From positions 186,001 through 250,000 of the forward strand of contig NZ_PYVZ01000002.1 of assembly GCF_003056405.1 (NCBI RefSeq): a stretch of 64,000 nt of DNA. The letters run 5' to 3'. Positions 1-64,000 of this stretch are shown one piece after another. The stretch is from Devosia indica. Its GTDB lineage: Bacteria; Pseudomonadota; Alphaproteobacteria; Rhizobiales; Devosiaceae. Below the pieces are notes generated by a model. The model was not told where the DNA came from. It was given only the letters and a program-made list of their open reading frames with translations, and did not search any database. The position numbers and the translations under genes are program-made. The first letter of the stretch is position 1. Each line of letters opens with the position of its first letter.

Positions 1-1174
1 CTGACAGCGCGGGCATGTGGACCTTGAGGCCCTCTCCGACGATTTCACCCACCGACATGCGCGGGCTGAGCGATCCGAACGGGTCCTGAAAGACGATCTG
101 CATGTGCTTGCGCAAGGGCCGCAACGCGTTCCAGGACCGGGACTGGACCTCGTTGCCGAGCAGCACGATGCGGCCGGTCGAGGGGATCAGGCGCAAAAGC
201 GCATAGCCTAGCGAGGATTTGCCCGAACCGCTTTCGCCGACCACGCCCAGGGTTTCGCCCTTGCGGATGCCCAGATCCACGCCGTCGACGGCGCGGATAT
301 GTCCGACCGTCCGGCGCAGCAGGCCGCGGCGAATGGGAAACCAGACCTTGAGGTCCTGCGTGGACACCACATTGGCACTTTGTGCCGGCAAGGGTGCAGG
401 ATCGCCGGCCGGTGCGGCAGCCAGCAATTGCCTTGTGTAGTGGTGTGCGGGCGCGGCGAAGATGGTCTGGGTGGCCCCCGTTTCCACCATTTCGCCCTTG
501 GTCATCACACAGACCCGGTCCGCGATGTGCCGCACGATGGACAGGTCGTGGGTGATGAACAGCAGGGCCATGCCGTGGGCCTGTTGCAGGGATTTGAGCA
601 GATCGAGCACCTGAGCCTGCACGGTCACGTCGAGCGCGGTGGTCGGCTCATCGGCGATCAGCAGTTTGGGTTCATTGGCCAGCGCCATGGCGATCATGGC
701 GCGCTGGCGCTGTCCGCCCGAAAGCTGGTGCGGATAATCGTCGATCCGCCCCTGCGGGTCTGGGATGCCGACGGCGTCGAGCAGGTCCAGGGTGCGGGCG
801 CGGGCCGCGTTGCGGCGCAGGCCCTGATGCACGGCGAGGACTTCGCCGATCTGCTTGCCAATGGTGTGCACCGGGTTGAGCGAGCTCATCGGCTCCTGGA
901 AGATCATGCCCACCTGATTGCCGCGAATGGAGCGCAGCGTTGCCGTAGCGGCTCCAACAAGCTCGGTGCCGTCGAAATGAACCTGCCCGGTCACCGAAGC
1001 CGTTGGCGGTTGCAGGCCGAGCAGTGAGAGGGCGGTGATTGATTTCCCCGATCCGCTTTCGCCCACCAGCGCCAGGGTCTCGCCCGCCGTCAGCTCGAAG
1101 GACACTTTGTCGACCGCCACGTTGGCGCCGAAGTGAACACTGAGATCGCGGACGGAGAGGAGGGGCTCGCTCAT
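1..1174 (-). CDS. yejF: Peptide ABC transporter ATPase, YejF-like (partial)
   Basis: The reverse strand reads as a double nucleotide-binding-domain ATPase that powers import of oligopeptides through the two permeases encoded upstream. The first 391 residues are present. The first domain shows Walker A GESGSGKS, signature LSGGQRQR and Walker [11 protein letters not shown] linker follows, and then the second Walker [13 protein letters not shown], after which the gene runs off the window. Two domains in one chain is the form of YejF (microcin C and peptide uptake). The ATG overlaps the stop of the preceding permease gene by the four bases ATGA, so the two are translationally coupled. Another dipeptide/oligopeptide importer ATPase with fused domains (GsiA type) is possible. 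Confidence 0.88.
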
Positions 1175-2295
1175 CGGAACGTCTTTCGCGGATCGAAGGC
1201 GTCGCGGACGGCTTCGCCGATGAAGACCAGCAGGGTCATCATGATGGCCACGGTGAGGAAGCCGGTGAGGGCCAGCCAGGGGGCGTCGAGGCTGGATTTG
1301 CCTTCGGACAGCAAGCGCCCGAGCGATGGCGCGGTGACGGGCAGGCCGAAGCCGAGGAAATCCAATGACGTCAGGGTGGCGACAGACCCTGACAGGATGA
1401 AGGGCATGAAAGTGAGTGTGGCGACCATGGCGTTGGGCAGGAGATGCCGCCACATGATCCGCCGGTTGGAGACGCCGAGGGCGCGGGCGGCGTTGACATA
1501 TTCGAAATTGCGGGCGCGCAGGAACTCGGCGCGGACAATGCCCACGAGGCTCACCCAGGAGAACAGCAGCAGGATGCCCAGCAGCACCCAGAAATTGGGG
1601 GCGATCACCGAGGAGATGATCAGCAGCAGATAGAGCGAAGGCACCGAGGTCCAGATTTCAATCAGGCGCTGGGCGATGAGATCAACCCAGCCGCCGAAAT
1701 AGCCCTGCATGGCGCCGGCCACCACACCGATGACGGACGACAGGACTGTGAGCACCAGCCCGAACAGGATGGAGATGCGGAAGCCGTGGATGAGCCGCGC
1801 CAGAACATCGCGGCCGCCGCCGTCGGTGCCGAGCCAATGGTAATTGCCGGGTACGCAGAAGGAGTCCTCCACGCCTTCTGGATAGCGCTGGCAGATCTGC
1901 TCGCGCGTGAGCAGCCAGCTCGGCGGATTGGCGCCGGGAAAGGCGATGAAGCTGTCCACGGTGTTGTGGTTGAAGCGGATCGGCGGCCAGAGCATCCAGC
2001 CATTGGCCTCGATCTCGTCGATATTCACCTTGTGGCGGAAATTGGTGACGCCCAGAAAGCCGCCGAATTTGGATTCGGGATAGTCGACGAAGGCGGGGGT
2101 CAGCAATTCGCCCTTGTACATGACCAGGATCGGCCGGTCATTGGCGACGAATTCGGCGCCCAGGGTCAGCACGAAAAAGAACAGGAAGATCCAGAAGCTC
2201 CACCAGCCGCGCTTGTTGGCGCGAAAATTGGCCAGACGCCGCTGATTGAGCGGGGAAAGGCGTGGCGGCCTGATGATTTCGCTTGCCCCGCTCAT
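1171..2295 (-). CDS. yejE: Peptide ABC transporter permease, YejE-like
   Basis: Inner-membrane permease of 374 residues. An N-terminal cytoplasmic stretch and first membrane segment (about residues 30-50) are followed by a large periplasmic loop containing FRHKVNIDEIEANGW, then the BPD_transp_1 core of about five segments. The ATPase-coupling EAA loop is near AARALGVSNRRIMWRHLLPN. The long N-terminal extension with a periplasmic insert is the feature of YejE rather than of a plain DppC. The start overlaps the stop of the upstream permease by four bases. It forms one operon with the genes on either side. The substrate class (peptides) is inferred from family membership. Confidence 0.88.
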   Translation of the reverse strand: MSGASEIIRPPRLSPLNQRRLANFRANKRGWWSFWIFLFFFVLTLGAEFVANDRPILVMYKGELLTPAFVDYPESKFGGFLGVTNFRHKVNIDEIEANGWMLWPPIRFNHNTVDSFIAFPGANPPSWLLTREQICQRYPEGVEDSFCVPGNYHWLGTDGGGRDVLARLIHGFRISILFGLVLTVLSSVIGVVAGAMQGYFGGWVDLIAQRLIEIWTSVPSLYLLLIISSVIAPNFWVLLGILLLFSWVSLVGIVRAEFLRARNFEYVNAARALGVSNRRIMWRHLLPNAMVATLTFMPFILSGSVATLTSLDFLGFGLPVTAPSLGRLLSEGKSSLDAPWLALTGFLTVAIMMTLLVFIGEAVRDAFDPRKTFR

Positions 2296-3386
2296 ACGTC
2301 GCGGCTCTCAAAGTCAAGGCGCGGATCGACCCACATATAGGTGAGGTCCGAAATCAGGCCGATGATGAGACCCATCAGGGAGAAGATGTAGAGCGTGGCA
2401 AAGACCACCGGATAGTCGCGATTGACCACCGAGAGGTAGCCCAGGAGCCCCAGGCCATCGAGCAGGAAGATGGTTTCGATCAGTAGCGAACCGCCAAAGA
2501 ACACGCCGATGAAGGCGCCGGGAAAGCCGGCAATGATCAGCATCATGGCGTTGCGGAAGACGTGGCCGTAGAGCACCTGGTTTTCGGTCAGCCCCTTGGC
2601 CCTGGCCGTCACCACATATTGCTTGCCGATCTCATCGAGGAAGGAATTCTTGGTGAGCAGGGTCGCGGTGGCAAAGGCCCCAAGGCCCATGGCGAAGATG
2701 GGCAGGACCAGATGCCAGAAATAATCGAGCACCTGCTGCCACCAGGGAAAGTTTTCCCAGCCCGGCGAGGTCAGGCCACGCAGCGGGAAAAATTGCCAGA
2801 AACTGCCGCCTGCGAAAAAGACCACCAGGACGATGGCCACCAGAAAGCCCGGTACGGCGTAGCCGATGATGATGATGGTCGAGGTCCAGACATCAAAGCG
2901 CGAGCCGTCCCGCACCGCCTTGGCAATGCCCAGCGGAATGGAGACTCCATAGGCGATCAACGTCATCCACAGGCCCAGCGAGATCGAGACCGGCATTTTT
3001 TCCAGGATCAGGTCGATCACCGAGATGTCGCGATAGTAGCTCTCGCCGAAATCGAAGCGCAGATAATTGCCGAGCATGGAAAAGAAGCGCTCGAGCGGCG
3101 GCTTGTCGAAGCCGAACTGTCTTTCGATGCGCTCCACCAGTTCGGGCGGCAGGCCCTGGCTTCCGCGGTAGCTTGAATTGCCGCCCTGGACCTGTTGGCC
3201 GGCAAAATCGCCGCCTTCGCTGCCGGTGACGCGTTCGAGCGCGCCGGTGTTTTGCCCGGAGAGATTGGCCAGCGCCTGCTCGACGGGGCCGCCGGGGGCA
3301 AATTGGGTAATGAGGAAGCTGACGGCCATGATGCCGAAAACGGTGGGGATCATCAGCAAGAGGCGGCGGATGATATAGGCGCCCAT
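2292..3386 (-). CDS. yejB: Peptide ABC transporter permease, YejB-like
   Basis: Inner-membrane permease of 364 residues, the partner of the YejE-like protein. It has the N-terminal segment typical of DppB-type permeases (YIIRRLLLMIPTVFGIM), then an insert of about 70 residues containing EQALANLSGQ and GGDFAGQQVQ, which is typical of YejB. The transport core has an EAA loop at VVTARAKGLTENQVLYGHVFRNA. GGAGCAGGA lies directly before the ATG. The operon order is permease, permease, ATPase. No yejA-type binding-protein gene is found upstream within the window, so the binding protein must be encoded elsewhere or downstream of the ATPase. Confidence 0.88.
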   Translation of the reverse strand: MGAYIIRRLLLMIPTVFGIMAVSFLITQFAPGGPVEQALANLSGQNTGALERVTGSEGGDFAGQQVQGGNSSYRGSQGLPPELVERIERQFGFDKPPLERFFSMLGNYLRFDFGESYYRDISVIDLILEKMPVSISLGLWMTLIAYGVSIPLGIAKAVRDGSRFDVWTSTIIIIGYAVPGFLVAIVLVVFFAGGSFWQFFPLRGLTSPGWENFPWWQQVLDYFWHLVLPIFAMGLGAFATATLLTKNSFLDEIGKQYVVTARAKGLTENQVLYGHVFRNAMMLIIAGFPGAFIGVFFGGSLLIETIFLLDGLGLLGYLSVVNRDYPVVFATLYIFSLMGLIIGLISDLTYMWVDPRLDFESRDV

Positions 3387-3588
3387 TCCTGCTCCGGCGA
3401 TCCCGTTTCACTCGTGTTTCCGGCGGTCTTGTCCAGCGCAAATCACTGGTTGACCGGATTTTTCACAATGCAACATTTCGATGACCGCTTGGCAAGCCGG
3501 ATGGCACCAACATTGCGTGATCTGCGCGAAAGTCCTTGCGGGGATGGATCTGACTGTTCACGATCAAGTCTCTCAAGGAGCGTATCGC

Positions 3589-3822
3589 GTGAAATTTGCC
3601 CCCATCATCCAGGTGAAAGATCAGTCCATGGCCCGCGTGCTGATCGTGGCGCTCAAGGCGCATGGCTTCCACCCGCTTGAGCCGCGTGAAGGCGGCTTGC
3701 CTGGCGTGCCGAACCTTTTCGGCCCGGAAGGGTTCATTGTGGAGGTGCCCGAAGACGAGGTGGCCGACGCCGCCATGCTGGCGCAGGATCTGCTCAAGGA
3801 TATGGTGGATCGCTCGGCATGA
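3589..3822 (+). CDS. Small DUF2007-like (putative signal-transducing) protein
   Basis: A 77-residue soluble protein. I chose the GTG start because AAGGAG lies eight bases upstream; earlier in-frame starts lack such a site. The fold pattern resembles DUF2007: one strand ending in a basic helix (LIVALKAHGFHP), a GGLPGVPNLFG loop, a strand (GFIVEVPEDEV) and a terminal helix (MLAQDLLKDM). DUF2007 proteins are small ferredoxin-like domains whose biochemical role is not settled. The gene stands alone, divergent from the peptide importer operon and upstream of the Omp19-like lipoprotein. Confidence 0.6.
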   Translation: MKFAPIIQVKDQSMARVLIVALKAHGFHPLEPREGGLPGVPNLFGPEGFIVEVPEDEVADAAMLAQDLLKDMVDRSA

Positions 3823-3961
3823 CTGGCGCGCTGCCCTGAAAACGGCCACATTGGTGTGAGACGCGTCCGATGCGGGTCGGGCAATTGAACAGGGTGGAGG
3901 CTTTGGGTATAAGCCGCCACAAGTGTTAATGTGCATTAAGCCTTTGCGGCAGGAGTGATCA

Positions 3962-4567
3962 ATGCAGGATTGGAAGCGCGGCGCTTCATCCGTAATCGGC
4001 CTTGCGGCCCTCGCCTTTCTGGCGGCGGCGTGTTCCCCGTCCAGCCGGACCAATACCGCCAATCTCAATGTTGTGGGTTCGCCCCAGCAATTGCAGCCCG
4101 TGCAGAACTCGACGGTGCAGCAATCGACCTTGCCGGCGATTGGCGCAACCGGCACGCCGGCCCCTGGCCTTTCGGGCCAGCCGGTGCTGGGTGGCCAAAC
4201 GACCACGACGGCCAGCGCAACAACGGCGGGCACGGCAACGGGCACCAATAGCTCGATCGTTTCTGTCGGCACGCCGTTGACCACCGGGGTCTCGACCGGT
4301 CCGGAAGGTGCCTGGAATGTGGTTGCCGCCGGCCAGACCTGCCGTCTCAATCTGCCGCTCACCGCCAAGACGGGCACCAACTACTACCGTGCCTCGGCGC
4401 CCGGCTGCACCGTGCCGCAGATTGCTTCGGTGACCGGCTGGCAGCAGGTGGGCAGCCAGCTCCAGCTTTACGATGAGAACGGCAATATCGCCGCTTTCCT
4501 CGCCCCCTCCGGTGGTCGCTATATTGGCACGATGGGCGGTGGCCAGGCCGTCTCGATGGCCCGCTAG
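3962..4567 (+). CDS. Omp19/AprI-type protease-inhibitor lipoprotein
   Basis: A 201-residue lipoprotein. The signal peptide ends at Cys24 in LAAAC, a slightly atypical lipobox. A low-complexity Ser/Thr/Ala/Gly linker spans roughly residues 25-110, followed by a C-terminal beta-barrel domain of about 90 residues: it begins AWNVVAAGQTC, contains a second Cys in SAPGC, and ends in GGQAVSMAR. This layout and the C-terminal motif match Brucella Omp19 and the AprI/Inh metalloprotease-inhibitor family, in which two cysteines form a disulfide. It probably sits in the outer membrane and protects the cell surface from proteases. AGGAG precedes the ATG, and a strong terminator follows directly. Confidence 0.8.
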   Translation: MQDWKRGASSVIGLAALAFLAAACSPSSRTNTANLNVVGSPQQLQPVQNSTVQQSTLPAIGATGTPAPGLSGQPVLGGQTTTTASATTAGTATGTNSSIVSVGTPLTTGVSTGPEGAWNVVAAGQTCRLNLPLTAKTGTNYYRASAPGCTVPQIASVTGWQQVGSQLQLYDENGNIAAFLAPSGGRYIGTMGGGQAVSMAR

Positions 4568-4580
4568 GATTTTTTGTGAG

Positions 4581-4605
4581 GCCGGCCCGCAAGGGCCGGC
4601 TTTTT
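4581..4605 (+). terminator. Intrinsic terminator of the Omp19-like gene
   Basis: A perfect 8-bp stem, GCCGGCCC with GGGCCGGC, and a GCAA loop are followed by five T residues, 13 bases after the stop codon of the lipoprotein gene. Confidence 0.88.
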
Positions 4606-4670
4606 CTCTCACGCTTATTCAAGCCCTGTCCGCCCTTGGGTCCGGCCCGAGGAAGGCTCCGGATTACTTC

Positions 4671-5840
4671 ATGTCTTCCAGCACCATTGCAACCCGGCCC
4701 CCCGTCCGTGCCGCCTATGACGAGCTGGTGACGCGCGGCACGCTGACGTCCGATCCGGCACAGATCGATGCTGTCCGGGAGCTCGACCGGGTGCTGGCCG
4801 ATCTGGTTGCCCACAAACCCAAGCGCCTGTTCGGCTTTTTCGAAAAGGCGCCGGTGGCGGTGCGCGGGCTCTATCTCCATGGCGAGGTGGGGCGCGGCAA
4901 GACCATGCTGATGGACCTGTTTTTTGCCGCCGTGCCGTTCCGGGAGAAGCGGCGCGTGCATTTCCATGAATTCATGGACGAGGTGCATGCCGGGATTGCC
5001 ACCTTCCGCAAGTCGGTGCGCGGCAAGGACGAGGATGCCGATCCGGTCGAGGCGGTGGTCAAGCCCATCCTCAAGGGCGGGCTGCGGCTGTTGTGCCTGG
5101 ATGAATTCCACGTGCACGATATCGCCAATGCCATGCTGCTCGACCGGCTGTTTTCAAAGCTGTTTGCCGGTGGGGTGACACTGGTGGCGACGTCCAATGT
5201 GGTGCCCGACGGGCTCTACAAGGACGGGCTCAATCGCCAGCTCTTCCTGCCCTTCATCGCGCTTTTGAAGGAAAAGACCGTTGTGGCCGGCCTGCCGAGC
5301 GAACAGGACTATCGCCGGCTGAAATTTGCCGGCCAGCAGGTCTATGCCTTCGGCACGGGGCCGGCTGTGCGCGAGGCAATGGACCAGATGTGGTTGCGCA
5401 TCACCGGCGGCGAGCCGGGCGAACCGGGCGTGGTGGAGAGCATCGGGCGGCAAATTCCGGTGCCGCTGACCGCCATGGGCGCGGCGCGTTTCGGCTTTTC
5501 AGATCTCTGCGAGAAGCCGCTGGGTACGCGCGACTTCGTGCGCATTGCCCATCAGTTCGATTCCATCGTGCTCGACGATGTTCCCCAGATGGACCGCACC
5601 AGATCCGATGCGGCCAAGCGCTTCATTCTGCTCATCGACTCGCTCTACGACCGCGGCGTGAAACTGGCGGCCAGCTTTGCCGTGCCGCTCGACGAGCTGG
5701 GCGCCGACGACAAAACCGCGTTTGAGTTCCAGCGCACCCTGTCTCGGCTGACCGAGATGCAATCGGAGGATTATCTGGCCAAGGGCTTGCGCGACGCTGC
5801 GCCGGCGGAGCAGCAGACCGCTGCAGCGGGGCGCGTCTAG
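4671..5840 (+). CDS. zapE: Cell-division ATPase ZapE (AFG1 family)
   Basis: A 389-residue P-loop ATPase of the AFG1/ZapE family. Walker A is GEVGRGKT at residues 71-78, followed by MLMDLFF. The family motif HFHEFMDEVH is near residues 97-106, and Walker B is LLCLDEFHVHD near 140-150. The sensor motif LVATSNVVPDGLYKDGLNR comes next. ZapE acts at the constricting Z ring in Escherichia coli; the mitochondrial relative acts in protein quality control. The start at 4671 gives a normal family length; a GGAAGG site lies rather far upstream. In many alphaproteobacteria zapE lies just upstream of mdh, as here, with one small gene between on the opposite strand. Confidence 0.92.
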   Translation: MSSSTIATRPPVRAAYDELVTRGTLTSDPAQIDAVRELDRVLADLVAHKPKRLFGFFEKAPVAVRGLYLHGEVGRGKTMLMDLFFAAVPFREKRRVHFHEFMDEVHAGIATFRKSVRGKDEDADPVEAVVKPILKGGLRLLCLDEFHVHDIANAMLLDRLFSKLFAGGVTLVATSNVVPDGLYKDGLNRQLFLPFIALLKEKTVVAGLPSEQDYRRLKFAGQQVYAFGTGPAVREAMDQMWLRITGGEPGEPGVVESIGRQIPVPLTAMGAARFGFSDLCEKPLGTRDFVRIAHQFDSIVLDDVPQMDRTRSDAAKRFILLIDSLYDRGVKLAASFAVPLDELGADDKTAFEFQRTLSRLTEMQSEDYLAKGLRDAAPAEQQTAAAGRV

Positions 5841-5849
5841 GCGGAAATC

Positions 5850-5875
5850 GGCGGCCCATATGGTCACGGGCCGCC
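5850..5875. terminator. Hairpin between convergent genes
   Basis: GGCGGCCC and GGGCCGCC form a perfect 8-bp stem in the gap between convergent zapE and the small secreted-protein gene. It could end transcription from both sides. It lacks a clear T tract. Confidence 0.5.
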
Positions 5876-5886
5876 GGGCAGGCTTA

Positions 5887-6213
5887 TCAGTCGGTAAAAT
5901 TGAACTCGGTCAACTCGCAGACATTGTTGTCCGCCGAAATCGCCTGGTCACCGTCTTCGAACACGGCCATGAAGTCGTATTTGCAGTACCCGCTGCCATC
6001 ATCGATGTTGACAATGACGCTGCTGCCGGCCAGCAGAACATCATCACCAAGGATGTCTTCCTGCCAGTTGGCTTCGCCGGTATTGGAGGCATAGAATTCG
6101 TAGATATCGTAGGACGACACGTTGTTGATCTGCACGCGCCGATCCAGGGCCGCAGCGTCAGCGACGCCGACCAAGGCCAAAGCGAGCGCAAAGCCCGCCA
6201 CTATTTTTTTCAT
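5887..6213 (-). CDS. Small secreted protein, function unknown
   Basis: A 108-residue protein with a clear signal peptide (MKKIVAGFALALALVGVADA, cleavage after ADA). The mature part is acidic, with two Cys residues (GYCKYDF and NNVCEL) that could form a disulfide. It also holds the stretch RRVQINNVSSYDIYEFYASN. The start was chosen at MKK because GAGG lies at the right distance and the signal peptide begins there. Similar small periplasmic proteins with an INN-S-IYEFYAS pattern are, as far as I recall, widespread in alphaproteobacteria, but I know of no function. Confidence 0.75.
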   Translation of the reverse strand: MKKIVAGFALALALVGVADAAALDRRVQINNVSSYDIYEFYASNTGEANWQEDILGDDVLLAGSSVIVNIDDGSGYCKYDFMAVFEDGDQAISADNNVCELTEFNFTD

Positions 6214-6467
6214 GATTACCCTCAAGGGCGATATCCGCCCGGCAATATGCATTATTGATCGGCCGGGTGCGCCGCAAGACACCGCGCAAAATATACTTGG
6301 GAGTATAGGCGCAAAGCCTAGAGCATCGGTGATGCGCGCCTTTGCCTATCCGGCACTACCCCTTCGCCCATCAGCATGAGCTAAAACCCAATTACGACGA
6401 AGGGTTCACTTGCCCGCATGTCCCGACAGGGTTAAGACGTGCGCCAATTCAACGCAGTCTGGGATGA

Positions 6468-7436
<969 letters not shown>

Positions 7437-7442
7437 CACTGC

Positions 7443-7469
7443 AAGCCGCTGGCCCCGCCAGCGGCTTTT
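7443..7469 (+). terminator. Hairpin/attenuator between mdh and sucC
   Basis: AAGCCGCTGGC and GCCAGCGGCTT pair perfectly over 11 bp around a CCC loop, followed by TT and a mixed tract. It lies seven bases after mdh. The short T run suggests partial termination or protection of the mdh 3' end. Confidence 0.7.
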
Positions 7470-7524
7470 GGCTTTCCGGCTCCAGAAATGCCGGAACATT
7501 GTCTGCCCACCCAAGGGGAAAAGA

Positions 7525-8718
7525 ATGAATATCCATGAACATCAGGCCAAGGCGCTGCTGAAGGAATATGGCGCGCCGGTTGCTTCGGGCGTTGCCATCT
7601 TCTCGGCGGACGAAGCCGAGGCGGCTGCCAAGTCGCTGCCCGGTCCGCTCTATGTGGTCAAGAGCCAGATCCATGCCGGCGGTCGCGGCAAGGGCAAGTT
7701 CAAGGAACTCGGGCCCGATGCCAAGGGGGGCGTACGCCTGGCCAAGTCGGTCGAGGACGTGATTGCCAATGCCCGCGAAATGCTTGGCAATACGCTGGTG
7801 ACCAAGCAGACCGGCCCGGCCGGCAAGCAGGTCAACCGCCTCTATATCGAGGATGGCGCCGATATCGCCCGCGAGCTCTACTGCTCGTTGCTGGTCGATC
7901 GTGCAACGTCCCGGGTTTCCTTCGTCGTCTCCACTGAAGGCGGCATGGACATCGAGGCTGTGGCCGAGCATACGCCCGAGAAGATCATCACTGTCGCCAT
8001 TGACCCGGTTGCCGGCGTTACCGCTGATGACGTCGCCAAGATCAATGCAGCGCTTGAACTTGACGGCGCGGCGGCCGAAGACGGCAAGACCCTGTTCCCG
8101 ATCCTCTACAAGGCGTTCACCGAAAAGGACATGAGCCTGCTCGAAGTGAACCCGCTGATCGTGATGACTGATGGCCATCTGCGCGTGCTCGACGCCAAGG
8201 TCAGCTTCGACAGCAATGCCGGGTTCCGTCACGAAGAGCTCAAGCCGCTGCGCGACCTGACCGAAGAGGACGCCAAGGAAATCGAAGCGTCCAAATATGA
8301 CCTTGCCTATGTGGCGCTCGACGGCAATATCGGCTGCATGGTCAACGGCGCGGGCCTGGCCATGTCCACCATGGACATCATCAAGCTCTACGGCGCCGAG
8401 CCGGCCAACTTCCTTGATGTTGGTGGCGGTGCTTCCAAGGAGAAGGTGACCGCGGCCTTCAAGATCATCACTGCCGATCCGGCCGTGAAGGGCATTCTGG
8501 TCAACATCTTCGGCGGCATCATGCGCTGCGACGTCATCGCCGAAGGCGTGATCGCCGCGGTCAAGGAAGTCGGCCTCAAGGTGCCGCTGGTGGTTCGCCT
8601 CGAAGGCACCCGCGTCAAGGAAGGCAAGGAAATCCTCGACAATTCCGGCCTCGACGTCATCTCTGCCGATGACCTGGACGATGCCGCCCAGAAGATCGTC
8701 AAGGCGGTGCAGGGCTAA
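7525..8718 (+). CDS. sucC: Succinate-CoA ligase, beta subunit
   Basis: A 397-residue ADP/GDP-forming succinyl-CoA synthetase beta subunit with an N-terminal ATP-grasp domain starting [16 protein letters not shown]. Nucleotide-site residues lie in [21 protein letters not shown]-terminal CoA-ligase domain contains the [17 protein letters not shown] motif. The start at MNIHEHQAK is the universal family start; GGGGAAAAG lies just before. It works with SucD, whose gene lies 592 bases downstream, beyond a small secreted-protein gene that begins four bases after the sucC stop. Confidence 0.97.
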
Positions 8719-8722
8719 GCCG

Positions 8723-9247
8723 ATGCGCGTGAGCCTCGCACTCGTTCTGGCACTGGGCCTGGCAGCTCAGCCGGCTCTGGCCCAGAAGACCAAGTCGTCC
8801 CCGGCTGCAGAAGCCGTGGCGGCGCTGGAGATGTGCGAGGCCTTCGCCAGGGGTGACGTGCTTGCCCTCGAGACGGCCAAGGGTGCCGGCTGGGACGCCT
8901 ATGAGGATGAAGCGGAAAGCCCCTTCATCCGCTCCTATTCGGCCGGGCGCGAGGTTCCGGGCATCGGCTGGGGCGACATGTTCGCGCTGGTCGAGAGCTA
9001 TCCGAACCGCACGCTGGGCTATTGCCGCATCGATATTGCCGAGCCCCGGGGGCAGGGCGAAGGCGCCATCGAGGCGCTGGCCGCGCTGGATGGCTACGAG
9101 GGTGAGGTGACCAGCGAAAATGGCGGCACCTATGCAAGCCTGATTGGCACTGGCGCCCTCGACAGCCTGCTCATCACCCATTGGGACGCTGTGGGCTTTG
9201 TTATCCAGCTCACGATCCTCACGCCGAACACCGCCACGAGCGAATAG
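8723..9247 (+). CDS. Secreted hypothetical protein between sucC and sucD
   Basis: A 174-residue protein with a signal peptide (MRVSLALVLALGLAAQPALA, then QKTKSS). The mature part has two cysteines (EMCEAF and GYCRID) and patterns such as LETAKGAGWDAYEDE and PFIRSY. The ATG is four bases after the sucC stop and the gene sits in the same orientation, so it is probably co-transcribed with sucC and sucD. I do not recognise a named family. Similar small periplasmic proteins with a 'CE-F..GD..ALE.A...GW' pattern may exist in relatives. It is unlikely to act on succinyl-CoA, because it is exported. Confidence 0.8.
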   Translation: MRVSLALVLALGLAAQPALAQKTKSSPAAEAVAALEMCEAFARGDVLALETAKGAGWDAYEDEAESPFIRSYSAGREVPGIGWGDMFALVESYPNRTLGYCRIDIAEPRGQGEGAIEALAALDGYEGEVTSENGGTYASLIGTGALDSLLITHWDAVGFVIQLTILTPNTATSE

Positions 9248-9310
9248 TAAACCGCCCCGGATTTGCGGGCATGAATTGGCGCCTGGCGCCGAAAGACGGA
9301 AGAGAAACAG

Positions 9311-10216
9311 ATGTCCATTCTCGTCAACAAAGACACCAAGGTTCTTGTGCAGGGCCTGACCGGCAAGACCGGTACCTTCCACACCGAGCAGGCCCTGGCC
9401 TATTTCGGCACCAAGATGGTGGGGGGCACCCATCCCAAGAAGGGCGGCGAAGTCTGGTCCTCGGGTGTCGACGGCACCGAATTGCCGATCTTTGCCTCGG
9501 TTGCCGAGGGCAAGGACAAGACCGGCGCCAATGCCTCGGTGATCTATGTGCCGCCGGCTGGTGCCGCCGCGGCCATCGAGGAGGCAATCGACGCCGAGAT
9601 CGAGCTGATCGTGTGCATCACTGAAGGCGTGCCGGTCATGGACATGGTGCGCGTCAAGGCAAAGCTGGAAAAGTCCAAGTCGCGCCTGATCGGGCCGAAC
9701 TGCCCCGGCGTCCTGACCCCGGAAGAATGCAAGATCGGCATCATGCCGGGCTCGATCTTCTCCAAGGGTTCGGTGGGCATTGTTTCGCGCTCGGGCACGC
9801 TTACTTATGAAGCGGTGTTCCAGACCACCAATGAAGGCCTTGGCCAGACCACAGCCGTTGGTATCGGCGGCGACCCGGTCAAAGGCACTGAATTCATCGA
9901 CGTGCTCGAGATGTTCCTGGCCGACGAAGCCACCAAGTCGATCATCATGATTGGCGAAATCGGCGGTTCGGCCGAAGAGGAAGCGGCCCAGTTCCTGATC
10001 GACGAGGCCAAGAAGGGCCGTAAGAAGCCGATGGCCGGTTTCATTGCGGGCCGCACCGCCCCTCCGGGCCGCACCATGGGCCATGCGGGCGCCGTGATTT
10101 CCGGCGGCAAGGGTGGCGCGGAAGAAAAGATCGCGGCCATGGAAGCGGCCGGTATCAAGGTTTCGGCCTCGCCGGCGCGCATCGGCGCAACGCTGGCGGA
10201 TGTGCTGAAAGGCTAG
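9311..10216 (+). CDS. sucD: Succinate-CoA ligase, alpha subunit
   Basis: A 301-residue alpha subunit of succinyl-CoA synthetase. The N-terminal CoA-binding domain includes [18 protein letters not shown]. The phosphorylated catalytic histidine is about residue 258 in [19 protein letters not shown]. The [20 protein letters not shown] motif is present. GGAAGAGAAACAG precedes the ATG. Together with SucC it makes ATP or GTP from succinyl-CoA. It is followed by an unusually long gap (299 bases) before sucA. Confidence 0.97.
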
Positions 10217-10233
10217 GTCTGCACCCCAACATG

Positions 10234-10253
10234 CCTCCCCCTGATGGGGGAGG
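10234..10253. repeat. Dispersed GC-rich palindrome, copy 1
   Basis: CCTCCCCC-TGAT-GGGGGAGG is a perfect 8-bp inverted repeat in the sucD-sucA gap. A near-identical palindrome is at 41005-41026, so this looks like a dispersed REP-like element and not a gene-specific site. Confidence 0.7.
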
Positions 10254-10515
10254 TCAGGGGGGTATCGTACCATGTGCGACCAATGTCGGTCGCGCTTCGG
10301 TCACGGTTCGGTGCTAGTCCGGACCACGATGTGTTTGTTACACAGATGAGTGAGCCGTGGCGCCTTGTGGGGCGCCGCCAGACTTAACAAGATACAAAGG
10401 AAACGCGGTCAATATTCGGCCCACTTTATGGATGACCGCATTTGACACCGGACTGGATACTCCAGGCCGGTTCGTTGAGAAGGATGGCAGGGCGCAAGGC
10501 CTTGCGACAAAAGCG

Positions 10516-13500
10516 ATGACACGACAGGAAAAGAACGACACGTTCTTGCTGACCTCGTTCCTCTATGGGGGGAACGCCGACTACATCGAACAACTCTATT
10601 CCCGCTTCAAAACCGATCCTTCCAGCGTCGATCCGACCTGGTCGAGCTTCTTTTCCAGGCTCGACGACAGCCAGGCCGAAGCTCAGAAGAATGCGGATGG
10701 TCCGAGCTGGGGCCGCAAGGATTGGCCGCCCGCCGAAAGTGGCGAGTTGGTCAGCGCGCTTGACGGCGACTGGGGCCAGGCCGCGCTCAAGGTCGAAAAG
10801 GCCGTGACAAAGAAGGCCGCTGCCGAAGGCAAGCCGGCGCCGAGCGCTACCGATGTGTTGCAGGCGACGCGCGATTCGATCCGCGCCATCATGATGATCC
10901 GGGCCTATCGCATGCGCGGGCACCTGCACGCCGATCTCGACCCGCTCAAGCTCAAGACCGACGAGCCGGCCCCCGAGCTTGATCCCAAGAGCTACGGCTT
11001 CACCGATGCCGACAATGATCGCAAGATCTTCATCGACAACTATCTGGGCCTGGAATACGCCACCATCCCCGAGATGCTGGCGATCCTCAAGCGGACCTAT
11101 TGCGGCACGTTGGGCATCGAGTTCATGCATATCTCGGATCCCGAAGCCAAGCAGTGGATTCAGGAGCGCATCGAGGGGCCGGACAAGGAAATCACCTTTA
11201 CCCCCGAGGGCAAGAAGGCGATTCTGAGCAAGCTGGTCGAGGCCGAAGGCTTCGAAAAGTTTCTCGACGTCAAATATACAGGCACCAAACGCTTTGGCCT
11301 GGATGGCGGTGAGTCCACCATTCCGGCGCTTGAGCAGATCATCAAGCGCGGCGGCGCGCTGGGCATCAAGGACATCGTGCTGGGCATGGCCCACCGCGGA
11401 CGTCTCAATGTGCTGACCCAGGTGATGCAGAAGCCGCACCGCGCGCTGTTCCACGAGTTCAAGGGTGGCGCGTTCTACCCCGATGACGTCGAGGGGTCGG
11501 GCGATGTGAAGTACCATCTGGGCGCTTCCTCGGACCGCGACTTCGATGGCAACCGGGTGCACCTGTCGCTCACCGCCAATCCCTCCCATCTGGAAATCGT
11601 TGATCCGGTGGTGCTGGGCAAGTCCCGCGCCAAGCAGGACCAGCATATTGCGCCTGACGGCAAGCTGGTGAACATCGCCACCGACGGCAAGCCGGACCGC
11701 TCCATGGTGCTGCCGCTGCTGATCCATGGCGACGCGGCCTTTGCCGGCCAGGGCGTGATTGCTGAATGCCTTGGGCTTTCGGGCCTCAAGGGGCACCGTA
11801 CCGGTGGCTCGATCCACTTCGTGATCAACAACCAGATCGGCTTCACCACGAGCCCGATGTTCTCACGCTCCTCGCCGTACCCGACAGATGTCGCCAAGAT
11901 GATCGAGGCGCCGGTGTTGCATGTGAATGGCGATGATCCTGAAGCCGTTGTGTTCGCGGCCAAGGTGGCTGTCGAATATCGCCAGAAATTCGGCCGTCCT
12001 GTCGTCATCGACATGTTCTGCTATCGCCGCTTCGGCCACAATGAAGGCGATGAGCCCAGCTTCACCCAGCCGACCATGTATGCCAAGATCCGTGGTCACA
12101 AGACCACGCTTGAGCTCTATGCGGAAAAGCTGATCGGCGAAGGCCTGGTGACCGAGGCGGAAGTCGAAAAGCTCAAGGCCGACTGGAAAGCCAATCTCGA
12201 GAACGAGTTCGAGTCCGGACAGGACTACCGCCCGAACAAGGCGGACTGGCTCGATGGGCAGTGGAAGAGCTTCAAGCCGGCTGAAGATGAAGGCCCGCGC
12301 CGCGGACAGACTGGTGTTGATATCGACAAGCTGGTCGATATCGGCACCAAGCTGGCCCAGGTGCCGGATGATTTCAACGTCCACAAGACGGTGAAGCGCT
12401 TCATGGACAACCGGCTCAAGGCGATTGAAAGCGGCGAGGGTATCGATTGGGCGACAGCCGAGGCGCTGGCCTTTGGCACGCTGGTGACCGAAGGCCATCC
12501 GGTGCGTCTGTCCGGCCAGGATGTTGAACGCGGCACGTTCAGTCAGCGCCATTCGGTGCTCAACGACCAAGAGGTCGAGAACAAGACCTATACCCCGATC
12601 AACAATCTGGATCCCGATCAGGCCCGCTACGAAGTCATCAACTCGATGCTGTCCGAGGAAGCCGTGCTGGGCTTTGAATATGGCTACTCGCTGGCCGAGC
12701 CCAAGGCGCTGACCCTGTGGGAAGCCCAGTTCGGCGATTTCGTGAATGGTGCGCAGGTCGTCATCGACCAGTTCATTTCTTCGGGCGAGCGCAAGTGGTT
12801 CCGCATGTCCGGTCTCGTCATGCTGCTGCCCCATGGCTATGAAGGCCAGGGCCCCGAGCACTCCTCGGCGCGCCCTGAGCGCTTCCTGCAGCTATGTGCC
12901 GAAGACAACATGCAGGTTGCCAACTGCACGACGCCGGCGAACTACTTCCACGTGCTGCGCCGGCAGCTCAAGCGTGACTTCCGCAAGCCGCTGATCCTGA
13001 TGACGCCCAAGAGCCTGTTGCGCCACAAGCGTGCGGTGTCGGGTCTGGCGGAGATGGGTCAGGATTCATGCTTCCATCGCCTGCTCTGGGATGATGCGGA
13101 GGCGCCCGGCGCACCCAAGACCACGATCAGGCTGACCAGCGACGACAAGATCCGCCGCGTGGTGCTATGCACTGGCAAGGTCTATTACGACCTGCTGGAA
13201 GACCGCGAGAAGAAGGGCATCAACGATGTCTATCTGCTGCGAGTCGAACAGCTCTATCCGTTCCCGGCCAAGGCCGTGCTCGATGAACTGGGCCGCTTCC
13301 CCAATGCGGATGTGGTCTGGTGCCAGGAAGAGCCGCGCAATATGGGGGCCTGGGCATTCATCCAGCCCTATGTTGAGTGGGTGTTCGACCAGATGGGCCG
13401 CGGCGGCGAGCGCGTGCGCTATGTCGGCCGTCCGGCCGCTGCGTCCCCGGCAACGGGCCTGATGCGGACGCATCTGGCTCAACTTCAGGCATTCCTCGAC

Positions 13501-13518
13501 GACGCGTTCGCGCAGTAA
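10516..13518 (+). CDS. sucA: 2-oxoglutarate dehydrogenase E1 component
   Basis: A 1000-residue thiamine-diphosphate enzyme that decarboxylates 2-oxoglutarate in the E1-E2-E3 complex. The N terminus, MTRQEKNDTFLLTSFLYGGN, matches family starts, so I placed the ATG at 10516 although an earlier in-frame ATG exists and the ribosome site is weak. Key motifs are GMAHRGRLNVLTQ, the thiamine region HGDAAFAGQGVIAE, INNQIGFTTSP, RRFGHNEGDEPSFTQP and the C-terminal EEPRNMGAWAF. The length is normal. The gene is 24 bases from sucB and certainly co-transcribed with it. Confidence 0.97.
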   Translation: MTRQEKNDTFLLTSFLYGGNADYIEQLYSRFKTDPSSVDPTWSSFFSRLDDSQAEAQKNADGPSWGRKDWPPAESGELVSALDGDWGQAALKVEKAVTKKAAAEGKPAPSATDVLQATRDSIRAIMMIRAYRMRGHLHADLDPLKLKTDEPAPELDPKSYGFTDADNDRKIFIDNYLGLEYATIPEMLAILKRTYCGTLGIEFMHISDPEAKQWIQERIEGPDKEITFTPEGKKAILSKLVEAEGFEKFLDVKYTGTKRFGLDGGESTIPALEQIIKRGGALGIKDIVLGMAHRGRLNVLTQVMQKPHRALFHEFKGGAFYPDDVEGSGDVKYHLGASSDRDFDGNRVHLSLTANPSHLEIVDPVVLGKSRAKQDQHIAPDGKLVNIATDGKPDRSMVLPLLIHGDAAFAGQGVIAECLGLSGLKGHRTGGSIHFVINNQIGFTTSPMFSRSSPYPTDVAKMIEAPVLHVNGDDPEAVVFAAKVAVEYRQKFGRPVVIDMFCYRRFGHNEGDEPSFTQPTMYAKIRGHKTTLELYAEKLIGEGLVTEAEVEKLKADWKANLENEFESGQDYRPNKADWLDGQWKSFKPAEDEGPRRGQTGVDIDKLVDIGTKLAQVPDDFNVHKTVKRFMDNRLKAIESGEGIDWATAEALAFGTLVTEGHPVRLSGQDVERGTFSQRHSVLNDQEVENKTYTPINNLDPDQARYEVINSMLSEEAVLGFEYGYSLAEPKALTLWEAQFGDFVNGAQVVIDQFISSGERKWFRMSGLVMLLPHGYEGQGPEHSSARPERFLQLCAEDNMQVANCTTPANYFHVLRRQLKRDFRKPLILMTPKSLLRHKRAVSGLAEMGQDSCFHRLLWDDAEAPGAPKTTIRLTSDDKIRRVVLCTGKVYYDLLEDREKKGINDVYLLRVEQLYPFPAKAVLDELGRFPNADVVWCQEEPRNMGAWAFIQPYVEWVFDQMGRGGERVRYVGRPAAASPATGLMRTHLAQLQAFLDDAFAQ

Positions 13519-13542
13519 CCCGATCAAGAAGGACAATTCTCA

Positions 13543-14808
13543 ATGTCGACAGAAATCCGCGTCCCGACCCTGGGTGAAAGCGTTACCGAAGCCACCATCG
13601 GCCAGTGGTTCAAGAAAGTGGGCGACGCCATCGCCGCCGACGAGCCCATCGTCGAGCTGGAAACCGACAAGGTGACCATCGAGGTGCCGGCGCCCGCCGC
13701 CGGTGTGCTCGAAGCCATTGCTGCCCAGCCCGGGGAAACCGTCGATGTCGGGGCCCTGCTCGGCGCCATCGCGGCGGGTTCGGGCGCTGCTGCCTCGGCC
13801 CCTGCGGACGAAGCCAAGACTGAAGCACCGGCCAATAATGCGGCTGGTCCGGAAGTGATCAAGGAAGAGCCGGCGCCGCAGCCGACCACGGCCACTGACC
13901 GCGCGCCGGCGCCGTCGGCCCAGAAGATGATCAACGAAAAGGGCCTGAACGCCGACAATATCGCGGGCTCGGGCAAGGCCGGCCAGGTGCTCAAGGAAGA
14001 TGTGCTGTCTGCCCTTGCCAAGCCTGCTGCGGCCCCGGCCGAGGCCAAGCCGGCCGCCGAGACCAAGGCGCCTGCCGCCCCGCGTGCGCCGGTGGCTGCG
14101 GACGATGCCGAGCGCGAAGAGCGGGTCAAGATGACGCGCCTGCGCCAGACCATTGCGCGGCGCCTCAAGGACGCGCAGAACACCGCCGCCATGCTGACCA
14201 CCTTCAACGAGGTGGACATGAAGCCGGTGATGGATCTGCGCAGTTCCTACAAGGAGCTGTTCGAGAAGAAGCATGGCGTCAAGCTCGGCTTCATGGGCTT
14301 TTTCACCAAGGCCGTGGTGCATGCGCTCAAGGAAATCCCGGCGGTCAATGCCGAGATCGATGGCGATGACCTGATCTACAAGCAATATGCCCATATCGGC
14401 GTGGCCGTGGGCACCGACAAGGGTCTGGTCGTGCCGGTGGTGCGCAATGCCGACCAGATGAGCATTGCCGAGATCGAAAAGGAAATCGGCAATCTGGGCA
14501 AGAAGGCCCGCGACGGCCAGCTTTCCATGGCCGACATGCAGGGCGGCACCTTCACCATCTCCAATGGTGGTGTCTATGGCTCGCTGATGTCGACACCGAT
14601 CCTCAATGCCCCGCAGTCGGGCATTCTGGGCATGCACAAGATCCAGGAACGCCCCGTGGTCGTCGGCGGTCAGGTCGTTGTCCGCCCGATGATGTATCTG
14701 GCCCTGAGCTACGATCACCGCATTGTCGATGGCAAGGAAGCAGTGACGTTCCTCGTCCGCGTCAAGGAAAGCCTGGAAGCCCCTGAGCGCCTGGTGCTTG
14801 ATCTCTAA
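13543..14808 (+). CDS. sucB: Dihydrolipoyllysine-residue succinyltransferase (E2)
   Basis: A 421-residue E2 core of the 2-oxoglutarate dehydrogenase complex. An N-terminal lipoyl domain carries the attachment Lys43 in [12 protein letters not shown]. An Ala/Pro-rich linker is followed by a peripheral-subunit-binding domain (about residues 120-160, [22 protein letters not shown]). The catalytic acyltransferase domain ends with [18 protein letters not shown], containing the active His and Asp. There is one lipoyl domain, as is usual for this E2. AAGGAC lies upstream of the ATG, and a terminator follows. Confidence 0.97.
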
Positions 14809-14831
14809 GACTTGCCACATTTGTGCGTTTG

Positions 14832-14857
14832 AAAGGCCCGCTTCGGCGGGCCTTTTT
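14832..14857 (+). terminator. Intrinsic terminator after sucB
   Basis: AAAGGCCCGC and GCGGGCCTTT form a 10-bp stem with a TTCG loop that runs into TTTTT. It ends the sucAB transcript, so lpd must have its own promoter or depend on read-through. Confidence 0.9.
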
Positions 14858-14971
14858 CGTGTTCACCCAATGGTGTGTGGAGCACGGGCGCACAGTAAGG
14901 TTCTGTTAGCATTTGGCCCCGATATGCAGAGGGGCGTGGACGCGCGAACAAGGCGTTCTGGAGACGTGGCA

Positions 14972-15424
14972 TTGAGAACAGGACTGATGGTTTGGGCGGC
15001 GATGGCTCTGATGGCTGCGCCCGGTTTCGCGCAGGAACAGGCTGCGGCCGATACTGAGCTGGTCGGCGAACTCATGGCCTTCCATGGCTCAAAGGCCATT
15101 GTCGATGTCATGACAACCCATTGCTATGAAACCACCGGGCTGGACAGCGCCTATGAAGATGCCGCGGCCAATTGGTACCTTCGGAACATCGGCTATCTCG
15201 ATCTTGCCGATCGCGTGATCGAGCGGCTGGGTGGCGGCAGCGAGGGCCAGCAGCAGGCGGCCGAAACCTATGGCGGCAGCCAGATCATGTCGGCCTACAA
15301 CCAGGCTTCGGACAAGGACAAATTCTGCCGCGCCTTTCTTGAGCAGATCGAGAGCGAAGCGCTCGATATCGATGCGCAGCTTCCTGAAATCCTGAAACGC
15401 GCCCAGGACATTTCTGCGTCCTGA
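14972..15424 (+). CDS. Secreted hypothetical protein
   Basis: About 150 residues with a signal peptide ending MAAPGFAQ. The start is uncertain: TTG at 14972 has GGAG eight bases upstream and gives a proper basic N terminus, while an ATG at 14987 gives a shorter signal. The mature protein is alpha-helical and acidic, with two cysteines (THCYETTG and KFCRAFLEQ) and motifs AFHGSKAIVDVM and AANWYLRNIGYLD. I do not recognise the family. It lies between the sucB terminator and a MAPEG gene on the same strand. Confidence 0.72.
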   Translation: MRTGLMVWAAMALMAAPGFAQEQAAADTELVGELMAFHGSKAIVDVMTTHCYETTGLDSAYEDAAANWYLRNIGYLDLADRVIERLGGGSEGQQQAAETYGGSQIMSAYNQASDKDKFCRAFLEQIESEALDIDAQLPEILKRAQDISAS

Positions 15425-15514
15425 TCCGGTTCAACTAAGCTGTTGCGGTTCAATTGATTTATGTGATCCACGCTGCGTTGCTGGCCGTAGTGACGGCAAC
15501 ACAAGGAGCGTGGC

Positions 15515-15904
15515 ATGAGCGTTGAACTGACCCTTCTGATCTGGAGCGCCGCGCTGGCCTTTGCCTATCTCACGGTCCAGGCTTCGGCTTATCGGCTGGA
15601 TTACGGGATCATTCATGCCGGCACGCAGCGGGACAATGAACGCCCGCCAAACAAGTGGGCGGCGCGGGGCAATCGTTGCCTGCGCAATTTTCTCGAGACC
15701 TATGGCATTTTCATTGCTCTTGCGGTCGCGACCGAAATCTCCGGCCGGTCCGACAACCTCACACAATGGGGCGCACAGATCTGGTTCTGGGCGCGTTGGG
15801 CTTATCTGCCAGCCTATTTCATCGATGTGCCATTGATGCGCTCGTCGTTCTGGATGGTCTCGCTGATCGGGTTGCTCATGCTGTTCGTGGGTGTTGCCGT
15901 CTAG
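15515..15904 (+). CDS. MAPEG family membrane protein
   Basis: A 129-residue protein with four predicted membrane segments, of the size of bacterial MAPEG proteins. Characteristic stretches are QRDNERPPNKWAARGNRCLRNFLETYG, resembling the conserved R-A-N-N-E/F-Y pattern of the family, and WARWAYLPAYFIDVP. MAPEG members include glutathione-dependent membrane enzymes; the bacterial small forms are mostly uncharacterised. The ATG is preceded by AAGGAGCGTGGC. Its position next to the TCA genes offers no functional clue. Confidence 0.8.
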   Translation: MSVELTLLIWSAALAFAYLTVQASAYRLDYGIIHAGTQRDNERPPNKWAARGNRCLRNFLETYGIFIALAVATEISGRSDNLTQWGAQIWFWARWAYLPAYFIDVPLMRSSFWMVSLIGLLMLFVGVAV

Positions 15905-16011
15905 GACGTGTGCCCTTGCCTATCGGGCAGGGGTCAATCTCATGGTCCGCGTTGCCCGGGGGCGCCTGCTGGTGTAACCGTTAGCCCGTAATCGTGCGGC
16001 GGTGGCGACAT

Positions 16012-16644
16012 ATGGACTTCCCCTGGTTCGAATTCCTGGGCTTGATGCTGGCCTTCGGCATCAATGCGGTCATTCCCGGTGCCGATTTCGCCATGGTGCT
16101 GCGCCAGGCCGTGGTGCATGGGCGGCGCGAAGCCCTGTTCACCTCCGCCGGCATTGCCACCTCGATCCTGGTGCATGGCAGCTACACGCTGCTCGGCGTC
16201 GGCGTGATCGTGGGGCAGTCTTTGCTGCTGTTCAACATCCTCAAATGGGCCGGCGCGGCCTATCTCGTCTGGCTGGCGATTTCGGCGCTGCGCAGTCCGC
16301 CGCCGCAGCCGCACGAAATGTCCGAACAGGGCGCCGCGCGCAAGGGCGACATGGCCGCGTTTGCGCTGGGTTTCCTGACCAATCTGCTCAATCCCAAGGC
16401 CGTACTGTTCTTTCTGGCGCTGTTCACCACGCTGGTATCGGTACACACGGGCGGGCAGACCAAGGTGATCTATGTGGGCAGCATGGCCCTCATGCTTTTT
16501 GCCTGGTTCGCCCTGGTCTCGGTTTTCTTTACGACCCCCAGGGTGCGGCAGGCGTTTTTCCGTTTCGGCCGGTGGTTTAATCGGGTAACCGGCATTACAT
16601 TCCTGGCGCTGGCTGTGCGGGTTGCCCTCGCTCAGCAGCGCTGA
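16012..16644 (+). CDS. LysE family amino-acid exporter
   Basis: A 210-residue inner-membrane transporter with about six hydrophobic segments. The LysE/RhtB hallmark near the N terminus is GINAVIPGADFAMVLRQAVVHGRREAL, with GIATSILVHG after it and FLTNLLNPKAVLFFLALF in the middle. Members export amino acids such as lysine, threonine, homoserine or leucine; the substrate here cannot be read from sequence. I used the ATG at 16012 because an in-frame GTG 18 bases earlier has no better ribosome site and adds a non-conserved tail. Confidence 0.9.
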   Translation: MDFPWFEFLGLMLAFGINAVIPGADFAMVLRQAVVHGRREALFTSAGIATSILVHGSYTLLGVGVIVGQSLLLFNILKWAGAAYLVWLAISALRSPPPQPHEMSEQGAARKGDMAAFALGFLTNLLNPKAVLFFLALFTTLVSVHTGGQTKVIYVGSMALMLFAWFALVSVFFTTPRVRQAFFRFGRWFNRVTGITFLALAVRVALAQQR

Positions 16645-16667
16645 CCAACATCTGAGGCTTTAGGACA

Positions 16668-18077
16668 ATGGCAGACCAATTCGACCTTACCATCATCGGC
16701 TCGGGCCCGGGCGGCTATGTCTGCGCGATCCGCGCAGCGCAGCTCGGCATGAAGGTGGCCGTGGTGGAAAAATGGGCGACCCTTGGCGGCACCTGCCTCA
16801 ATATCGGCTGCATCCCCTCCAAGGCGTTGCTGCATGCCTCGGAAATGTTTGAAGAGGCCGGCCACGGCTTCAAGGCGCTGGGCATCGATATTCCAGCGCC
16901 CCAGCTCAATCTCGAGCAGATGCTGAACCACAAGAGCGAAACGGTCGCTTCCAATGTCGGCGGCGTCGATTACCTGTTCAAGAAGAACAAGATCACCGTA
17001 TTCCGCGGCATCGGCTCCATTCCGGCCGCGGGCAAGGTGCTGGTGACCCCGCAGACCGGTTCGCAGACCGAGATCGTCACCAAGAACATCGTTATTGCTA
17101 CCGGCTCGGTCTCGGCCAATCTGCCGGGCATCGAGATTGACGAAAAGCAGATCGTCACCTCGACCGGTGCGCTGAACCTGGAAAAAGTGCCCAACAAGCT
17201 GGTCGTGATCGGCGCCGGCGTGATCGGGCTGGAGCTGGGGTCGGTCTGGATGCGCCTGGGCGCCCAGGTCACCGTGGTCGAATATCTCGATCGCATCCTG
17301 CCCGGCATGGACAGCGAAGTGGCCCGCCAGTTCCAGCGCATGCTGCAAAAGCAGGGCATGGAATTCAAGCTCTCGAGCAAGGTCGCCGGCGTCGAAAAGC
17401 AGGAAGACGGCTCACTCAAACTCAAGGTTGAAGCGGCCAAGGGCGGCGAGGCCGAAGAGATCGATGCCGATGTCGCGCTGGTGGCCATTGGCCGCAAGCC
17501 GCAGACCGAAGGGCTAGGCCTGGACCTGGCCGGCGTGGCGCTGGACGAGCGCGGCCGGGTGCGCGTCGACGGGCATTACAAGAGCTCGGTCGATGGCATC
17601 TATGCCATTGGCGATGTGATTGCCGGCCCGATGCTGGCGCACAAGGCCGAGGACGAAGGCATTGCCGTTGCCGAAATCCTCAGCGGCCAGGCTGGCCATG
17701 TGAACTATGCCGCCATTCCGGCCGTGGTTTACACCAATCCCGAAGTCGCCTCCGTCGGCAAGACCGAGGACGAACTCAAGGCCGATGGCGTTGAATACAA
17801 GATCGGCAAATTCCCCTTCACCGCCAATGGCCGCGCCAAGGCCATGCTGGCCACGCAGGGCTTCGTCAAGATCCTGGCCGATGTCGAGACCGACCGCGTG
17901 CTGGGCGCCCATATCGTGGGCAAGAATGCCGGCGAGATGATCCACGAGCTGGTGACGCTGATGGAATTTTCAGGTGCATCGGAAGATCTGGCACGCACGA
18001 CGCACGCGCACCCGACCCTGAGCGAGGCCGTTCGCGAGGCGGCGCTGTCGCTTGGCGACGGCGCAATTCATATCTGA
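16668..18077 (+). CDS. lpdA: Dihydrolipoyl dehydrogenase (E3)
   Basis: A 469-residue FAD enzyme that reoxidises lipoyl groups of the 2-oxoacid dehydrogenase complexes. The FAD-binding loop is GSGPGGY (residues 11-17). The redox-active disulfide is Cys43/Cys48 in [17 protein letters not shown], and the NAD-binding loop is [10 protein letters not shown]. The C-terminal active-site pair lies in HAHPTLSEA. It is 23 bases from the LysE gene and follows it on the same strand. A terminator follows. Given its location it is the partner of SucAB. Confidence 0.97.
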
Positions 18078-18106
18078 ACGACATCAGTCGCTGTTTGGAT
18101 TCACAC

Positions 18107-18137
18107 AAGCCCCGGGCAAACGCCTGGGGCTTCTTTT
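18107..18137 (+). terminator. Intrinsic terminator after lpd
   Basis: An 11-bp stem, AAGCCCCGGGC with GCCTGGGGCTT (one G-T pair), and an AAAC loop are followed by CTTTTTG. Confidence 0.88.
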
Positions 18138-18316
18138 TGTCTGGGGTGGGCGCGCCTGCGCCTGCCAGGCCACCGCCCGCGCTGGCTCATCGCGTGTTGA
18201 CTCACCATTTCAGCTTCCATACCAGTTCGGGCAAGGTCGGCCGTCCATCCAATGTCGGGCGTGCGCCGGCTTCAGTATCGGACGAGCCGATGGCGGCCGG
18301 TTCGCTAGGTGATGAG

Positions 18317-18652
18317 ATGACTGAACAGAAGCTTTTTGCGCAACCGGACGCCAGCGAATGGACCGAGCTGGCGCCCGGCAATACGCGCCGGGTCTTGATC
18401 CATACGCGCGAGTTGATGCAGGTCGAGTTCGGCTTCGACAGGGGCGCGGTCGGCGCGCCGCACAGCCACCCGCATATCCAGGTCAGCTATGTCGCTGAAG
18501 GCCGCTTCGAGGTGACCATTGACGGGGTGACCGAAGTGGTAGGGCAGGGCGGCAGCTTCATCGTCCCGTCGGGGCTGGTGCACAGCGTGGTGGCCCTGGA
18601 AAAGGGCAGGCTGATCGATGTCTTTACGCCGATGCGGGCGGACTTCGTTTAG
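18317..18652 (+). CDS. KdgF-like cupin protein
   Basis: An 111-residue single-domain cupin. The metal-binding pattern is APHSHPHIQVSYVAEGRFEVTIDG in the first motif and PSGLVHSVVALEKG in the second; the ending IDVFTPMRADF closely resembles that of KdgF. KdgF converts unsaturated monouronates from pectin or alginate to their linear keto form. The assignment fits the nearby mannonate dehydratase gene (hexuronate catabolism). The start follows AGGTGATGAG. Its stop overlaps the stop of the convergent next gene by four bases. Another cupin function is possible. Confidence 0.7.
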   Translation: MTEQKLFAQPDASEWTELAPGNTRRVLIHTRELMQVEFGFDRGAVGAPHSHPHIQVSYVAEGRFEVTIDGVTEVVGQGGSFIVPSGLVHSVVALEKGRLIDVFTPMRADFV

Positions 18653-19269
18653 CCGATCTCCTTGAGCATCGCTGCATAGGCGTCCTCATGCCGCCCGGTC
18701 CAATTGGCCATGCCCGGTTTGGTCAGGCGGCCGCGGCGGGGCGGGATGAAGCTATAGATGCTGCGGGCCGGGGCTTCGTGCCATTGCAGGTTGAAGGCCG
18801 CACACTTGGGGAAGAACTCGATATCGGAATAGGGCAAGTGATCGTGCATCCACCAGGCGAGAGCTTCCCATTCGCCTGTCCGCTCATAATAGGGAATGAA
18901 GCGGTTGACGATCACGCAGGCGGTGGCGCCGATATGGCCGTTGCCGTCGTGCCGGTCCCAGATGTGGCCGGCAAAGTTCTTCTCATTGGCGGCGCAATTG
19001 AGCCTGTTGGCATTGCCGAACCCGTTGACCTGGGGCGAGCGATAGGCCGAGCGCACCGAGATGCGGCCGAACTGGCGCTGAAGCGGTTCGAGAAGGTCCT
19101 CACACAGCCGTTTGCCGGCGGCTATGGCGAGGTCCGGGTCGTCGGGAAGGTTCTGAAAACCGTTGATGGCGGCAATCTCGGAATAGAGAAAATCGCGCAT
19201 GAAGAAGCTCTCGCTCAAACGCGTTCGGCCGAATTCTTCGAGGGCGCGGACGGTGCGGGGCTGGCGCAT
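18649..19269 (-). CDS. Peptidase M15-like protein
   Basis: About 206 residues, soluble, no signal peptide. The stretch ISVRSAYRSPQVNGFGN resembles the S-x-YRSP-x-x-N motif of M15 (VanY/hedgehog-fold) carboxypeptidases. His112 in GHIGATAC and the pair Glu151/His164 (DIEFFP, LQWHE) could be zinc or catalytic residues. The Asp expected after the first His is not evident; a Cys (118) lies near that place. Whether it is an active peptidase is therefore open. The start is uncertain: a further ATG 33 bases upstream exists, and neither has a convincing ribosome site. Confidence 0.55.
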   Translation of the reverse strand: MRQPRTVRALEEFGRTRLSESFFMRDFLYSEIAAINGFQNLPDDPDLAIAAGKRLCEDLLEPLQRQFGRISVRSAYRSPQVNGFGNANRLNCAANEKNFAGHIWDRHDGNGHIGATACVIVNRFIPYYERTGEWEALAWWMHDHLPYSDIEFFPKCAAFNLQWHEAPARSIYSFIPPRRGRLTKPGMANWTGRHEDAYAAMLKEIG

Positions 19270-19360
19270 GGGGCTTGCTTTGGGCAGGGGCGACGGGCAC
19301 ATGCTGATGCCCTAAGCTCGCCAGGGCAACCCGGTTTCGACGCATCGGAGAACATGCGCC

Positions 19361-19978
19361 ATGCTGACTATCGCCTTTTACATCGCCATCACCGTGGAGG
19401 CGATGACCGCCGCCCTTGCGGCCGGACGGCGCAATATGGACTGGTTCGGGGTGTGCCTGATCGCCTGCGTTACTGCCCTGGGTGGCGGCACCATGCGCGA
19501 CATCCTGCTCGATCACTATCCGCTGGTCTGGGTGAACAACCCCTATGTGCTGCTGCTGGTCTGCGGTGCGGCGTTGCTGACCATTCCCCTGGCACGGCTG
19601 GTGGACCGGCTGAAGTGGCCGTTCCTCCTGCTCGATGCGCTGGGCCTGGTGGTGTTCACCGTGATCGGCTGCAATATCGGCATTGAGGCCGGGGTGCATC
19701 CCATCATCGTCATCGTGGCGGGCATGGTGACGGGTACGGCGGGCGGCATTCTGCGCGATGTGCTGTGCAACGACGTTCCGCTGATCTTCCAGGGCGAGCT
19801 TTATGCTACCGTTTCGATGATCACCGGGGTGATCTATTTTCTTGGCCTGACCATGAGCATGCCGGGCGACCTGATGGTGTTGATTGCCATTGCCGTCGGC
19901 TTCACACTGCGTGTTCTGGCATTGGTGCTGAAATGGGAAATGCCCAAATTCGTCTTTGATCGGAACATGCGAAAATGA
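19361..19978 (+). CDS. TRIC-type (UPF0126) membrane channel protein
   Basis: A 205-residue membrane protein with seven predicted segments made of two related halves, the pattern of the bacterial TRIC/UPF0126 family. Each half carries a Gly-rich motif followed by R-D: ALGGGTMRDILLDHYPLVWV in the first and GTAGGILRDVLCNDVPLIF in the second. Family members are trimeric cation channels, and glycine-uptake functions have been proposed for some. It overlaps the next gene by four bases. Confidence 0.88.
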   Translation: MLTIAFYIAITVEAMTAALAAGRRNMDWFGVCLIACVTALGGGTMRDILLDHYPLVWVNNPYVLLLVCGAALLTIPLARLVDRLKWPFLLLDALGLVVFTVIGCNIGIEAGVHPIIVIVAGMVTGTAGGILRDVLCNDVPLIFQGELYATVSMITGVIYFLGLTMSMPGDLMVLIAIAVGFTLRVLALVLKWEMPKFVFDRNMRK

Positions 19979-20322
19979 AACCGGCGCGCATTGTGCTGTC
20001 CCGCAGGGCGGGGTTCGATCTGCAGGCCGTGTCATACGCGCTCAACGGCTTGCCGGCCCAATCGGTGGCGCGCCCCGGCCCCTGGGGCAATCCCTTCACC
20101 ATCGCCGCGGTGATGGCCGAAACGGGGCTGGACAAGAATGCCGCTCAGGCGGAGGCCGTGGCCCGCCGCGCGCGCTGGATGGCAGGGGAGATCGAGGCGG
20201 ATCGGCCGCGCCCCTCAGATGCCGAAATCCGCACCGCCCTTGGCGGCAAGAACTTGGCCTGCTGGTGCCGGGCAGGTTCACCCTGCCACGTCGAAACGCT
20301 GCTGGTGCTGGCCAATGATTGA
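19975..20322 (+). CDS. DUF4326 domain protein
   Basis: A 115-residue soluble protein with the DUF4326 signature: an early RPGPWGNPF motif, a basic helix (ARRARWMAGEI) and a C-terminal GGKNLACWCRAGSPCHVETLLVLAN. The two Cys residues of CWC and the PCH motif look like a metal or redox site. The function is not established. ATGA overlap with the TRIC-type gene indicates translational coupling. The gene lies 58 bases upstream of uxuA on the same strand. Confidence 0.82.
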   Translation: MKPARIVLSRRAGFDLQAVSYALNGLPAQSVARPGPWGNPFTIAAVMAETGLDKNAAQAEAVARRARWMAGEIEADRPRPSDAEIRTALGGKNLACWCRAGSPCHVETLLVLAND

Positions 20323-20380
20323 GGCTTCCGGCGACGCGCCGAATGTGGCATGAACTTCCATACAAGAATGGAGTTTTGAC

Positions 20381-21601
20381 TTGCGACAGACGTGGCGGTG
20401 GTTCGGCCCCAAGGACCTGACCAGTATTGACGATATTACCCAGGCCGGCGCCGCCGGTGTCGTGAGTGCCCTGCATCACGTGCCCAATGGCGTGGTCTGG
20501 ACGCCTGAGGAAATCGCCAGGCGCCACCGAGAGATCGCTACGCGCAAGGATGGCTCGGCTTCGGGTCTGACCTGGGATGTGGTGGAAAGCCTGCCGGTCA
20601 CCGAAGACATCAAGAAGCAGAAGGGCGATTGGCGGGAGCATATCGCCAACTACAAGATCTCGATGAAGCACCTCGCCGACAGCGGCATCGAAACCATCTG
20701 CTACAATTTCATGCCGGTGCTCGACTGGACCCGCACCGACCTGCGCTGGACGGTGCCGAATGGCGGCTCCTGCATGCGTTTCGACATCAACGACTTCGCG
20801 GCATTCGATATCCACATTCTGCAACGCCCCGGCGCTCCGGCCGATTTCACCAATGCCATAGCCGACGAGGCGGGACGGCGCTTTGCGACGATGAGCGAGG
20901 ACGAGAAGAAGCAGCTGGGGCGCAATGTCACCATGGGCCTGCCCGGCTCGACAGAGTCCATGTCGCTTGAGGACGTGCAGGCGCATCTGGATGAATATGG
21001 CGCCATCAGCCGCGAGCAATTGCGGGTGCACTTCATCGATTTCCTTGAGGAGGTGGTGCCCGTAGCTGAGGATCTGGGCCTACGGCTCTGCTGCCACCCT
21101 GACGATCCGCCATTCGCGCTGCTCGGATTACCGCGCATCATGTCGACCGAGGATGACTACAGATACATTCTCGATGCGGTCGACAGCCCCGCCAATGGCA
21201 TGACGCTGTGCTCCGGTTCGCTCGGTGCGCGGCCGGACAACGACTTGCCCGGCATGATGGAGCGTTTTGGCCCCAAGGTGCACTTCCTGCACCTGCGCAA
21301 CGTCAAGCGCGACAATGACGATATTGTCGGCTCGTTCTTCGAAGCCGAGCATCTGGGCGGGGACACCGACATGGTGGCGCTGATCGCCGCCATTCTCACC
21401 GAGGAACGGCGCCGCAAGGCCGAAGGCCGTGCTGATTGGGAGATTCCGATGCGGCCCGATCACGGCCAGGACATCCTGGACGATCTCGGCCGCCGCTCGC
21501 AGCCGGGCTACCCGACGATCGGACGCATGAAGGGCCTGGCCGAACTGCGCGGCGTGATGACCGCGCTCGATCATGCGCAATGGGGACTGGCGCGCGCCTA
21601 G
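20381..21601 (+). CDS. uxuA: Mannonate dehydratase
   Basis: A 406-residue enzyme of the UxuA family, which dehydrates D-mannonate to 2-keto-3-deoxygluconate in glucuronate catabolism. The N terminus, MRQTWRWFGPKDLTSIDDI, fits the family, so the start is the TTG at 20381, with GGAG upstream. Metal-site and substrate motifs include LGLRLCCHPDDPPF, GMTLCSGSLGARPDND and VHFLHLRNVKRD. The C-terminal RPDHGQDILDDLGRRSQPGYPTIGR is a hallmark. No uronate isomerase or keto-deoxygluconate kinase is next to it, so the rest of the pathway is elsewhere; the KdgF-like cupin 1.7 kb upstream may act in the same route. Confidence 0.96.
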   Translation: MRQTWRWFGPKDLTSIDDITQAGAAGVVSALHHVPNGVVWTPEEIARRHREIATRKDGSASGLTWDVVESLPVTEDIKKQKGDWREHIANYKISMKHLADSGIETICYNFMPVLDWTRTDLRWTVPNGGSCMRFDINDFAAFDIHILQRPGAPADFTNAIADEAGRRFATMSEDEKKQLGRNVTMGLPGSTESMSLEDVQAHLDEYGAISREQLRVHFIDFLEEVVPVAEDLGLRLCCHPDDPPFALLGLPRIMSTEDDYRYILDAVDSPANGMTLCSGSLGARPDNDLPGMMERFGPKVHFLHLRNVKRDNDDIVGSFFEAEHLGGDTDMVALIAAILTEERRRKAEGRADWEIPMRPDHGQDILDDLGRRSQPGYPTIGRMKGLAELRGVMTALDHAQWGLARA

Positions 21602-21603
21602 CG

Positions 21604-22743
21604 TCAGTCCTCCAGCAGATAGCCGCCTGCGCGTGCGGGCAGAATGTCGCTGCCCACGATCTTGGCTACAGAAGACCCGGGCACGACATATTTGGCGCTT
21701 GCACGGGAGAGGATGAAACCGTCCGTGCCGGCCCGCAGCGGCGTGCGCGCGAGGAAGGCTTCCGGCCCATCCATGGCGATGATATCGGCGACGACGTCAC
21801 CCTTGTTCACCCGGTCCGCGAGCTTCACGCGATAGGCCAGAAGGCCGGGGCGGTCGGCGCGCAGCACTTCGGTGGCTTCGAACGGGGTCGGGCCCGGTGC
21901 GGGGCTGGCGGGTGCGGGGCTTGTGTCGATTAAGCCGCGACCGGCAAAGAAGTCGAACAGCCCCTGGGCGTCTTCGCGGCCGAGATCATCATGCGTATCG
22001 GCCTGGCCGCGATATTCCAGCGTCGCTGTTTCGGCGCCCATCGGGATTGGGAAGTCCGAATTGGCGCGCTGGGCCTTGCGATAGAGGTTGGGCAAGACCT
22101 CATCGAACGAGCCGCCACCGCTGTCTTCGGCGGTCAGCGTCGCCGCCACCTGCATGCGGTCGGCCAGATCCTGCAGGCCGGGCATCAGGTCGGGCGAGGT
22201 GAAGATGTGTTTCAGGCTCTCATCGTCGCAATGCAGGTCCAGCATGATATCGGCATCATGGGCAGCTTTCAGGATCAGCAAGCGCAAGTGCTGGGCGGCG
22301 GTCGTTGGTTTCTGCCGGTCGATCCAGGCGCCGACGGCCTGACGGATGGTCCGCAGGTTTGCTTTCGCATCATCGGTGAACTTGCCGGCGACGGCCTCGG
22401 CGATCAGCGGATAGAGATCGGGCCAGCGGCGGTTGAAATTGACGCCGGTTTCCAGGTCGTAACGGCCGATATGGCGGCGCAGCACGCGGGTGGCCAGGCC
22501 CAGCGGATTGACCGAGGGAAAGACCACGAAGCGCGCCTTGAGCGTGCCGGCGGCGTCGGCATCGCGCAGCATGGGCAGCAGATGGTGCAGCGCCATCGTC
22601 CCAGGCTGTTCGTCGGCGTGCAGGGCGGCCTGCAGATAGATCTTGGTTTCGGCGGCCTCGGGTCCGGCGGTGTACCAATAGAGCGTGGTCGAATGGCCGG
22701 GCGCATCGCCGGCCAGCACGGTCGAGTGCTGCTGAAATGTCAT
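21604..22743 (-). CDS. Succinylglutamate desuccinylase/aspartoacylase family hydrolase
   Basis: A 379-residue zinc-dependent acyl-amino-acid hydrolase of the AstE/AspA branch of the M14 fold. Zinc ligands are His42 and Glu45 in LHADEQPGT and a His in MLDLHCDD. The catalytic Glu is in ATLEYRG. A C-terminal biotinyl-like beta domain contains LADRVNKGDVVADI. It is the last gene of a polar amino-acid ABC importer operon, with only four bases between, so it probably deacylates or hydrolyses the imported compound. The exact substrate is unknown. A TTG start 27 bases further upstream would overlap the permease gene. Confidence 0.82.
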   Translation of the reverse strand: MTFQQHSTVLAGDAPGHSTTLYWYTAGPEAAETKIYLQAALHADEQPGTMALHHLLPMLRDADAAGTLKARFVVFPSVNPLGLATRVLRRHIGRYDLETGVNFNRRWPDLYPLIAEAVAGKFTDDAKANLRTIRQAVGAWIDRQKPTTAAQHLRLLILKAAHDADIMLDLHCDDESLKHIFTSPDLMPGLQDLADRMQVAATLTAEDSGGGSFDEVLPNLYRKAQRANSDFPIPMGAETATLEYRGQADTHDDLGREDAQGLFDFFAGRGLIDTSPAPASPAPGPTPFEATEVLRADRPGLLAYRVKLADRVNKGDVVADIIAMDGPEAFLARTPLRAGTDGFILSRASAKYVVPGSSVAKIVGSDILPARAGGYLLED

Positions 22744-22747
22744 TGTT

Positions 22748-23482
22748 TTAGCGGAACCATTTTGGGGCAAAATGCAGGCCCGGCTGGGCCGGCAGATGGC
22801 GCATCAGGCGCTGATAGACCAGGCCGAACAGGAAGAACACCACCAGCGAGACCACGAGGAAGTAGAGCGCGGCCACCGAGAAATGCAGGAATGCATTGAA
22901 ATCGCGCTCGAACAGGGTCTTGGCGGTAATCATCAGGTCAGCCTGCGGCCCGACCACGGGCAGGGCAAAATAGACGATGGCCGTGGCGTGAAACAGGAAC
23001 ACCACCTCATTGGTATAGGCCGGCCAGGCCAGCCGGATGAGATTGGGCCAGACCACCCGGCGGAATTGCTGGGACCGGCTCATGCCATAGGCCCTGGCGG
23101 CCTCGACAGCGCCACGCGGCACGGCGCGCAGCGCGCCGTAGAAGATCTCGGCGGTATAGGCGGCAGTGTTGAGCACCAGCACCAGCGGCCCCATAAACAG
23201 GGGATGCAGCACGAAGCCGGAAATGCCGAGCGGCCGCCACACGGTCAGGTTGAGCGAAAGCGCCAGCGAATAGAACATGAAAAACTGGATGAACAGCGGC
23301 GAGCCGCGAAAGGCGTAGATATAGCCGCGCGACAGGGCGTTGATCAGCGGGTTGGACGAGGCCTTGCCCAGCGCCAGGAACACCGCCATGACAAAGCCGA
23401 GCGGGATCGAGGCCATGGCGAAGTAGATGTTGAACACCACTGCCGGGGCCATGACGGCCAGATCGTTGAAGAACGCATCCAT
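22748..23482 (-). CDS. Polar amino-acid ABC transporter permease (HisM type)
   Basis: A 244-residue inner-membrane permease of the histidine/glutamate/arginine class (HEAA family). The family signature YIYAFRGSPLFIQFFMFY lies in the N-terminal half, and the EAA loop is AVEAARAYGMSRSQQFRRVVWPNLIR. Its ATG overlaps the TGA of the partner permease gene by one base. The operon comprises ATPase, binding protein, two permeases and a hydrolase. Confidence 0.9.
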   Translation of the reverse strand: MDAFFNDLAVMAPAVVFNIYFAMASIPLGFVMAVFLALGKASSNPLINALSRGYIYAFRGSPLFIQFFMFYSLALSLNLTVWRPLGISGFVLHPLFMGPLVLVLNTAAYTAEIFYGALRAVPRGAVEAARAYGMSRSQQFRRVVWPNLIRLAWPAYTNEVVFLFHATAIVYFALPVVGPQADLMITAKTLFERDFNAFLHFSVAALYFLVVSLVVFFLFGLVYQRLMRHLPAQPGLHFAPKWFR

Positions 23483-24294
23483 CAGGCCGGCACCTCGGAG
23501 AGGATGCCGCGCCCGGTGCGGCGCATCAGATATTCGAAGGCGCGCTCGGACAGCCAGGTGACCAGGATATAGAAGACGAACAGCACCAGATAATAGCGCC
23601 AGCGCCAGTCGTCATGCACAAGGCCCACCGTGGGCAGGAAATTTGGCGCGCCGAGCCGGTCGGCCCAGAGCACGATATCGGCGATCTGCAGCAGCGAGAG
23701 TAGTGAGGTCGCCTTGACGATCAGCATCCACACATTGGAGAGCCCTGGCAGGGCATAGACCCACATCTGGCGGATATGCACGCGCCAGAGCACTTGGGCA
23801 GCGCTCATGCCATAGGCCCGCGCGGCTTCGAGCTGACCGGCCGGAACGGCGCGCATGGCGCCATGAATGACATTGGTGGCAAAGGCGCCATAGACCAGCC
23901 CCAGCGAGACGCTGGCGAGCAGGAGGTACTCGGTGGTGCCGAGGAACCAGTTGGCCTCGCGGCAGGGCGGCCAGGGGGCCGTCTGGGCGGCAATGGCTTC
24001 GGGCGAGCAGACCTGGGTGGACACCAGCCATTCCACGCCCTGCTCGAAGGCCAGGGGGAAGAAGAGAAAGAACAGCACGTCAGGCACGCCGCGCACGATG
24101 GACGAATAGGTCGAGCCGACGAGGCGCAGCACGAAGAAGCGCGAATTTTTCAGTGTGGCGCCGGTCAGGCCGAACACCACGGCCAGGGCGCCGCCGAGCA
24201 GGGCGGCATAGATCGTGAACTGGAAGCTGGCGTACCAGGTCAGATGCTTGCCATTGGTGATGTAGCTGAGCCAGAAGGCGAGGTCTTCGGTCAT
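23482..24294 (-). CDS. Polar amino-acid ABC transporter permease (HisQ type)
   Basis: A 270-residue permease, the partner of the preceding one. It has the HEAA-family feature YSSIVRGVPDVLFFLFF and the EAA loop QLEAARAYGMSAAQVLWRVHIRQMW. There is a periplasmic insert of about 40 residues with two Cys (STQVCSPEAI, PPCREANW), which may form a disulfide. It lies just after a hairpin that separates it from the binding-protein gene. Confidence 0.9.
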   Translation of the reverse strand: MTEDLAFWLSYITNGKHLTWYASFQFTIYAALLGGALAVVFGLTGATLKNSRFFVLRLVGSTYSSIVRGVPDVLFFLFFPLAFEQGVEWLVSTQVCSPEAIAAQTAPWPPCREANWFLGTTEYLLLASVSLGLVYGAFATNVIHGAMRAVPAGQLEAARAYGMSAAQVLWRVHIRQMWVYALPGLSNVWMLIVKATSLLSLLQIADIVLWADRLGAPNFLPTVGLVHDDWRWRYYLVLFVFYILVTWLSERAFEYLMRRTGRGILSEVPA

Positions 24295-24315
24295 GCCGCT
24301 CTTTCGCGGTTGGTT

Positions 24316-24342
24316 GCCTCCCCCGGACGGGCCGGGAGAGGC
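24316..24342 (-). other. Hairpin after the binding-protein gene
   Basis: GCCTCCCCCGG and CCGGGAGAGGC can pair with one mismatch in the gap between the solute-binding-protein and permease genes. Such hairpins often stabilise the binding-protein message and reduce permease expression. Confidence 0.6.
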
Positions 24343-24354
24343 GCGATGCGCGTT

Positions 24355-25107
24355 TTACTCGGCGAAGAACGGACCCATGCCGTCGAACCACTGGGCAATC
24401 AGGGCGTCCACGGTGCCATCGGCCTTGAGCGAGGCCAGGGCCTCGTCAACAGTTGCCTTGAGTTCAGCGTCTTCCTTGCGCACGCCGGCACCCACGCCGC
24501 CGCCGATCATCACGTCTTCACCCACGAATTCCAGCGCGCCGTTCGAGGCGGTTACGACGGGCTCAAGATAGGCGCCGTCGGCCAGGATGGTGTCGAGATT
24601 GCCGGCGGCCAGGTCGGCCATGGCCTGGTCAGCGGTCGAGAAGGTGACGATGGTGTTGGCGCCGCCCAGGTTCTCCTCGGCATAGCCGGCCTGGATGGTG
24701 CCACCCTGCACGCCGACGCGCGCGCCGGACAGGGCCGAAAAGTCCAGACCGGCGCCGGCAGCGGCGACGAACTTGGACGGATCGGGCGGGAAGTAGTTGG
24801 CGGAAAAATCGATGGTTTCAAGGCGTTCATCGGTGATCGACATGCCGGCCATGATCAGGTCGTAGTTGCCGGCCAACAGGTTCGGGATGATGGAATCCCA
24901 GTCATTGATGATCCACTCGCAGCTCAGCTCTGCGGTTTCGCAGATGGCATTGCCCAGATCGATCTCGAAGCCGGCGGGTTCGCCGGCGTCGTTGAGGAAG
25001 TTCCAGGGCGCATAGGCGCCTTCAGTGGCGATGCGGACAGTGTCCTGGGCGAAGGCGGGGGTGGCGAGGGCCAGAACGGCGGCCGCTGCCAGCATAGTCT
25101 TTTTCAT
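24355..25107 (-). CDS. Polar amino-acid solute-binding protein
   Basis: A 250-residue periplasmic receptor of the SBP_bac_3 family. The signal peptide ends ATPAFAQ. The mature part opens with DTVRIATEGAYAPWNFLNDAG, the ligand-loop start of lysine/arginine/ornithine and histidine receptors, and continues with GFEIDLGNAICE. Two Cys (ICETAEL, LSCEWI) may form the small-loop disulfide known in HisJ and ArgT. GGAG precedes the ATG. It delivers ligand to the two permeases downstream. Confidence 0.9.
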   Translation of the reverse strand: MKKTMLAAAAVLALATPAFAQDTVRIATEGAYAPWNFLNDAGEPAGFEIDLGNAICETAELSCEWIINDWDSIIPNLLAGNYDLIMAGMSITDERLETIDFSANYFPPDPSKFVAAAGAGLDFSALSGARVGVQGGTIQAGYAEENLGGANTIVTFSTADQAMADLAAGNLDTILADGAYLEPVVTASNGALEFVGEDVMIGGGVGAGVRKEDAELKATVDEALASLKADGTVDALIAQWFDGMGPFFAE

Positions 25108-25174
25108 TCTCGTTCTCCGTTTGCTTGTTCGTGTTGTCATTGCGCCCGGTTTTCCGGGTCGTTTTCCATGCAGG

Positions 25175-25981
25175 TCAGTCGTGGCTGGCCGCATTGAGAA
25201 ATTGTTTGAGACGGGCCGATTTGGTCGCGCCGAACACCTCGTCGGGCGCACCTTCCTCCTCGATCAGTCCCTGATGCAGAAAGATCACCCGGTCGGATAC
25301 CGAGCGGGCAAAATCCATATCATGGGTCACCAGCACCATGGTCCGGCCCTCGTCGGCCAGTAACTTGATGACGCGCAGCACCTCCACTTCAAGCTCGGGG
25401 TCGAGCGCGGAGGTGGGTTCGTCAAACAGCATGACGCGCGGATTGATGCAGAGGGCGCGGGCAATGGCGGCGCGCTGCTGCTGGCCGCCGGAGAGCTGGG
25501 CGGGATAGGCATCGGCCTTGGCGCCAATGCCGACCTTGTCCAGCATGGCGCGGGCTTCCGCTTCCACCTCTGGCCGGGCGCGCTTTTGCACCACCAGCGG
25601 CGCTTCCATGACGTTTTCCAGAATGGTCATGTGCGCCCAGAGGTTGAACGACTGGAACACCATGCCCAGCTCTGAGCGGATGCGGCGGATCTGGTGTTCG
25701 TCGCCAATGCTGCGGCCCTGGCCATTGCCCTTGAGCACAATGGCTTCGCCGTCAATCAATACATCCCCGCTATCGGGGATCTCGAGCATGTTGATACAGC
25801 GCAGCAGCGTGGATTTGCCTGATCCGGAAGACCCGATAAGGGAGACGACCTGCCCCTCGCGCGCGGTAAAGGAAATGCCCTTGAGCACTTCCAGGGCGCC
25901 GAAGGACTTGTGAAGTTCGCGCAGTTCGACGACCGGCGATGGCTCCGCTTTTGCGGGCGCTGCCTGCTTCATGCTCACCAT
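25175..25981 (-). CDS. Polar amino-acid ABC transporter ATPase (HisP type)
   Basis: About 268 residues. Walker A is GSSGSGKST, the Q loop is [13 protein letters not shown], the signature is [19 protein letters not shown] and Walker B is [14 protein letters not shown]. The H loop is in [22 protein letters not shown]. Wording and length match HisP/GlnQ. The start at [11 protein letters not shown] is a choice between closely spaced ATGs; upstream in-frame sequence is not family-like. First gene of the operon. Confidence 0.9.
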
Positions 25982-26123
25982 TGGCCCGTTCCCGGGCGCT
26001 TCCTGACTGGCGACTGCCTTATTATTCGATTGGCAATCTTGACCGTCTGGTAGAAAACCAGAAGCCAGTGAGATAGCAAGCGAAAAAGCGGGTTTTGCCC
26101 GCACCGTGCAAGGTAGGGTGGGC

Positions 26124-26912
26124 ATGTTCTTTGTTGTCTCGAAGCTGTTCTGGCTGGTGGCGCAGCCCATCAGCATCGTGCTTTTGCTGATGCTGATGGC
26201 CGGTGTTCTGATTGCATTCGGACGCCGCTGGTTTGCCCTGACCGCCTTGTCCCTGGCCGTGTTGCTGCTTGGCCTTACCAGCCTGACCAATATCGGCGGG
26301 ATCATGATCCGACCGCTGGAAGACCGGTTTGCGGTGCCGGCAATGCCTGAGCGCGTCGATGCCATCGTGATGCTCGGTGGTGCGACCGTCTCCAGCGTCA
26401 GCGGGGTCCGGCAGACCGTGGCGATGAATGATGCCGGGGAGCGGTTGTCCACCACGCTATGGCTGGCGCAGCGCTTTCCGCAAGCGCGCATCGTCCTGTC
26501 CGGTGGCGGCGGTGTGCTGGGCGGGCTGGGTGAGAGCGAGGCGGAAACGGCGCGCCGCTTCTTTGTGGCGCTGGGGATCGAGAGCGATCGTCTGGTGCTA
26601 GAGCCGGAGTCCCGCAACACGGCCGAGAATGCGCGGTTCACCCGGGAGTTGCTCGCCGAAGGCGGCAATACTGTCGCGCTGGTCACATCGGCCTTTCACA
26701 TGCCGCGATCGGTCGGCCTGTTTCGCGCCCAGGGAGTGCGGGTGCTGCCTTGGCCCACGGATTACCGCAGCACCGGCACAGAGCAGTTCGGTCTTGATCT
26801 GGCCGATCTGGGCGGCAATCTCACCATTGCATCGACTGCCATGCGCGAGTGGATCGGGCTGACCGTCTATTGGGCGACGGGCCAGATCGAGAGCTGGTTT
26901 CCAGAACCCTGA
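26124..26912 (+). CDS. YdcF/ElyC family membrane protein
   Basis: A 262-residue protein with two N-terminal membrane segments (about residues 5-30 and 37-57) and a DUF218 domain. The nucleotide-like motif is [17 protein letters not shown], with [17 protein letters not shown] and [21 protein letters not shown] further on. Relatives include ElyC/YcbC, which influences use of the lipid carrier in cell-envelope synthesis. I used the ATG after GGTAGGGTGGGC; a GTG 18 bases earlier is less likely. A terminator follows directly. Confidence 0.87.
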
Positions 26913-26917
26913 AACAG

Positions 26918-26946
26918 AAGCGGCGCCCCAAGGGACGCCGCTTTTT
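26918..26946 (+). terminator. Terminator after the YdcF gene
   Basis: AAGCGGCG and CGCCGCTT form an 8-bp stem followed by TTTCT. The inner CCC and GGG can extend it. Confidence 0.85.
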
Positions 26947-26968
26947 CTGTCAATATCGCCTGAAAGTC

Positions 26969-27136
26969 CTATGTGCCCCTGCGGAACAGCCCGACCACGA
27001 GAGAAATCACGAGGAAGGCGAGGAACAGGAAGAACAGGATCTGCGCGATACCAGCCGAGGCGCCGGCAATGCCACCAAAGCCCAGCACGCCGGCGATCAG
27101 CGCGATTACCAGAAAAACCAGTGCATAATACAGCAT
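26969..27136 (-). CDS. DUF1328 (YtjA-type) small membrane protein
   Basis: A 55-residue protein with two membrane segments, [20 protein letters not shown] and a second one after [11 protein letters not shown]. It ends RRGT. This is the DUF1328 pattern. GGAG lies six bases before the ATG, which excludes the longer upstream extension. The gene is preceded by a perfect EcfG-type promoter, so it is very probably part of the general stress regulon; the molecular role is unknown. Confidence 0.9.
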
Positions 27137-27168
27137 GGGAAACTCCATGTTTTGATACTTGCACAAAC

Positions 27169-27193
27169 AACGCCGCCGCTCACCGCAAGTTCC
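27169..27193 (-). promoter_or_regulatory. EcfG-type stress promoter of the DUF1328 gene
   Basis: Read on the minus strand: GGAAC, 16 bases, CGTT. This is an exact match to the known EcfG consensus. The -10 element lies 33 bases before the ATG. Confidence 0.85.
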
Positions 27194-27200
27194 GCACGCA

Positions 27201-27230
27201 AAGAAAAAGGCCGGGACGAGCCGGCCTTTT
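27201..27230 (-). terminator. phyR terminator
   Basis: AAAAGGCCGG and CCGGCCTTTT pair perfectly over 10 bp, about 21 bases after the phyR stop. On the minus strand it is followed by a T-rich stretch. It separates phyR from the DUF1328 promoter. Confidence 0.88.
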
Positions 27231-27251
27231 CCGCAATCGTATGTAGCTGGA

Positions 27252-28046
27252 TCAGGCCGCGGCGCGCGAGCCTTCATCGAAGAACAGCGCCTGGCTGATC
27301 AGGGCTTTCACCATGTCGGGATTGAACGGCTTGGTGACCAGGAATGTCGGTTCGGGCCGCTCCCCGGTCAGCAGCCGCTCGGGGAAAGCAGTGATGAAGA
27401 TCACCGGCACCGAGTGATTGTTGAGAATGTCGTTGACCGCATCGATGCCCGAGCTGCCGTCGGCAAGCTGGATGTCGGCCAGGATCATGCGGGGCTGGGT
27501 CTGCGCAAACAGGCTCAGGGCTTCCTTGTGGGTGCGGGCAATGCTGACCACCTTGTGGCCGAGGCTCTGAACCATCTGCTCGATATCCATGGCGATCAGC
27601 GGTTCATCTTCGATGATCATGATCTCGGTGGCCACCTGGCGGGAAATGTCGGTGGACGCCTGGTCGAGCAGGTCGGCGAATTCATCCTCGCTGGTCGAGA
27701 GGATCTCGGCGGCCTGGGCATGGTTGAAGCCTTCAACCGCAACCAGCAGGAATGCCTGGCGGGGCAGGGGCGCCAGATTGGCCAAATTGGCGGCGGCGCG
27801 CTGTTCCCAGGCAAAATTCGAAGCCGGCTCCGGCACTTTCACCGCAGAGGATGAAAACAGTGCCGAGAACAGCTTGTAGAGCGCAATGCGGTCATTGCTG
27901 GCTTCGGGAAACAGGGAGATATCGGCGATCAGCGCTTCGAGCGTGGCGGCGACATAGGCGTCGCCTGAGGTCTGCGAACCGGTGACGGCGCGAGAAAAAC
28001 GCCGCAGGTAGGGCAGATGCGGTGCGATCCGCGTGGACAAGGACAT
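27252..28046 (-). CDS. phyR: General stress response regulator PhyR
   Basis: A 264-residue response regulator. The N-terminal half (about residues 10-135) is the sigma-like domain, with region 2-like and region 4-like helices ([28 protein letters not shown]). The C-terminal half is a receiver with acidic pair Glu146/Asp147, phosphoacceptor Asp191 ([12 protein letters not shown]), Thr219 and Lys239 (VTKPF). When phosphorylated, PhyR captures the anti-sigma factor NepR and so frees EcfG. The start [17 protein letters not shown] follows GGGAG. It is divergent from nepR-ecfG and has its own exact EcfG promoter, giving positive feedback. Confidence 0.97.
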
Positions 28047-28098
28047 AGACGAAAACTCCCGGGTGACGCTTGTTGTACTGTACCTCACGATGGCCCAA

Positions 28099-28123
28099 AA
28101 CGTGTGTTGCCGAGAAAAGTTCC
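28099..28123 (-). promoter_or_regulatory. EcfG-type promoter of phyR
   Basis: On the minus strand GGAAC, 16 bases, CGTT: an exact match. The -10 element is 53 bases before the phyR start. Confidence 0.85.
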
Positions 28124-28131
28124 GGCAGTTT

Positions 28132-28157
28132 GGAACTTTTGCACCTCTCCGGGCATT
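28132..28157 (+). promoter_or_regulatory. Imperfect EcfG-type promoter toward nepR-ecfG
   Basis: GGAAC, 17 bases, CATT; one mismatch from CGTT in the -10 element. It faces the nepR-ecfG operon, and its -35 element is eight bases from that of the divergent phyR promoter. It suggests weaker autoregulation of the sigma factor. Confidence 0.5.
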
Positions 28158-28224
28158 TGGGCCACGGTACAGCGCGATAAATCAAGACTGAACGGTCAAA
28201 TTCGGAATGAAGAAGGATAATCTG

Positions 28225-28428
28225 GTGACGCAGCAACGTGTGCGCATGCAGGCGGAGCGGGCGGACGATGGGCTCGGTCCGACCTCGGATATCGGGTCGC
28301 GTCTGCGCGCCCTTTATGGAGCGGTTCAGGACGAAGGCGTCCCCGACCAGCTTCTCGACCTGCTCGAAAAGCTCGACAGCGCCGAACAGGCACAGAGCGA
28401 CAAGTCGTCCAATCGCGGTGGGGAGTAA
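28225..28428 (+). CDS. nepR: Anti-sigma factor NepR
   Basis: A 67-residue anti-sigma factor. The conserved core, IGSRLRALYGAVQDEGVPDQLLDLLEKLD, forms the two helices that bind either EcfG or the sigma-like domain of PhyR. I chose the GTG start because AAGGA lies seven bases upstream; an ATG 18 bases earlier in the same frame has no such site. It is four bases upstream of ecfG and translationally linked to it. Confidence 0.93.
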   Translation: MTQQRVRMQAERADDGLGPTSDIGSRLRALYGAVQDEGVPDQLLDLLEKLDSAEQAQSDKSSNRGGE

Positions 28429-28432
28429 CGGC

Positions 28433-28987
28433 ATGAATGCCGAGGGAACTTCCTTCAAGCGCGAGATGCTTGCGACCCTGCCCAGTCTGCGCGCCTTTGC
28501 GGTGTCGCTGACCGGCAAGCATGACAAGGCCGATGACCTGGTGCAGGACACCGTGATGAAGGCCTGGGCCAAGCAGTCCAGCTTCGAGATGGGCACCAAT
28601 ATCAAGGCCTGGCTATTCACGATCCTGCGCAACGAGTTCTACAGCCAGATGCGCAAGCGCGGGCGCGAGGTGCAGGACACCGACGGCGCCTTTACCGAGC
28701 GTCTTTCCGTGCATCCTTCGCAATATGGCTCAATGGATCTCGAAGACTTCAAGGCAGCGCTTTCCGAGCTGCCGGATGACCAGCGTGAAGCCATCATCCT
28801 GATCGGCGCTTCGGGCTTTTCCTATGAAGAGGCGGCCTCGATCTGCGAATGCGCCGTTGGCACCATGAAAAGCCGGGTCAGCCGTGCCCGTACGCGTCTG
28901 ACCGAGCTGCTCAAGGTGAGTGGCGAGTCCGATTATGGTCCCGATGCCGTCTCTGCGCAGGTGACGTCAGGCAATCACGGCTTCTGA
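28433..28987 (+). CDS. ecfG: ECF sigma factor EcfG (general stress response)
   Basis: A 184-residue ECF sigma factor of the EcfG group. Region 2 includes LPSLRAFAVSLTGKHDKADDLVQDTVMKAW and the -10 recognition helix stretch NIKAWLFTILRNEFYSQMRKR. Region 4 includes LSELPDDQREAIILIGASGFSYEEAASICECAVGTMKSRVSRAR. GGGGAG precedes the ATG. It directs transcription from GGAAC-N16/17-CGTT promoters, six of which lie nearby. Its 3' end overlaps the convergent receiver gene by 13 bases. Confidence 0.96.
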   Translation: MNAEGTSFKREMLATLPSLRAFAVSLTGKHDKADDLVQDTVMKAWAKQSSFEMGTNIKAWLFTILRNEFYSQMRKRGREVQDTDGAFTERLSVHPSQYGSMDLEDFKAALSELPDDQREAIILIGASGFSYEEAASICECAVGTMKSRVSRARTRLTELLKVSGESDYGPDAVSAQVTSGNHGF

Positions 28988-29343
28988 GCGAGGCGGACCT
29001 TTATGGCTTCGGCCAGGTCCGCATCGGGCAATGGCTTGAGCAAGATAGGGGTGTCGGGCAGGCCCGGCACACCCTGTGCGCGCAGGTCATCGGCGCTGAT
29101 GCCGATAACGGCCACTCCGCTGTGCGCCAATTGTTGGGCAAACGCGATCAGTTCGGGCTTGTCGGTTTCGATCTCGACAATGGCGAGCGCTGCGGATGTC
29201 CAGTCAGGCATGTGCCGGTTGGCTTCGTCAGGGCTGCGCGCCAGAACGACATGAGAGGCCCCCATGGCCTGCAGGGCGCTTTGTATTCCCAATGCGATGA
29301 TGAATTCGGTCTCGAGGACGAGAACCGTTCGGCCGTTCAGCAT
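28975..29343 (-). CDS. Degenerate receiver-domain protein
   Basis: A 122-residue single-domain receiver-like protein. The fold pattern is intact: TVLVLETEF, ALAIVEIETDKPELIAFAQQLA, VAVIGISADD, ILLKPLPDADL. The acidic pair is reduced to Glu-Thr-Glu (11-13) and the phosphoacceptor Asp is replaced by Glu57; Lys103 is kept. Glu at this place can mimic the phosphorylated state, so it may work constitutively or respond to something else. The start at MLNGRTVLVL leaves out an upstream in-frame extension that lacks a ribosome site. It lies convergent to ecfG. Confidence 0.72.
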   Translation of the reverse strand: MLNGRTVLVLETEFIIALGIQSALQAMGASHVVLARSPDEANRHMPDWTSAALAIVEIETDKPELIAFAQQLAHSGVAVIGISADDLRAQGVPGLPDTPILLKPLPDADLAEAIKVRLAQKP

Positions 29344-29423
29344 GGGTGTGCTTTCTGTTGGTGTGTGCCCCCGGCCTCTGATCGGCTCATCTGGCGCCCC
29401 TGTCATTTAACTATGACATGTCG

Positions 29424-29449
29424 GGAACGCTCCTTGCCGACATAGCGTT
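29424..29449 (+). promoter_or_regulatory. EcfG-type promoter of the Crp/Fnr gene
   Basis: GGAAC, 17 bases, CGTT: an exact match. The -10 element ends 35 bases before the TTG start at 29485. Confidence 0.82.
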
Positions 29450-29484
29450 TGATATCTCGACTTCCAAAAGCGTCAGGAAATCAA

Positions 29485-30243
29485 TTGAGTTTGGTCCTTC
29501 CATCTTCCGGGCGACGCGTGTCCTGCGAGCAATGCCCGTTGCGCACGCTGCCAACGTTTCGCGAGTTTTCGGCCGGTGAGCTGAAATTCGTTTCCAGTTT
29601 CAAAACCGGCGAAATGACCGCCGAATCCGGAGCCGTCTTCCTGACCGAGGGTGCACATAGCGCGCAATTATTTACCGTGCTGTCGGGCTGGGCGTTCCGC
29701 TTCAAGATGCTCGATGACGGGCGGCGGCAGATCCTGAACTATGTGCTGCCCGGCGATCTGGTCGGCTTGCAGGGCTCGGTGATCGGGGAAATGGAACATT
29801 CGGTCGAAGCGCTTTCGCCCCTGGTGCTGTGCGTGTTTCAGCGGGATCGGCTCGATGAGTTGTTTGCCAACCACCCTGGCCTTGCCTTTGACGTCACCTG
29901 GCTGGCAGCACGCGAGGAGCGGATGCTGGACGATCATCTGCTCAGCCTGGGGCGGCGCACGGCGCTCGAGCGGGCGGCCTATCTCCTGGCGTTCCTGCAT
30001 GAACGGGCCAAAGCGGTTGGCCTGGGCAAGGGGCAGGGACCGCTTTCGATCCCGCTGACCCAGCAGCATGTTGCCGACACGCTGGGCCTGTCCATCGTTC
30101 ACACCAACAAGACATTGCGCAAGCTGACGAACAAGGGTCTGATCCGCTGGCTGGGGCGGAGTTGCGAGGTACTCGATGCGGCCGAGCTGGCGCGCCTGGC
30201 CGGGTGGGAAGGTCTGGGTGAACCGGTCCGTCCCCTGATTTAG
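29485..30243 (+). CDS. Crp/Fnr family transcriptional regulator
   Basis: A 252-residue regulator with an N-terminal Cys pair (CEQCPLR, residues 14 and 17), a cyclic-nucleotide-type beta barrel (ELKFVSSF to LCVFQRDRL) and a C-terminal winged helix (LTQQHVADTLGLSIVHTNKTLRKLTNKGLIRW). Two Cys are too few for a standard FNR iron-sulfur cluster at this end. The start is the TTG at 29485, with AGGAA upstream; the longer reading would begin inside the EcfG promoter. It probably carries the stress signal to a second tier of genes. Confidence 0.88.
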   Translation: MSLVLPSSGRRVSCEQCPLRTLPTFREFSAGELKFVSSFKTGEMTAESGAVFLTEGAHSAQLFTVLSGWAFRFKMLDDGRRQILNYVLPGDLVGLQGSVIGEMEHSVEALSPLVLCVFQRDRLDELFANHPGLAFDVTWLAAREERMLDDHLLSLGRRTALERAAYLLAFLHERAKAVGLGKGQGPLSIPLTQQHVADTLGLSIVHTNKTLRKLTNKGLIRWLGRSCEVLDAAELARLAGWEGLGEPVRPLI

Positions 30244-30320
30244 CCATGTCGGCCTCATTGCTGCCATCGCTGGAAAGCATTGCTCGGGCACAGCGGCCGC
30301 ACCCGGCGCAGGAGCAGGAG

Positions 30321-31799
30321 ATGAGCGTCTTGGTTGACGGGCTCAAAAGTGTCGAGGGACCGCATCTTGTCCGGCGGGGTACGCGACGCCTGGCGGTGTG
30401 GGTTTCGCTCGGCCTGGTGTGCCTGGCCGCGGTAGCGGCGCTGATGCTGATGCAGGGCATCGACCGGCAGCTCAATGACATCAACAAGACCCATGCGGTG
30501 CGCAATGCCGCGCGCGAGCTGACCCATGCACTGAGCCAGGCCGAGGCCAGCCAGCGCGGTTTTTTGCTGACGGCCGACCCGCAGTTTCTCCAGCCCTATC
30601 GAGAAGCGGTCTCAAGCCTGGATCGTCGCGTCGCGGCCCTGATGGAAATGACGACGGATGATCGTGGACAAAGCGACCGCGTGGCCAGCATCACCGGCGA
30701 CATTTCAAGCAAGATGGCGGAAATGAACCGCACGGTGGAGCTGGTTTCGACGCGGCGCAGTGAAGAGGCCCAGACCCTGACAGAGACCGGCATGGGCGCG
30801 CGGCTGATGGCCGAGGTCAGCGCGACGTTGGAAGAGTTCATCGCCGAGGAAGATGCCAAGCTGGCTGATCGCAACCAGCAGATCGATCAGACCCGCACGG
30901 GCCTGGTCGCGGCGTTGATTGCCGCGCTCGCTGCGGCGGCGATCCTGGCCTATGCCCTGTTGATGCGCACGCAGAAGCAGGTCAGCGCATTGGCCCAGCG
31001 CCATCGCGGGCTGTTGAGCCAGAACGAAGCCTTGGAAGAAGAAGTGGCCGAGCGCACGCGGGATATCGAGGAGGCGCGCGCTCATGCCGAGCGCGAACGC
31101 CAGCGGGTGGAAGCCCTGTTGCAGGACACCAATCATCGCATCGGCAATTCGCTGGCCACGGTCTCTTCGCTTCTGGCCTTGCAGGTCATGCGCACCCAGT
31201 CGGACGATGTTCGCGCGGCGCTCGAAGCGGCGCGGCTGCGCGTCCATGCGGTGGCCTCGGCCCATCGTCGCCTGCGCCTGGGGGATGACCTTGAAACCGC
31301 CAGCGCTGACGAATTCCTCGCCGCGGTTCTCGAGGACCTTGCCGAAACCCAGACCGATGGCGGCCGCATCGCGGTGTGTGGCGACCTGTCGCCCATTGAA
31401 GTGAGTGCGCGCGATGCCACGACACTCGGCATCCTGGTCGGTGAGCTGGTGACCAATGCGCTCAAATATGCCTTTCCGGACGCGCGCAGTGGCACCATAA
31501 CTGTCACCTTGGCGCGCGATGAAGAAGATGTGCCGATGCTTCGTGTCAAGGATGACGGTGTGGGCATGCCGGAGGGTGACGATGCAACCGAATCAGGGCT
31601 GGGCTCGGTGATCGTCAAGCAGCTCTCGGGGCAGTTCGGCGGTGAGCCGCACTACGCGCCGGTGGAAGGTGGCGGACTCGAAGTGACAATCAGGCTTCCC
31701 GAACTGGGCCGCGCCAGGACGACAAAAAGGATGACGCTCTTTGAAAATCCGGGCCATTTTGAACAAGGACGGCGGGACCCTGCGCACCCTGGATCTTGA
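30321..31799 (+). CDS. CHASE3 sensor histidine kinase, HWE/HisKA_2 type (PhyK-like)
   Basis: About 492 residues. The membrane segment at residues 20-45 is followed by a CHASE3 periplasmic sensor (RELTHALSQAEASQRGFLLTADP) and a second segment (GLVAALIAALAAAAILAYALL). A coiled coil follows, then a kinase core with the phosphorylated His272 in DTNHRIGNSLATVSSLLALQ. ATPase motifs are ELVTNALKYAFPD and VKDDGVGMPEG. Kinases of this class phosphorylate PhyR, and this gene lies close to phyR. The start at 30321 has AGGAGCAGGAG before it; an ATG at 30246 without such a site is the alternative. The end overlaps the next gene by 59 bases. Confidence 0.88.
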   Translation: MSVLVDGLKSVEGPHLVRRGTRRLAVWVSLGLVCLAAVAALMLMQGIDRQLNDINKTHAVRNAARELTHALSQAEASQRGFLLTADPQFLQPYREAVSSLDRRVAALMEMTTDDRGQSDRVASITGDISSKMAEMNRTVELVSTRRSEEAQTLTETGMGARLMAEVSATLEEFIAEEDAKLADRNQQIDQTRTGLVAALIAALAAAAILAYALLMRTQKQVSALAQRHRGLLSQNEALEEEVAERTRDIEEARAHAERERQRVEALLQDTNHRIGNSLATVSSLLALQVMRTQSDDVRAALEAARLRVHAVASAHRRLRLGDDLETASADEFLAAVLEDLAETQTDGGRIAVCGDLSPIEVSARDATTLGILVGELVTNALKYAFPDARSGTITVTLARDEEDVPMLRVKDDGVGMPEGDDATESGLGSVIVKQLSGQFGGEPHYAPVEGGGLEVTIRLPELGRARTTKRMTLFENPGHFEQGRRDPAHPGS

Positions 31800-32661
31800 C
31801 GAACTCTGCGCTATGGCGACGGATCTGTTCGCGCGCGAGGGACATGAACTCGACTGCACGATCGTGGCGGGCAAGGATGTCGAAAAGGCCCTCAAGGCCG
31901 CTGCCAATGACCCGTCCGTCGAGGCGGTGATAGCCGGTGGCGGTGATGGCACGATTTCGGCGGCGGCGGGCATTGCCTTCAAGAGCAACAAGCCTCTTGG
32001 CGTGTTGCCGGCCGGCACGATGAACCTGTTTGCGCGCGCCTTGGGCATGCCCCTGGAGCTGGATCGTGCCTTGACTGCCATTGCGCGCGGGCAAGTCGAC
32101 CGGATCGACATCGCCACGGCCAATGGCCGGCCTTTTGTACATCAGTTCGGGGTGGGCATTCATGCGCGCCTGGTGCGCATCCGCAATGGCATGGTCTATC
32201 GCAGCCGTGTCGGCAAGATGCTGGCCAGCCTGCGCGCCATTCTGGCGGCAGCGGTCAACCCGCCGCGCTTTGAGGTCGAGTTGCATACAGAGAAGGGCGA
32301 CAGGACCGTGACCGCGACGGGCGTGGCGATCTCCAACAATCCGCTTGACGACAGTCCCGTGCCGGTGGCCACAACGCTCAACTCAGGGCGGCTCGGGGTC
32401 TATGTGGCACGCAGTGTTTCCACCCGGGAATTGCTCAACCTGGCGCTCGATGTGATGAGCGGACGCTGGCGCGCCAATCCAGCCGTCAGCGAAACCGAAG
32501 TGCGCGATCTGATCCTGCGATTTCCCAAGCGCAAGCGGGGCACCCATGCCGTGGTCGACGGGGAACTGATCGATCTGGAAAATGCCGTGGATCTACAATT
32601 GCATCCACTGGCCCTGCCGGTGATCCGGCCGCCCGCAGACATGCGCACCAATGGCCGCTGA
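31741..32661 (+). CDS. Diacylglycerol/sphingosine kinase-family protein
   Basis: A 306-residue lipid kinase-like protein. The catalytic domain begins KIRAILNKDGGTLR and contains the nucleotide-binding AVIAGGGDGTISAAAGIAF and LGVLPAGTMNLFARALGMP motifs of the DAGK catalytic family. The C-terminal beta domain includes ATGVAISNNP and HAVVDGELIDL. The start is a TTG with AAAAGGA eight bases upstream, inside the 3' end of the kinase gene. Such proteins phosphorylate lipids such as diacylglycerol; the substrate here is unknown. The overlap with the sensor kinase gene suggests coupled expression. Confidence 0.85.
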   Translation: MKIRAILNKDGGTLRTLDLDELCAMATDLFAREGHELDCTIVAGKDVEKALKAAANDPSVEAVIAGGGDGTISAAAGIAFKSNKPLGVLPAGTMNLFARALGMPLELDRALTAIARGQVDRIDIATANGRPFVHQFGVGIHARLVRIRNGMVYRSRVGKMLASLRAILAAAVNPPRFEVELHTEKGDRTVTATGVAISNNPLDDSPVPVATTLNSGRLGVYVARSVSTRELLNLALDVMSGRWRANPAVSETEVRDLILRFPKRKRGTHAVVDGELIDLENAVDLQLHPLALPVIRPPADMRTNGR

Positions 32662-32671
32662 CACTCGCGCG

Positions 32672-33109
32672 TCAGGCCTCGCCCCCGTCATCGTTGTCAC
32701 GCAACAGGGCAATGGCGGCTATGGCTGCGGCAGGCAGCCCGAGGCGCAACAGCATGGGTGATTTGGTCAGCAGTGGCAGGGCGGTGAGCGCGGCGGTGGT
32801 GAGGAACGTACTGGTTTCCTTGGCCCTGCGGCGTTCCGCCAGTTCCCGCTGCCGGTGGCTGCGGCCGATCAGCGAGCCCAGATAAACTGCAAGAGCAAGA
32901 ACCAGAAACGTTCCTGCCAGAATGAGGGCGGCGATGATCGGCCCGACAATGTCGGCCAGTGCCATAAAGCCGGCCGCGATCAGGAAGCCGACGGCAATGG
33001 TGCAGAACAGCGCAATCAGCCCCCAGACCAGGGCGGCGGCCTTGGCCTTGGATGCAAGGCCTTCAACCTCCAGCCCCAGCAGGGAAGCGAGCGGCGAAAT
33101 CAGACCCAT
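32672..33109 (-). CDS. Holin-superfamily III (YqjE-like) membrane protein
   Basis: A 145-residue protein. Two adjacent membrane segments (about residues 25-50, ALVWGLIALFCTIAVGFLIAAGF, and 53-80) are followed by a basic helix (RSHRQRELAERRRAKET). The C-terminal stretch, with LPAAAIAAIALL, is hydrophobic and ends in an acidic tail. This resembles the phage-holin-III/YqjE type of protein, which is not a real phage holin. It is two bases from the DUF883 gene and shares its EcfG promoter, like the yqjD-yqjE pairing in enterobacteria. Confidence 0.75.
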   Translation of the reverse strand: MGLISPLASLLGLEVEGLASKAKAAALVWGLIALFCTIAVGFLIAAGFMALADIVGPIIAALILAGTFLVLALAVYLGSLIGRSHRQRELAERRRAKETSTFLTTAALTALPLLTKSPMLLRLGLPAAAIAAIALLRDNDDGGEA

Positions 33110-33111
33110 AA

Positions 33112-33480
33112 TTAGTGCCGGGTGAGCAGGGCGAAGACGAAGCCGATCCCGGCTGCCGCGGCTACGGCCGTCAATGGCTTTTCGCGGATGGTATCCTTGA
33201 GCTGCTTTTCGGCCTGGGTCACCTGGTCCTGTGCGTCGTCCAGCAAGTGCTGGCCGCGGGCCTGCAACTGCTTGACCTCATTGGTCGCCACTGCGCGCGC
33301 CTCCCCGACCTTCTCGCCGGAGAGCTTTCCCAGCGTGTCGGAAATCGCCCTGATGTCGGCCTGAAGCTGGGCGACCTGCGCCTCCAGTTCCTGCTCGCGG
33401 GTCTCGGTCTTGGCCTTGGCGGCAGCACCACCATTGCCGGCCTTGCGGCGGGAAGGGGCCATATCGGAAGTCGTAGCCAT
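33112..33480 (-). CDS. DUF883 (YqjD/ElaB-like) membrane protein
   Basis: A 122-residue protein: a basic, disordered N terminus, a long amphipathic coiled coil (about residues 28-95, rich in Glu, Gln, Ala), and a C-terminal membrane anchor (PLTAVAAAAGIGFVFALLTRH) preceded by REK. This is the YqjD/ElaB pattern; in E. coli these are inner-membrane proteins that bind ribosomes in stationary phase. AAGGAG precedes the ATG. A perfect EcfG promoter starts its transcript. Confidence 0.87.
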   Translation of the reverse strand: MATTSDMAPSRRKAGNGGAAAKAKTETREQELEAQVAQLQADIRAISDTLGKLSGEKVGEARAVATNEVKQLQARGQHLLDDAQDQVTQAEKQLKDTIREKPLTAVAAAAGIGFVFALLTRH

Positions 33481-33508
33481 TGGACGCTCCTTGTTGTGTT
33501 GTCGGAAC

Positions 33509-33533
33509 AACGCCAGGGACCGGCAGGAGTTCC
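33509..33533 (-). promoter_or_regulatory. EcfG-type promoter of the DUF883-holin operon
   Basis: On the minus strand GGAAC, 16 bases, CGTT: an exact match. The -10 element is 29 bases before the start codon, leaving a leader just long enough for the AAGGAG site. Confidence 0.87.
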
Positions 33534-33546
33534 GCGCGGATTGGGT

Positions 33547-33585
33547 GAAAAAAGAAGTCCCGACAAGCCCTTGGCCTGTCGGGAC
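33547..33585 (-). terminator. Terminator after the DUF3309 gene
   Basis: GTCCCGACA and TGTCGGGAC pair over 9 bp. On the minus strand the hairpin is followed by a T-rich run (TTCTTTTTT). It ends the transcript of the DUF3309 gene. Confidence 0.85.
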
Positions 33586-33690
33586 AAAAGGTGCGGATCA
33601 AAAGGGGGGCGACCATCGATCCGCAAGGGCACAATCCATTTTCAAGGAAACCAGAGGGACCTGGCGTGCCCGTTTGGGTTTATGCGGGGG

Positions 33691-33843
33691 CTAGATGCGA
33701 CCCATCAGAACCAGGATCAGCACCACGACCAGAACGACGCCGAGAATACCCGAGGGAAAGTAGCCGAAGCCACGTGAATATCCCCAGGTCGGCAGCGCGC
33801 CGATCAGCAAGAGAATAAGAATGATCAGAAGTATCGTACCCAT
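33691..33843 (-). CDS. DUF3309 small hydrophobic protein
   Basis: A 50-residue protein: MGTILLIILILLLIGALPTW, then GYSRGFGYFPSG, a second hydrophobic segment and a final MGRI. This is the typical DUF3309 sequence of two membrane segments joined by a Tyr/Gly-rich loop. GGAGGG lies four bases before the ATG. It follows the 56-residue membrane-protein gene by 44 bases on the same strand, and no promoter is seen between, so it is probably transcribed from the EcfG promoter further up. Its function is unknown. Confidence 0.88.
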   Translation of the reverse strand: MGTILLIILILLLIGALPTWGYSRGFGYFPSGILGVVLVVVLILVLMGRI

Positions 33844-33887
33844 TGAACCCTCCGGGATCTGTTGTTGGCTGGTGCGCCGTTTCGACC

Positions 33888-34058
33888 CTAGAGAAGGGCG
33901 ACCAGCAGGGCGGTGGCGGTCGCCAGGATGAGGGAGGCGGGAAGAAGAGCTAGAGCCACTTCGGCGAAGCGCGACTGGTGGTCGTAGAGATCGTCGCTCC
34001 AGGTGGCTGCGGTGACCCGGCTGTTGCCATCATGGGTTCTGAACTGGGACTGGTTCAT
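33888..34058 (-). CDS. Unlisted 56-residue single-span membrane protein
   Basis: A small gene of 56 codons plus stop. The N-terminal half is polar (MNQSQFRTHDGNSRVTAATW, then SDDLYDHQSRF); the C-terminal half is one membrane segment (VALALLPASLILATATALLV) ending in Leu-Leu. I chose the second of two in-frame ATGs because AGGAG lies nine bases before it but abuts the first. An exact EcfG promoter lies 71 bases upstream. I do not recognise the family. It is probably a stress-induced membrane peptide. Confidence 0.72.
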   Translation of the reverse strand: MNQSQFRTHDGNSRVTAATWSDDLYDHQSRFAEVALALLPASLILATATALLVALL

Positions 34059-34128
34059 CGTCGTCATCTCCTGCGATCCGGTTTGCCGGACCTTTCCTGG
34101 CGGGGCCGCTCGGCCCGCGTGCCAAAAG

Positions 34129-34154
34129 AACGAGGTGATGACGATTTTGGTTCC
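34129..34154 (-). promoter_or_regulatory. EcfG-type promoter of the small-protein/DUF3309 unit
   Basis: On the minus strand GGAAC, 17 bases, CGTT: an exact match, 10 bases beyond the stop of the transglutaminase-like gene. It can start a separate stress transcript. Confidence 0.8.
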
Positions 34155-34163
34155 GTTGCCGGG

Positions 34164-35042
34164 TTACTCGACGCGCAGCACGTCCACCGATTGCTTGGTC
34201 TCATGCGAGCCATGGGTGCGCAGAACGCCAACAATGGGCGAGATGTCGGAATAGTCGCGCCCATGGCCGATCGAGATATGGTCGGGTCCGGCAATCATGG
34301 CATTGGTGGGATCGAACTCGACCCAGCCCAGATGCTGGCCGCACCAGGCCCGCACCCAGGCATGCATGGCGTCGGCCCCTTCAAGGCGCGCCTGCCCTTC
34401 CGGCGGATTGGTGCGCAGGAAGCCCGAAACATAGCCGGCTGGAATGCCAAGGCCGCGCAGGCCCGCAATCATCACATGGGCGAAATCCTGGCAGACGCCC
34501 TTGCGCAGCTCGAAGGCCTCGGCCGGGCGGGTTTCGACATCGGTCGCCTTGGGGTCATATTTGAAGTCCCTGTGGATCGCCATGCACAGTGCGGTGGCAA
34601 CGCCCAGCGTTGTGGGCGCGTCCGCCGCCACGGCGCGCGCATAGTCGGTGATCGCCGGAACCATCTGGACACGGGACGAGGCGGCCAGGAAGTGCTGCGG
34701 GCTGGTGGACGCCACCGACCAATATTGCCCGATCTCGCGGCAGAGTTGCGCCAGTGGCGGAGACAGGTCTGCGGGCGGCGAGAATTCCTCGATCTGTACA
34801 CGTGCGGTTAGGCGGATGGTCAGCTTGTCATGCGGTTCGGTCATCGTGATGGCGGTCACCGAATTGCCGAAAAAGTCGAGAAAGCCGCTCTGTCGCGCCG
34901 GCGCCGGTTCAATGGCCAGCGAGGACGCAATCACACGCTGCAGGCCCGGCACATTGGCCGGCGCCACGCGAATGTGGTGGCGGCCGCCATGCACGGGGGC
35001 GTCATAGTCGTATTCGAGAGCCAGGCGGATATCGTAGAGCAT
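34164..35042 (-). CDS. Transglutaminase-like cysteine protease
   Basis: A 292-residue protein. The N-terminal beta domain (about residues 1-90, LALEYDYDAPVHGGRHHIRV) is the bacterial transglutaminase-like N-terminal domain. The core has the triad Cys184 (GVCQDFAHVM), His227 (DAMHAWVRAW) and Asp244 (WVEFDPTN). No signal peptide, so it acts in the cytoplasm. It is the third gene of an operon with an ATP-grasp/alpha-E fusion and a larger transglutaminase/DUF2126 protein. In such operons these proteases are thought to process or cross-link peptides made by the ATP-grasp enzyme. Confidence 0.9.
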   Translation of the reverse strand: MLYDIRLALEYDYDAPVHGGRHHIRVAPANVPGLQRVIASSLAIEPAPARQSGFLDFFGNSVTAITMTEPHDKLTIRLTARVQIEEFSPPADLSPPLAQLCREIGQYWSVASTSPQHFLAASSRVQMVPAITDYARAVAADAPTTLGVATALCMAIHRDFKYDPKATDVETRPAEAFELRKGVCQDFAHVMIAGLRGLGIPAGYVSGFLRTNPPEGQARLEGADAMHAWVRAWCGQHLGWVEFDPTNAMIAGPDHISIGHGRDYSDISPIVGVLRTHGSHETKQSVDVLRVE

Positions 35043-35053
35043 CTGTCCCGCCC

Positions 35054-37465
35054 TCAGGTGAAATAAGCCGCGGCGATCAGGCTGGATAGCATGCCCACAT
35101 CGTCCGCCAGCCGGTCGAGCCGCACCGGTGTCATGTCGCTGGCTTCGGCGATGACCAGATCGGTGTGGATCTCCAGCGCCAGCTTGGCGGCAGGGGATAG
35201 TTGTTCATCGTCAATGCCGCCGGGCAGGGCTTCGATCTGGTCGCGCAATTCGGCGAGCTGGAACAGAACCGAGCGCGGATTGAGGGGATCGAGCACCAGC
35301 AGGTCGACAGCGCTCAGCGCTCCGGCCGTGACTGAATAGCGGCGCCGATGCGACATTACGCTGTCGCCGATTTCGAGCAGCATTTCGACCGAACCGTCCG
35401 GGGCGTCGGGGGCCGATAGCCAGGCTGTGACGCGCGCCATCTGGATAGCCCGTTCCAGCCGCCGCCCCAGTTCAAGAAAGCGCCAACCGGCAAAGCGATA
35501 CATGTTCTCGTGCACCAGGCCCGAGAAGCCGGCCAGCTTGCGCAGCAGTACCGTCATGGCGCGGGTGGCGTCATCGCCCGTGTCGATGCGCGCGGCAAAG
35601 CGCTGGGCGGTCTTTTGCAGGTCGGTCAGGGCCAGCCAGCCATCAGGCGAGAAGCGGTCGCGGATCTGTCCGGCGCTGTGCACCGCGCTGTCGATGGAGG
35701 CCAGCAGTCCCTGCGGCATGGCCTCGGCGGCATCGACATCGAGCGTTTCGAGCAGCGCTGCGCAATGGGTCAGGATTGGCAGGTCCGGCTTGGAGAGTTC
35801 CGCCAACCGGGCATTATAGGCGCGCAGAATGCGCACGCTCGCTTCGCAGCGTTCCGCATAGCGGCCCAGCCAGATCAGGTTGTCGGCCGCGCGGCTGGGC
35901 AAATTGCCGGGGGCGTTGCGCACCAGCTTTTCGCCCTCGCGCGGCAGCAGAGAGACTTGCTCGACCGGCTTGCTCGACAGCACCCAGACGTCGGCCGCCT
36001 GGCCGCCGCGTTGCATGGCCAGGGCCGTCGTATCGGTGGTGGAACCGACACGGGCAAAGCCGCCGGGCATGATGGTCCAGCCTTCCTCGGTGCGGGCGGC
36101 ATAGACGCGCAGGGTAATGGGCCGCGGCTCGAGCTTGCCATCGACATAGACCGGCGCCGTGGAGAGACGCACCGGCTCCTGCCCGACATAGGCGCCGCCA
36201 TCATTGGCGATGCGGGATTTGAGCTCAGCCTTTTGCTCGGCGGTCATGCTGGCGCCAAGGGCGGTGCCGCGCAGATCGTCGAACGGCAATTGCGTGGAGA
36301 AGGCGGGTCCGATCATGAGTTGATCGAAATTATCGAGCACGAATTCGCGCTCGGCGCCCTGGCCGCACCACCAGGTGGCAATTTCGGGCAGTTCGAGCCC
36401 CGTGCCCAGCAAATGCTTGCACAGGCGCGGCATGAAGGCGGCCAATGCCCGCGTTTCCATGATGCCGGTGCCCAGCGCATTGATCATCGAGATCGAGCCG
36501 GCGCGCAGTGCCTCGACCATGCCGGGGGTGCCGATATGGCTGTCATAGCGCAGTTCGAGCGGATCAGCGAAGCTGGCGTCGAGCCGCCGCCAGAGCACGC
36601 TGACCGGCTTGAGGCCGGCCACAGTCCGCACCATGACCTTCCCGTCCTCGACCACCAGATCCTCGCCCTCAAGCAGCATCAGCCCCAGATAGCGGGCGAT
36701 ATAGGCATGTTCGAAATAGGTTTCGTTGAGCTGGCCGGGGGTGAGAATGCCGACGCGCCCGCCATCGCGCTGGGCCTGGTTGAACAGCGCATCGCGGAAG
36801 CCGCGGAAAAAGCCGGCCAGCCGGTTGATATTGAGCGAGGCGTAGATTTCGGACAGGGCGCGGGTGGTGGCCACGCGGTTTTCCAGGGCAAAGCCGGCAC
36901 CCGATGGTGCTTGGGTCCGATCGCCCAGCACCCACCAGGACCCGTCCGGCCCACGCCCCAGTTCGAAAGCGCAGAAATGCAGATAGTGCCCGCTGACCGG
37001 CCGTATGCCGACCAGGGGGCGCAGGAATTCGCTGTTCTGGGCGATCAGCTCGGGCGGCAGCAGGCCTTCCTGCACCAGAGTGTTGTTGCCATAGATATCG
37101 GCGACAATGGCTTCGAGCAGTTCGGCGCGCTGGGTCAGCCCGCTCGAAATCTGTACCCAGTCGGCTTCGTCGATCAGCAGCGGGATATGGGCCAGGGGCC
37201 AGGCGCGCTCCTTGCCCTCGGCCCCGTCATATTTGCGGTAGAACACCCCGGCATCGCGCAGATACTGGTCGGCGCGCTCGACCCGGGCGGCCAGTTCGGA
37301 CGGCCCCAGCGCATCGAAGGCCGCCATGAGTTTATCCCAGCCGGGCCGTATGGCGCCGGACGGGTCGATCATCTCGTCCGGCACGCCGGGCAGCAGGCGG
37401 TAATCAGCAATGATGCTGGGGCCGGCCGGGGGCTTGCCGCGGGTCTGCTGATTCCGCGAACTCAT
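35054..37465 (-). CDS. Circularly permuted ATP-grasp / alpha-E fusion protein
   Basis: An 803-residue fusion. About the first 480 residues are the circularly permuted ATP-grasp type 2 domain, with GVFYRKYDGAEGKERAWPLAHIPLLI, RPVSGHYLHFCAFELGRGPDGSWWVLGDRTQAPSG, GVRVGILTPG-like GRVGILTPGQ, and MINALGTGIMETRALAAFMP. The last 300 are an alpha-E domain (DUF403), starting SRAADNLIWLGRYAERCEASVRILRAYNARL, all alpha-helical. The two are usually separate neighbouring genes. ATP-grasp enzymes of this type are predicted to form amide bonds. It begins four bases after the transglutaminase/DUF2126 gene and lies 11 bases before the small transglutaminase gene. Confidence 0.9.
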   Translation of the reverse strand: MSSRNQQTRGKPPAGPSIIADYRLLPGVPDEMIDPSGAIRPGWDKLMAAFDALGPSELAARVERADQYLRDAGVFYRKYDGAEGKERAWPLAHIPLLIDEADWVQISSGLTQRAELLEAIVADIYGNNTLVQEGLLPPELIAQNSEFLRPLVGIRPVSGHYLHFCAFELGRGPDGSWWVLGDRTQAPSGAGFALENRVATTRALSEIYASLNINRLAGFFRGFRDALFNQAQRDGGRVGILTPGQLNETYFEHAYIARYLGLMLLEGEDLVVEDGKVMVRTVAGLKPVSVLWRRLDASFADPLELRYDSHIGTPGMVEALRAGSISMINALGTGIMETRALAAFMPRLCKHLLGTGLELPEIATWWCGQGAEREFVLDNFDQLMIGPAFSTQLPFDDLRGTALGASMTAEQKAELKSRIANDGGAYVGQEPVRLSTAPVYVDGKLEPRPITLRVYAARTEEGWTIMPGGFARVGSTTDTTALAMQRGGQAADVWVLSSKPVEQVSLLPREGEKLVRNAPGNLPSRAADNLIWLGRYAERCEASVRILRAYNARLAELSKPDLPILTHCAALLETLDVDAAEAMPQGLLASIDSAVHSAGQIRDRFSPDGWLALTDLQKTAQRFAARIDTGDDATRAMTVLLRKLAGFSGLVHENMYRFAGWRFLELGRRLERAIQMARVTAWLSAPDAPDGSVEMLLEIGDSVMSHRRRYSVTAGALSAVDLLVLDPLNPRSVLFQLAELRDQIEALPGGIDDEQLSPAAKLALEIHTDLVIAEASDMTPVRLDRLADDVGMLSSLIAAAYFT

Positions 37466-37469
37466 GGCA

Positions 37470-40400
37470 TTACGTGAACCGCGCCGGCCGCCTGAGGTCA
37501 AGCGTCAGCGGAAACTCATCCGCAGGCTTTTCGGGGGTGAGGCGATATCCACCCGGGGTGTGGTTATGCGGCACGAAGCGTGCCAGCCGCCGGGCCTCGG
37601 CTTCATTGCCGTTGACCGGGAAGGTTTCGTAGTTGCGTCCGCCCGGATGGGCGACGTGGTAGGTGCAGCCGCCGATCGGCCGTCCGGTCCAGTTGTCATA
37701 GATGTCAAACACCAGCGGCGCGTGCACCGGTATGGCCGGATGCATGCCCGAAGCCGGCTGCCAGGCCTTGAAGCGCACCCCCGTTACGGCTCCGCCAGCA
37801 GCGCCTGCCGGTTGCAGTGGCATTGGACGCTGGTTGCAGGTCACCGTGTAGCGGCCCGGATTGTCGCATTCGAGACGCACCTGCAGCCGCTCCAGTGATG
37901 AATCGACAAAGCGCACCGTACCGCCGATCGCGCCCTGTTCTCCCATCACATGCCAGGGCTCCAGCGCCTGGCGCAGTTCGAGCCTGACCCCATCCACCTC
38001 TACCTCGCCGCAGAAGGGGAAGCGGAACTCGAGCTGGGCGGCGAACCATTCGGGCTCGAAGCCAAAGCCATGCTGGCGCAAATCCTCGAGCACGCCGAGG
38101 AAATCCTGCCAGACAAAACTTCCAAGCATGAAGCGGTCGTGCAGGCTGGTACCCCAGCGTGTGAAGTCACCCGAAAGCGGCTTATCCCAATAGCGGGCAA
38201 TCAGGGCCCGGATCAGCAATTGCTGGGCGAGCGACATGCGCGCATTGGGTGGCATTTCGAAGCCGCGAAACTCCACCAGTCCCAGCCGCCCGGTCGGGCC
38301 ATCGGGAGAATAGAGCTTGTCGATGCAGATCTCGGCCCGGTGCGTATTGCCGGTAACATCGACCAGCAGATTGCGGAACAGGCGGTCGGTCAGCCAGGGC
38401 AGGGGCGGGGTGCCTTCGCCCGGCGCCGGCACCTGGGCCATGGCGATTTCGAGCTCGTACAGGCTGTCGTGCCGTGCCTCATCCAGGCGGGGTGCCTGGC
38501 TGGTCGGGCCGATGAACATGCCCGAGAATAGATAGCTCATCGAGGGGTGGCGCTGCCAATGCAGCACCAGCGATTTCAGGAGGTCCGGCCGGCGCAGGAA
38601 CGGGCTGTCATGCGGCGTGGCTCCGCCGACCACGACATGATTGCCCCCGCCGGTGCCGACATGCTTGCCATCGATCATGAACTTGTCGGCGCCCAGGCGG
38701 CACTGGCGCGCCTCCTCGTAGACGGCCTCCGTGGTGGCCACGCAATCATCCCAGCTGGAGGCGGGGTGGATATTGACCTCGATGACGCCTGGATCAGGCG
38801 CCACGCGAATGACGTTGAGTCGCGGGTCCTGCGGCGGGGCATAGCCTTCAACATGGATCGGCTGGCCGATCTGCTTGGCTGCGGCTTCAGCGGCAGCGAT
38901 CAGTTCGAGAAAGTCCTCCAGTGCCTCCACCGGGGGCAGGAAGACGCAGAGGCGGTGCTCGCGCACTTCGGCGGTGACGGCGGTGCGCACCTCGCCCTCG
39001 ATCTCGCTGATGACCTGTTCGGTGATGTCCTGCTGCTCGGTCGCGGCGGTGAAGCCGGCGGCGGCCTGGGCGCGCGGATCGGTTTCAAGCCCGGTCTTCT
39101 TGCGCGCCAGGATTTCTTCGGGATCGGGCAACGGCCCGCGCGGCGCGCCAGGATCCATGGGTACCACATGCGGAAAGTCCGTGGCCTTCAAATGCTTGAG
39201 CGAACTCAAGGGCAGGCGATAGCCGGCCGGGCTGTCGCCGGGCGCCAGGAACAGCTTGCCGCGCCGCGTCTTCCATTTTTCGGTCAGCCAGGGGCTTGAG
39301 GCCCTGGCGTTCCAGCGCTGCACGGGCAGCACATAGCCGGTGGGGTTGGTCAGTCCGCGCTCGAATACCTTGGCAATACGCGAGCGCGCCTCAGGATCGG
39401 CCAGTTCGGAATTAGCGGGGTCGACATTGGCCGGCAGATTGGCTTCCTTGAGCAGCCATTCGCCGGGGTCTTCATAGGCTTCGTCGATGGTCTCGCCGGT
39501 CAGTCCGAGATTGCGCGCAAAAGCATCGAGGAATTTCCGCGCATCCTCGTGCGTGGCGCTGGTCCTGATGCCTTCCTGGGCAATCAGCTTGTCGTCCTGC
39601 CAGACCGGCTTGCCGTCGACGCGCCAATAGAGCGAGAAGGTCCAGCGCGGCAGGGTTTCGCCGGGATACCACTTGCCCTGGCCATGGTGCAGCATGCCAT
39701 TGGGGGCAAAGCGCTGGCGCAGGCGGCGGATCAGCGCATCGGCCAGGCGCCGCTTGGTGGGACCGACTGCGCCGGCATTCCACTCATCGGCTTCGAAATC
39801 ATCGATGGACACAAAGGTCGGCTCGCCCCCCATGGTGAGGCGCACATCCTGCTCGATGAGTTTTTCGTCGACCTTTTTGCCCAGGGCATTGAGCCGCTCC
39901 CAGCTCTCGTCGGAGAACGGCTTGGTGATGCGCGGATGTTCGGCAATCCGGGTCACCCGCATGTCGAAGGCGAAGTCGACTTCGGCAAAAGAGGCAAAGC
40001 CGGAAATCGGCGCGGCATTGCGATAATGCGGGGTTGCCGCCAGTGGCACATGGCTTTCGCCGGTCAGCAGGCCAGAGGTGGGATCAAGGCCAATCCAGCC
40101 CGCGCCGGGCAGATAGACTTCCGCCCAGGCATGCAGATCGGTGAAATCGTGGTCGGTGCCCGCCGGGCCATCGAGCGAGACGATATCGGGCTTGAGCTGG
40201 ATCAGATAGCCCGAGACAAAGCGCGCAGCGAGGCCGAGATGGCGCAGGATGTTGACCAGCAGCCAGCTCGAATCCCGGCACGACCCCTTGCCATTGCCAA
40301 GCGTCTCCTCGGGCGTCCATACGCCGGGCTCGAGGCGGACGATATAGTTCACCACGCTTTGCAGATGGGCGTTGAGCTCGGTGACGAAAGTGACGGTGTT

Positions 40401-40817
40401 TTTCGGGCTCTTGTCGAGCCCATCGAGGAATTTCTGCAGCAGCGGCCCGGCCGGCTCGGGCTTCATGTAGATCGTCAGGTCGTCGCGCAAATCCTCGGGA
40501 TATTGGAACGGCCAGGTCTCGCCGCTCTCTTCGACGAAAAAGTCGAACGGATTATAGACCGTCATGTCGGCCACCAGGTCGACCTCGATCTTGAGCTCGG
40601 TCACCGGCTCGGGAAACACGAAGCGCGTCAGGAAGTTGCCATAGGGATCCTGCTGCACATTGACGAAGTGCAGGCTGGGGCTGACCCGAAGCGAATGGCT
40701 GAGCACCTTGGTCTTGGAATGCGGCGCCGGCTGCAGGCGAATGACCTGCGGCTGCAGGGTGACCGGACGGTCATATTTGTAGTGGGTCAGATGGTAGATG
40801 GCGGCTTTGATCGACAT
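37470..40817 (-). CDS. Transglutaminase-like / DUF2126 protein
   Basis: An 1115-residue protein, first gene of the operon. Residues 1-100 form the transglutaminase-like N-terminal beta domain ([21 protein letters not shown]). The protease core has Cys180 ([12 protein letters not shown]), His229 ([10 protein letters not shown]) and Asp245 (WIGLDPTSG). From about residue 310 on, the DUF2126 region carries Glu-rich sites including [14 protein letters not shown], and [37 protein letters not shown] and [12 protein letters not shown]. These patterns recall glutamine-synthetase-like amidoligases, but that is my inference. It is cytoplasmic, with no signal peptide. Confidence 0.9.
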
Positions 40818-41004
40818 GCAGCTTCTGTCGCTCGCTTTAAGGCCACTGATTTTGGCTTCCCGGAAAGGAGCTTATCGGGGATCGCGACGCGTGGATAGGC
40901 GGATTGACGATGGTCACAGTACACGAGCGTGGATCACTCCCACCCCTGAACCTTTCCCACAAGGTGCGGCAGACGGTGAGCAGTGATGCTGCGGTCCTTT
41001 GCAT

Positions 41005-41026
41005 CCCTCCCCCTTGAGGGGGAGGG
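41005..41026. repeat. Dispersed GC-rich palindrome, copy 2
   Basis: CCCTCCCCC-TTGA-GGGGGAGGG is a perfect 9-bp inverted repeat between the DUF2126 gene and the FGGY kinase gene, followed by ACAGAGGTGGGGTG. It is a close relative of the palindrome at 10234-10253. Confidence 0.72.
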
Positions 41027-41062
41027 ACAGAGGTGGGGTGACAACCCCTGATCGAGCGCGCC

Positions 41063-42649
41063 TCACTCCAATCCGTCGATCACCTGACGCTGTCTGAGCA
41101 TTTCAAGAAATATGCGGTAATCGCGGTCGAATTGCGCCCGCGCTTCGGCCCTGGGCGCGCGGGCGGTGCCGCCCTGTTGCATGGCCAGGCACGCCTGGTC
41201 GAGGCTGGGATAGAGCCCGGCGGCATTGGCGGCGACCATGGCCATGCCGAGCAGGGTCGCATCCGGCGTCGAGGGCTCGACCACGGTGCAGCCCGTCGCG
41301 TCGGCATAGAGCTCCATCAGCAGCGGATTGCGGGTGTGGCCGCCGGTGATGTGCAGCGTGTCGATGGCATAGCCCTTGGTGTTGAGGGTATCGAGAATAT
41401 GCCGCACACCGAGCGCAATGGAGACACAGGTGCGCCAATAGAGCCGGCAGAGGCTGTCAAAGTCGCTGTCCAGCGTCAGGCCGGAAATCACGCCCAATGC
41501 CGATGGGTCGCCCAGAGGCGAGCGATTGCCATGGAAATCAGGCAGCACATGCAGGCGGCTGGCCAGGTTGAGGCCTTCGCTCTGGCGCAGTTCCATCACC
41601 CGGTTGCAAATGGCCAGGTGCTTGTCGCGGGTCGGCTCGCCCCCGGCGCTGTGCCAGAGAATGATGTGGTCGAGCAGCGCGCCGGTGGCCGACTGGCCCC
41701 CTTCGTTGAGCCAGACACCGGGCAGCACGGCGCCGAAGTAGGGCCCCCAGACGCCGGAGGTCGGCCGGTCTTCGGCAGAAAGCGCCATGACGCAGCTTGA
41801 TGTTCCGGCGATCAGGGCCAGATGCCTGTCGATGGTGTCGACATCGGCGGTAAAGGCGCCCAATACCCCCAGGGCCCCGGCATGGGCGTCGATCAGCCCG
41901 GCGCCGACCCGGCAGGCCGTGGTCAGGCCAAGCTGGTTCGCGGCCTCGGCCGTCAACGGACCGAGATCGGCGCCAACGGGGCTGGCCTTTTGCGGCAGGG
42001 CGGCCTTTTCGAGCAGGTCTTCGAGACCAACCCTGGCCAGAAAGTCATGCCGCCAGCTTTGCACATCATGGCCCAGATAGGTCCACTTGCAGGTCAGGGT
42101 CGATTGCGAGCGGGCCAGCGAGCCGGTGGCCTTCCAGGAAAGGAAATCGGCCAGGTCGAACATCTGCCCGGCGCGGTCCCAGCTTTGCGGCAAATGCCGC
42201 TTGAGCCACATCAGCTTGGGCACTTCCATTTCCGGCGACATGACGCCCCCGGCATAATGCAGCACCTCGTGGCCGGTGCGGGTGCATTCGTCGGCCTCGT
42301 CCAGCGCACGGTGATCGAGCCAGACAATGGTGTCCCAGCGGTCCTCGCCGTCGCGCGAGACGGTGACCGGGGCGCCCGATGCGTCCCGCACCACCAGTGA
42401 GCAAGTGGCGTCAAAGGCGATGCCGGAGACCTCGGCGGGCTTTGCATCCGCTATAGTCATGGCACCGCGCACGGCCTCACACACGGCCTGCCAGATCTGG
42501 CTGCTGTCATGCTCGGCGAAATTGGCATCGGTGCGCCGCATCAGGATGGGCACTTCGTGACGGCCACGAAACTGGCCATCGCGCGTGAAGACACCGGCCC
42601 GGGCGCTGCCGGTTCCTACATCCACACCCACCAGGAAGTCTTGCGACAC
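41063..42649 (-). CDS. FGGY-family pentulose kinase
   Basis: A 528-residue sugar kinase. The first ATP-binding motif is VGVDVGTGSARAGVF. The substrate region is WLDHRALDEADECTRTGHEVLHYAGG, and the second domain has GAGLIDAHAGALGVLGAF and ITGGHTRNPLLMELYADATG. The length and the D-x-T-x-R/S-A pattern resemble D-ribulokinase/xylulokinase-like FGGY members. In the operon with a mannitol 2-dehydrogenase it is likely to phosphorylate the ketose product (xylulose or ribulose from pentitols, possibly fructose). GTG start with GAGGG upstream. Confidence 0.88.
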   Translation of the reverse strand: MSQDFLVGVDVGTGSARAGVFTRDGQFRGRHEVPILMRRTDANFAEHDSSQIWQAVCEAVRGAMTIADAKPAEVSGIAFDATCSLVVRDASGAPVTVSRDGEDRWDTIVWLDHRALDEADECTRTGHEVLHYAGGVMSPEMEVPKLMWLKRHLPQSWDRAGQMFDLADFLSWKATGSLARSQSTLTCKWTYLGHDVQSWRHDFLARVGLEDLLEKAALPQKASPVGADLGPLTAEAANQLGLTTACRVGAGLIDAHAGALGVLGAFTADVDTIDRHLALIAGTSSCVMALSAEDRPTSGVWGPYFGAVLPGVWLNEGGQSATGALLDHIILWHSAGGEPTRDKHLAICNRVMELRQSEGLNLASRLHVLPDFHGNRSPLGDPSALGVISGLTLDSDFDSLCRLYWRTCVSIALGVRHILDTLNTKGYAIDTLHITGGHTRNPLLMELYADATGCTVVEPSTPDATLLGMAMVAANAAGLYPSLDQACLAMQQGGTARAPRAEARAQFDRDYRIFLEMLRQRQVIDGLE

Positions 42650-42730
42650 GCCGCCCTCTTATGTTCGGTCCGGGCGGACCATAGCGAATGGGATTGCTAG
42701 CGACTAGAGGGGGAAAGGCGGAGGCAAAAC

Positions 42731-44206
42731 CTAGTGCTGATCCGCCAGATACCCCTCGATCGTCCGGGCGGTGCCTTGGGTCCAGAGGGCGTTGAGGGCC
42801 TTGGTGAAGGCGGCGATGAAGTCGGGGGCCTTGGCCAGATCGCCGTAGATGTCGGCCATTTCGAGCCAGGCCTTGGGGTTGTCCCTGGCCTTGATGGCCT
42901 GGGCGTTGAGGCGGTCCCAGTTGGGGTCGTTCGGCTCGATCACCGCGCCGCTATCGGTGGTGCCGAAGCAGTAGCGGCACCAAAGGGCCGAGACGAGCGC
43001 CAGGCCGGTGACGCTCTGGCCATCGCGAATGCGATCAAGCGCCGAGGGGATGATGAATTTGGGCTGCCGGTTGGAGCCGTCCAATGCCAGGCGGCGCACC
43101 GTGTCGCCGATCTTGGGATTGGCGAAGCGCTTCTCGCACAGCGCGAAATAGGCGTCGAGGTCGGTATCGGGCACGGGGGGCACGACCGGAATGATCTCTT
43201 CGGCTTCGACTTTCTTGAGGAAAGCCGAGACCAGCGGGTGCTCCATGGCCTCGTGCACGAAATGAATGTCGAGCAGCCCGGCCGGATAGGCAATGGTGGC
43301 ATGGCCGCCATTGAGGATGCGGATCTTCATGTGTTCATAGGGCGCCACGTCGGGCACGAACTGCACGCCGACCTTTTCCAGCGCCGGCCGGCCGGCGGGG
43401 AAATTGTCTTCGAGCACCCATTGCTTGAAGCTTTCGCAGAACACCGGCCAGGCATCGTCGATCCCAAACTGATCGGCGAGCAGTGTCTTCTCGCGATCCG
43501 AGGTGGCGGGGGTGATGCGGTCCACCATGCCGTTGGGAAAGGCGACCTGGGACTTCACCCATCCGGCCAGTTCCGGGTTGATCAGCGCGGCAAGCCCGGC
43601 CACGGCATTTTCGGTAACATGGCCATTGCCCGGAATATTGTCGCAGCTCATCACCGTGAAGGGCACGATGCCCGCCTCGCGCCGACGCACCAGACCAGCC
43701 AGGATCAATCCGAACGCGGTTTTCGGCGCGTCGAAGTGGGCTGCGTCATGAACAATGTCGGGATGGGTCGGGTCGAATTTCTGCGACGCAGGGTCGATAT
43801 AATAGCCGCCCTCGGTGATGGTCAGCGAAACGATGCGAATGGCCGGGTCAGCCAGCTTGGCGATAACCGCCGCGCTGTCGCCGGGCGGCAGGTAGTCGAT
43901 CATGGCGCCGGTGACATGGGCGGCGCTGGTGTCCGCTTCCTGCTCGACCACAGTGGTGAACCAGTCCTGGCCCATCAGCTTTTGCCGCATGGCCTCATCG
44001 GCTGCGCGCACGCCGGCACCCACCAGCGCCCAGTCATGGCCCTCGCCCAGATTGAACAGGGCATCGAGATAGACCGCCTGATGGGCGCGATGGAAATTGC
44101 CGACACCGAAATGCACGATGCCGGGGGTGAGGTCGGCGCGGTCATAGGCCGGGGTGGCAGCGGAGTTGATCGCTGGAAGCGCTGCTGCGGAGAGCCTGGT
44201 GGTCAT
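42731..44206 (-). CDS. mtlK: Mannitol 2-dehydrogenase (polyol dehydrogenase)
   Basis: A 491-residue NAD-dependent polyol dehydrogenase of the long-chain mannitol dehydrogenase family, which oxidises mannitol (often also arabinitol or sorbitol) to the ketose. The nucleotide-binding start is GIVHFGVGNFHRAHQAVY. The catalytic motif is K-x4-N-x2-H: Lys294, Asn299, His302 in MKIRILNGGHATIAYP. Fructuronate reductase is related, but the size and the polyol transporter context favour mannitol 2-dehydrogenase. It sits 11 bases downstream of smoK. Confidence 0.9.
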   Translation of the reverse strand: MTTRLSAAALPAINSAATPAYDRADLTPGIVHFGVGNFHRAHQAVYLDALFNLGEGHDWALVGAGVRAADEAMRQKLMGQDWFTTVVEQEADTSAAHVTGAMIDYLPPGDSAAVIAKLADPAIRIVSLTITEGGYYIDPASQKFDPTHPDIVHDAAHFDAPKTAFGLILAGLVRRREAGIVPFTVMSCDNIPGNGHVTENAVAGLAALINPELAGWVKSQVAFPNGMVDRITPATSDREKTLLADQFGIDDAWPVFCESFKQWVLEDNFPAGRPALEKVGVQFVPDVAPYEHMKIRILNGGHATIAYPAGLLDIHFVHEAMEHPLVSAFLKKVEAEEIIPVVPPVPDTDLDAYFALCEKRFANPKIGDTVRRLALDGSNRQPKFIIPSALDRIRDGQSVTGLALVSALWCRYCFGTTDSGAVIEPNDPNWDRLNAQAIKARDNPKAWLEMADIYGDLAKAPDFIAAFTKALNALWTQGTARTIEGYLADQH

Positions 44207-44217
44207 GGTCGTTGGTC

Positions 44218-45222
<1,005 letters not shown>

Positions 45223-45234
45223 GATTTTGGTCCT

Positions 45235-46065
45235 TTATTTGACGGCGCCGAAGGTGAGGCCACGGACGAGCTGCTTCTGGCTGAACCAGCCCAGCAGCAG
45301 GATTGGGGCGATGGCCAGGAGCGAGGCGGCCGACAGCTTGGCCAGGAACAGGCCCTGGGGCGATGAGAACGAGGAGATGAAGGCGGTCAGCGTGCCGGCC
45401 CGGCCCGAGGTCAGCGTGATGGTCCAGAAGGCTTCGTTCCAGGCCAGGATCACATTGAGCAACAGGGTCGAGGCGATGCCGGGGATGGCCATGGGCACCA
45501 GCACATGGACGATCTCGTTCCAGAGTTCGGCGCCATCCATGCGGGCGGCTTCCAGGATATCGACCGGGATTTCCTTGAAATAGGTGTAGAGCATCCAGAT
45601 GATGATCGGCAGGTTGATCAGCGTCATGATGATGGTCAGGCCATGCACCGTGTCGAGCAGCCGCAGGTCACGGAAGATCAGGTAGATCGGGATCAGCACG
45701 CCCACCGCCGGCATCATCTTGGTGGAGAGCATCCACATCAGAATGTCCTTGGTGCGCTTGGTCGGGGCAAAGGCCATCGACCAGGCCGCCGGAATGGCGA
45801 TGACGAGGCCCAAAAGGGTCGAGCCGACCGATACCAGGATCGAGTTCCAGGCGTGCTTGATATAGTCCGAGCGGTCCTGCACATCGAAGAAATTGTCGAG
45901 CGTGAAGGTCAGCGGCAGGAAGGTGGGCGGGGCAGCGATGGCCTCGGCCTCGGTCTTGAAGGCGGTGACAATGGTCCAGAGGATCGGCGAGAACAGCAAG
46001 AGGGCCACGGCCCATGCCAGGATTGTGAAGCCGGTCTTGGTCTGGACGGATACGTTGCGGGCCAT
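45235..46065 (-). CDS. smoG: Polyol ABC transporter permease SmoG
   Basis: A 276-residue carbohydrate-type permease (MalG side) with six membrane segments. The EAA loop is ILEAARMDGAELWNEIVHVLVPMAIPG. TLDNFFDVQDRSDYIKHAWNSILVS is the periplasmic loop before the core. GGAGACGAGATC lies before the ATG, and 12 bases separate it from smoF upstream. Confidence 0.92.
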   Translation of the reverse strand: MARNVSVQTKTGFTILAWAVALLLFSPILWTIVTAFKTEAEAIAAPPTFLPLTFTLDNFFDVQDRSDYIKHAWNSILVSVGSTLLGLVIAIPAAWSMAFAPTKRTKDILMWMLSTKMMPAVGVLIPIYLIFRDLRLLDTVHGLTIIMTLINLPIIIWMLYTYFKEIPVDILEAARMDGAELWNEIVHVLVPMAIPGIASTLLLNVILAWNEAFWTITLTSGRAGTLTAFISSFSSPQGLFLAKLSAASLLAIAPILLLGWFSQKQLVRGLTFGAVK

Positions 46066-46077
46066 GATCTCGTCTCC

Positions 46078-46950
46078 TTACGCGTCCAGGTTCTTGCCGA
46101 CGGCGCGCATCAGGAAGATGGCGACGATATTGGCGATGATGACCGCGACCACACCACCGGCCGAACCGGCGCCGATATCGTTGCTCAGAATACCGGTGCG
46201 GAAGACGAGGAAGGCGATATTGGTCGAGGCATAGCCCGGCCCGCCGCCCGTGGTGACGCGGATTTCCGCGAAGATGCCGAGCAGGAAAATGGTCTGGATC
46301 AGGATCACGATGGTGATCGCCCGGGCCATATGCGGCAGGATGATATAGCGGAAGCGGTTCACCGCATTGGCGCCATCCATCTCGGCGGCCTCGCGCTGCT
46401 CTTCGGAGAGCGATTGCAGGGCCGTGAGCAGGATGAGCGTCGCAAAGGGCAGCCATTGCCAGGCGACAATCACGATCACCGAAAACAGCGGATATTGCGC
46501 AAACCAGTCCACCGGCTCGAGCCCGAGCGCCTCATAAAGATGCCCCAGCATGCCATAGCCGGGATGCATGAAGCCGTTCTTCCAGATCAGCGCGGCCACC
46601 GGCGGCATGACGAAGAAGGGCGAGATGACCAGGATGCGCAAAATGCCCTGGCCCCAGACCGGCTGGTCGAGCAGCAATGCGAGGAACGTGCCGCCGATCA
46701 CGGTGATCAGCAGCACCCCACCGACCAGCAGAAGCGTATTGAGCAGCGCCTGGGTGAAGCTGGGGTCGCCGATGACGTATTCATAATTTCCCCAACCGGC
46801 AAAGCCGGTCATCATCGGGTTGATCAGGCTATAATTCTGGAACGAAAACCAGATGGTCATGCCCAGCGGCACGGCCATCCAGATCAGGAGCACGATGACG
46901 GCGGGTGCCATCATGGTGCGCGCCAGGGTACGAGTCTGCCGGGTTGCCAT
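46078..46950 (-). CDS. smoF: Polyol ABC transporter permease SmoF
   Basis: A 290-residue carbohydrate-type permease (MalF side) with six segments. The start MATRQTRTLARTMMAPAV follows GGAGG; the longer in-frame reading upstream has no ribosome site. The EAA loop is EEQREAAEMDGANAVNRFRYIILPHM. The protein ends MRAVGKNLDA. It is separated from smoE by a gap of 273 bases containing a hairpin. Confidence 0.92.
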   Translation of the reverse strand: MATRQTRTLARTMMAPAVIVLLIWMAVPLGMTIWFSFQNYSLINPMMTGFAGWGNYEYVIGDPSFTQALLNTLLLVGGVLLITVIGGTFLALLLDQPVWGQGILRILVISPFFVMPPVAALIWKNGFMHPGYGMLGHLYEALGLEPVDWFAQYPLFSVIVIVAWQWLPFATLILLTALQSLSEEQREAAEMDGANAVNRFRYIILPHMARAITIVILIQTIFLLGIFAEIRVTTGGGPGYASTNIAFLVFRTGILSNDIGAGSAGGVVAVIIANIVAIFLMRAVGKNLDA

Positions 46951-47177
46951 CCATTCCTCCCAGGGCCGATCAGGTCTGCCCGATTTTTCCGGGTCCATCG
47001 GTCCTCATCGGATGGTCACCAGGGGTGGCCATCGGATCAGGCCCGCCAGCGTGCGGCAAGGCCGCAGTGCCGGGGACGGAGCCGTCCGGCGTCCTGAGGG
47101 GACGCGTTTGCCGGGCGGCTCCCGTTCGGGACGCAGATGCAAGGGAGGAACGATCCGTGCATAGGGTCCGGAGGAGG

Positions 47178-47205
47178 GCGGCCGGAAGAGAGGGTCCGGC
47201 CGCCT
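47178..47205 (-). other. Hairpin after smoE
   Basis: GGCGGCCGGA and TCCGGCCGCC form a perfect 10-bp stem with an 8-base loop in the smoE-smoF gap. No T tract follows on the minus strand. It probably protects the smoE message or sets a lower level for the permease genes. Confidence 0.68.
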
Positions 47206-47223
47206 GAGGCTTTGGAGGAAGCC

Positions 47224-48534
47224 TTACTGGATATAGCCAGCCCGGGTCATGTCGCGGGTGGTGGCGTCCTGGGCCTGCGCCAAGGCCTCATCAGCCGACA
47301 TCTGGCCGGCAAGGGCCGCCGAGAACAACTGGCCGACATTGGTGCCGATGCCGGCAAATTCCGGGATCGCCACGAACTGCACACCCACGTACGGCACCGG
47401 CTGGACGGTCGGCTGGGTGGGATCAGCCGCGTAGATCGAGCCCATGGTCATTTCCGCAAATGGGGCGGCAGCCTGGTAGTCCGGGTTTTCGTAGAGCGAG
47501 ATGCGGGTGCCCGGGGGCACGTTGGCCCAGCCTTCTTCGGCCGCAACCAGTTCGAGATAGTCCTTGGAGGTCGCCCAGCCGATGAACTGCTCGGCAGCAT
47601 CGGCGTTCTGCGAAGAGGCCGGGATGGCCAGCGACCAGGCCCAGAGCCAGTTGCCGCGCTTGCCCAGGCCATTGTCCGGTGCCAGGGCGAAGCCGACCTT
47701 GTCAGCCACGGTCGAGTCATCGGGGTTGGTCACAAAGGACGCGGCCACAGTGGCGTCAATCCACATGCCGCATTTGCCCTGCTGGAACAGGGTCAGGTTC
47801 TCGTTGAAGCCGTTGGACGAGGCGCCCGCGGGGCCGGCATCGGCCATCAGCGAGAGATAGGTGTCCAGCGTTTCTTTCCATTCGGGGCTGTCGAATTGCG
47901 GGTTCCAGTCTTCGTCGAACCAGCGGGCACCAAACGAGTTGGACATGGCCGTCAGGAACGCCATGTTCTCGCCCCAGCCGGCCTTGCCGCGGAGGCAAAT
48001 GCCGTTGATGTCGTTTTCACGATCGGTCATGGCGCGGGCGGCCTCACCGATGAATTCCCAGGTCGGTGCTTCCGGCATTTCAAGGCCCGCGGCTTCCATC
48101 AGATCGGTGCGATACATGATGAAGGAGCTCTCGCCATAGAACGGCGCAGCATAGAGCTTGCCATCGACCGAGAGGCCATCGCGGATCGGCGGCAGCAGGT
48201 CGTCAACGTCATATTCGGCATCGGCGCTGAGGCCGTCGAGCGGCTTGAGCCAGCCCTGGCCGGCCCAGATCGGGGCTTCATAGGTACCGATGGTCATGAT
48301 GTCGTACTGGCCGCCATTGGTGGCGATGTCCGTCGTTACGTTCTGGCGCAGCGTGTTCTCTTCCAGAACCACCCAGTTCAGCTCGATCCCGGTTTCTTCG
48401 GTGAAGGCGCTCGACAGGCCCTGCATGCGGATCATGTCGCCATTGTTCACGGTGGCAATGGTGAGCGTCTGCGCAGAAGCGGTGCCGACGAGGGCGAGCG
48501 TCAAAACGCCCGCGAAAAGCGGTGTCAGTCTCAT
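47224..48534 (-). CDS. smoE: Polyol solute-binding protein SmoE
   Basis: A 436-residue periplasmic receptor of SBP family 1. The signal peptide ends VGTASAQT; the mature part begins LTIATVNNGDMIRMQGLSSAFTEETGIELNWV, typical of sorbitol/mannitol receptors. There is a Cys pair (NGICLRG and GKCGMWID). GGGAGG precedes the ATG. It is the first gene of the operon smoEFGK-mtlK-kinase. SorC-type operator-like inverted repeats lie in front. Confidence 0.92.
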   Translation of the reverse strand: MRLTPLFAGVLTLALVGTASAQTLTIATVNNGDMIRMQGLSSAFTEETGIELNWVVLEENTLRQNVTTDIATNGGQYDIMTIGTYEAPIWAGQGWLKPLDGLSADAEYDVDDLLPPIRDGLSVDGKLYAAPFYGESSFIMYRTDLMEAAGLEMPEAPTWEFIGEAARAMTDRENDINGICLRGKAGWGENMAFLTAMSNSFGARWFDEDWNPQFDSPEWKETLDTYLSLMADAGPAGASSNGFNENLTLFQQGKCGMWIDATVAASFVTNPDDSTVADKVGFALAPDNGLGKRGNWLWAWSLAIPASSQNADAAEQFIGWATSKDYLELVAAEEGWANVPPGTRISLYENPDYQAAAPFAEMTMGSIYAADPTQPTVQPVPYVGVQFVAIPEFAGIGTNVGQLFSAALAGQMSADEALAQAQDATTRDMTRAGYIQ

Positions 48535-48560
48535 AGAAATCCTCCCAGATGCCGAAACGG

Positions 48561-48597
48561 GCATTTGCCTCGGCTATGAGCAAATGTTCACAAATGC
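48561..48597. promoter_or_regulatory. Possible operator of the smo operon
   Basis: GCATTTG ... CAAATGC form a 7-bp inverted repeat around a TGAGCA-AA-TGTTCA near-palindrome (48577-48590) and an extra CAAATG. The position, 27 bases upstream of the smoE start, fits control by the SorC-type regulator at 49907-50860. The site is inferred from symmetry only. Confidence 0.45.
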
Positions 48598-48601
48598 GGC
48601 G

Positions 48602-48760
48602 TGCGAGTCAAGCAGGCTTTTGCGCAGATTTCTGCCGTACGTGCGTCAGATGGCGCGAAGGCGAGGTGCAGCGGGGCTGGAGAAAGTCTTGGGCAATGTG
48701 GTGATCAATGGAGCTATTGCCCGAATTTGGGTGCGGGCAGCCGCAGCCATAGGCAAGTGA
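48602..48760 (+). pseudogene. Possible 3' remnant of a coding region
   Basis: In one frame, 52 codons read like a natural protein end, rich in Arg, Val, Ile and Ala: LLRRFLPYVRQMARRRGAAG, then EKVLGNVVINGAIARIWVRA, ending IGK and TGA. No start codon with a ribosome site lies nearby, and upstream the frame runs into the antisense of smoE. It may be the truncated end of a gene brought in with the deformylase. The family is not recognised. Confidence 0.3.
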
Positions 48761-48885
48761 ATGGCCCTCAGCGAAATTACTAGTGGCTGAATTGTCCCGG
48801 CGGATGGGGACTGCGCTCGGAGAACGCCTGTTCACCTTGTGACGTTGTGACTCACGACCTAACTTTGCGGAACTTGGAGGATGCC

Positions 48886-49401
48886 ATGCCCGAAGCCCCA
48901 ATCTTGCCGATTGATGATCCGCTGTTGAAGACTGTCTCGATGCCAGGCACGGTCGTAGATGATGAGGTCCGCGCGCTCGCTAAGCGCATGTTTGTTGTCA
49001 TGGACCGCGCCAATGGCGCCGGTCTCGCGGCGGTTCAGATCGGCGTGCCCAAGCGGCTCGTGGTGATGGATGTTCGCGATGCTGAAGACAAGCATCACCG
49101 CTTGGCACTGATCAATCCGGAGATCATTGAGGCTTCCGAGGACACTGAGACCCAGAACGAAGGGTGCCTGTCTATGCCGGACTATGATATTCCCGTCAGC
49201 CGCAGCACGCGGGTCCGTGCCCGATATCTCGATCTCACCGGCCAGGAGCATGTGGTGAGCGCGACGGGCGGCCTGGCTATCTGTCTTCAGCACGAGATCG
49301 ATCACACCAATGGGATATTGTTCACCGACAGAGTCTCCCGCCTCAGACGTGATCGTGCTCGTTCATACTTCGCCAAGGTGCGTCGGCGCGCCTCGTCCTG
49401 A
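48886..49401 (+). CDS. def: Peptide deformylase paralogue
   Basis: A 171-residue iron/zinc peptidase that removes the formyl group from new proteins. All three motifs are present: GAGLAAVQ (44-51), EGCLS (92-96, ligand Cys94) and QHEIDH (ligands His136 and His140, catalytic Glu137). GGAGG lies five bases before the ATG. The housekeeping def usually lies with fmt, which is absent here, so this is probably a second copy. The gene is flanked by non-coding, odd sequence and sits inside the polyol locus on the opposite strand, suggesting insertion. Such copies can give tolerance to deformylase inhibitors. Confidence 0.92.
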   Translation: MPEAPILPIDDPLLKTVSMPGTVVDDEVRALAKRMFVVMDRANGAGLAAVQIGVPKRLVVMDVRDAEDKHHRLALINPEIIEASEDTETQNEGCLSMPDYDIPVSRSTRVRARYLDLTGQEHVVSATGGLAICLQHEIDHTNGILFTDRVSRLRRDRARSYFAKVRRRASS

Positions 49402-49906
49402 TAGGAAAGTGGTGCGGCACGTCACTGAAGCTGCTACGCGTTTGGATCGCTCCCTCGGCCTACTAGGGGCATTGATCCGTCCCGCAAGCCTCGCCCGCTG
49501 TCAGGCGCTGTGGGACTCTGCGCCGGGCTATCCTTGCACCAGACAAAGCCGATGCGAGCACGGCACGCATAAAATAATCCCCGCACCCAAAACCTCCCTC
49601 ATACTCCCACCCATCACTCCCGCGCGGACGGACTGCAGCGAACTTTTGCGGGGGGAGCCGGTTGGGTGCTGGGTCGCTCCAGGGCCTGCCTGCTCGTTGG
49701 GTCACCTTGCGACGAGCGATCAATAGGGGCCACGACAGCAGGAGAAACCCGGCGTCCCGAGGCGGCGACGTCTCTATTACTTAGTTTTACCGAGACGCAC
49801 GCGCCTCGGGACACGTCCAGTTTGAACCTGAAGCCGCAAGGGCCGGCCGGAGTTTCAGCGCGCCCTTTTTGCAAAGGAGTTCAATAGGCCATGAGCGATC
49901 ATGCCG
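49402..49906. other. 505-base gap with no convincing gene
   Basis: No reading frame here has a ribosome site or a recognisable protein pattern. The stretch holds C-rich and A-rich tracts (around 49560-49620), a large hairpin (49754-49812) and a run into a T-rich CCCTTTTTG just before the regulator's 3' end. Composition and texture differ from the other gaps of the window. Confidence 0.6.
49754..49812. repeat. Large inverted repeat
   Basis: GTCCCGAGGCG (49754-49764) pairs perfectly with CGCCTCGGGAC (49802-49812), and inside it CGTCTC (49769-49774) pairs with GAGACG (49792-49797). The loop is A/T-rich. It could be a strong bidirectional stop, a small RNA or a mobile-element end. Confidence 0.6.
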
Positions 49907-50860
49907 CTATGCCAGCAGCAATTCGGCCGTCTGTTCGTCGGTGATGATGCCATTGGCAAGGCGCCGCGTGAGCGCGGCGCGAATGGCGGCGGCCTTGGCC
50001 GGGCCCATGGCCAGGGCAATGACGCGGCCATTTTCGCGGCTGGGGATGGGGGCGGAGGCGACCCGGTCATTGGTCTGGCCTTCGATCAGCCGGCCCTCGG
50101 CATCGAAGACCCAGCCGCAGATTTCGCCCACGGCGCCGGCCTTTTGCAGCGCCTTATGTTCGGTCTCGGAAATGAAGCCGTCGAGCAGCAGCGGGGCATC
50201 CGGGCCCAGATGGCCGATACCGACAAAGGTGATGTTGGCGCGGGCCGCCAGATCGAGCGTCGAGGCGATCATGGGCTGGGTGTGGAGCATGGCGCGCTCC
50301 TTGGCCGAAGAGGCGATGACGGGCAGGGGCATGGGAAAGCTGCGCGCCTTGACCGTATCGGCCACGTTGAAGATGACGTTGTAGAACGCGGCCGAGCCGT
50401 CCGGGGCGATATTGCCGGTCAGCGACACTACGGTGTGGTGCGGACAATCCATGGGCTGGAGTTGTTCGATGGCGGCCTTGAGCGTGCGGCCGGTACCGAT
50501 GGCGATGATCACCGGGTCCGGACTGCGCAGGCACCGCTCGAGCTCGGCGGCCCCGGCCTCGGCGATGCCGATAATGGTCGAGGAACTGCCCGGATCGGAG
50601 GGCACGACTTCGCAATGGTCGAGCGCATAGCGGGTGCGCAGCCGTTCGGCCAGGTCCAGGCAATGGCCGATGGGATGGTCGAGCCTCACCTTGATCAGCC
50701 CCTCGCTGACCGAGAGCGAAACCAGCCGCTGCGCCGACTGGCGCGAAATGCCCATCTTGGACGCGATCTCCTCCTGCGTGTTGCCGGCGACATAATACAG
50801 CCAGCCCGCCCGCGCGGCATCGTCGAGCCGGGTCGCAGAAGTGTCGTTACGCGCAGCCAT
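49907..50860 (-). CDS. SorC/DeoR-type sugar-binding transcriptional regulator
   Basis: A 317-residue regulator. The N-terminal helix-turn-helix (residues about 12-55, AGNTQEEIASKMGISRQSAQRLVSLSVSEGLIKV) is followed by a large SorC-type sugar-binding domain (VIIAIGTGRTLKAAIEQL, VVSLTGNIAPDG, IGHLGPDAPLLLDGFIS). By position it is the polyol-responsive regulator of the smo-mtl genes, equivalent to SmoC/DalR types. It lies 1.4 kb upstream of smoE, separated by the deformylase region. Confidence 0.87.
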   Translation of the reverse strand: MAARNDTSATRLDDAARAGWLYYVAGNTQEEIASKMGISRQSAQRLVSLSVSEGLIKVRLDHPIGHCLDLAERLRTRYALDHCEVVPSDPGSSSTIIGIAEAGAAELERCLRSPDPVIIAIGTGRTLKAAIEQLQPMDCPHHTVVSLTGNIAPDGSAAFYNVIFNVADTVKARSFPMPLPVIASSAKERAMLHTQPMIASTLDLAARANITFVGIGHLGPDAPLLLDGFISETEHKALQKAGAVGEICGWVFDAEGRLIEGQTNDRVASAPIPSRENGRVIALAMGPAKAAAIRAALTRRLANGIITDEQTAELLLA

Positions 50861-50977
50861 TTGCCCTCATCCCTTGTCGCTCACGCGATTATTCCGATGC
50901 AGCGATCCACCGCAAGGGGCAATGGCGGAAAGCGGGCAGGCCGATTCGGCAGCTTTGAACAGGTCTTGACCAATCGA

Positions 50978-50997
50978 CTTTATTGTAACAATAAAAG
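50978..50997. promoter_or_regulatory. A/T-rich inverted repeat before the methyltransferase gene
   Basis: CTTTATTGT-A-ACAATAAAAG: a near-perfect inverted repeat, the most A/T-rich spot of the neighbourhood, between the divergent regulator and methyltransferase genes. A TTGACC box (50966-50971) lies just before. It may be an operator and promoter for either gene. Confidence 0.5.
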
Positions 50998-51021
50998 TTA
51001 CAGATAGAATTGGAGGTGACG

Positions 51022-51687
51022 ATGTCCGATTTCGCCAATGTTGCACAGCGCTATGCGGAGGGGCCGCCCAGGCAGGTGCCGGGGCTCGATGGCCTGCATC
51101 GGATGACTGATCTGCTGCTTGCCGAGCGCGTGCCCGAGGCGGGCCGGGTGCTGGTGCTGGGCGCAGGTGGGGGCATGGAATTGCGCAATCTGGCGGACCG
51201 CCATGCGGGCTGGCAGTTCGACGGGGTCGATCCGTCGGCGCAGATGCTTGAGACCGCCCGGGCGGCGGCTGAGCCTTTCGCTGATCGAGTGCAATTGCAT
51301 GAGGGGACCATTGATGCGGCGCCGGACGGGCCGTTCGATGGCGCCACGTGTCTCCTCACCTTTCATTTCATTCCGCTGGACGAGCGGCTCGAAACCCTTG
51401 CGCAATTGCGTCGCCGGCTGCGGCCGGGTGCGCCGCTGGTCCTGGCGCATATGAGCTTTCCGCAGGATCCGCAGAGCCGCGACATCTGGATGCGGCGGCA
51501 TGCCGCCTTTGCGGTGTCCAATGGCGTCGATCCGGCCCATGCGGAAAATGGCCGGCAGGCGATGCTGGAGCGGCTGCATCTGCTGTCGCCCCAAGATGAG
51601 GAACGGATGATGGCGGAGGCGGGATTTTCCGGTGTGAGCCTGTTTTATGCCGGGTTCGATTTCCGTGGCTGGGTCGCCTATGCCTGA
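51022..51687 (+). CDS. Class I SAM-dependent methyltransferase
   Basis: A 221-residue soluble methyltransferase. Motif I is VLVLGAGGGMELRNLA, the acidic post-I residue is in FDGVDPSAQMLETAR, and motif IV-like sequence is FDGATCLLTFHFIPLDERLETL. The C-terminal half has MAEAGFSGVSLFYAGFDFRGWVA. The start follows GGAGG at five bases. The substrate cannot be told. It is divergent from the SorC-type regulator, and a shared operator is possible. Confidence 0.87.
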   Translation: MSDFANVAQRYAEGPPRQVPGLDGLHRMTDLLLAERVPEAGRVLVLGAGGGMELRNLADRHAGWQFDGVDPSAQMLETARAAAEPFADRVQLHEGTIDAAPDGPFDGATCLLTFHFIPLDERLETLAQLRRRLRPGAPLVLAHMSFPQDPQSRDIWMRRHAAFAVSNGVDPAHAENGRQAMLERLHLLSPQDEERMMAEAGFSGVSLFYAGFDFRGWVAYA

Positions 51688-51694
51688 AAGCGTG

Positions 51695-52528
51695 TCAGCT
51701 TTCCACCTCGGCATCGTCGCGGGCGCCCCATTCGGCCCACGAGCCGTCATAGACGGCAACCTGCTTTGCCCCGGCCTGTTCGAGCGCCAAAGCCAGGGTT
51801 ACGGCGGTGATGCCGGAGCCGCAGGAGGTGATGATGGGCTGGTCCAGGCGCACACCGCGTTCAGCAAAGATCGCCTGCAGCGTTTCCGGGGATTTGAGGC
51901 GGCCGTTTTCCGTAACAAGGCTCACCGGCACATTGGTGCTGTCCGGAATGTGGCCGGCCTTGAGCCCCTTGCGCGGTTCGGGCACTTCGCCATGAAAGCG
52001 CGGCGCAGGGCGCGCATCGACCACCTGTGCGGCGTGGCTGCGCAGATTGGCCGAGACGGCCTCGAAATCGACCGCCGCATCGGGGTCGAAATTGGCCTCG
52101 AAGCGCCGCTTCTCCCGGTGCTGCAGGCCGGTTTCGGTACCGCGCTTTTCGGCGCGCCATTTCGGTCCGCCCCCTTCGAGCATCACCACATTTTCCGCGC
52201 CAAAGCTGCGGAACGTCCACCAGGCGCGTGGGGCGCTGAACAGGCCGACCTCATCATAAACGACGATGGTCATGTCCTGGCTGATGCCCAATGCGCCGAC
52301 GGCCCGCGCGAATTCCGCCGGGCTGGGCAGCATGTGGGGCAGGTCGCTCGACGTATCGGCAATGCCATCAATGTCGAAGAACACCGCGCCGGGAATGTGG
52401 CCGGCCAGGTATTCAGCCTGGGCGTTTCGCGACGCATTGGGCAGGTGCCAGCTCGCATCGACAACGACCACGTCAGGATCTTTCAGGTGCTGGGCCAGCC
52501 AGTCGGTGGTGACGAAAGGGGACGTCAT
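51695..52528 (-). CDS. sseA: 3-mercaptopyruvate/thiosulfate sulfurtransferase
   Basis: A 277-residue tandem rhodanese. The N-terminal inactive domain includes VVVVDASWHLP and EYLAGHIPGAVFFDID. The C-terminal domain carries the active-site loop TSCGSGITA; C-G-S-G-I/V-T is the mercaptopyruvate sulfurtransferase form. The start MTSPFVTTDWL follows GGAG. It transfers sulfur from mercaptopyruvate to cyanide or thiols. It ends seven bases from the convergent methyltransferase gene. Confidence 0.93.
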   Translation of the reverse strand: MTSPFVTTDWLAQHLKDPDVVVVDASWHLPNASRNAQAEYLAGHIPGAVFFDIDGIADTSSDLPHMLPSPAEFARAVGALGISQDMTIVVYDEVGLFSAPRAWWTFRSFGAENVVMLEGGGPKWRAEKRGTETGLQHREKRRFEANFDPDAAVDFEAVSANLRSHAAQVVDARPAPRFHGEVPEPRKGLKAGHIPDSTNVPVSLVTENGRLKSPETLQAIFAERGVRLDQPIITSCGSGITAVTLALALEQAGAKQVAVYDGSWAEWGARDDAEVES

Positions 52529-52660
52529 GGGGAACTCCGTGCCGCGTGGTGCTGCTAGTGGTAACGCCGCGTGGTGATGCGCTTCAAGCGTCAATCGGGC
52601 GATGGGGCAGTGCAGTGGGTCAATGCGGCAGAATCAAGAGGACGCGCCGGCGCCTTGCCG

Positions 52661-53698
52661 TCAGCTCTTAGGCGCAGGTCCCGAGCTTTCGCGCAACACC
52701 AGTTCCACCGGCCAGAGTTCATGGACTTCGGCCAGCGGCTTGCCGGCCAGGATCTGCATAATCAGTTCGGCAATGCGAGTGCCGGCCTGGCGGATCGAGG
52801 AGCGCGTCGTCGACATGGTTGGGTACATGTTGTCAGCGTTGAGATAGGGGAACACGTCGTCATGCGCGATCATGGAGACGTCGGACCCCAATTGCAGGCC
52901 CGCCTGGCGAATAGCGCGAAAGACGCCCAGGGCGGTCATCATGGAGCCGGCCAGGAAGGCGGTGGGGCGCGGGCGCTGTTCGAGCATGGCCTGGGCCATG
53001 CGGAAGGCGATTTCGTCGGTAAAGGCCGAGTTGCCCACAAGAGCCGGATCGACCGGCAGGCCACGCGCGGTCAATGCGGCGCGGTAACCGATTTCCCGGT
53101 GCTGGGCAAAAGTGCGGCCCTTGACGCCATTGAGCAGGGCAATCCGGCGGTGCCCCAGATCGAGCAGGTGGCTGGTGGCACGTTCGAGCGCGCTGGTGTT
53201 ATCGATGTCAAGCCAGGCCACGGGATGGCCGATATTGGTGCGGCCATGCAGCACAAAGGGGATTTTGAGGTCCATCAGCAATTCAGCCCGCTCATCGCTG
53301 ATGGTGGGAGAATGCAGGATAACCGCATCCACCTTCTGGCTGGCGGCCAGGCGGCGATAGGCGGCCAGTTCCTCTTGATGGCTGGCAACGGTGGAGACCA
53401 GCATATCGATCTCCTGGCTGGCCATATAGCTGCCGACGCCGGAGAGAAATTCGGACATGTGCGGGCCCAGCTCGTCGGCGCCGCGCAGCACAAGGCCAAC
53501 GGCGCCGGCCCGTCCGGTGGCCAGGCGCAAGGCGCTGGCATTGGGGCGATAGCCGAGCAGATTGGCAGCCTCGGCCACACGACGGCGGGTGGCCTCGTTG
53601 ACTTCAGGATAGCCGTTGAGCGCACGGCTGACCGTGGTTTGCGACAGGCCGAGGTGCTCGGCGAGGTCTTTCAGTCTCATTGCGGCGTTACGGCCCAT
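52661..53698 (-). CDS. thuR: LacI-family regulator of the trehalose operon, ThuR-like
   Basis: A 345-residue LacI-family repressor. The helix-turn-helix, MRLKDLAEHLGLSQTTVSRALNGYPEVN, and hinge helix (LGYRPNASALRLATG) are followed by a periplasmic-binding-protein-like domain (LVLRGADELG, VDAVILHSPTISDERAELLM, GVKGRTFAQHREIGYRAAL, VSMIAHDDVFPYLN). By its divergent position next to thuE it is ThuR; AglR-type is the close alternative. The start is either the ATG used here (GGAG upstream) or one six codons later. Confidence 0.9.
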   Translation of the reverse strand: MGRNAAMRLKDLAEHLGLSQTTVSRALNGYPEVNEATRRRVAEAANLLGYRPNASALRLATGRAGAVGLVLRGADELGPHMSEFLSGVGSYMASQEIDMLVSTVASHQEELAAYRRLAASQKVDAVILHSPTISDERAELLMDLKIPFVLHGRTNIGHPVAWLDIDNTSALERATSHLLDLGHRRIALLNGVKGRTFAQHREIGYRAALTARGLPVDPALVGNSAFTDEIAFRMAQAMLEQRPRPTAFLAGSMMTALGVFRAIRQAGLQLGSDVSMIAHDDVFPYLNADNMYPTMSTTRSSIRQAGTRIAELIMQILAGKPLAEVHELWPVELVLRESSGPAPKS

Positions 53699-54168
53699 AG
53701 GGTTTTGAGCTCCGGTCGCTTGTCCGCATTGGTGCGAAAAATCCGGTCGCTACAGCCATTAGGGCAGGCGTGTCCCTTTGAACAGGGAACTTTGCCATTC
53801 TCCTCCCAAAGCCATTCAAAGCGATTTCAAATTTTGAAGCAAGCCCCGGAAACCGTTTCAGCAAAATGAGGTGCGTACATCAAGGTTTCAAAGCGTGATT
53901 TTTGCCGCTGGAAAGAGTTGTCTCTGTTAAGCTTATGAATTTAAATGGTATTTTTTGTCACCCATGGAAAAGTTCCAAAAATCGACCTGGGCGACGCTTG
54001 ACAGTTTTTCGAGCCTCTGTTTCCTTAACTTCCAAAGCGCTTTCAAACTGAACGGCTAAAACGGTTCGGCGAGGTGCTTTTGAGGGGGAGGAGATTTGGC
54101 CCGGCGCTTTGACGCAGGGTCAGTTCAATGCGCCTCTCCCGTAAGTTGTTTTTTCGGGAGGATTTCCA
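53699..54168. promoter_or_regulatory. thuR-thuE divergent control region
   Basis: A 470-base gap with no gene. LacI-type palindromes are AAAGCGCTTT (54034-54043, perfect), GAAACCGTTTC (53849-53859, perfect around a central C) and AAAGCGATTT (53818-53827, one mismatch). A TTGACA box lies at 53998-54003, ahead of the perfect palindrome, which would place the operator just after the thuE start of transcription. The rest is A/T-richer than its surroundings. Confidence 0.65.
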
Positions 54169-55437
54169 ATGAAGATGAATCTGATGCTCGCCGGCCTGCT
54201 GACGAGCGTGACCCTGGTGGGTGGTGCGGCCCAGGCCGCCGAGCTGTCCATCGTGTCGGGTGACACCGGCAATGGCCTGGCGTTCCTGCGCAGCCAGCTC
54301 GACCGTTTCGAAGCCGAAACCGGCCACACGGTTACTGTGGTGCCAATGCCGTCTTCCACCACTGACCAGTTCGGCCAGTATCGGCTTTGGCTTGCCGCCG
54401 GCAACACCGACATCGACGTCTACCAGACCGACGTGATCTGGGCGCCCCAGCTCGCCGACCAGTTCCTCGATCTGACCGAGGCTGCCGCCGACATTGTGGA
54501 CGATCACTTCCCCTCGATCATCGAGTCGCAGACCGCCGACGGCAAGCTCGTCGCCCTGCCTGCCTTTACTGACGCTCCGGCGCTTTACTACCGTACTGAC
54601 CTGCTGGAAAAGCACGGCAAGTCGGTCCCGGCCACCTGGACCGAGCTGGAAGCGACTGCCAAGGAAATCATGGATGCCGAACGTGCAGAGGGCAATTCGG
54701 AAATCTGGGGTTTCGTGTTCCAGGGCAATGCCTATGAAGGCCTGACCTGTGATGCGCTGGAATGGGTGATGTCCAATGGCGGCGGCCAGATTGTTGAGGC
54801 CGACGGCACTATTTCGATCAACAACGAGCAGGCTGCTGCTGCGATTGATCGTGCGGCCGGCTGGGTCGGCACCATCGCGCCGGAAGGCGTGCTGGCCTAC
54901 ATGGAAGAAGAAAGCCGTGGCGTCTGGCAGCTCGGCAATGCCGTGTTCATGCGCAACTGGCCCTATGCATACGCATTGAGCAACGGCGATGACTCGGCAG
55001 TGAAGGGCAAGTTTGACGTCGCTCCGCTGCCTGCCGGCGACGGCGAAGGTGCCCGATCGGCTGCGACGCTGGGTGGTTGGAACGTTGCGGTCTCCAAGTA
55101 CTCGCCCGATCCGGAAGCTGCCATCGAGCTGGCCAAGTTCCTGGCTTCGGAGGAAGTCCAGAAGGAGCGCGCCATTCAGCAGTCCAACCTGCCCACCATT
55201 CCGTCGCTCTACGAAGACGCCGACGTGCTGGCCGCATCGCCCTTCATGGCCAATTGGAAGGCCATCTTCGAACAGGCTGTGCCACGCCCGTCCGCTCCGA
55301 CCAAGACCAACTACAACGAGGTCTCCTCGCTGTTCTGGAGCGCAGTGCATGACACGCTTTCGGGCAATGGCTCGGCTGCGGAAAACCTCGAGATCCTCGA
55401 GGCTGATCTGCAGGACCTGAAGGGCGACGCCTGGTAA
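54169..55437 (+). CDS. thuE: Trehalose/maltose solute-binding protein ThuE
   Basis: A 422-residue periplasmic receptor of SBP family 1. The signal peptide ends VGGAAQA|AEL; mature motifs include LSIVSGDTGNGLAFLRSQLDRFEAETGHTVTVVP and DIDVYQTDVIWAPQLADQFLDLTEA. Length and gene order equal those of Sinorhizobium thuE, whose product binds trehalose, maltose and sucrose. GGGAGG precedes the ATG. The next gene is 90 bases away, with a hairpin between. Confidence 0.93.
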   Translation: MKMNLMLAGLLTSVTLVGGAAQAAELSIVSGDTGNGLAFLRSQLDRFEAETGHTVTVVPMPSSTTDQFGQYRLWLAAGNTDIDVYQTDVIWAPQLADQFLDLTEAAADIVDDHFPSIIESQTADGKLVALPAFTDAPALYYRTDLLEKHGKSVPATWTELEATAKEIMDAERAEGNSEIWGFVFQGNAYEGLTCDALEWVMSNGGGQIVEADGTISINNEQAAAAIDRAAGWVGTIAPEGVLAYMEEESRGVWQLGNAVFMRNWPYAYALSNGDDSAVKGKFDVAPLPAGDGEGARSAATLGGWNVAVSKYSPDPEAAIELAKFLASEEVQKERAIQQSNLPTIPSLYEDADVLAASPFMANWKAIFEQAVPRPSAPTKTNYNEVSSLFWSAVHDTLSGNGSAAENLEILEADLQDLKGDAW

Positions 55438-55458
55438 GTCCTCCCGGCGGCCTTAGCG

Positions 55459-55492
55459 GGGCGGGCGGTCGGGGTTCACCCGCCGCCCGCCC
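55459..55492 (+). other. Hairpin after thuE
   Basis: GGGCGGGCGG (55459-55468) and CCGCCCGCCC (55483-55492) form a 10-bp all-GC stem in the thuE-thuF gap. No T tract follows. It probably stabilises the thuE message. Confidence 0.65.
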
Positions 55493-55527
55493 GGCACTTT
55501 CGAAGATAATGTGGGAGGAGAACGAGT

Positions 55528-56508
55528 ATGGCGACCGACGCCATGGCCCCGGTAGGGACGGCGGCCACACCCAAGATCAGGTCGGAGCTTTTGCAGCAAC
55601 GTGCGCGCGCGGCGCGCTGGTTCCTGGTGCCGATGCTGATCGCCTTGGCGATTGTGGCCGGATGGCCGCTGATGCGCTCGATCTGGTTCTCCTTTACCGA
55701 TGCGACGCTGAACGATCTGTACGGTGCCGAGTGGATCGGCATCGGCAATTATCTGCGCTGGCAAGTGCTTGAAAGCGGTACGGTGCGCTATCGCGGCGTG
55801 CTGGCGGATCCGGACTGGTGGAATGCGGTTTGGAATACCGTGCGCTTTGCCTTTTGGTCCGTGCTCTGGGAAACCGTGCTGGGCATGATTGTGGCGCTGG
55901 TGCTCAACGCCGAGTTCCGCGGACGAGGCATCGTTCGCGCTGCCATTCTTATTCCCTGGGCCATTCCGACCATTGTTTCTGCCCGTATGTGGGGCTGGAT
56001 GCTGAATGACCAGTTCGGCATCATCAACGATCTGGGCATGAAGCTGGGTTTGCTCTCTGCTCCTGTGGCCTGGACGGCCTCGGCGGATACCGCAATGACC
56101 GCGGTGCTGATTGTCGATATCTGGAAGACCACCCCGTTCATGGCGCTCCTGATCCTGGCCGGTCTGCAGATGATCCCCAAAGACATCTATGAAGCTGCCG
56201 AGATCGACGGGGTGCATCCGGTCAAGCAGTTTTTCAGGATCACGCTGCCGCTGGTGCGACCGGCGCTGATGGTGGCGATCATCTTCCGCGTGCTTGACGC
56301 GCTGCGCATCTTCGACCTGATTTATGTGCTGACACCCAACTCGCGCTCGACCAAGACCATGTCGGTGCTGGCGCAGGAGAACCTGTTCCAGTTCAACAAT
56401 TTCGCTGAAGGGTCGACTCAGTCGACGCTGTTGTTCCTGCTGATCGCGATCTTCACCATCCTGTATATCTGGATCGGCAAGGTGAACTTCGAGGGGGGAG
56501 ACCGCTAA
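55528..56508 (+). CDS. thuF: Trehalose/maltose ABC transporter permease ThuF
   Basis: A 326-residue permease (MalF type). It has about six membrane segments and a periplasmic insert after the first one (WIGIGNYLRWQVLESGTVRYRG). The EAA loop is IYEAAEIDGVHPVKQFFRITLPLVRP. GGAGGAGAACGAGT precedes the ATG. The stop TAA shares its last base with the ATG of thuG. Confidence 0.93.
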   Translation: MATDAMAPVGTAATPKIRSELLQQRARAARWFLVPMLIALAIVAGWPLMRSIWFSFTDATLNDLYGAEWIGIGNYLRWQVLESGTVRYRGVLADPDWWNAVWNTVRFAFWSVLWETVLGMIVALVLNAEFRGRGIVRAAILIPWAIPTIVSARMWGWMLNDQFGIINDLGMKLGLLSAPVAWTASADTAMTAVLIVDIWKTTPFMALLILAGLQMIPKDIYEAAEIDGVHPVKQFFRITLPLVRPALMVAIIFRVLDALRIFDLIYVLTPNSRSTKTMSVLAQENLFQFNNFAEGSTQSTLLFLLIAIFTILYIWIGKVNFEGGDR

Positions 56509-57353
56509 TGGGCGCGACCTTCGATTATTGGAAGCTGACCAAGACCGTGCTGTTCTATGCGCTGGTGTTGGTCATCGTGGTGGTCTCGGTTTTCCCGTTC
56601 TACTACGCGATCCTGACCAGCCTCAAATCGGGTACCGACCTGTTCCGCGTGACCTATTGGCCGACCTCGATCAGCTTCGAAAATTTCCGGCAGGTGTTCT
56701 CCCAAGGTGCGTTCCCACGCAACCTGCTCAATTCGGTCTTTGTCGCTTCGGTCACTGTGATCCTTGCCCTGTTCCTGGCTGTGACAGCGTCTTTCGCCTT
56801 GAGCCGGGTGCGGTTCCGGGGACGCAGCTTGCTGCTGATGACGATCCTGGCCGTTTCCATGTTCCCGCAGATTGCGGTGCTGGCTGGCCTGTTTGAGGTG
56901 ATCCGGTTCCTGGGCATCTACAATACCCCGTGGGCGCTGATCTTTGCCTATACGATCTTTACGCTGCCATTCACCGTCTGGGTGCTGACCACCTTTATGC
57001 GTGACCTGCCGGTTGAGATTGAAGAGGCGGCCATTGTCGATGGGGCTACGCCATGGGTCATCATCACGCAGGTGTTCATGCCATTGATGTGGCCGGCATT
57101 GGTCACCACTGGCCTGTTGGCGTTCATAGCGGCCTGGAATGAGTTCCTGTTCGCGCTGACCTTCACGGTCTCAAACGACACCCGCACGGTACCGGTGGCC
57201 ATCGCGCTGCTTTCGGGCGGCTCACAGTATGAAATTCCGTGGGGTATCATCATGGCTGCATCGGTCGTCGTGACCGTGCCACTGGTGGCCCTGGTGCTGG
57301 TGTTCCAGCGCAAGATCGTTTCCGGCCTCACAGCCGGCGGCGTCAAAGGATAA
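56508..57353 (+). CDS. thuG: Trehalose/maltose ABC transporter permease ThuG
   Basis: A 281-residue permease (MalG type) with six segments. TSLKSGTDLFRVTYWPTSISFENFRQVF is the family's first periplasmic loop, and the EAA loop is EIEEAAIVDGATPWVIITQVFMPLMWP. It ends KIVSGLTAGGVKG, as is typical of MalG-like permeases. One-base overlap with thuF; 12 bases to thuK. Confidence 0.93.
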   Translation: MGATFDYWKLTKTVLFYALVLVIVVVSVFPFYYAILTSLKSGTDLFRVTYWPTSISFENFRQVFSQGAFPRNLLNSVFVASVTVILALFLAVTASFALSRVRFRGRSLLLMTILAVSMFPQIAVLAGLFEVIRFLGIYNTPWALIFAYTIFTLPFTVWVLTTFMRDLPVEIEEAAIVDGATPWVIITQVFMPLMWPALVTTGLLAFIAAWNEFLFALTFTVSNDTRTVPVAIALLSGGSQYEIPWGIIMAASVVVTVPLVALVLVFQRKIVSGLTAGGVKG

Positions 57354-57365
57354 GGAGAAGCCAAA

Positions 57366-58370
57366 ATGGCATCAATCGAACTTCGCAATATCCGTAAGTC
57401 CTTTGGCGCTGTGAACGTCATCAAGGGCGTTGACCTGGAAGTGCGCAAAGGCGAGTTCATGGTTTTTGTCGGCCCATCGGGTTGCGGCAAATCCACCTTG
57501 TTGCGCTTGATTTCCGGGCTTGAGGACATCACTTCGGGCGAAATGCTGTTCGACGGCAAGGTGGTTAATGCCCTGACGCCTTCCAAGCGCGGCATCGCCA
57601 TGGTGTTTCAGTCCTATGCGCTCTATCCGCACATGACGGTCTACGAAAACATGGCGTTCGGGCTCAAGCTGGAGAAGGGTCATAGCAAGGAAGCCATCCG
57701 GGAGCGTGTGGAGAAAGCGGCGGATATGCTTCAGATCCGGCAGTATCTCGACCGCTTGCCCAAGCAGCTTTCGGGCGGTCAGCGGCAACGCGTCGCCATC
57801 GGTCGGGCCATTACCCGGGACCCGAAAGTTTTTCTGTTCGACGAGCCATTGTCAAACCTTGACGCAGCCCTGCGTGTGCAGACCCGCATCGAGATTGCCA
57901 AGCTGCATGAGGGCATGCACGATGTCACCATGATCTATGTGACCCATGATCAGGTGGAGGCGATGACGCTGGCCGACCGCATCTGTGTGTTGCGTGATGG
58001 TCTGGTCGAGCAGGTGGGAACGCCCATGGAGCTCTACGAGAAGCCCGACAGCATCTTTGTCGCCGGCTTTATCGGTTCGCCCAAGATGAATTTCCTGACC
58101 GGTGAGAAAGCCGAAGCCTTCAAGTGCACAACCTTGGGCGTGCGTGGCGAGCATATGCTGGTCAAGCCAGATGGCATCTGGGAAGGCGAAGTGATCCATA
58201 CCGAAAATCTCGGCGCGGATACCTACGTCTATCTTGAAATGGGCCAGGAGGAGCCGATCGTGGTTCGCCTGGAAGGCGCCATGCAGCATCCGAGCGGCTC
58301 GAAGCTGCGCGTTTCCCCGATGGAAGATCGCGTACATCGCTTCGATGAAGCAGGAAAGCCGATTCGATAG
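57366..58370 (+). CDS. thuK: Trehalose/maltose ABC transporter ATPase ThuK
   Basis: A 334-residue ATPase of the MalK group. Walker [10 protein letters not shown] is at residues 36-44, signature [16 protein letters not shown], Walker [13 protein letters not shown], and the H loop [15 protein letters not shown]-terminal TOBE-like domain includes [12 protein letters not shown]. It is very close to SmoK encoded at 44218. A repeat-rich gap separates it from thuA. Confidence 0.93.
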   Translation: MASIELRNIRKSFGAVNVIKGVDLEVRKGEFMVFVGPSGCGKSTLLRLISGLEDITSGEMLFDGKVVNALTPSKRGIAMVFQSYALYPHMTVYENMAFGLKLEKGHSKEAIRERVEKAADMLQIRQYLDRLPKQLSGGQRQRVAIGRAITRDPKVFLFDEPLSNLDAALRVQTRIEIAKLHEGMHDVTMIYVTHDQVEAMTLADRICVLRDGLVEQVGTPMELYEKPDSIFVAGFIGSPKMNFLTGEKAEAFKCTTLGVRGEHMLVKPDGIWEGEVIHTENLGADTYVYLEMGQEEPIVVRLEGAMQHPSGSKLRVSPMEDRVHRFDEAGKPIR

Positions 58371-58386
58371 GGACAAATTTCAATGC

Positions 58387-58480
58387 GTGACGGCCCCGTT
58401 GCCGTCACCATTTCCAAAAACCGTGTCCCTCCTGGCGGGAACCTCAGTTGAGAAAACAGGGGTTCCCGATTTTGCGGGAA
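58387..58480. repeat. REP-like palindromes in the thuK-thuA gap
   Basis: Two hairpins: GTGACGGC/GCCGTCAC (58387-58394 and 58401-58408), and TTCCCG/CGGGAA (58463-58468 and 58475-58480) followed by TGACGCAG. The second, with its GGGAATGACG flank, has the look of a widespread dispersed element of Hyphomicrobiales. Confidence 0.55.
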
Positions 58481-58542
58481 TGACGCAGAACCAAGAAACA
58501 CCCGGCGCCTCCCTGCCGGGCTATTGATATTAGGAGACTGTC

Positions 58543-59331
58543 ATGCCGATCCGTACCCTGGTGTGGGGCGAAAACGTTCACGAACAGAAGAACAAGGTTG
58601 TCGCCGAAAACTACCCAAATGGCATGCATAACCAGATTGCTGCGCTGCTGCGGCAGGATGCCAATCTTGAGGTCAAGACCACCACACTACAAGAACCCGA
58701 GCATGGCTGCACCGAAGAGGCGTTGGCCAATACCGATGTGTTGTTGTGGTGGGGCCATGCGGCCCATGACAAGGTCGATGACGCCGTGGTCAAGCGCGTC
58801 ATGGAGCATGTCTGGCAGGGCATGGGGTTGATCGTGCTGCATTCGGGGCACCACTCCAAGGTGTTCAAGGGCCTGATGGGGGCGCCCGCGAATTTGCACT
58901 GGCGCGAAGCGGGCGAACGCGAACGCCTGTGGGTGGTCAATCCCGGTCACCCCATTGCCAAGGGACTGCCTGCCTATTTCGAGCTGGAATATGAAGAGAT
59001 GTATGGTGAGCCCTTCACCGTGCCGGAGCCGCTTGAGACAGTATTCGTTTCCTGGTTCCAGGGTGGCGAAGTGTTCCGCTCGGGCCTGACCTATCGGCGT
59101 GGTGCGGGCAATATCTTCTATTTCCGCCCCGGTCATGAAACCTACCCGACCTATCACGACGCCAATGTGGGCCAGGTGCTGCGCAATGCTGTCAACTGGG
59201 CCTATCAGGGCGATCGTCACGCGCACCTGATGAAGGCGCCGAACACGCCGGTTGCCGAAGCGATCGAGAAGATCGAGGAACGCGGCGCAAAGCTGAGCGC
59301 CGCCGACCATGCGGGTGAAGTGAAGAGCTGA
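58543..59331 (+). CDS. thuA: Trehalose utilization protein ThuA
   Basis: A 262-residue protein of the ThuA family (glutamine-amidotransferase-like fold). Motifs are [27 protein letters not shown] near the N terminus, [36 protein letters not shown] and [28 protein letters not shown]. In Sinorhizobium, ThuA and ThuB act together in conversion of trehalose to its 3-keto derivative. GGAGA precedes the ATG. Confidence 0.94.
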
Positions 59332-59386
59332 CCGACCTGCGGCGCTATTCCGGCCAAGCCAGGATGCGTCGTTTTAGACCTACAGG

Positions 59387-59409
59387 CACTCCCGCACTGG
59401 GCGGGGGTG
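59387..59409. repeat. REP-like palindrome in the thuA-thuB gap
   Basis: CAC-T-CCCGC and GCGGG-G-GTG flank a short loop, forming an imperfect hairpin within the 131-base gap. It appears to be another dispersed element in the operon. Confidence 0.5.
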
Positions 59410-59462
59410 ACCTGCACAGACAACAGACGAGCGGCCGTCGGCGACGGCCAAGGATTTGACAT

Positions 59463-60506
59463 ATGCGTATCCTCATCCTGGGTACCGGCGGCATGGCCAA
59501 TACGCATGCCAAGAATTTTGCGAGCATCGAAGGGGTCACCCTGGCCGGCGGGGTTGATGTCGACCCCTCGCGGGTAGAGGCCTTCTGTGCTGCACACAAT
59601 ATCGAGCGCGGCTTTGGTTCGCTCGACGCGGCCCTGGGCTGGGGGCAGTTCGATGCCGTGGCCAATGTGACGCCCGACAGTGTGCACTATCCTACGACCA
59701 TGGCTGCCCTGGCGGCGGGCAAGCACGTGTTCTGTGAAAAGCCCTTGGCGACAGATCACGCGAGGGCCATGGAAATGACCGAGACGGCCGAACGGCTGGG
59801 TCTGGTCAACATGGTCAACCTGACCTATCGCAATGTTGCCCAGCTTCAGAAGGCCCGTGAAATCGTAAAGTCGGGTCAGGTTGGCACGGTCAAGCATTTC
59901 GAGGCCAGCTATTTGCAGAGCTGGTTGGTGTCTCGCGCCTGGGGTGACTGGCGGACGGAGAGCCAGTGGCTCTGGCGCCTGTCCAAGAAGCACGGCTCAA
60001 ATGGCGTACTCGGCGATATCGGGGTGCACATTCTCGACTTTGCCGCCTATGGCGCGGGAAGCGACTTTTCCAAAGTGTTCTGCCGCCTGGAAACCTTCGA
60101 CAAGGCACCAGGCAACAAGATTGGCGAATATGACCTGGATGCCAATGACAGCTTCGCCATGACGGCGCAGCTCGAAAATGGTGCGCTCGGTGTGGTCCAT
60201 GCCTCGCGTTGGGCGACGGGCCATTTCAACGAACTTCGCCTGAGGGTTTATGGCGAACTCGGCTCGATCGAGGTGCAGCATCGCCACGACTGGTCCAAGC
60301 TCTATACTTGCCTGGGGCAGGACGCTGAGACCGGGACGTGGACGGAGGTCGAGGTCGATCCGGTGCCCACCAATTACCAGCGCTTCATTGATGCGTGCCG
60401 ACAGGGTCAGAACCTGGAGCCCAGCTTCCGGCATGCCACCAATATCCAGAAGGTGCTCGATATGGCCACGGTGACAGAGCGGGAACGGGCTGAGCATACC
60501 GTCTAG
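59463..60506 (+). CDS. thuB: Trehalose dehydrogenase ThuB (Gfo/Idh/MocA family)
   Basis: A 347-residue NAD(P)-dependent oxidoreductase. The nucleotide-binding loop is ILILGTGGMANTHA. The family motif is HVFCEKPLATDHARAMEM, containing the catalytic EKP lysine, and the substrate-side residues include GVLGDIGVHILDFAAY. It is the partner of ThuA in trehalose oxidation. A tight hairpin follows. Confidence 0.93.
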   Translation: MRILILGTGGMANTHAKNFASIEGVTLAGGVDVDPSRVEAFCAAHNIERGFGSLDAALGWGQFDAVANVTPDSVHYPTTMAALAAGKHVFCEKPLATDHARAMEMTETAERLGLVNMVNLTYRNVAQLQKAREIVKSGQVGTVKHFEASYLQSWLVSRAWGDWRTESQWLWRLSKKHGSNGVLGDIGVHILDFAAYGAGSDFSKVFCRLETFDKAPGNKIGEYDLDANDSFAMTAQLENGALGVVHASRWATGHFNELRLRVYGELGSIEVQHRHDWSKLYTCLGQDAETGTWTEVEVDPVPTNYQRFIDACRQGQNLEPSFRHATNIQKVLDMATVTERERAEHTV

Positions 60507-60518
60507 GCGCAAGAGACA

Positions 60519-60545
60519 GGGGCCCCGGCAATCTGCCGGGGCCCC
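60519..60545. terminator. Bidirectional terminator after thuB
   Basis: GGGGCCCCGGCA and TGCCGGGGCCCC pair perfectly over 12 bp around a three-base ATC loop between two convergent genes. The T tracts are modest. Confidence 0.82.
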
Positions 60546-60562
60546 GTCTTCATTTCGATGGG

Positions 60563-61186
60563 TTAAGCGCGATCGTCAACATAGACGATTACGGCGCCAT
60601 CGGCCTTGGTCTTGAGGCTGACGACATCCTCGACAGCATAGCCTTCCGTTTCCAGTTCAGCGGTGATTGCCGCGTTGTCGGAGATGCGGGCATGCAGGCC
60701 GGCCTGCGCGTCGGCACTGGCGGTCAGCGCCTCATCGAGAGCGGCACTCTCGGTCTCCGCATTGCCCTGCAGCGATGAGAGCAGCACGATAGAGATATCC
60801 GTCTCTTCGGTCACGGCAGACAGATCCAGATTGGCCGAGGTCTGGATGGAAGCCATCACAGAACCATAGGTATCGTCGGCCATCCCGCCGGCTGCTTCGA
60901 CGTTTGCGTCAGAGCTCACGCCAGCGTTTGCATCGAGGCTGTCTTCAGCGTCGACTTCGGCACCAGCGTCCGCGCCAGCATCGACACTGACGCCGTCTTC
61001 GGACGTGTCCACGCCAGCATCCACGCCGGCATCAACACCAGCATCGGTCTGGGCGGTCAGCACATCGCTGTCGAGCGAAATGCCCGCACCGGCGTCAAGG
61101 TCAAGAGACGAGTTGGCGGCCATGGCCGGAATGGCGCTGGTGGCCAGAAGGGCGGTAACTGCAGATGCAATAATGGTCTTTTTCAT
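60563..61186 (-). CDS. Secreted acidic Asp/Ala-repeat protein
   Basis: A 207-residue exported protein. The signal peptide ends AIPAMAAN. The mature N-terminal half is made of acidic repeats (DAGVDAGVDAGVD, VDAGADAGAEVDAE), and the C-terminal half is a more normal domain with ISIVLLSSLQGNAE and ISDNAAITAELETEGYAVEDVVSLKTKADGAVIVYVDD. The start follows AGGAG at six bases. I do not recognise the family. The D-A-G repeats could bind calcium, but no known calcium motif is complete. A weak EcfG-like promoter precedes. Confidence 0.8.
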   Translation of the reverse strand: MKKTIIASAVTALLATSAIPAMAANSSLDLDAGAGISLDSDVLTAQTDAGVDAGVDAGVDTSEDGVSVDAGADAGAEVDAEDSLDANAGVSSDANVEAAGGMADDTYGSVMASIQTSANLDLSAVTEETDISIVLLSSLQGNAETESAALDEALTASADAQAGLHARISDNAAITAELETEGYAVEDVVSLKTKADGAVIVYVDDRA

Positions 61187-61233
61187 AATTGGCTCCTGTT
61201 CGTGGGTTGTGCCCCCCACTTGGACAGCCTCAC

Positions 61234-61258
61234 AACGAGCCTCTCCGCTTTGAGTTGC
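61234..61258 (-). promoter_or_regulatory. Weak EcfG-like promoter
   Basis: On the minus strand GCAAC, 16 bases, CGTT. One mismatch in the -35 element. The -10 element is 48 bases before the Asp/Ala-repeat gene. Confidence 0.35.
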
Positions 61259-61353
61259 GACCTCCTCGATCACAAACCGCGATCAAATTTGTCCTCGGCG
61301 TTGCAACCAGTTGAGGCGATACCAATTTCTATGGTCAGCAAAAGGAGCGTCGC

Positions 61354-61605
61354 ATGGGTATTGTCTGGGCCATCATCATCGGTTTTCTCGCCGGTCTCAT
61401 CGCCAAGTGGATCACGCCGGGGAACAACAAGCCCTCCGGGTTCATTCTCACCACCGTGCTGGGCATCGTCGGCTCGGTCCTTGCGACTTGGCTTGGCCAG
61501 CAGATCGGCTGGTACAATCAGGGCGATGGCGCGGGTTTCATCGCCTCCATAGTGGGGGCCGTAATCATCCTGCTCGCCTGGGGGCAATTGGCGCGGCGCG
61601 CCTGA
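61354..61605 (+). CDS. GlsB/YeaQ/YmgE family stress membrane protein
   Basis: An 83-residue protein with three membrane segments: MGIVWAIIIGFLAGLIAKWI, then PGNNKPSGFILTTVLGIVGSVLATWLGQQIGWY and ASIVGAVIILLAWGQL. This is the transglycosylase-associated/GlsB family, commonly stress-induced. AGGAG precedes the ATG. No EcfG promoter was found in front of it. It is divergent from the Asp/Ala-repeat gene. Confidence 0.92.
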   Translation: MGIVWAIIIGFLAGLIAKWITPGNNKPSGFILTTVLGIVGSVLATWLGQQIGWYNQGDGAGFIASIVGAVIILLAWGQLARRA

Positions 61606-61620
61606 TGAAGACGGCACAAA

Positions 61621-61644
61621 AAAGGGCGCCCGGAGGCGCCCTTT
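61621..61644. terminator. Bidirectional terminator between GlsB-type and UshA-type genes
   Basis: AAAGGGCGCC and GGCGCCCTTT pair perfectly over 10 bp around CGGA, between convergent genes. On the minus strand it is followed by a run of T residues. Confidence 0.88.
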
Positions 61645-61664
61645 CACTGTCTGGTCGTTCGAAC

Positions 61665-63272
61665 CTACTCGATTACAGTGATGCGGCCATCGGTATAGGG
61701 GGTGTATTCACCACCAAGTTCGGCGATGTAGTCGGCCACGACCTGCTCCAGCGGAGGACCGAAGTCGTAGGCATTGTCGCCTTCCGCGAAGGTACCGTAG
61801 CCGTCACCGCCGCCGCGCATATAGTTGTTGGTGACCACGATGTAGGTGGCGTCTTCGTCGATCGGCACCCACTGGTCTCCTTCGCCGGGAACCATCACAT
61901 CGGAGATGCGCTCACCGGCCGGGTTGGCGAGGGTGTAGCTGTATTTCAGACCAGCAACCTGCGGGAAGCGGCCAGCGCCATTCTCGATATCGGAGACGCC
62001 GTTTTCCAGTGCCTCGATAACGTCGGCCCCGGAAATTTCCACCGTTGCCAGCGTGTTCGAGAAGGGCAGGACGGTCAGGACTTCGCCCATAGTGATTTCG
62101 CCGGCATCAATGGACGCGCGCAGGCCACCACCGTTCTGAATGGCAATGACATTGCCCTGATCGGCGACGCGGCCGAGGATGGCATCTGCTACCAAGTTCC
62201 CCATGGAGCATTCGACGACGCGACAGACTTCGCGTGAGCCTTCAATCGCATCGGTTGCGGTGCCGATCACCTCTTCCATAAGAGCGTTAATCGGCTCCTG
62301 GAGTTCGGCAAGACGGGCAACATAGCCTTCGTCCGGCGTGACCGATGCGTCCATGATGATCGGGGCGCCTTCGGCAGAAATCACATTGCCGTCGTCATCC
62401 CAGGTAACCGTCAGGTCGCCGAGATATTTTGCATAAGCGCCGGCGGTGACGACAGGCACTTCGTTGCCAGCCGGCCCGTTGACCATTGTGGGGTAGGGGC
62501 CGGCAGCGTTCTCGTCCGTGTTGGATAGCAGAGTATGAGAGTGACCGCCGACGACAATGTCGACATTGGGCACGTTGGCAGCGACCTGCAGGTCCTGCGC
62601 GTAGCCAATGTGGGTGAGCGCGATGATCTTGTTCACGCCGGCCGAGGTCAGGGCTTCTGCCTGCGTGGTCAGGCTGGTGATGGTGTCTTCAAACTCGACA
62701 TTGTCGCCGGGGGAAGAGGTTTCATCGGTGTCTTCAGCCAGAGCAGACACGAAACCGATCTGCTCACCGCCGATCTCAAGAACCACTGTACCGGGCACGC
62801 GGCCTGCTAACAGGGGTTCGTTTTCGACATTAGTGTTGCCCGAAATGATCGGGAAATTCACAGCGTCGAGCAGCTTGGCCAGTTCCTCTGGCCCATCGTC
62901 GAATTCGTGGTTGCCCACGGCCATCACTTCGATGCCCAGGTCGTTGGCGAACTCGGCAATGATCTCGCTGCGATATTGGGTGTAGAAAAGAGAGCCTTGG
63001 AACTGGTCGCCTGCATCGACGAGCACGACATTCTCGCCTTCGAGTTCGGCGCGCTTGGCGTCAATGGCTGTCTTCAGGCGCGCAATGCCGCCAAAACACT
63101 CGCCAGCGGCATCATCTTCGGCGCTGCAGTTGGAGTCCGTACCAGTGATCGGACCAAAGCGGGAGTGGAAGTCGTTAATGTGCAGAATGTTCAGCGTGAA
63201 CTCTGCATATGCGGCTGTCGAGAAGCCGGCGCAGAGTGTGAGCGCCGTTGCGCCCAGAAGCAGTTTCTTCAT
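61665..63272 (-). CDS. 5'-nucleotidase/UDP-sugar hydrolase family protein, UshA-like
   Basis: A 535-residue periplasmic metallophosphoesterase. The signal peptide ends STAAYAEF. Metal-site motifs are LHINDFHSRFGP, VDAGDQFQG, AVGNHEFDDG and VVGGHSHT. The C-terminal nucleotidase domain includes NLVADAI, NGGGLRASIDAG, LPFSNTL and NNYMRGGGDGY. Cys pairs (CSAEDDAAGEC, CRVVEC) suggest disulfides. It may recover phosphate and nucleosides outside the inner membrane. No convincing Pho box was seen upstream. Confidence 0.93.
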   Translation of the reverse strand: MKKLLLGATALTLCAGFSTAAYAEFTLNILHINDFHSRFGPITGTDSNCSAEDDAAGECFGGIARLKTAIDAKRAELEGENVVLVDAGDQFQGSLFYTQYRSEIIAEFANDLGIEVMAVGNHEFDDGPEELAKLLDAVNFPIISGNTNVENEPLLAGRVPGTVVLEIGGEQIGFVSALAEDTDETSSPGDNVEFEDTITSLTTQAEALTSAGVNKIIALTHIGYAQDLQVAANVPNVDIVVGGHSHTLLSNTDENAAGPYPTMVNGPAGNEVPVVTAGAYAKYLGDLTVTWDDDGNVISAEGAPIIMDASVTPDEGYVARLAELQEPINALMEEVIGTATDAIEGSREVCRVVECSMGNLVADAILGRVADQGNVIAIQNGGGLRASIDAGEITMGEVLTVLPFSNTLATVEISGADVIEALENGVSDIENGAGRFPQVAGLKYSYTLANPAGERISDVMVPGEGDQWVPIDEDATYIVVTNNYMRGGGDGYGTFAEGDNAYDFGPPLEQVVADYIAELGGEYTPYTDGRITVIE

Positions 63273-63515
63273 CCCTGATGTCCCTTGTACCTGTTGCAGT
63301 CGTCAGTGCATCTGCCAATCAGCCCGACGCCTGAAGGGCTGCCAGCAGTGTCATAAAACAACTAATCAGCTAATTGTGACAGTGGAAAGTGGACCTTTTG
63401 GTCAAATTTCCGGTCACAGTTTTCCGGGTGGGGTTCGCGGCGGGCAGCGTAAACGCGGTTGCAAGGGTTTACGCATATTGCTGGGCAAGCAAGCTGCCTA
63501 CCGAAAGTGCCACCA

Positions 63516-63977
63516 ATGAATGTCGCCCTGGAAAGTCTGATGCACGCGCATCCCGAGCAGGGGGCAACGCGCCCGGTCGGTGGTGGGGTCATGATGTTCT
63601 TCGTGATCGGCGCCTGCGCTGCCGCCAGCTTTGTTGTGGTCAGCACGGCTTTGATCTGGGTGCTGCCCATGGTCGAAAGCTGGCTTGTCAGCACGTTTTG
63701 CTATGCAGCATTCATCGTCCCGGTCTACCTGCTGCACCGGCGTTTCAGCTTCGGCTCCCAAGCGCCGCATGGGCAGGCGCTCCCGCGATATGTGGCGGTG
63801 CAGATGATGGCTCTGGCGCTGGCCACCATGTTCAGTTTCCTGCTCCATGGGACGTTCGCCCTGCCCAGCCTGATGGCGGCAGTCCTGGTGATCGCGCTGA
63901 CCTCAGGGCTCAACTACGTTGTGCTGCGGGCCTGGGCCTTCAACCGAGACCGGCGGCTTGAAGCCAAGCCGGCATGA
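63516..63977 (+). CDS. GtrA-like membrane protein
   Basis: A 153-residue protein with four membrane segments and a basic C terminus: FVIGACAAASFVVVSTALIWV, FCYAAFIVPVYLLHRRFSFGS, VQMMALALATMFSFLLHGTF and LVIALTSGLNYVVLRAWAFNRDRR. The pattern Y-L-L-H-R-R-F-S-F and the ending N-Y-V-V-x-R-x-W-x-F are those of GtrA-like flippase-associated proteins. The start at MNVALESLMH is chosen because the earlier ATG adds a non-family stretch. The stop overlaps a following ATG. Confidence 0.83.
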   Translation: MNVALESLMHAHPEQGATRPVGGGVMMFFVIGACAAASFVVVSTALIWVLPMVESWLVSTFCYAAFIVPVYLLHRRFSFGSQAPHGQALPRYVAVQMMALALATMFSFLLHGTFALPSLMAAVLVIALTSGLNYVVLRAWAFNRDRRLEAKPA

Positions 63978-64000
63978 GCATGCAGTCCTGGAGCAAGCGC
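63974..64000 (+). CDS. Start of a further gene (partial)
   Basis: An ATG overlapping the GtrA-like stop (ATGA) opens a frame reading MSMQSWSKR to the window edge. Translational coupling suggests a partner gene such as a glycosyltransferase, but nine codons are not enough to tell. Confidence 0.35.

Follow-up and report, generated by a model that had tools for sequence, protein, structure and literature searches.

Does the tight grouping of EcfG-type promoter motifs around phyR, nepR and ecfG mark a general stress island, and does it tie the small membrane proteins encoded beside these genes to the stress sigma factor? An earlier note on the 64 kb stretch of Devosia DNA analysed here (the window) had claimed both, starting from five exact GGAAC-N16/17-CGTT sites. 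A scan of the window with GGAACN{16,17}CGTT confirmed these five (Table 1) and returned no further exact match. All of them point towards a gene start, as claimed; their spacing, put at 30-75 bases, was slightly off, the measured range being 28-61 (distances from the -10 element to the start codon of 32 bases for the DUF1328 gene, 52 for phyR, 35 for crp, assuming a TTG start, 28 for the DUF883 gene and 61 for the gene of a 59-aa protein). The locus is the known alphaproteobacterial PhyR-NepR-EcfG system. Very probably it governs the general stress response of this soil bacterium, a Devosia, with EcfG transcribing the locus from six predicted promoters, together with units elsewhere in the genome. 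A literature search for EcfG together with Devosia found no paper; the genus gains a testable stress regulon.

Genes and proposed regulation of the locus

Table 1. Genes, predicted promoters and other features of the locus (window coordinates).
Feature	Coordinates	Strand	Evidence
DUF1328 small membrane protein, 55 aa	26969..27136	-	PF07043, 56.1 bits (cut-off 27)
Predicted EcfG-type promoter, DUF1328 gene	27169..27193	-	GGAAC-N16-CGTT, exact match
phyR, anti-anti-sigma response regulator	27252..28046	-	PF22029, PF22233, PF00072
Predicted EcfG-type promoter, phyR	28099..28123	-	GGAAC-N16-CGTT, exact match
Putative sixth EcfG-type promoter, nepR-ecfG	28132..28157	+	GGAAC-N17-CATT, 49 bases before nepR
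nepR, anti-sigma factor	28207..28428	+	PF18557, 54.2 bits (cut-off 25.7)
ecfG, ECF sigma factor	28433..28987	+	PF04542, PF08281
Degenerate single-domain receiver, Glu at usual phosphoacceptor position	28975..29343	-	predicted fold
Predicted EcfG-type promoter, Crp/Fnr gene	29424..29449	+	GGAAC-N17-CGTT, exact match
Crp/Fnr-family regulator, start codon uncertain	29485..30243	+	PF00027, PF13545
CHASE3-HisKA_2 histidine kinase, HRIGN (HRXXN) motif	30246..31799	+	PF05227, PF07568; motif read in ORF
Diacylglycerol/lipid kinase, overlapping kinase gene	31741..32661	+	PF00781, 75 bits
Holin-like small membrane protein, just after DUF883	32672..33109	-	weak Phage_holin_3_6, 20.5 bits (cut-off 28.4)
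DUF883/ElaB-like protein	33112..33480	-	weak PF19029 and ElaB model, both below cut-off
Predicted EcfG-type promoter, DUF883 and holin-like genes	33509..33533	-	GGAAC-N16-CGTT, exact match
Intrinsic-terminator-like hairpin, between DUF3309 unit and DUF883 promoter	33557..33585	-	13-pair stem and T run
DUF3309 small membrane protein, 50 aa	33691..33843	-	PF11752, 82 bits
59-aa protein, hydrophobic C-terminal segment	33888..34067	-	orthologues in 9 loci
Predicted EcfG-type promoter, 59-aa protein and DUF3309 genes	34129..34154	-	GGAAC-N17-CGTT, exact match

PhyR carries both sigma-like and receiver domains, scored 390.9 bits with NCBIfam NF006623 (cut-off 240) and matched solved PhyR-like chains. 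NepR, whose gene directly precedes ecfG with a 4-base gap, gave 25.3 bits with the NCBIfam NepR model, under the cut-off of 100. Judged by its sequence, the ecfG product is certain to be an ECF sigma factor, with 347 bits for NF009169 (cut-off 321), a score for NF009199 that is also over cut-off and a match of 269.7 bits to PDB chain 5uxx_A. We provisionally call it EcfG (ECF15) from its locus, the matching records being named only 'RNA polymerase sigma factor'. The HisKA_2 match of the kinase was over its cut-off. With all components in place (PhyR, NepR, an HRXXN-type kinase and, where ecfG is expected, an ECF sigma factor) and the motif conserved upstream of orthologues (see below), the proposed stress island around phyR-nepR-ecfG is supported, and the stress-regulon reading is well supported at the level of sequence.

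Partner switch, EcfG dependence and operon extents are modelled here on known relatives. Under stress, the HRXXN-type kinase would become active and PhyR would be phosphorylated; phosphorylated PhyR would capture NepR, and EcfG would be freed. EcfG-RNA polymerase would then transcribe its own locus (phyR; nepR-ecfG; crp-kinase-lipid kinase), the DUF1328, DUF883-holin-like and 59-aa protein-DUF3309 units, and further units elsewhere in the genome. The promoter of the Crp/Fnr gene probably also drives the kinase and lipid kinase genes downstream.

Conservation and placement of the sites

We compared 80 loci, 33 of a Devosia group and 47 others (grouped by titles and identity), dropping loci with fewer than 150 bases upstream from the motif-conservation counts. 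Across the compared loci the distance from the motif to the start of the orthologous gene stays the same; a reversed control pattern was absent upstream of all these orthologous genes. As the sites in the letter-conservation alignment were selected by GGAAC and the -10 letters, full conservation of those letters holds by construction, and the evidence for conservation is therefore the share of loci that carry the motif. Before the DUF1328 gene, this share was 24/24 Devosia-group orthologues and 12/12 others with enough upstream DNA; before phyR, 29/33 Devosia-group and 45/47 other loci; before the DUF883 gene, 24/29 (one at -114) and 24/37. The gene of the 59-aa protein, which had no family match in Pfam and NCBIfam searches, carried the motif in all nine orthologues found. 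A separate site was seen before the DUF3309 gene in 0/25 loci and before the holin-like gene in 0/29. The suggestion that membrane proteins of the island are tied to the sigma factor stands, by conservation, for DUF1328, DUF883 and the 59-aa protein, and is limited for DUF3309 and the holin-like protein by the lack of a site of their own. For the former three, the predicted link is strong, and as it is seen in many orthologues, it ties three poorly known small-protein families to a stress sigma factor on more than a single sequence. The hairpin at 33557-33585 has the longest stem of the seven terminator-like sites found (5.9 expected).

The gammaproteobacterial RpoS regulon shares similar target families only, the sigma factor being different. 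ElaB is RpoS-dependent. In Salmonella, DUF1328 (YtjA) is counted with the small proteins that sigma-S controls (PMC5437024).

Exact GGAAC-N16/17-CGTT sites number 50 in the 3.95 Mb genome, so that 0.09 would be expected per 7 kb. When 50 sites were placed uniformly, five fell within 6,986 bp in 0 of 20,000 runs, a simulation that backs the cluster and not the individual sites, as these were chosen for clustering. The occurrence of five sites within 7 kb is not chance. As a string, the motif is not over-represented genome-wide: the reversed control is commoner (97 sites against 50), which was counted against a stress regulon, and it is therefore placement relative to genes that matters. For 27 of the 50 sites, a coding-like ORF, as judged by a codon score made for this analysis from 11 genes of the window, begins 15-110 nt downstream, compared with 416 of 9,000 random positions (4.6%) drawn from 30 loci of the same genome. 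The other 23 have no coding-like ORF under this rule and also count against a stress regulon. A same-strand ORF, judged with the same codon score, lies within 150 nt of 29 sites, five of them in the window; 20 of the 24 ORFs outside it were scanned with Pfam and 17 matched a family. ORFs behind the motif under this rule include CsbD, DUF892, PRC-barrel, a second DUF1328 and an HWE kinase, and these families support a fit to a stress regulon. Moreover, a gene for an RpoH-like sigma factor (so labelled from its sigma-70 domains) has the motif 133 nt upstream; likewise, rpoH2, rsiA1 (nepR) and rsiB1 (phyR) of S. meliloti are described as RpoE2-dependent targets with mapped starts (PMC3616915). 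A second ECF sigma factor of the Devosia genome, 35% identical to the window EcfG, stays below the cut-offs that the latter passes, and possibly another sigma factor could serve single sites.

The CATT site before nepR-ecfG and alternatives to EcfG control

Predicted stress-sigma-type promoters precede both units of the switch, phyR with an exact motif and nepR-ecfG only with the variant -10 element CATT. The latter site was missing from the earlier five-site list, as an exact CGTT pattern cannot match it. Its -35 element and that of phyR stand back to back, 8 bases apart, and we regard it as the putative EcfG promoter of nepR-ecfG. CATT occurs before nepR in 29/33 Devosia-group and 35/47 other loci, CGTT in 0/33 and 7/47; 12/47 non-Devosia loci had an exact CGTT site no more than 250 bases from nepR, sometimes well away from it. 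Wider samples led us to reject CATT as universal at nepR. Among the matches listed in the order sample (150 genomes), 70 of 94 nepR hits gave 41 CGTT, 10 CATT, 7 AATT, 4 other -10 elements and 8 without any, under a site-picking rule that favours sites having a back-to-back partner. CATT was not seen at nepR in the class-wide sample (29 of 30 loci, the window's own left out), where 16 had CGTT, and CGTT is also read at nepR in two further genera of the family to which the window belongs. Genome-wide, the CATT form of the motif has 49 sites; 6 of 30 examined lie upstream of genes, nepR included.

Such a departure from consensus could mean that the CATT site is not an EcfG promoter at all, the inverted repeat GTTCC-N8-GGAAC being the phyR -35 element joined to the operator of another regulator, or that sigma-70 drives nepR-ecfG. 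This would agree with a -10 other than CGTT in 73/80 loci and with T-rich letters that lengthen the repeat arms on either side, letters which are rare after GGAAC at the DUF1328, Crp/Fnr and 59-aa protein genes. However, GGAAC with NATT at 16/17 spacing is kept before nepR in 32/33 Devosia-group loci, and in several other families CGTT stands at the equivalent back-to-back position. In published accounts, moreover, in vitro transcription from an EcfG promoter with a CATT -10 element is described for Sphingopyxis (PMC7083833), putative EcfG motifs with a terminal CATT are given for genes under EcfG control in Sphingomonas melonis (PMC6599016), and R. etli ecfG1, with the motif GGAAC-N16-CGTT, is autoregulated (PMC3892343). 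No sigma-70-like site turned up before nepR-ecfG in a scan of 26900-35100; the one weak match of that scan, at 34534, lies inside a gene (1.4 expected) and was rejected as a promoter of the island. That the CATT site is no EcfG promoter is therefore improbable, and we retain the putative EcfG promoter.

Somewhat less improbable, though still unlikely, is that genuine targets are limited to phyR, nepR-ecfG and the small membrane-protein genes, and that the Crp/Fnr site is incidental and lineage-specific. That site is present in only 10/24 Devosia-group orthologues, which counts against the stress-regulon explanation; GGAAC is absent from the 220 bases upstream in 11/24, and the site was lost by deletion in the nearest named relative, D. 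subaequoris (L036). Yet all 10 carriers have it at -30 to -38, and in another sub-group the motif is found at seven lipid kinase genes instead, which suggests that control was relocated, not lost. For the cluster as a whole, an origin by chance or composition could appeal to 1/100 window shuffles with at least five matches (mean 0.80), but it is contradicted by orthologue conservation, position relative to genes and the 0/20,000 simulated runs; we reject it as having next to no likelihood.

Relation to known systems

The EcfG-controlled locus proposed here resembles the alphaproteobacterial PhyR-NepR-EcfG locus, as outlined in a review (PMC8103513), in having phyR divergent from nepR-ecfG, an HRXXN kinase nearby and, by prediction here, stress-sigma promoters before both units. 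It differs from that outline in the Crp/Fnr gene and degenerate receiver between ecfG and the kinase, and in the CATT of nepR-ecfG. CATT also sets it apart from the S. meliloti group, as all four Ensifer/Sinorhizobium loci (L104, L106, L107, L113) and L111 have CGTT at N17 before nepR. EcfG promoters of Sphingopyxis granuli are described as having a nearly fixed -35 GGAAC and a flexible -10, with CATT among the commonest alternatives and active in vitro; there, nepR2-ecfG1 has CGTT and the tested CATT promoter is that of mltA2 (PMC7083833), whereas Devosia has CATT at nepR-ecfG itself. Since the Sphingopyxis promoter with CATT gave transcripts in vitro, and strong transcription with EcfG2 (PMC7083833), we do not claim that CATT makes a weaker promoter. 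The non-consensus CATT is kept in Devosia and many relatives, and its conservation at the sigma factor's own promoter means that a search restricted to the exact consensus overlooks the target at the centre of the system. It also opens the feedback strength of the switch to direct test. The -35 elements of the phyR and nepR-ecfG promoters face away from each other across 7-10 bases and are followed by T-rich letters. As a tentative and rather doubtful idea, these switch promoters might form a class apart from effector promoters, the pair setting the PhyR to NepR-EcfG ratio by competing for freed sigma factor.

The degenerate receiver had no Pfam receiver match; its structure model (mean pLDDT 91.2) matched receiver folds in the PDB. 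EcfG control of its gene was rejected, no upstream site being found in 23 loci. SdrG and MrrA are single-domain response regulators of the stress response that can be phosphorylated. Unlike these, the window protein lacks the conserved phosphoacceptor Asp and has Glu at this position, as do 19 of 23 aligned sequences, with Asp in 3.

Clustering of EcfG-type motifs around phyR-nepR-ecfG

An earlier note had placed five exact matches to the EcfG-type promoter GGAAC-N16/17-CGTT around phyR-nepR-ecfG, each directed toward a gene. All five were recovered where it had put them, with no sixth exact match in the 64-kb window; all point correctly toward gene starts, with 28-61 bases between the -10 element and the start codon. 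Shuffles of the window contained 0.80 exact matches on average, and at least five in 1 of 100. As the whole genome (3.95 Mb, 69 contigs) holds 50 exact sites versus 97 for the same pattern read backwards, the motif is not enriched as a string. What is enriched is its clustering: of 20,000 simulations that placed 50 sites uniformly, none put five within 6,986 bp.

Features discussed and occurrence of the exact motif upstream of the respective genes (window positions unless a fetched locus is named)
Feature	Position	Strand	Devosia-group loci	Other Hyphomicrobiales loci
Exact site, DUF1328	27169-27193	-	24/24	12/12
Exact site, phyR	28099-28123	-	29/33	45/47
Variant site, nepR-ecfG	28132-28157		nepR 0/33, ecfG 0/33	nepR 12/47
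Degenerate receiver	28975-29343	-	0/23
Exact site, Crp/Fnr	29424-29449	+	10/24
Exact site, DUF883	33509-33533	-	24/29 (one at -114)	24/37
Exact site, 59-aa protein	34129-34154	-	9/9
Adjoining run: transglutaminase-like, circularly permuted ATP-grasp/Alpha-E, another large ORF	34164-40817	-
Deletion, D. subaequoris	L036, ~8760-9064
RpoH-like sigma factor ORF, own genome	L262 (G000:C45), 2006-2872

Besides the core genes phyR, nepR and ecfG, the sites are surrounded by genes for a Crp/Fnr regulator, a CHASE3-HisKA_2 kinase with an HRIGN motif, a lipid kinase and small membrane proteins (DUF1328, DUF883/ElaB-like, holin-like, DUF3309 and a 59-aa protein of no family). PhyR is 97% identical to that of the nearest named relative, Devosia subaequoris, and matches of PhyR and EcfG to solved chains cover most of each protein's length. 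In the known family circuit, as described in the available text of PMC8103513, a kinase brings about phosphorylation of PhyR, NepR is captured and EcfG is released, and the signal is amplified because both core units bear stress-sigma promoters. The anatomy of the present locus agrees with this circuit at the points visible in sequence. In this Devosia, the kinase would likewise phosphorylate PhyR, leading to NepR capture, EcfG release and amplification of the signal, with the sites in the window predicted to be transcribed by EcfG. The island is of an ordinary kind, a further example of the known system, and is well supported in its details; it includes one overlooked candidate promoter of unusual, lineage-conserved spelling.

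A candidate variant promoter before nepR-ecfG

This candidate promoter of the nepR-ecfG operon, GGAAC-N17-CATT, escapes the exact pattern because its -10 element differs by one letter. Among 80 fetched loci, 33 were assigned by us to Devosia and near relatives and 47 to other Hyphomicrobiales. The -10 element reads CATT in 29, AATT in three and ATTT in one of the former, and CATT in 35, CGTT in seven, GATT in two, ATTT in one and CGTG in one of the latter, the last locus lacking GGAAC; phyR has CGTT in 74 of the same 80, the candidate closest to CGTT being chosen in both tallies where several competed. CATT before nepR is not a general rule beyond the fetched loci (10/70 order-wide, among the 70 of 94 matches listed from 150 genomes; 0/29 class-wide). 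In Sphingopyxis, CATT functions as an EcfG -10 element in vitro (PMC7083833, available text), and ecfG1 of R. etli is described as autoregulated (PMC3892343, available text); fetched loci of the latter's genus mostly carry CATT, a genus-level reading rather than R. etli's own promoter sequence.

The phyR and nepR -35 elements are arranged back to back, with a gap of 7-10 bases in 33/33 Devosia-group loci and of 5-21 bases in 46/47 others. Following GGAAC in the Devosia group, T occupies four positions in 93-100% of nepR sites and six positions in 44-75% of phyR sites, while mostly C, G or A follows at DUF1328, Crp/Fnr, DUF883 and the 59-aa gene; in loci outside Devosia, these positions are T-rich at the DUF883 promoter as well. 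We hypothesize that the two back-to-back promoters compete.

Conserved and variable portions of the island

Beyond the tabulated genes, the exact motif was absent from Devosia-group loci upstream of the kinase (0/28), DUF218 (0/18), holin-like (0/29) and DUF3309 (0/25) genes, and preceded the lipid kinase in 7/29; the backwards control gave zero matches upstream of the tested genes. In the adjoining run, the exact motif lay upstream of the transglutaminase and ATP-grasp genes in 0/26 and 0/11 orthologous loci, respectively.

The Crp/Fnr section is the variable portion of the island, since its motif is patchy across loci (10/24) and a deletion in D. subaequoris has taken the greater part of both the receiver gene and the Crp/Fnr gene, so that their remnant ends adjoin and the intervening promoter is gone. 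Seven relatives (L060, L061, L062, L063, L064, L065 and L068) carry an exact motif ahead of the lipid kinase gene, at a distance of 28-57 bases; five have a Crp/Fnr orthologue without the motif, and in L064 and L065 no such orthologue was found. Judged from these arrangements, it is as if the promoter had relocated from Crp/Fnr to the lipid kinase.

Between ecfG and the Crp/Fnr gene sits a fast-evolving degenerate receiver; it shares 30-57% identity with its counterparts from 22 loci, versus 83-94% for PhyR in those loci. Its phosphoacceptor position is Glu in 19, Asp in three and Asn in one of 23 sequences, Lys103 is invariant, and a receiver fold is predicted (pLDDT 91). One possibility is that the protein modulates the stress kinase without being phosphorylatable itself.

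Motif-preceded genes elsewhere in the genome

When ORFs were rated as coding-like with a home-made codon score, 27 of the 50 exact sites had such an ORF on the same strand 15-110 nt downstream, versus 416 of 9,000 random positions taken from 30 own-genome loci; a looser rule (≤150 nt) gives 29/50. A Pfam scan of 20 of the 24 motif-preceded genes outside the window matched 17. Among the matched genes are those for an RpoH-like sigma factor (our label, based on sigma-70 domains), CsbD, DUF892, PRC-barrel, a second DUF1328 protein, an HWE kinase, SspB, RsfS and a receiver protein; CobU and a cation efflux protein are examples of less expected ones. The motif lies 133 nt upstream of the RpoH-like gene, which thereby resembles rpoH2 of S. 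meliloti, where, according to the available text of PMC3616915, the stress sigma factor RpoE2 drives rpoH2, nepR and phyR from mapped starts. It lies 36 nt upstream of the second DUF1328 gene (L030, G000:C13) and 56 nt upstream of the PAS-HWE kinase gene (L018, G000:C10).
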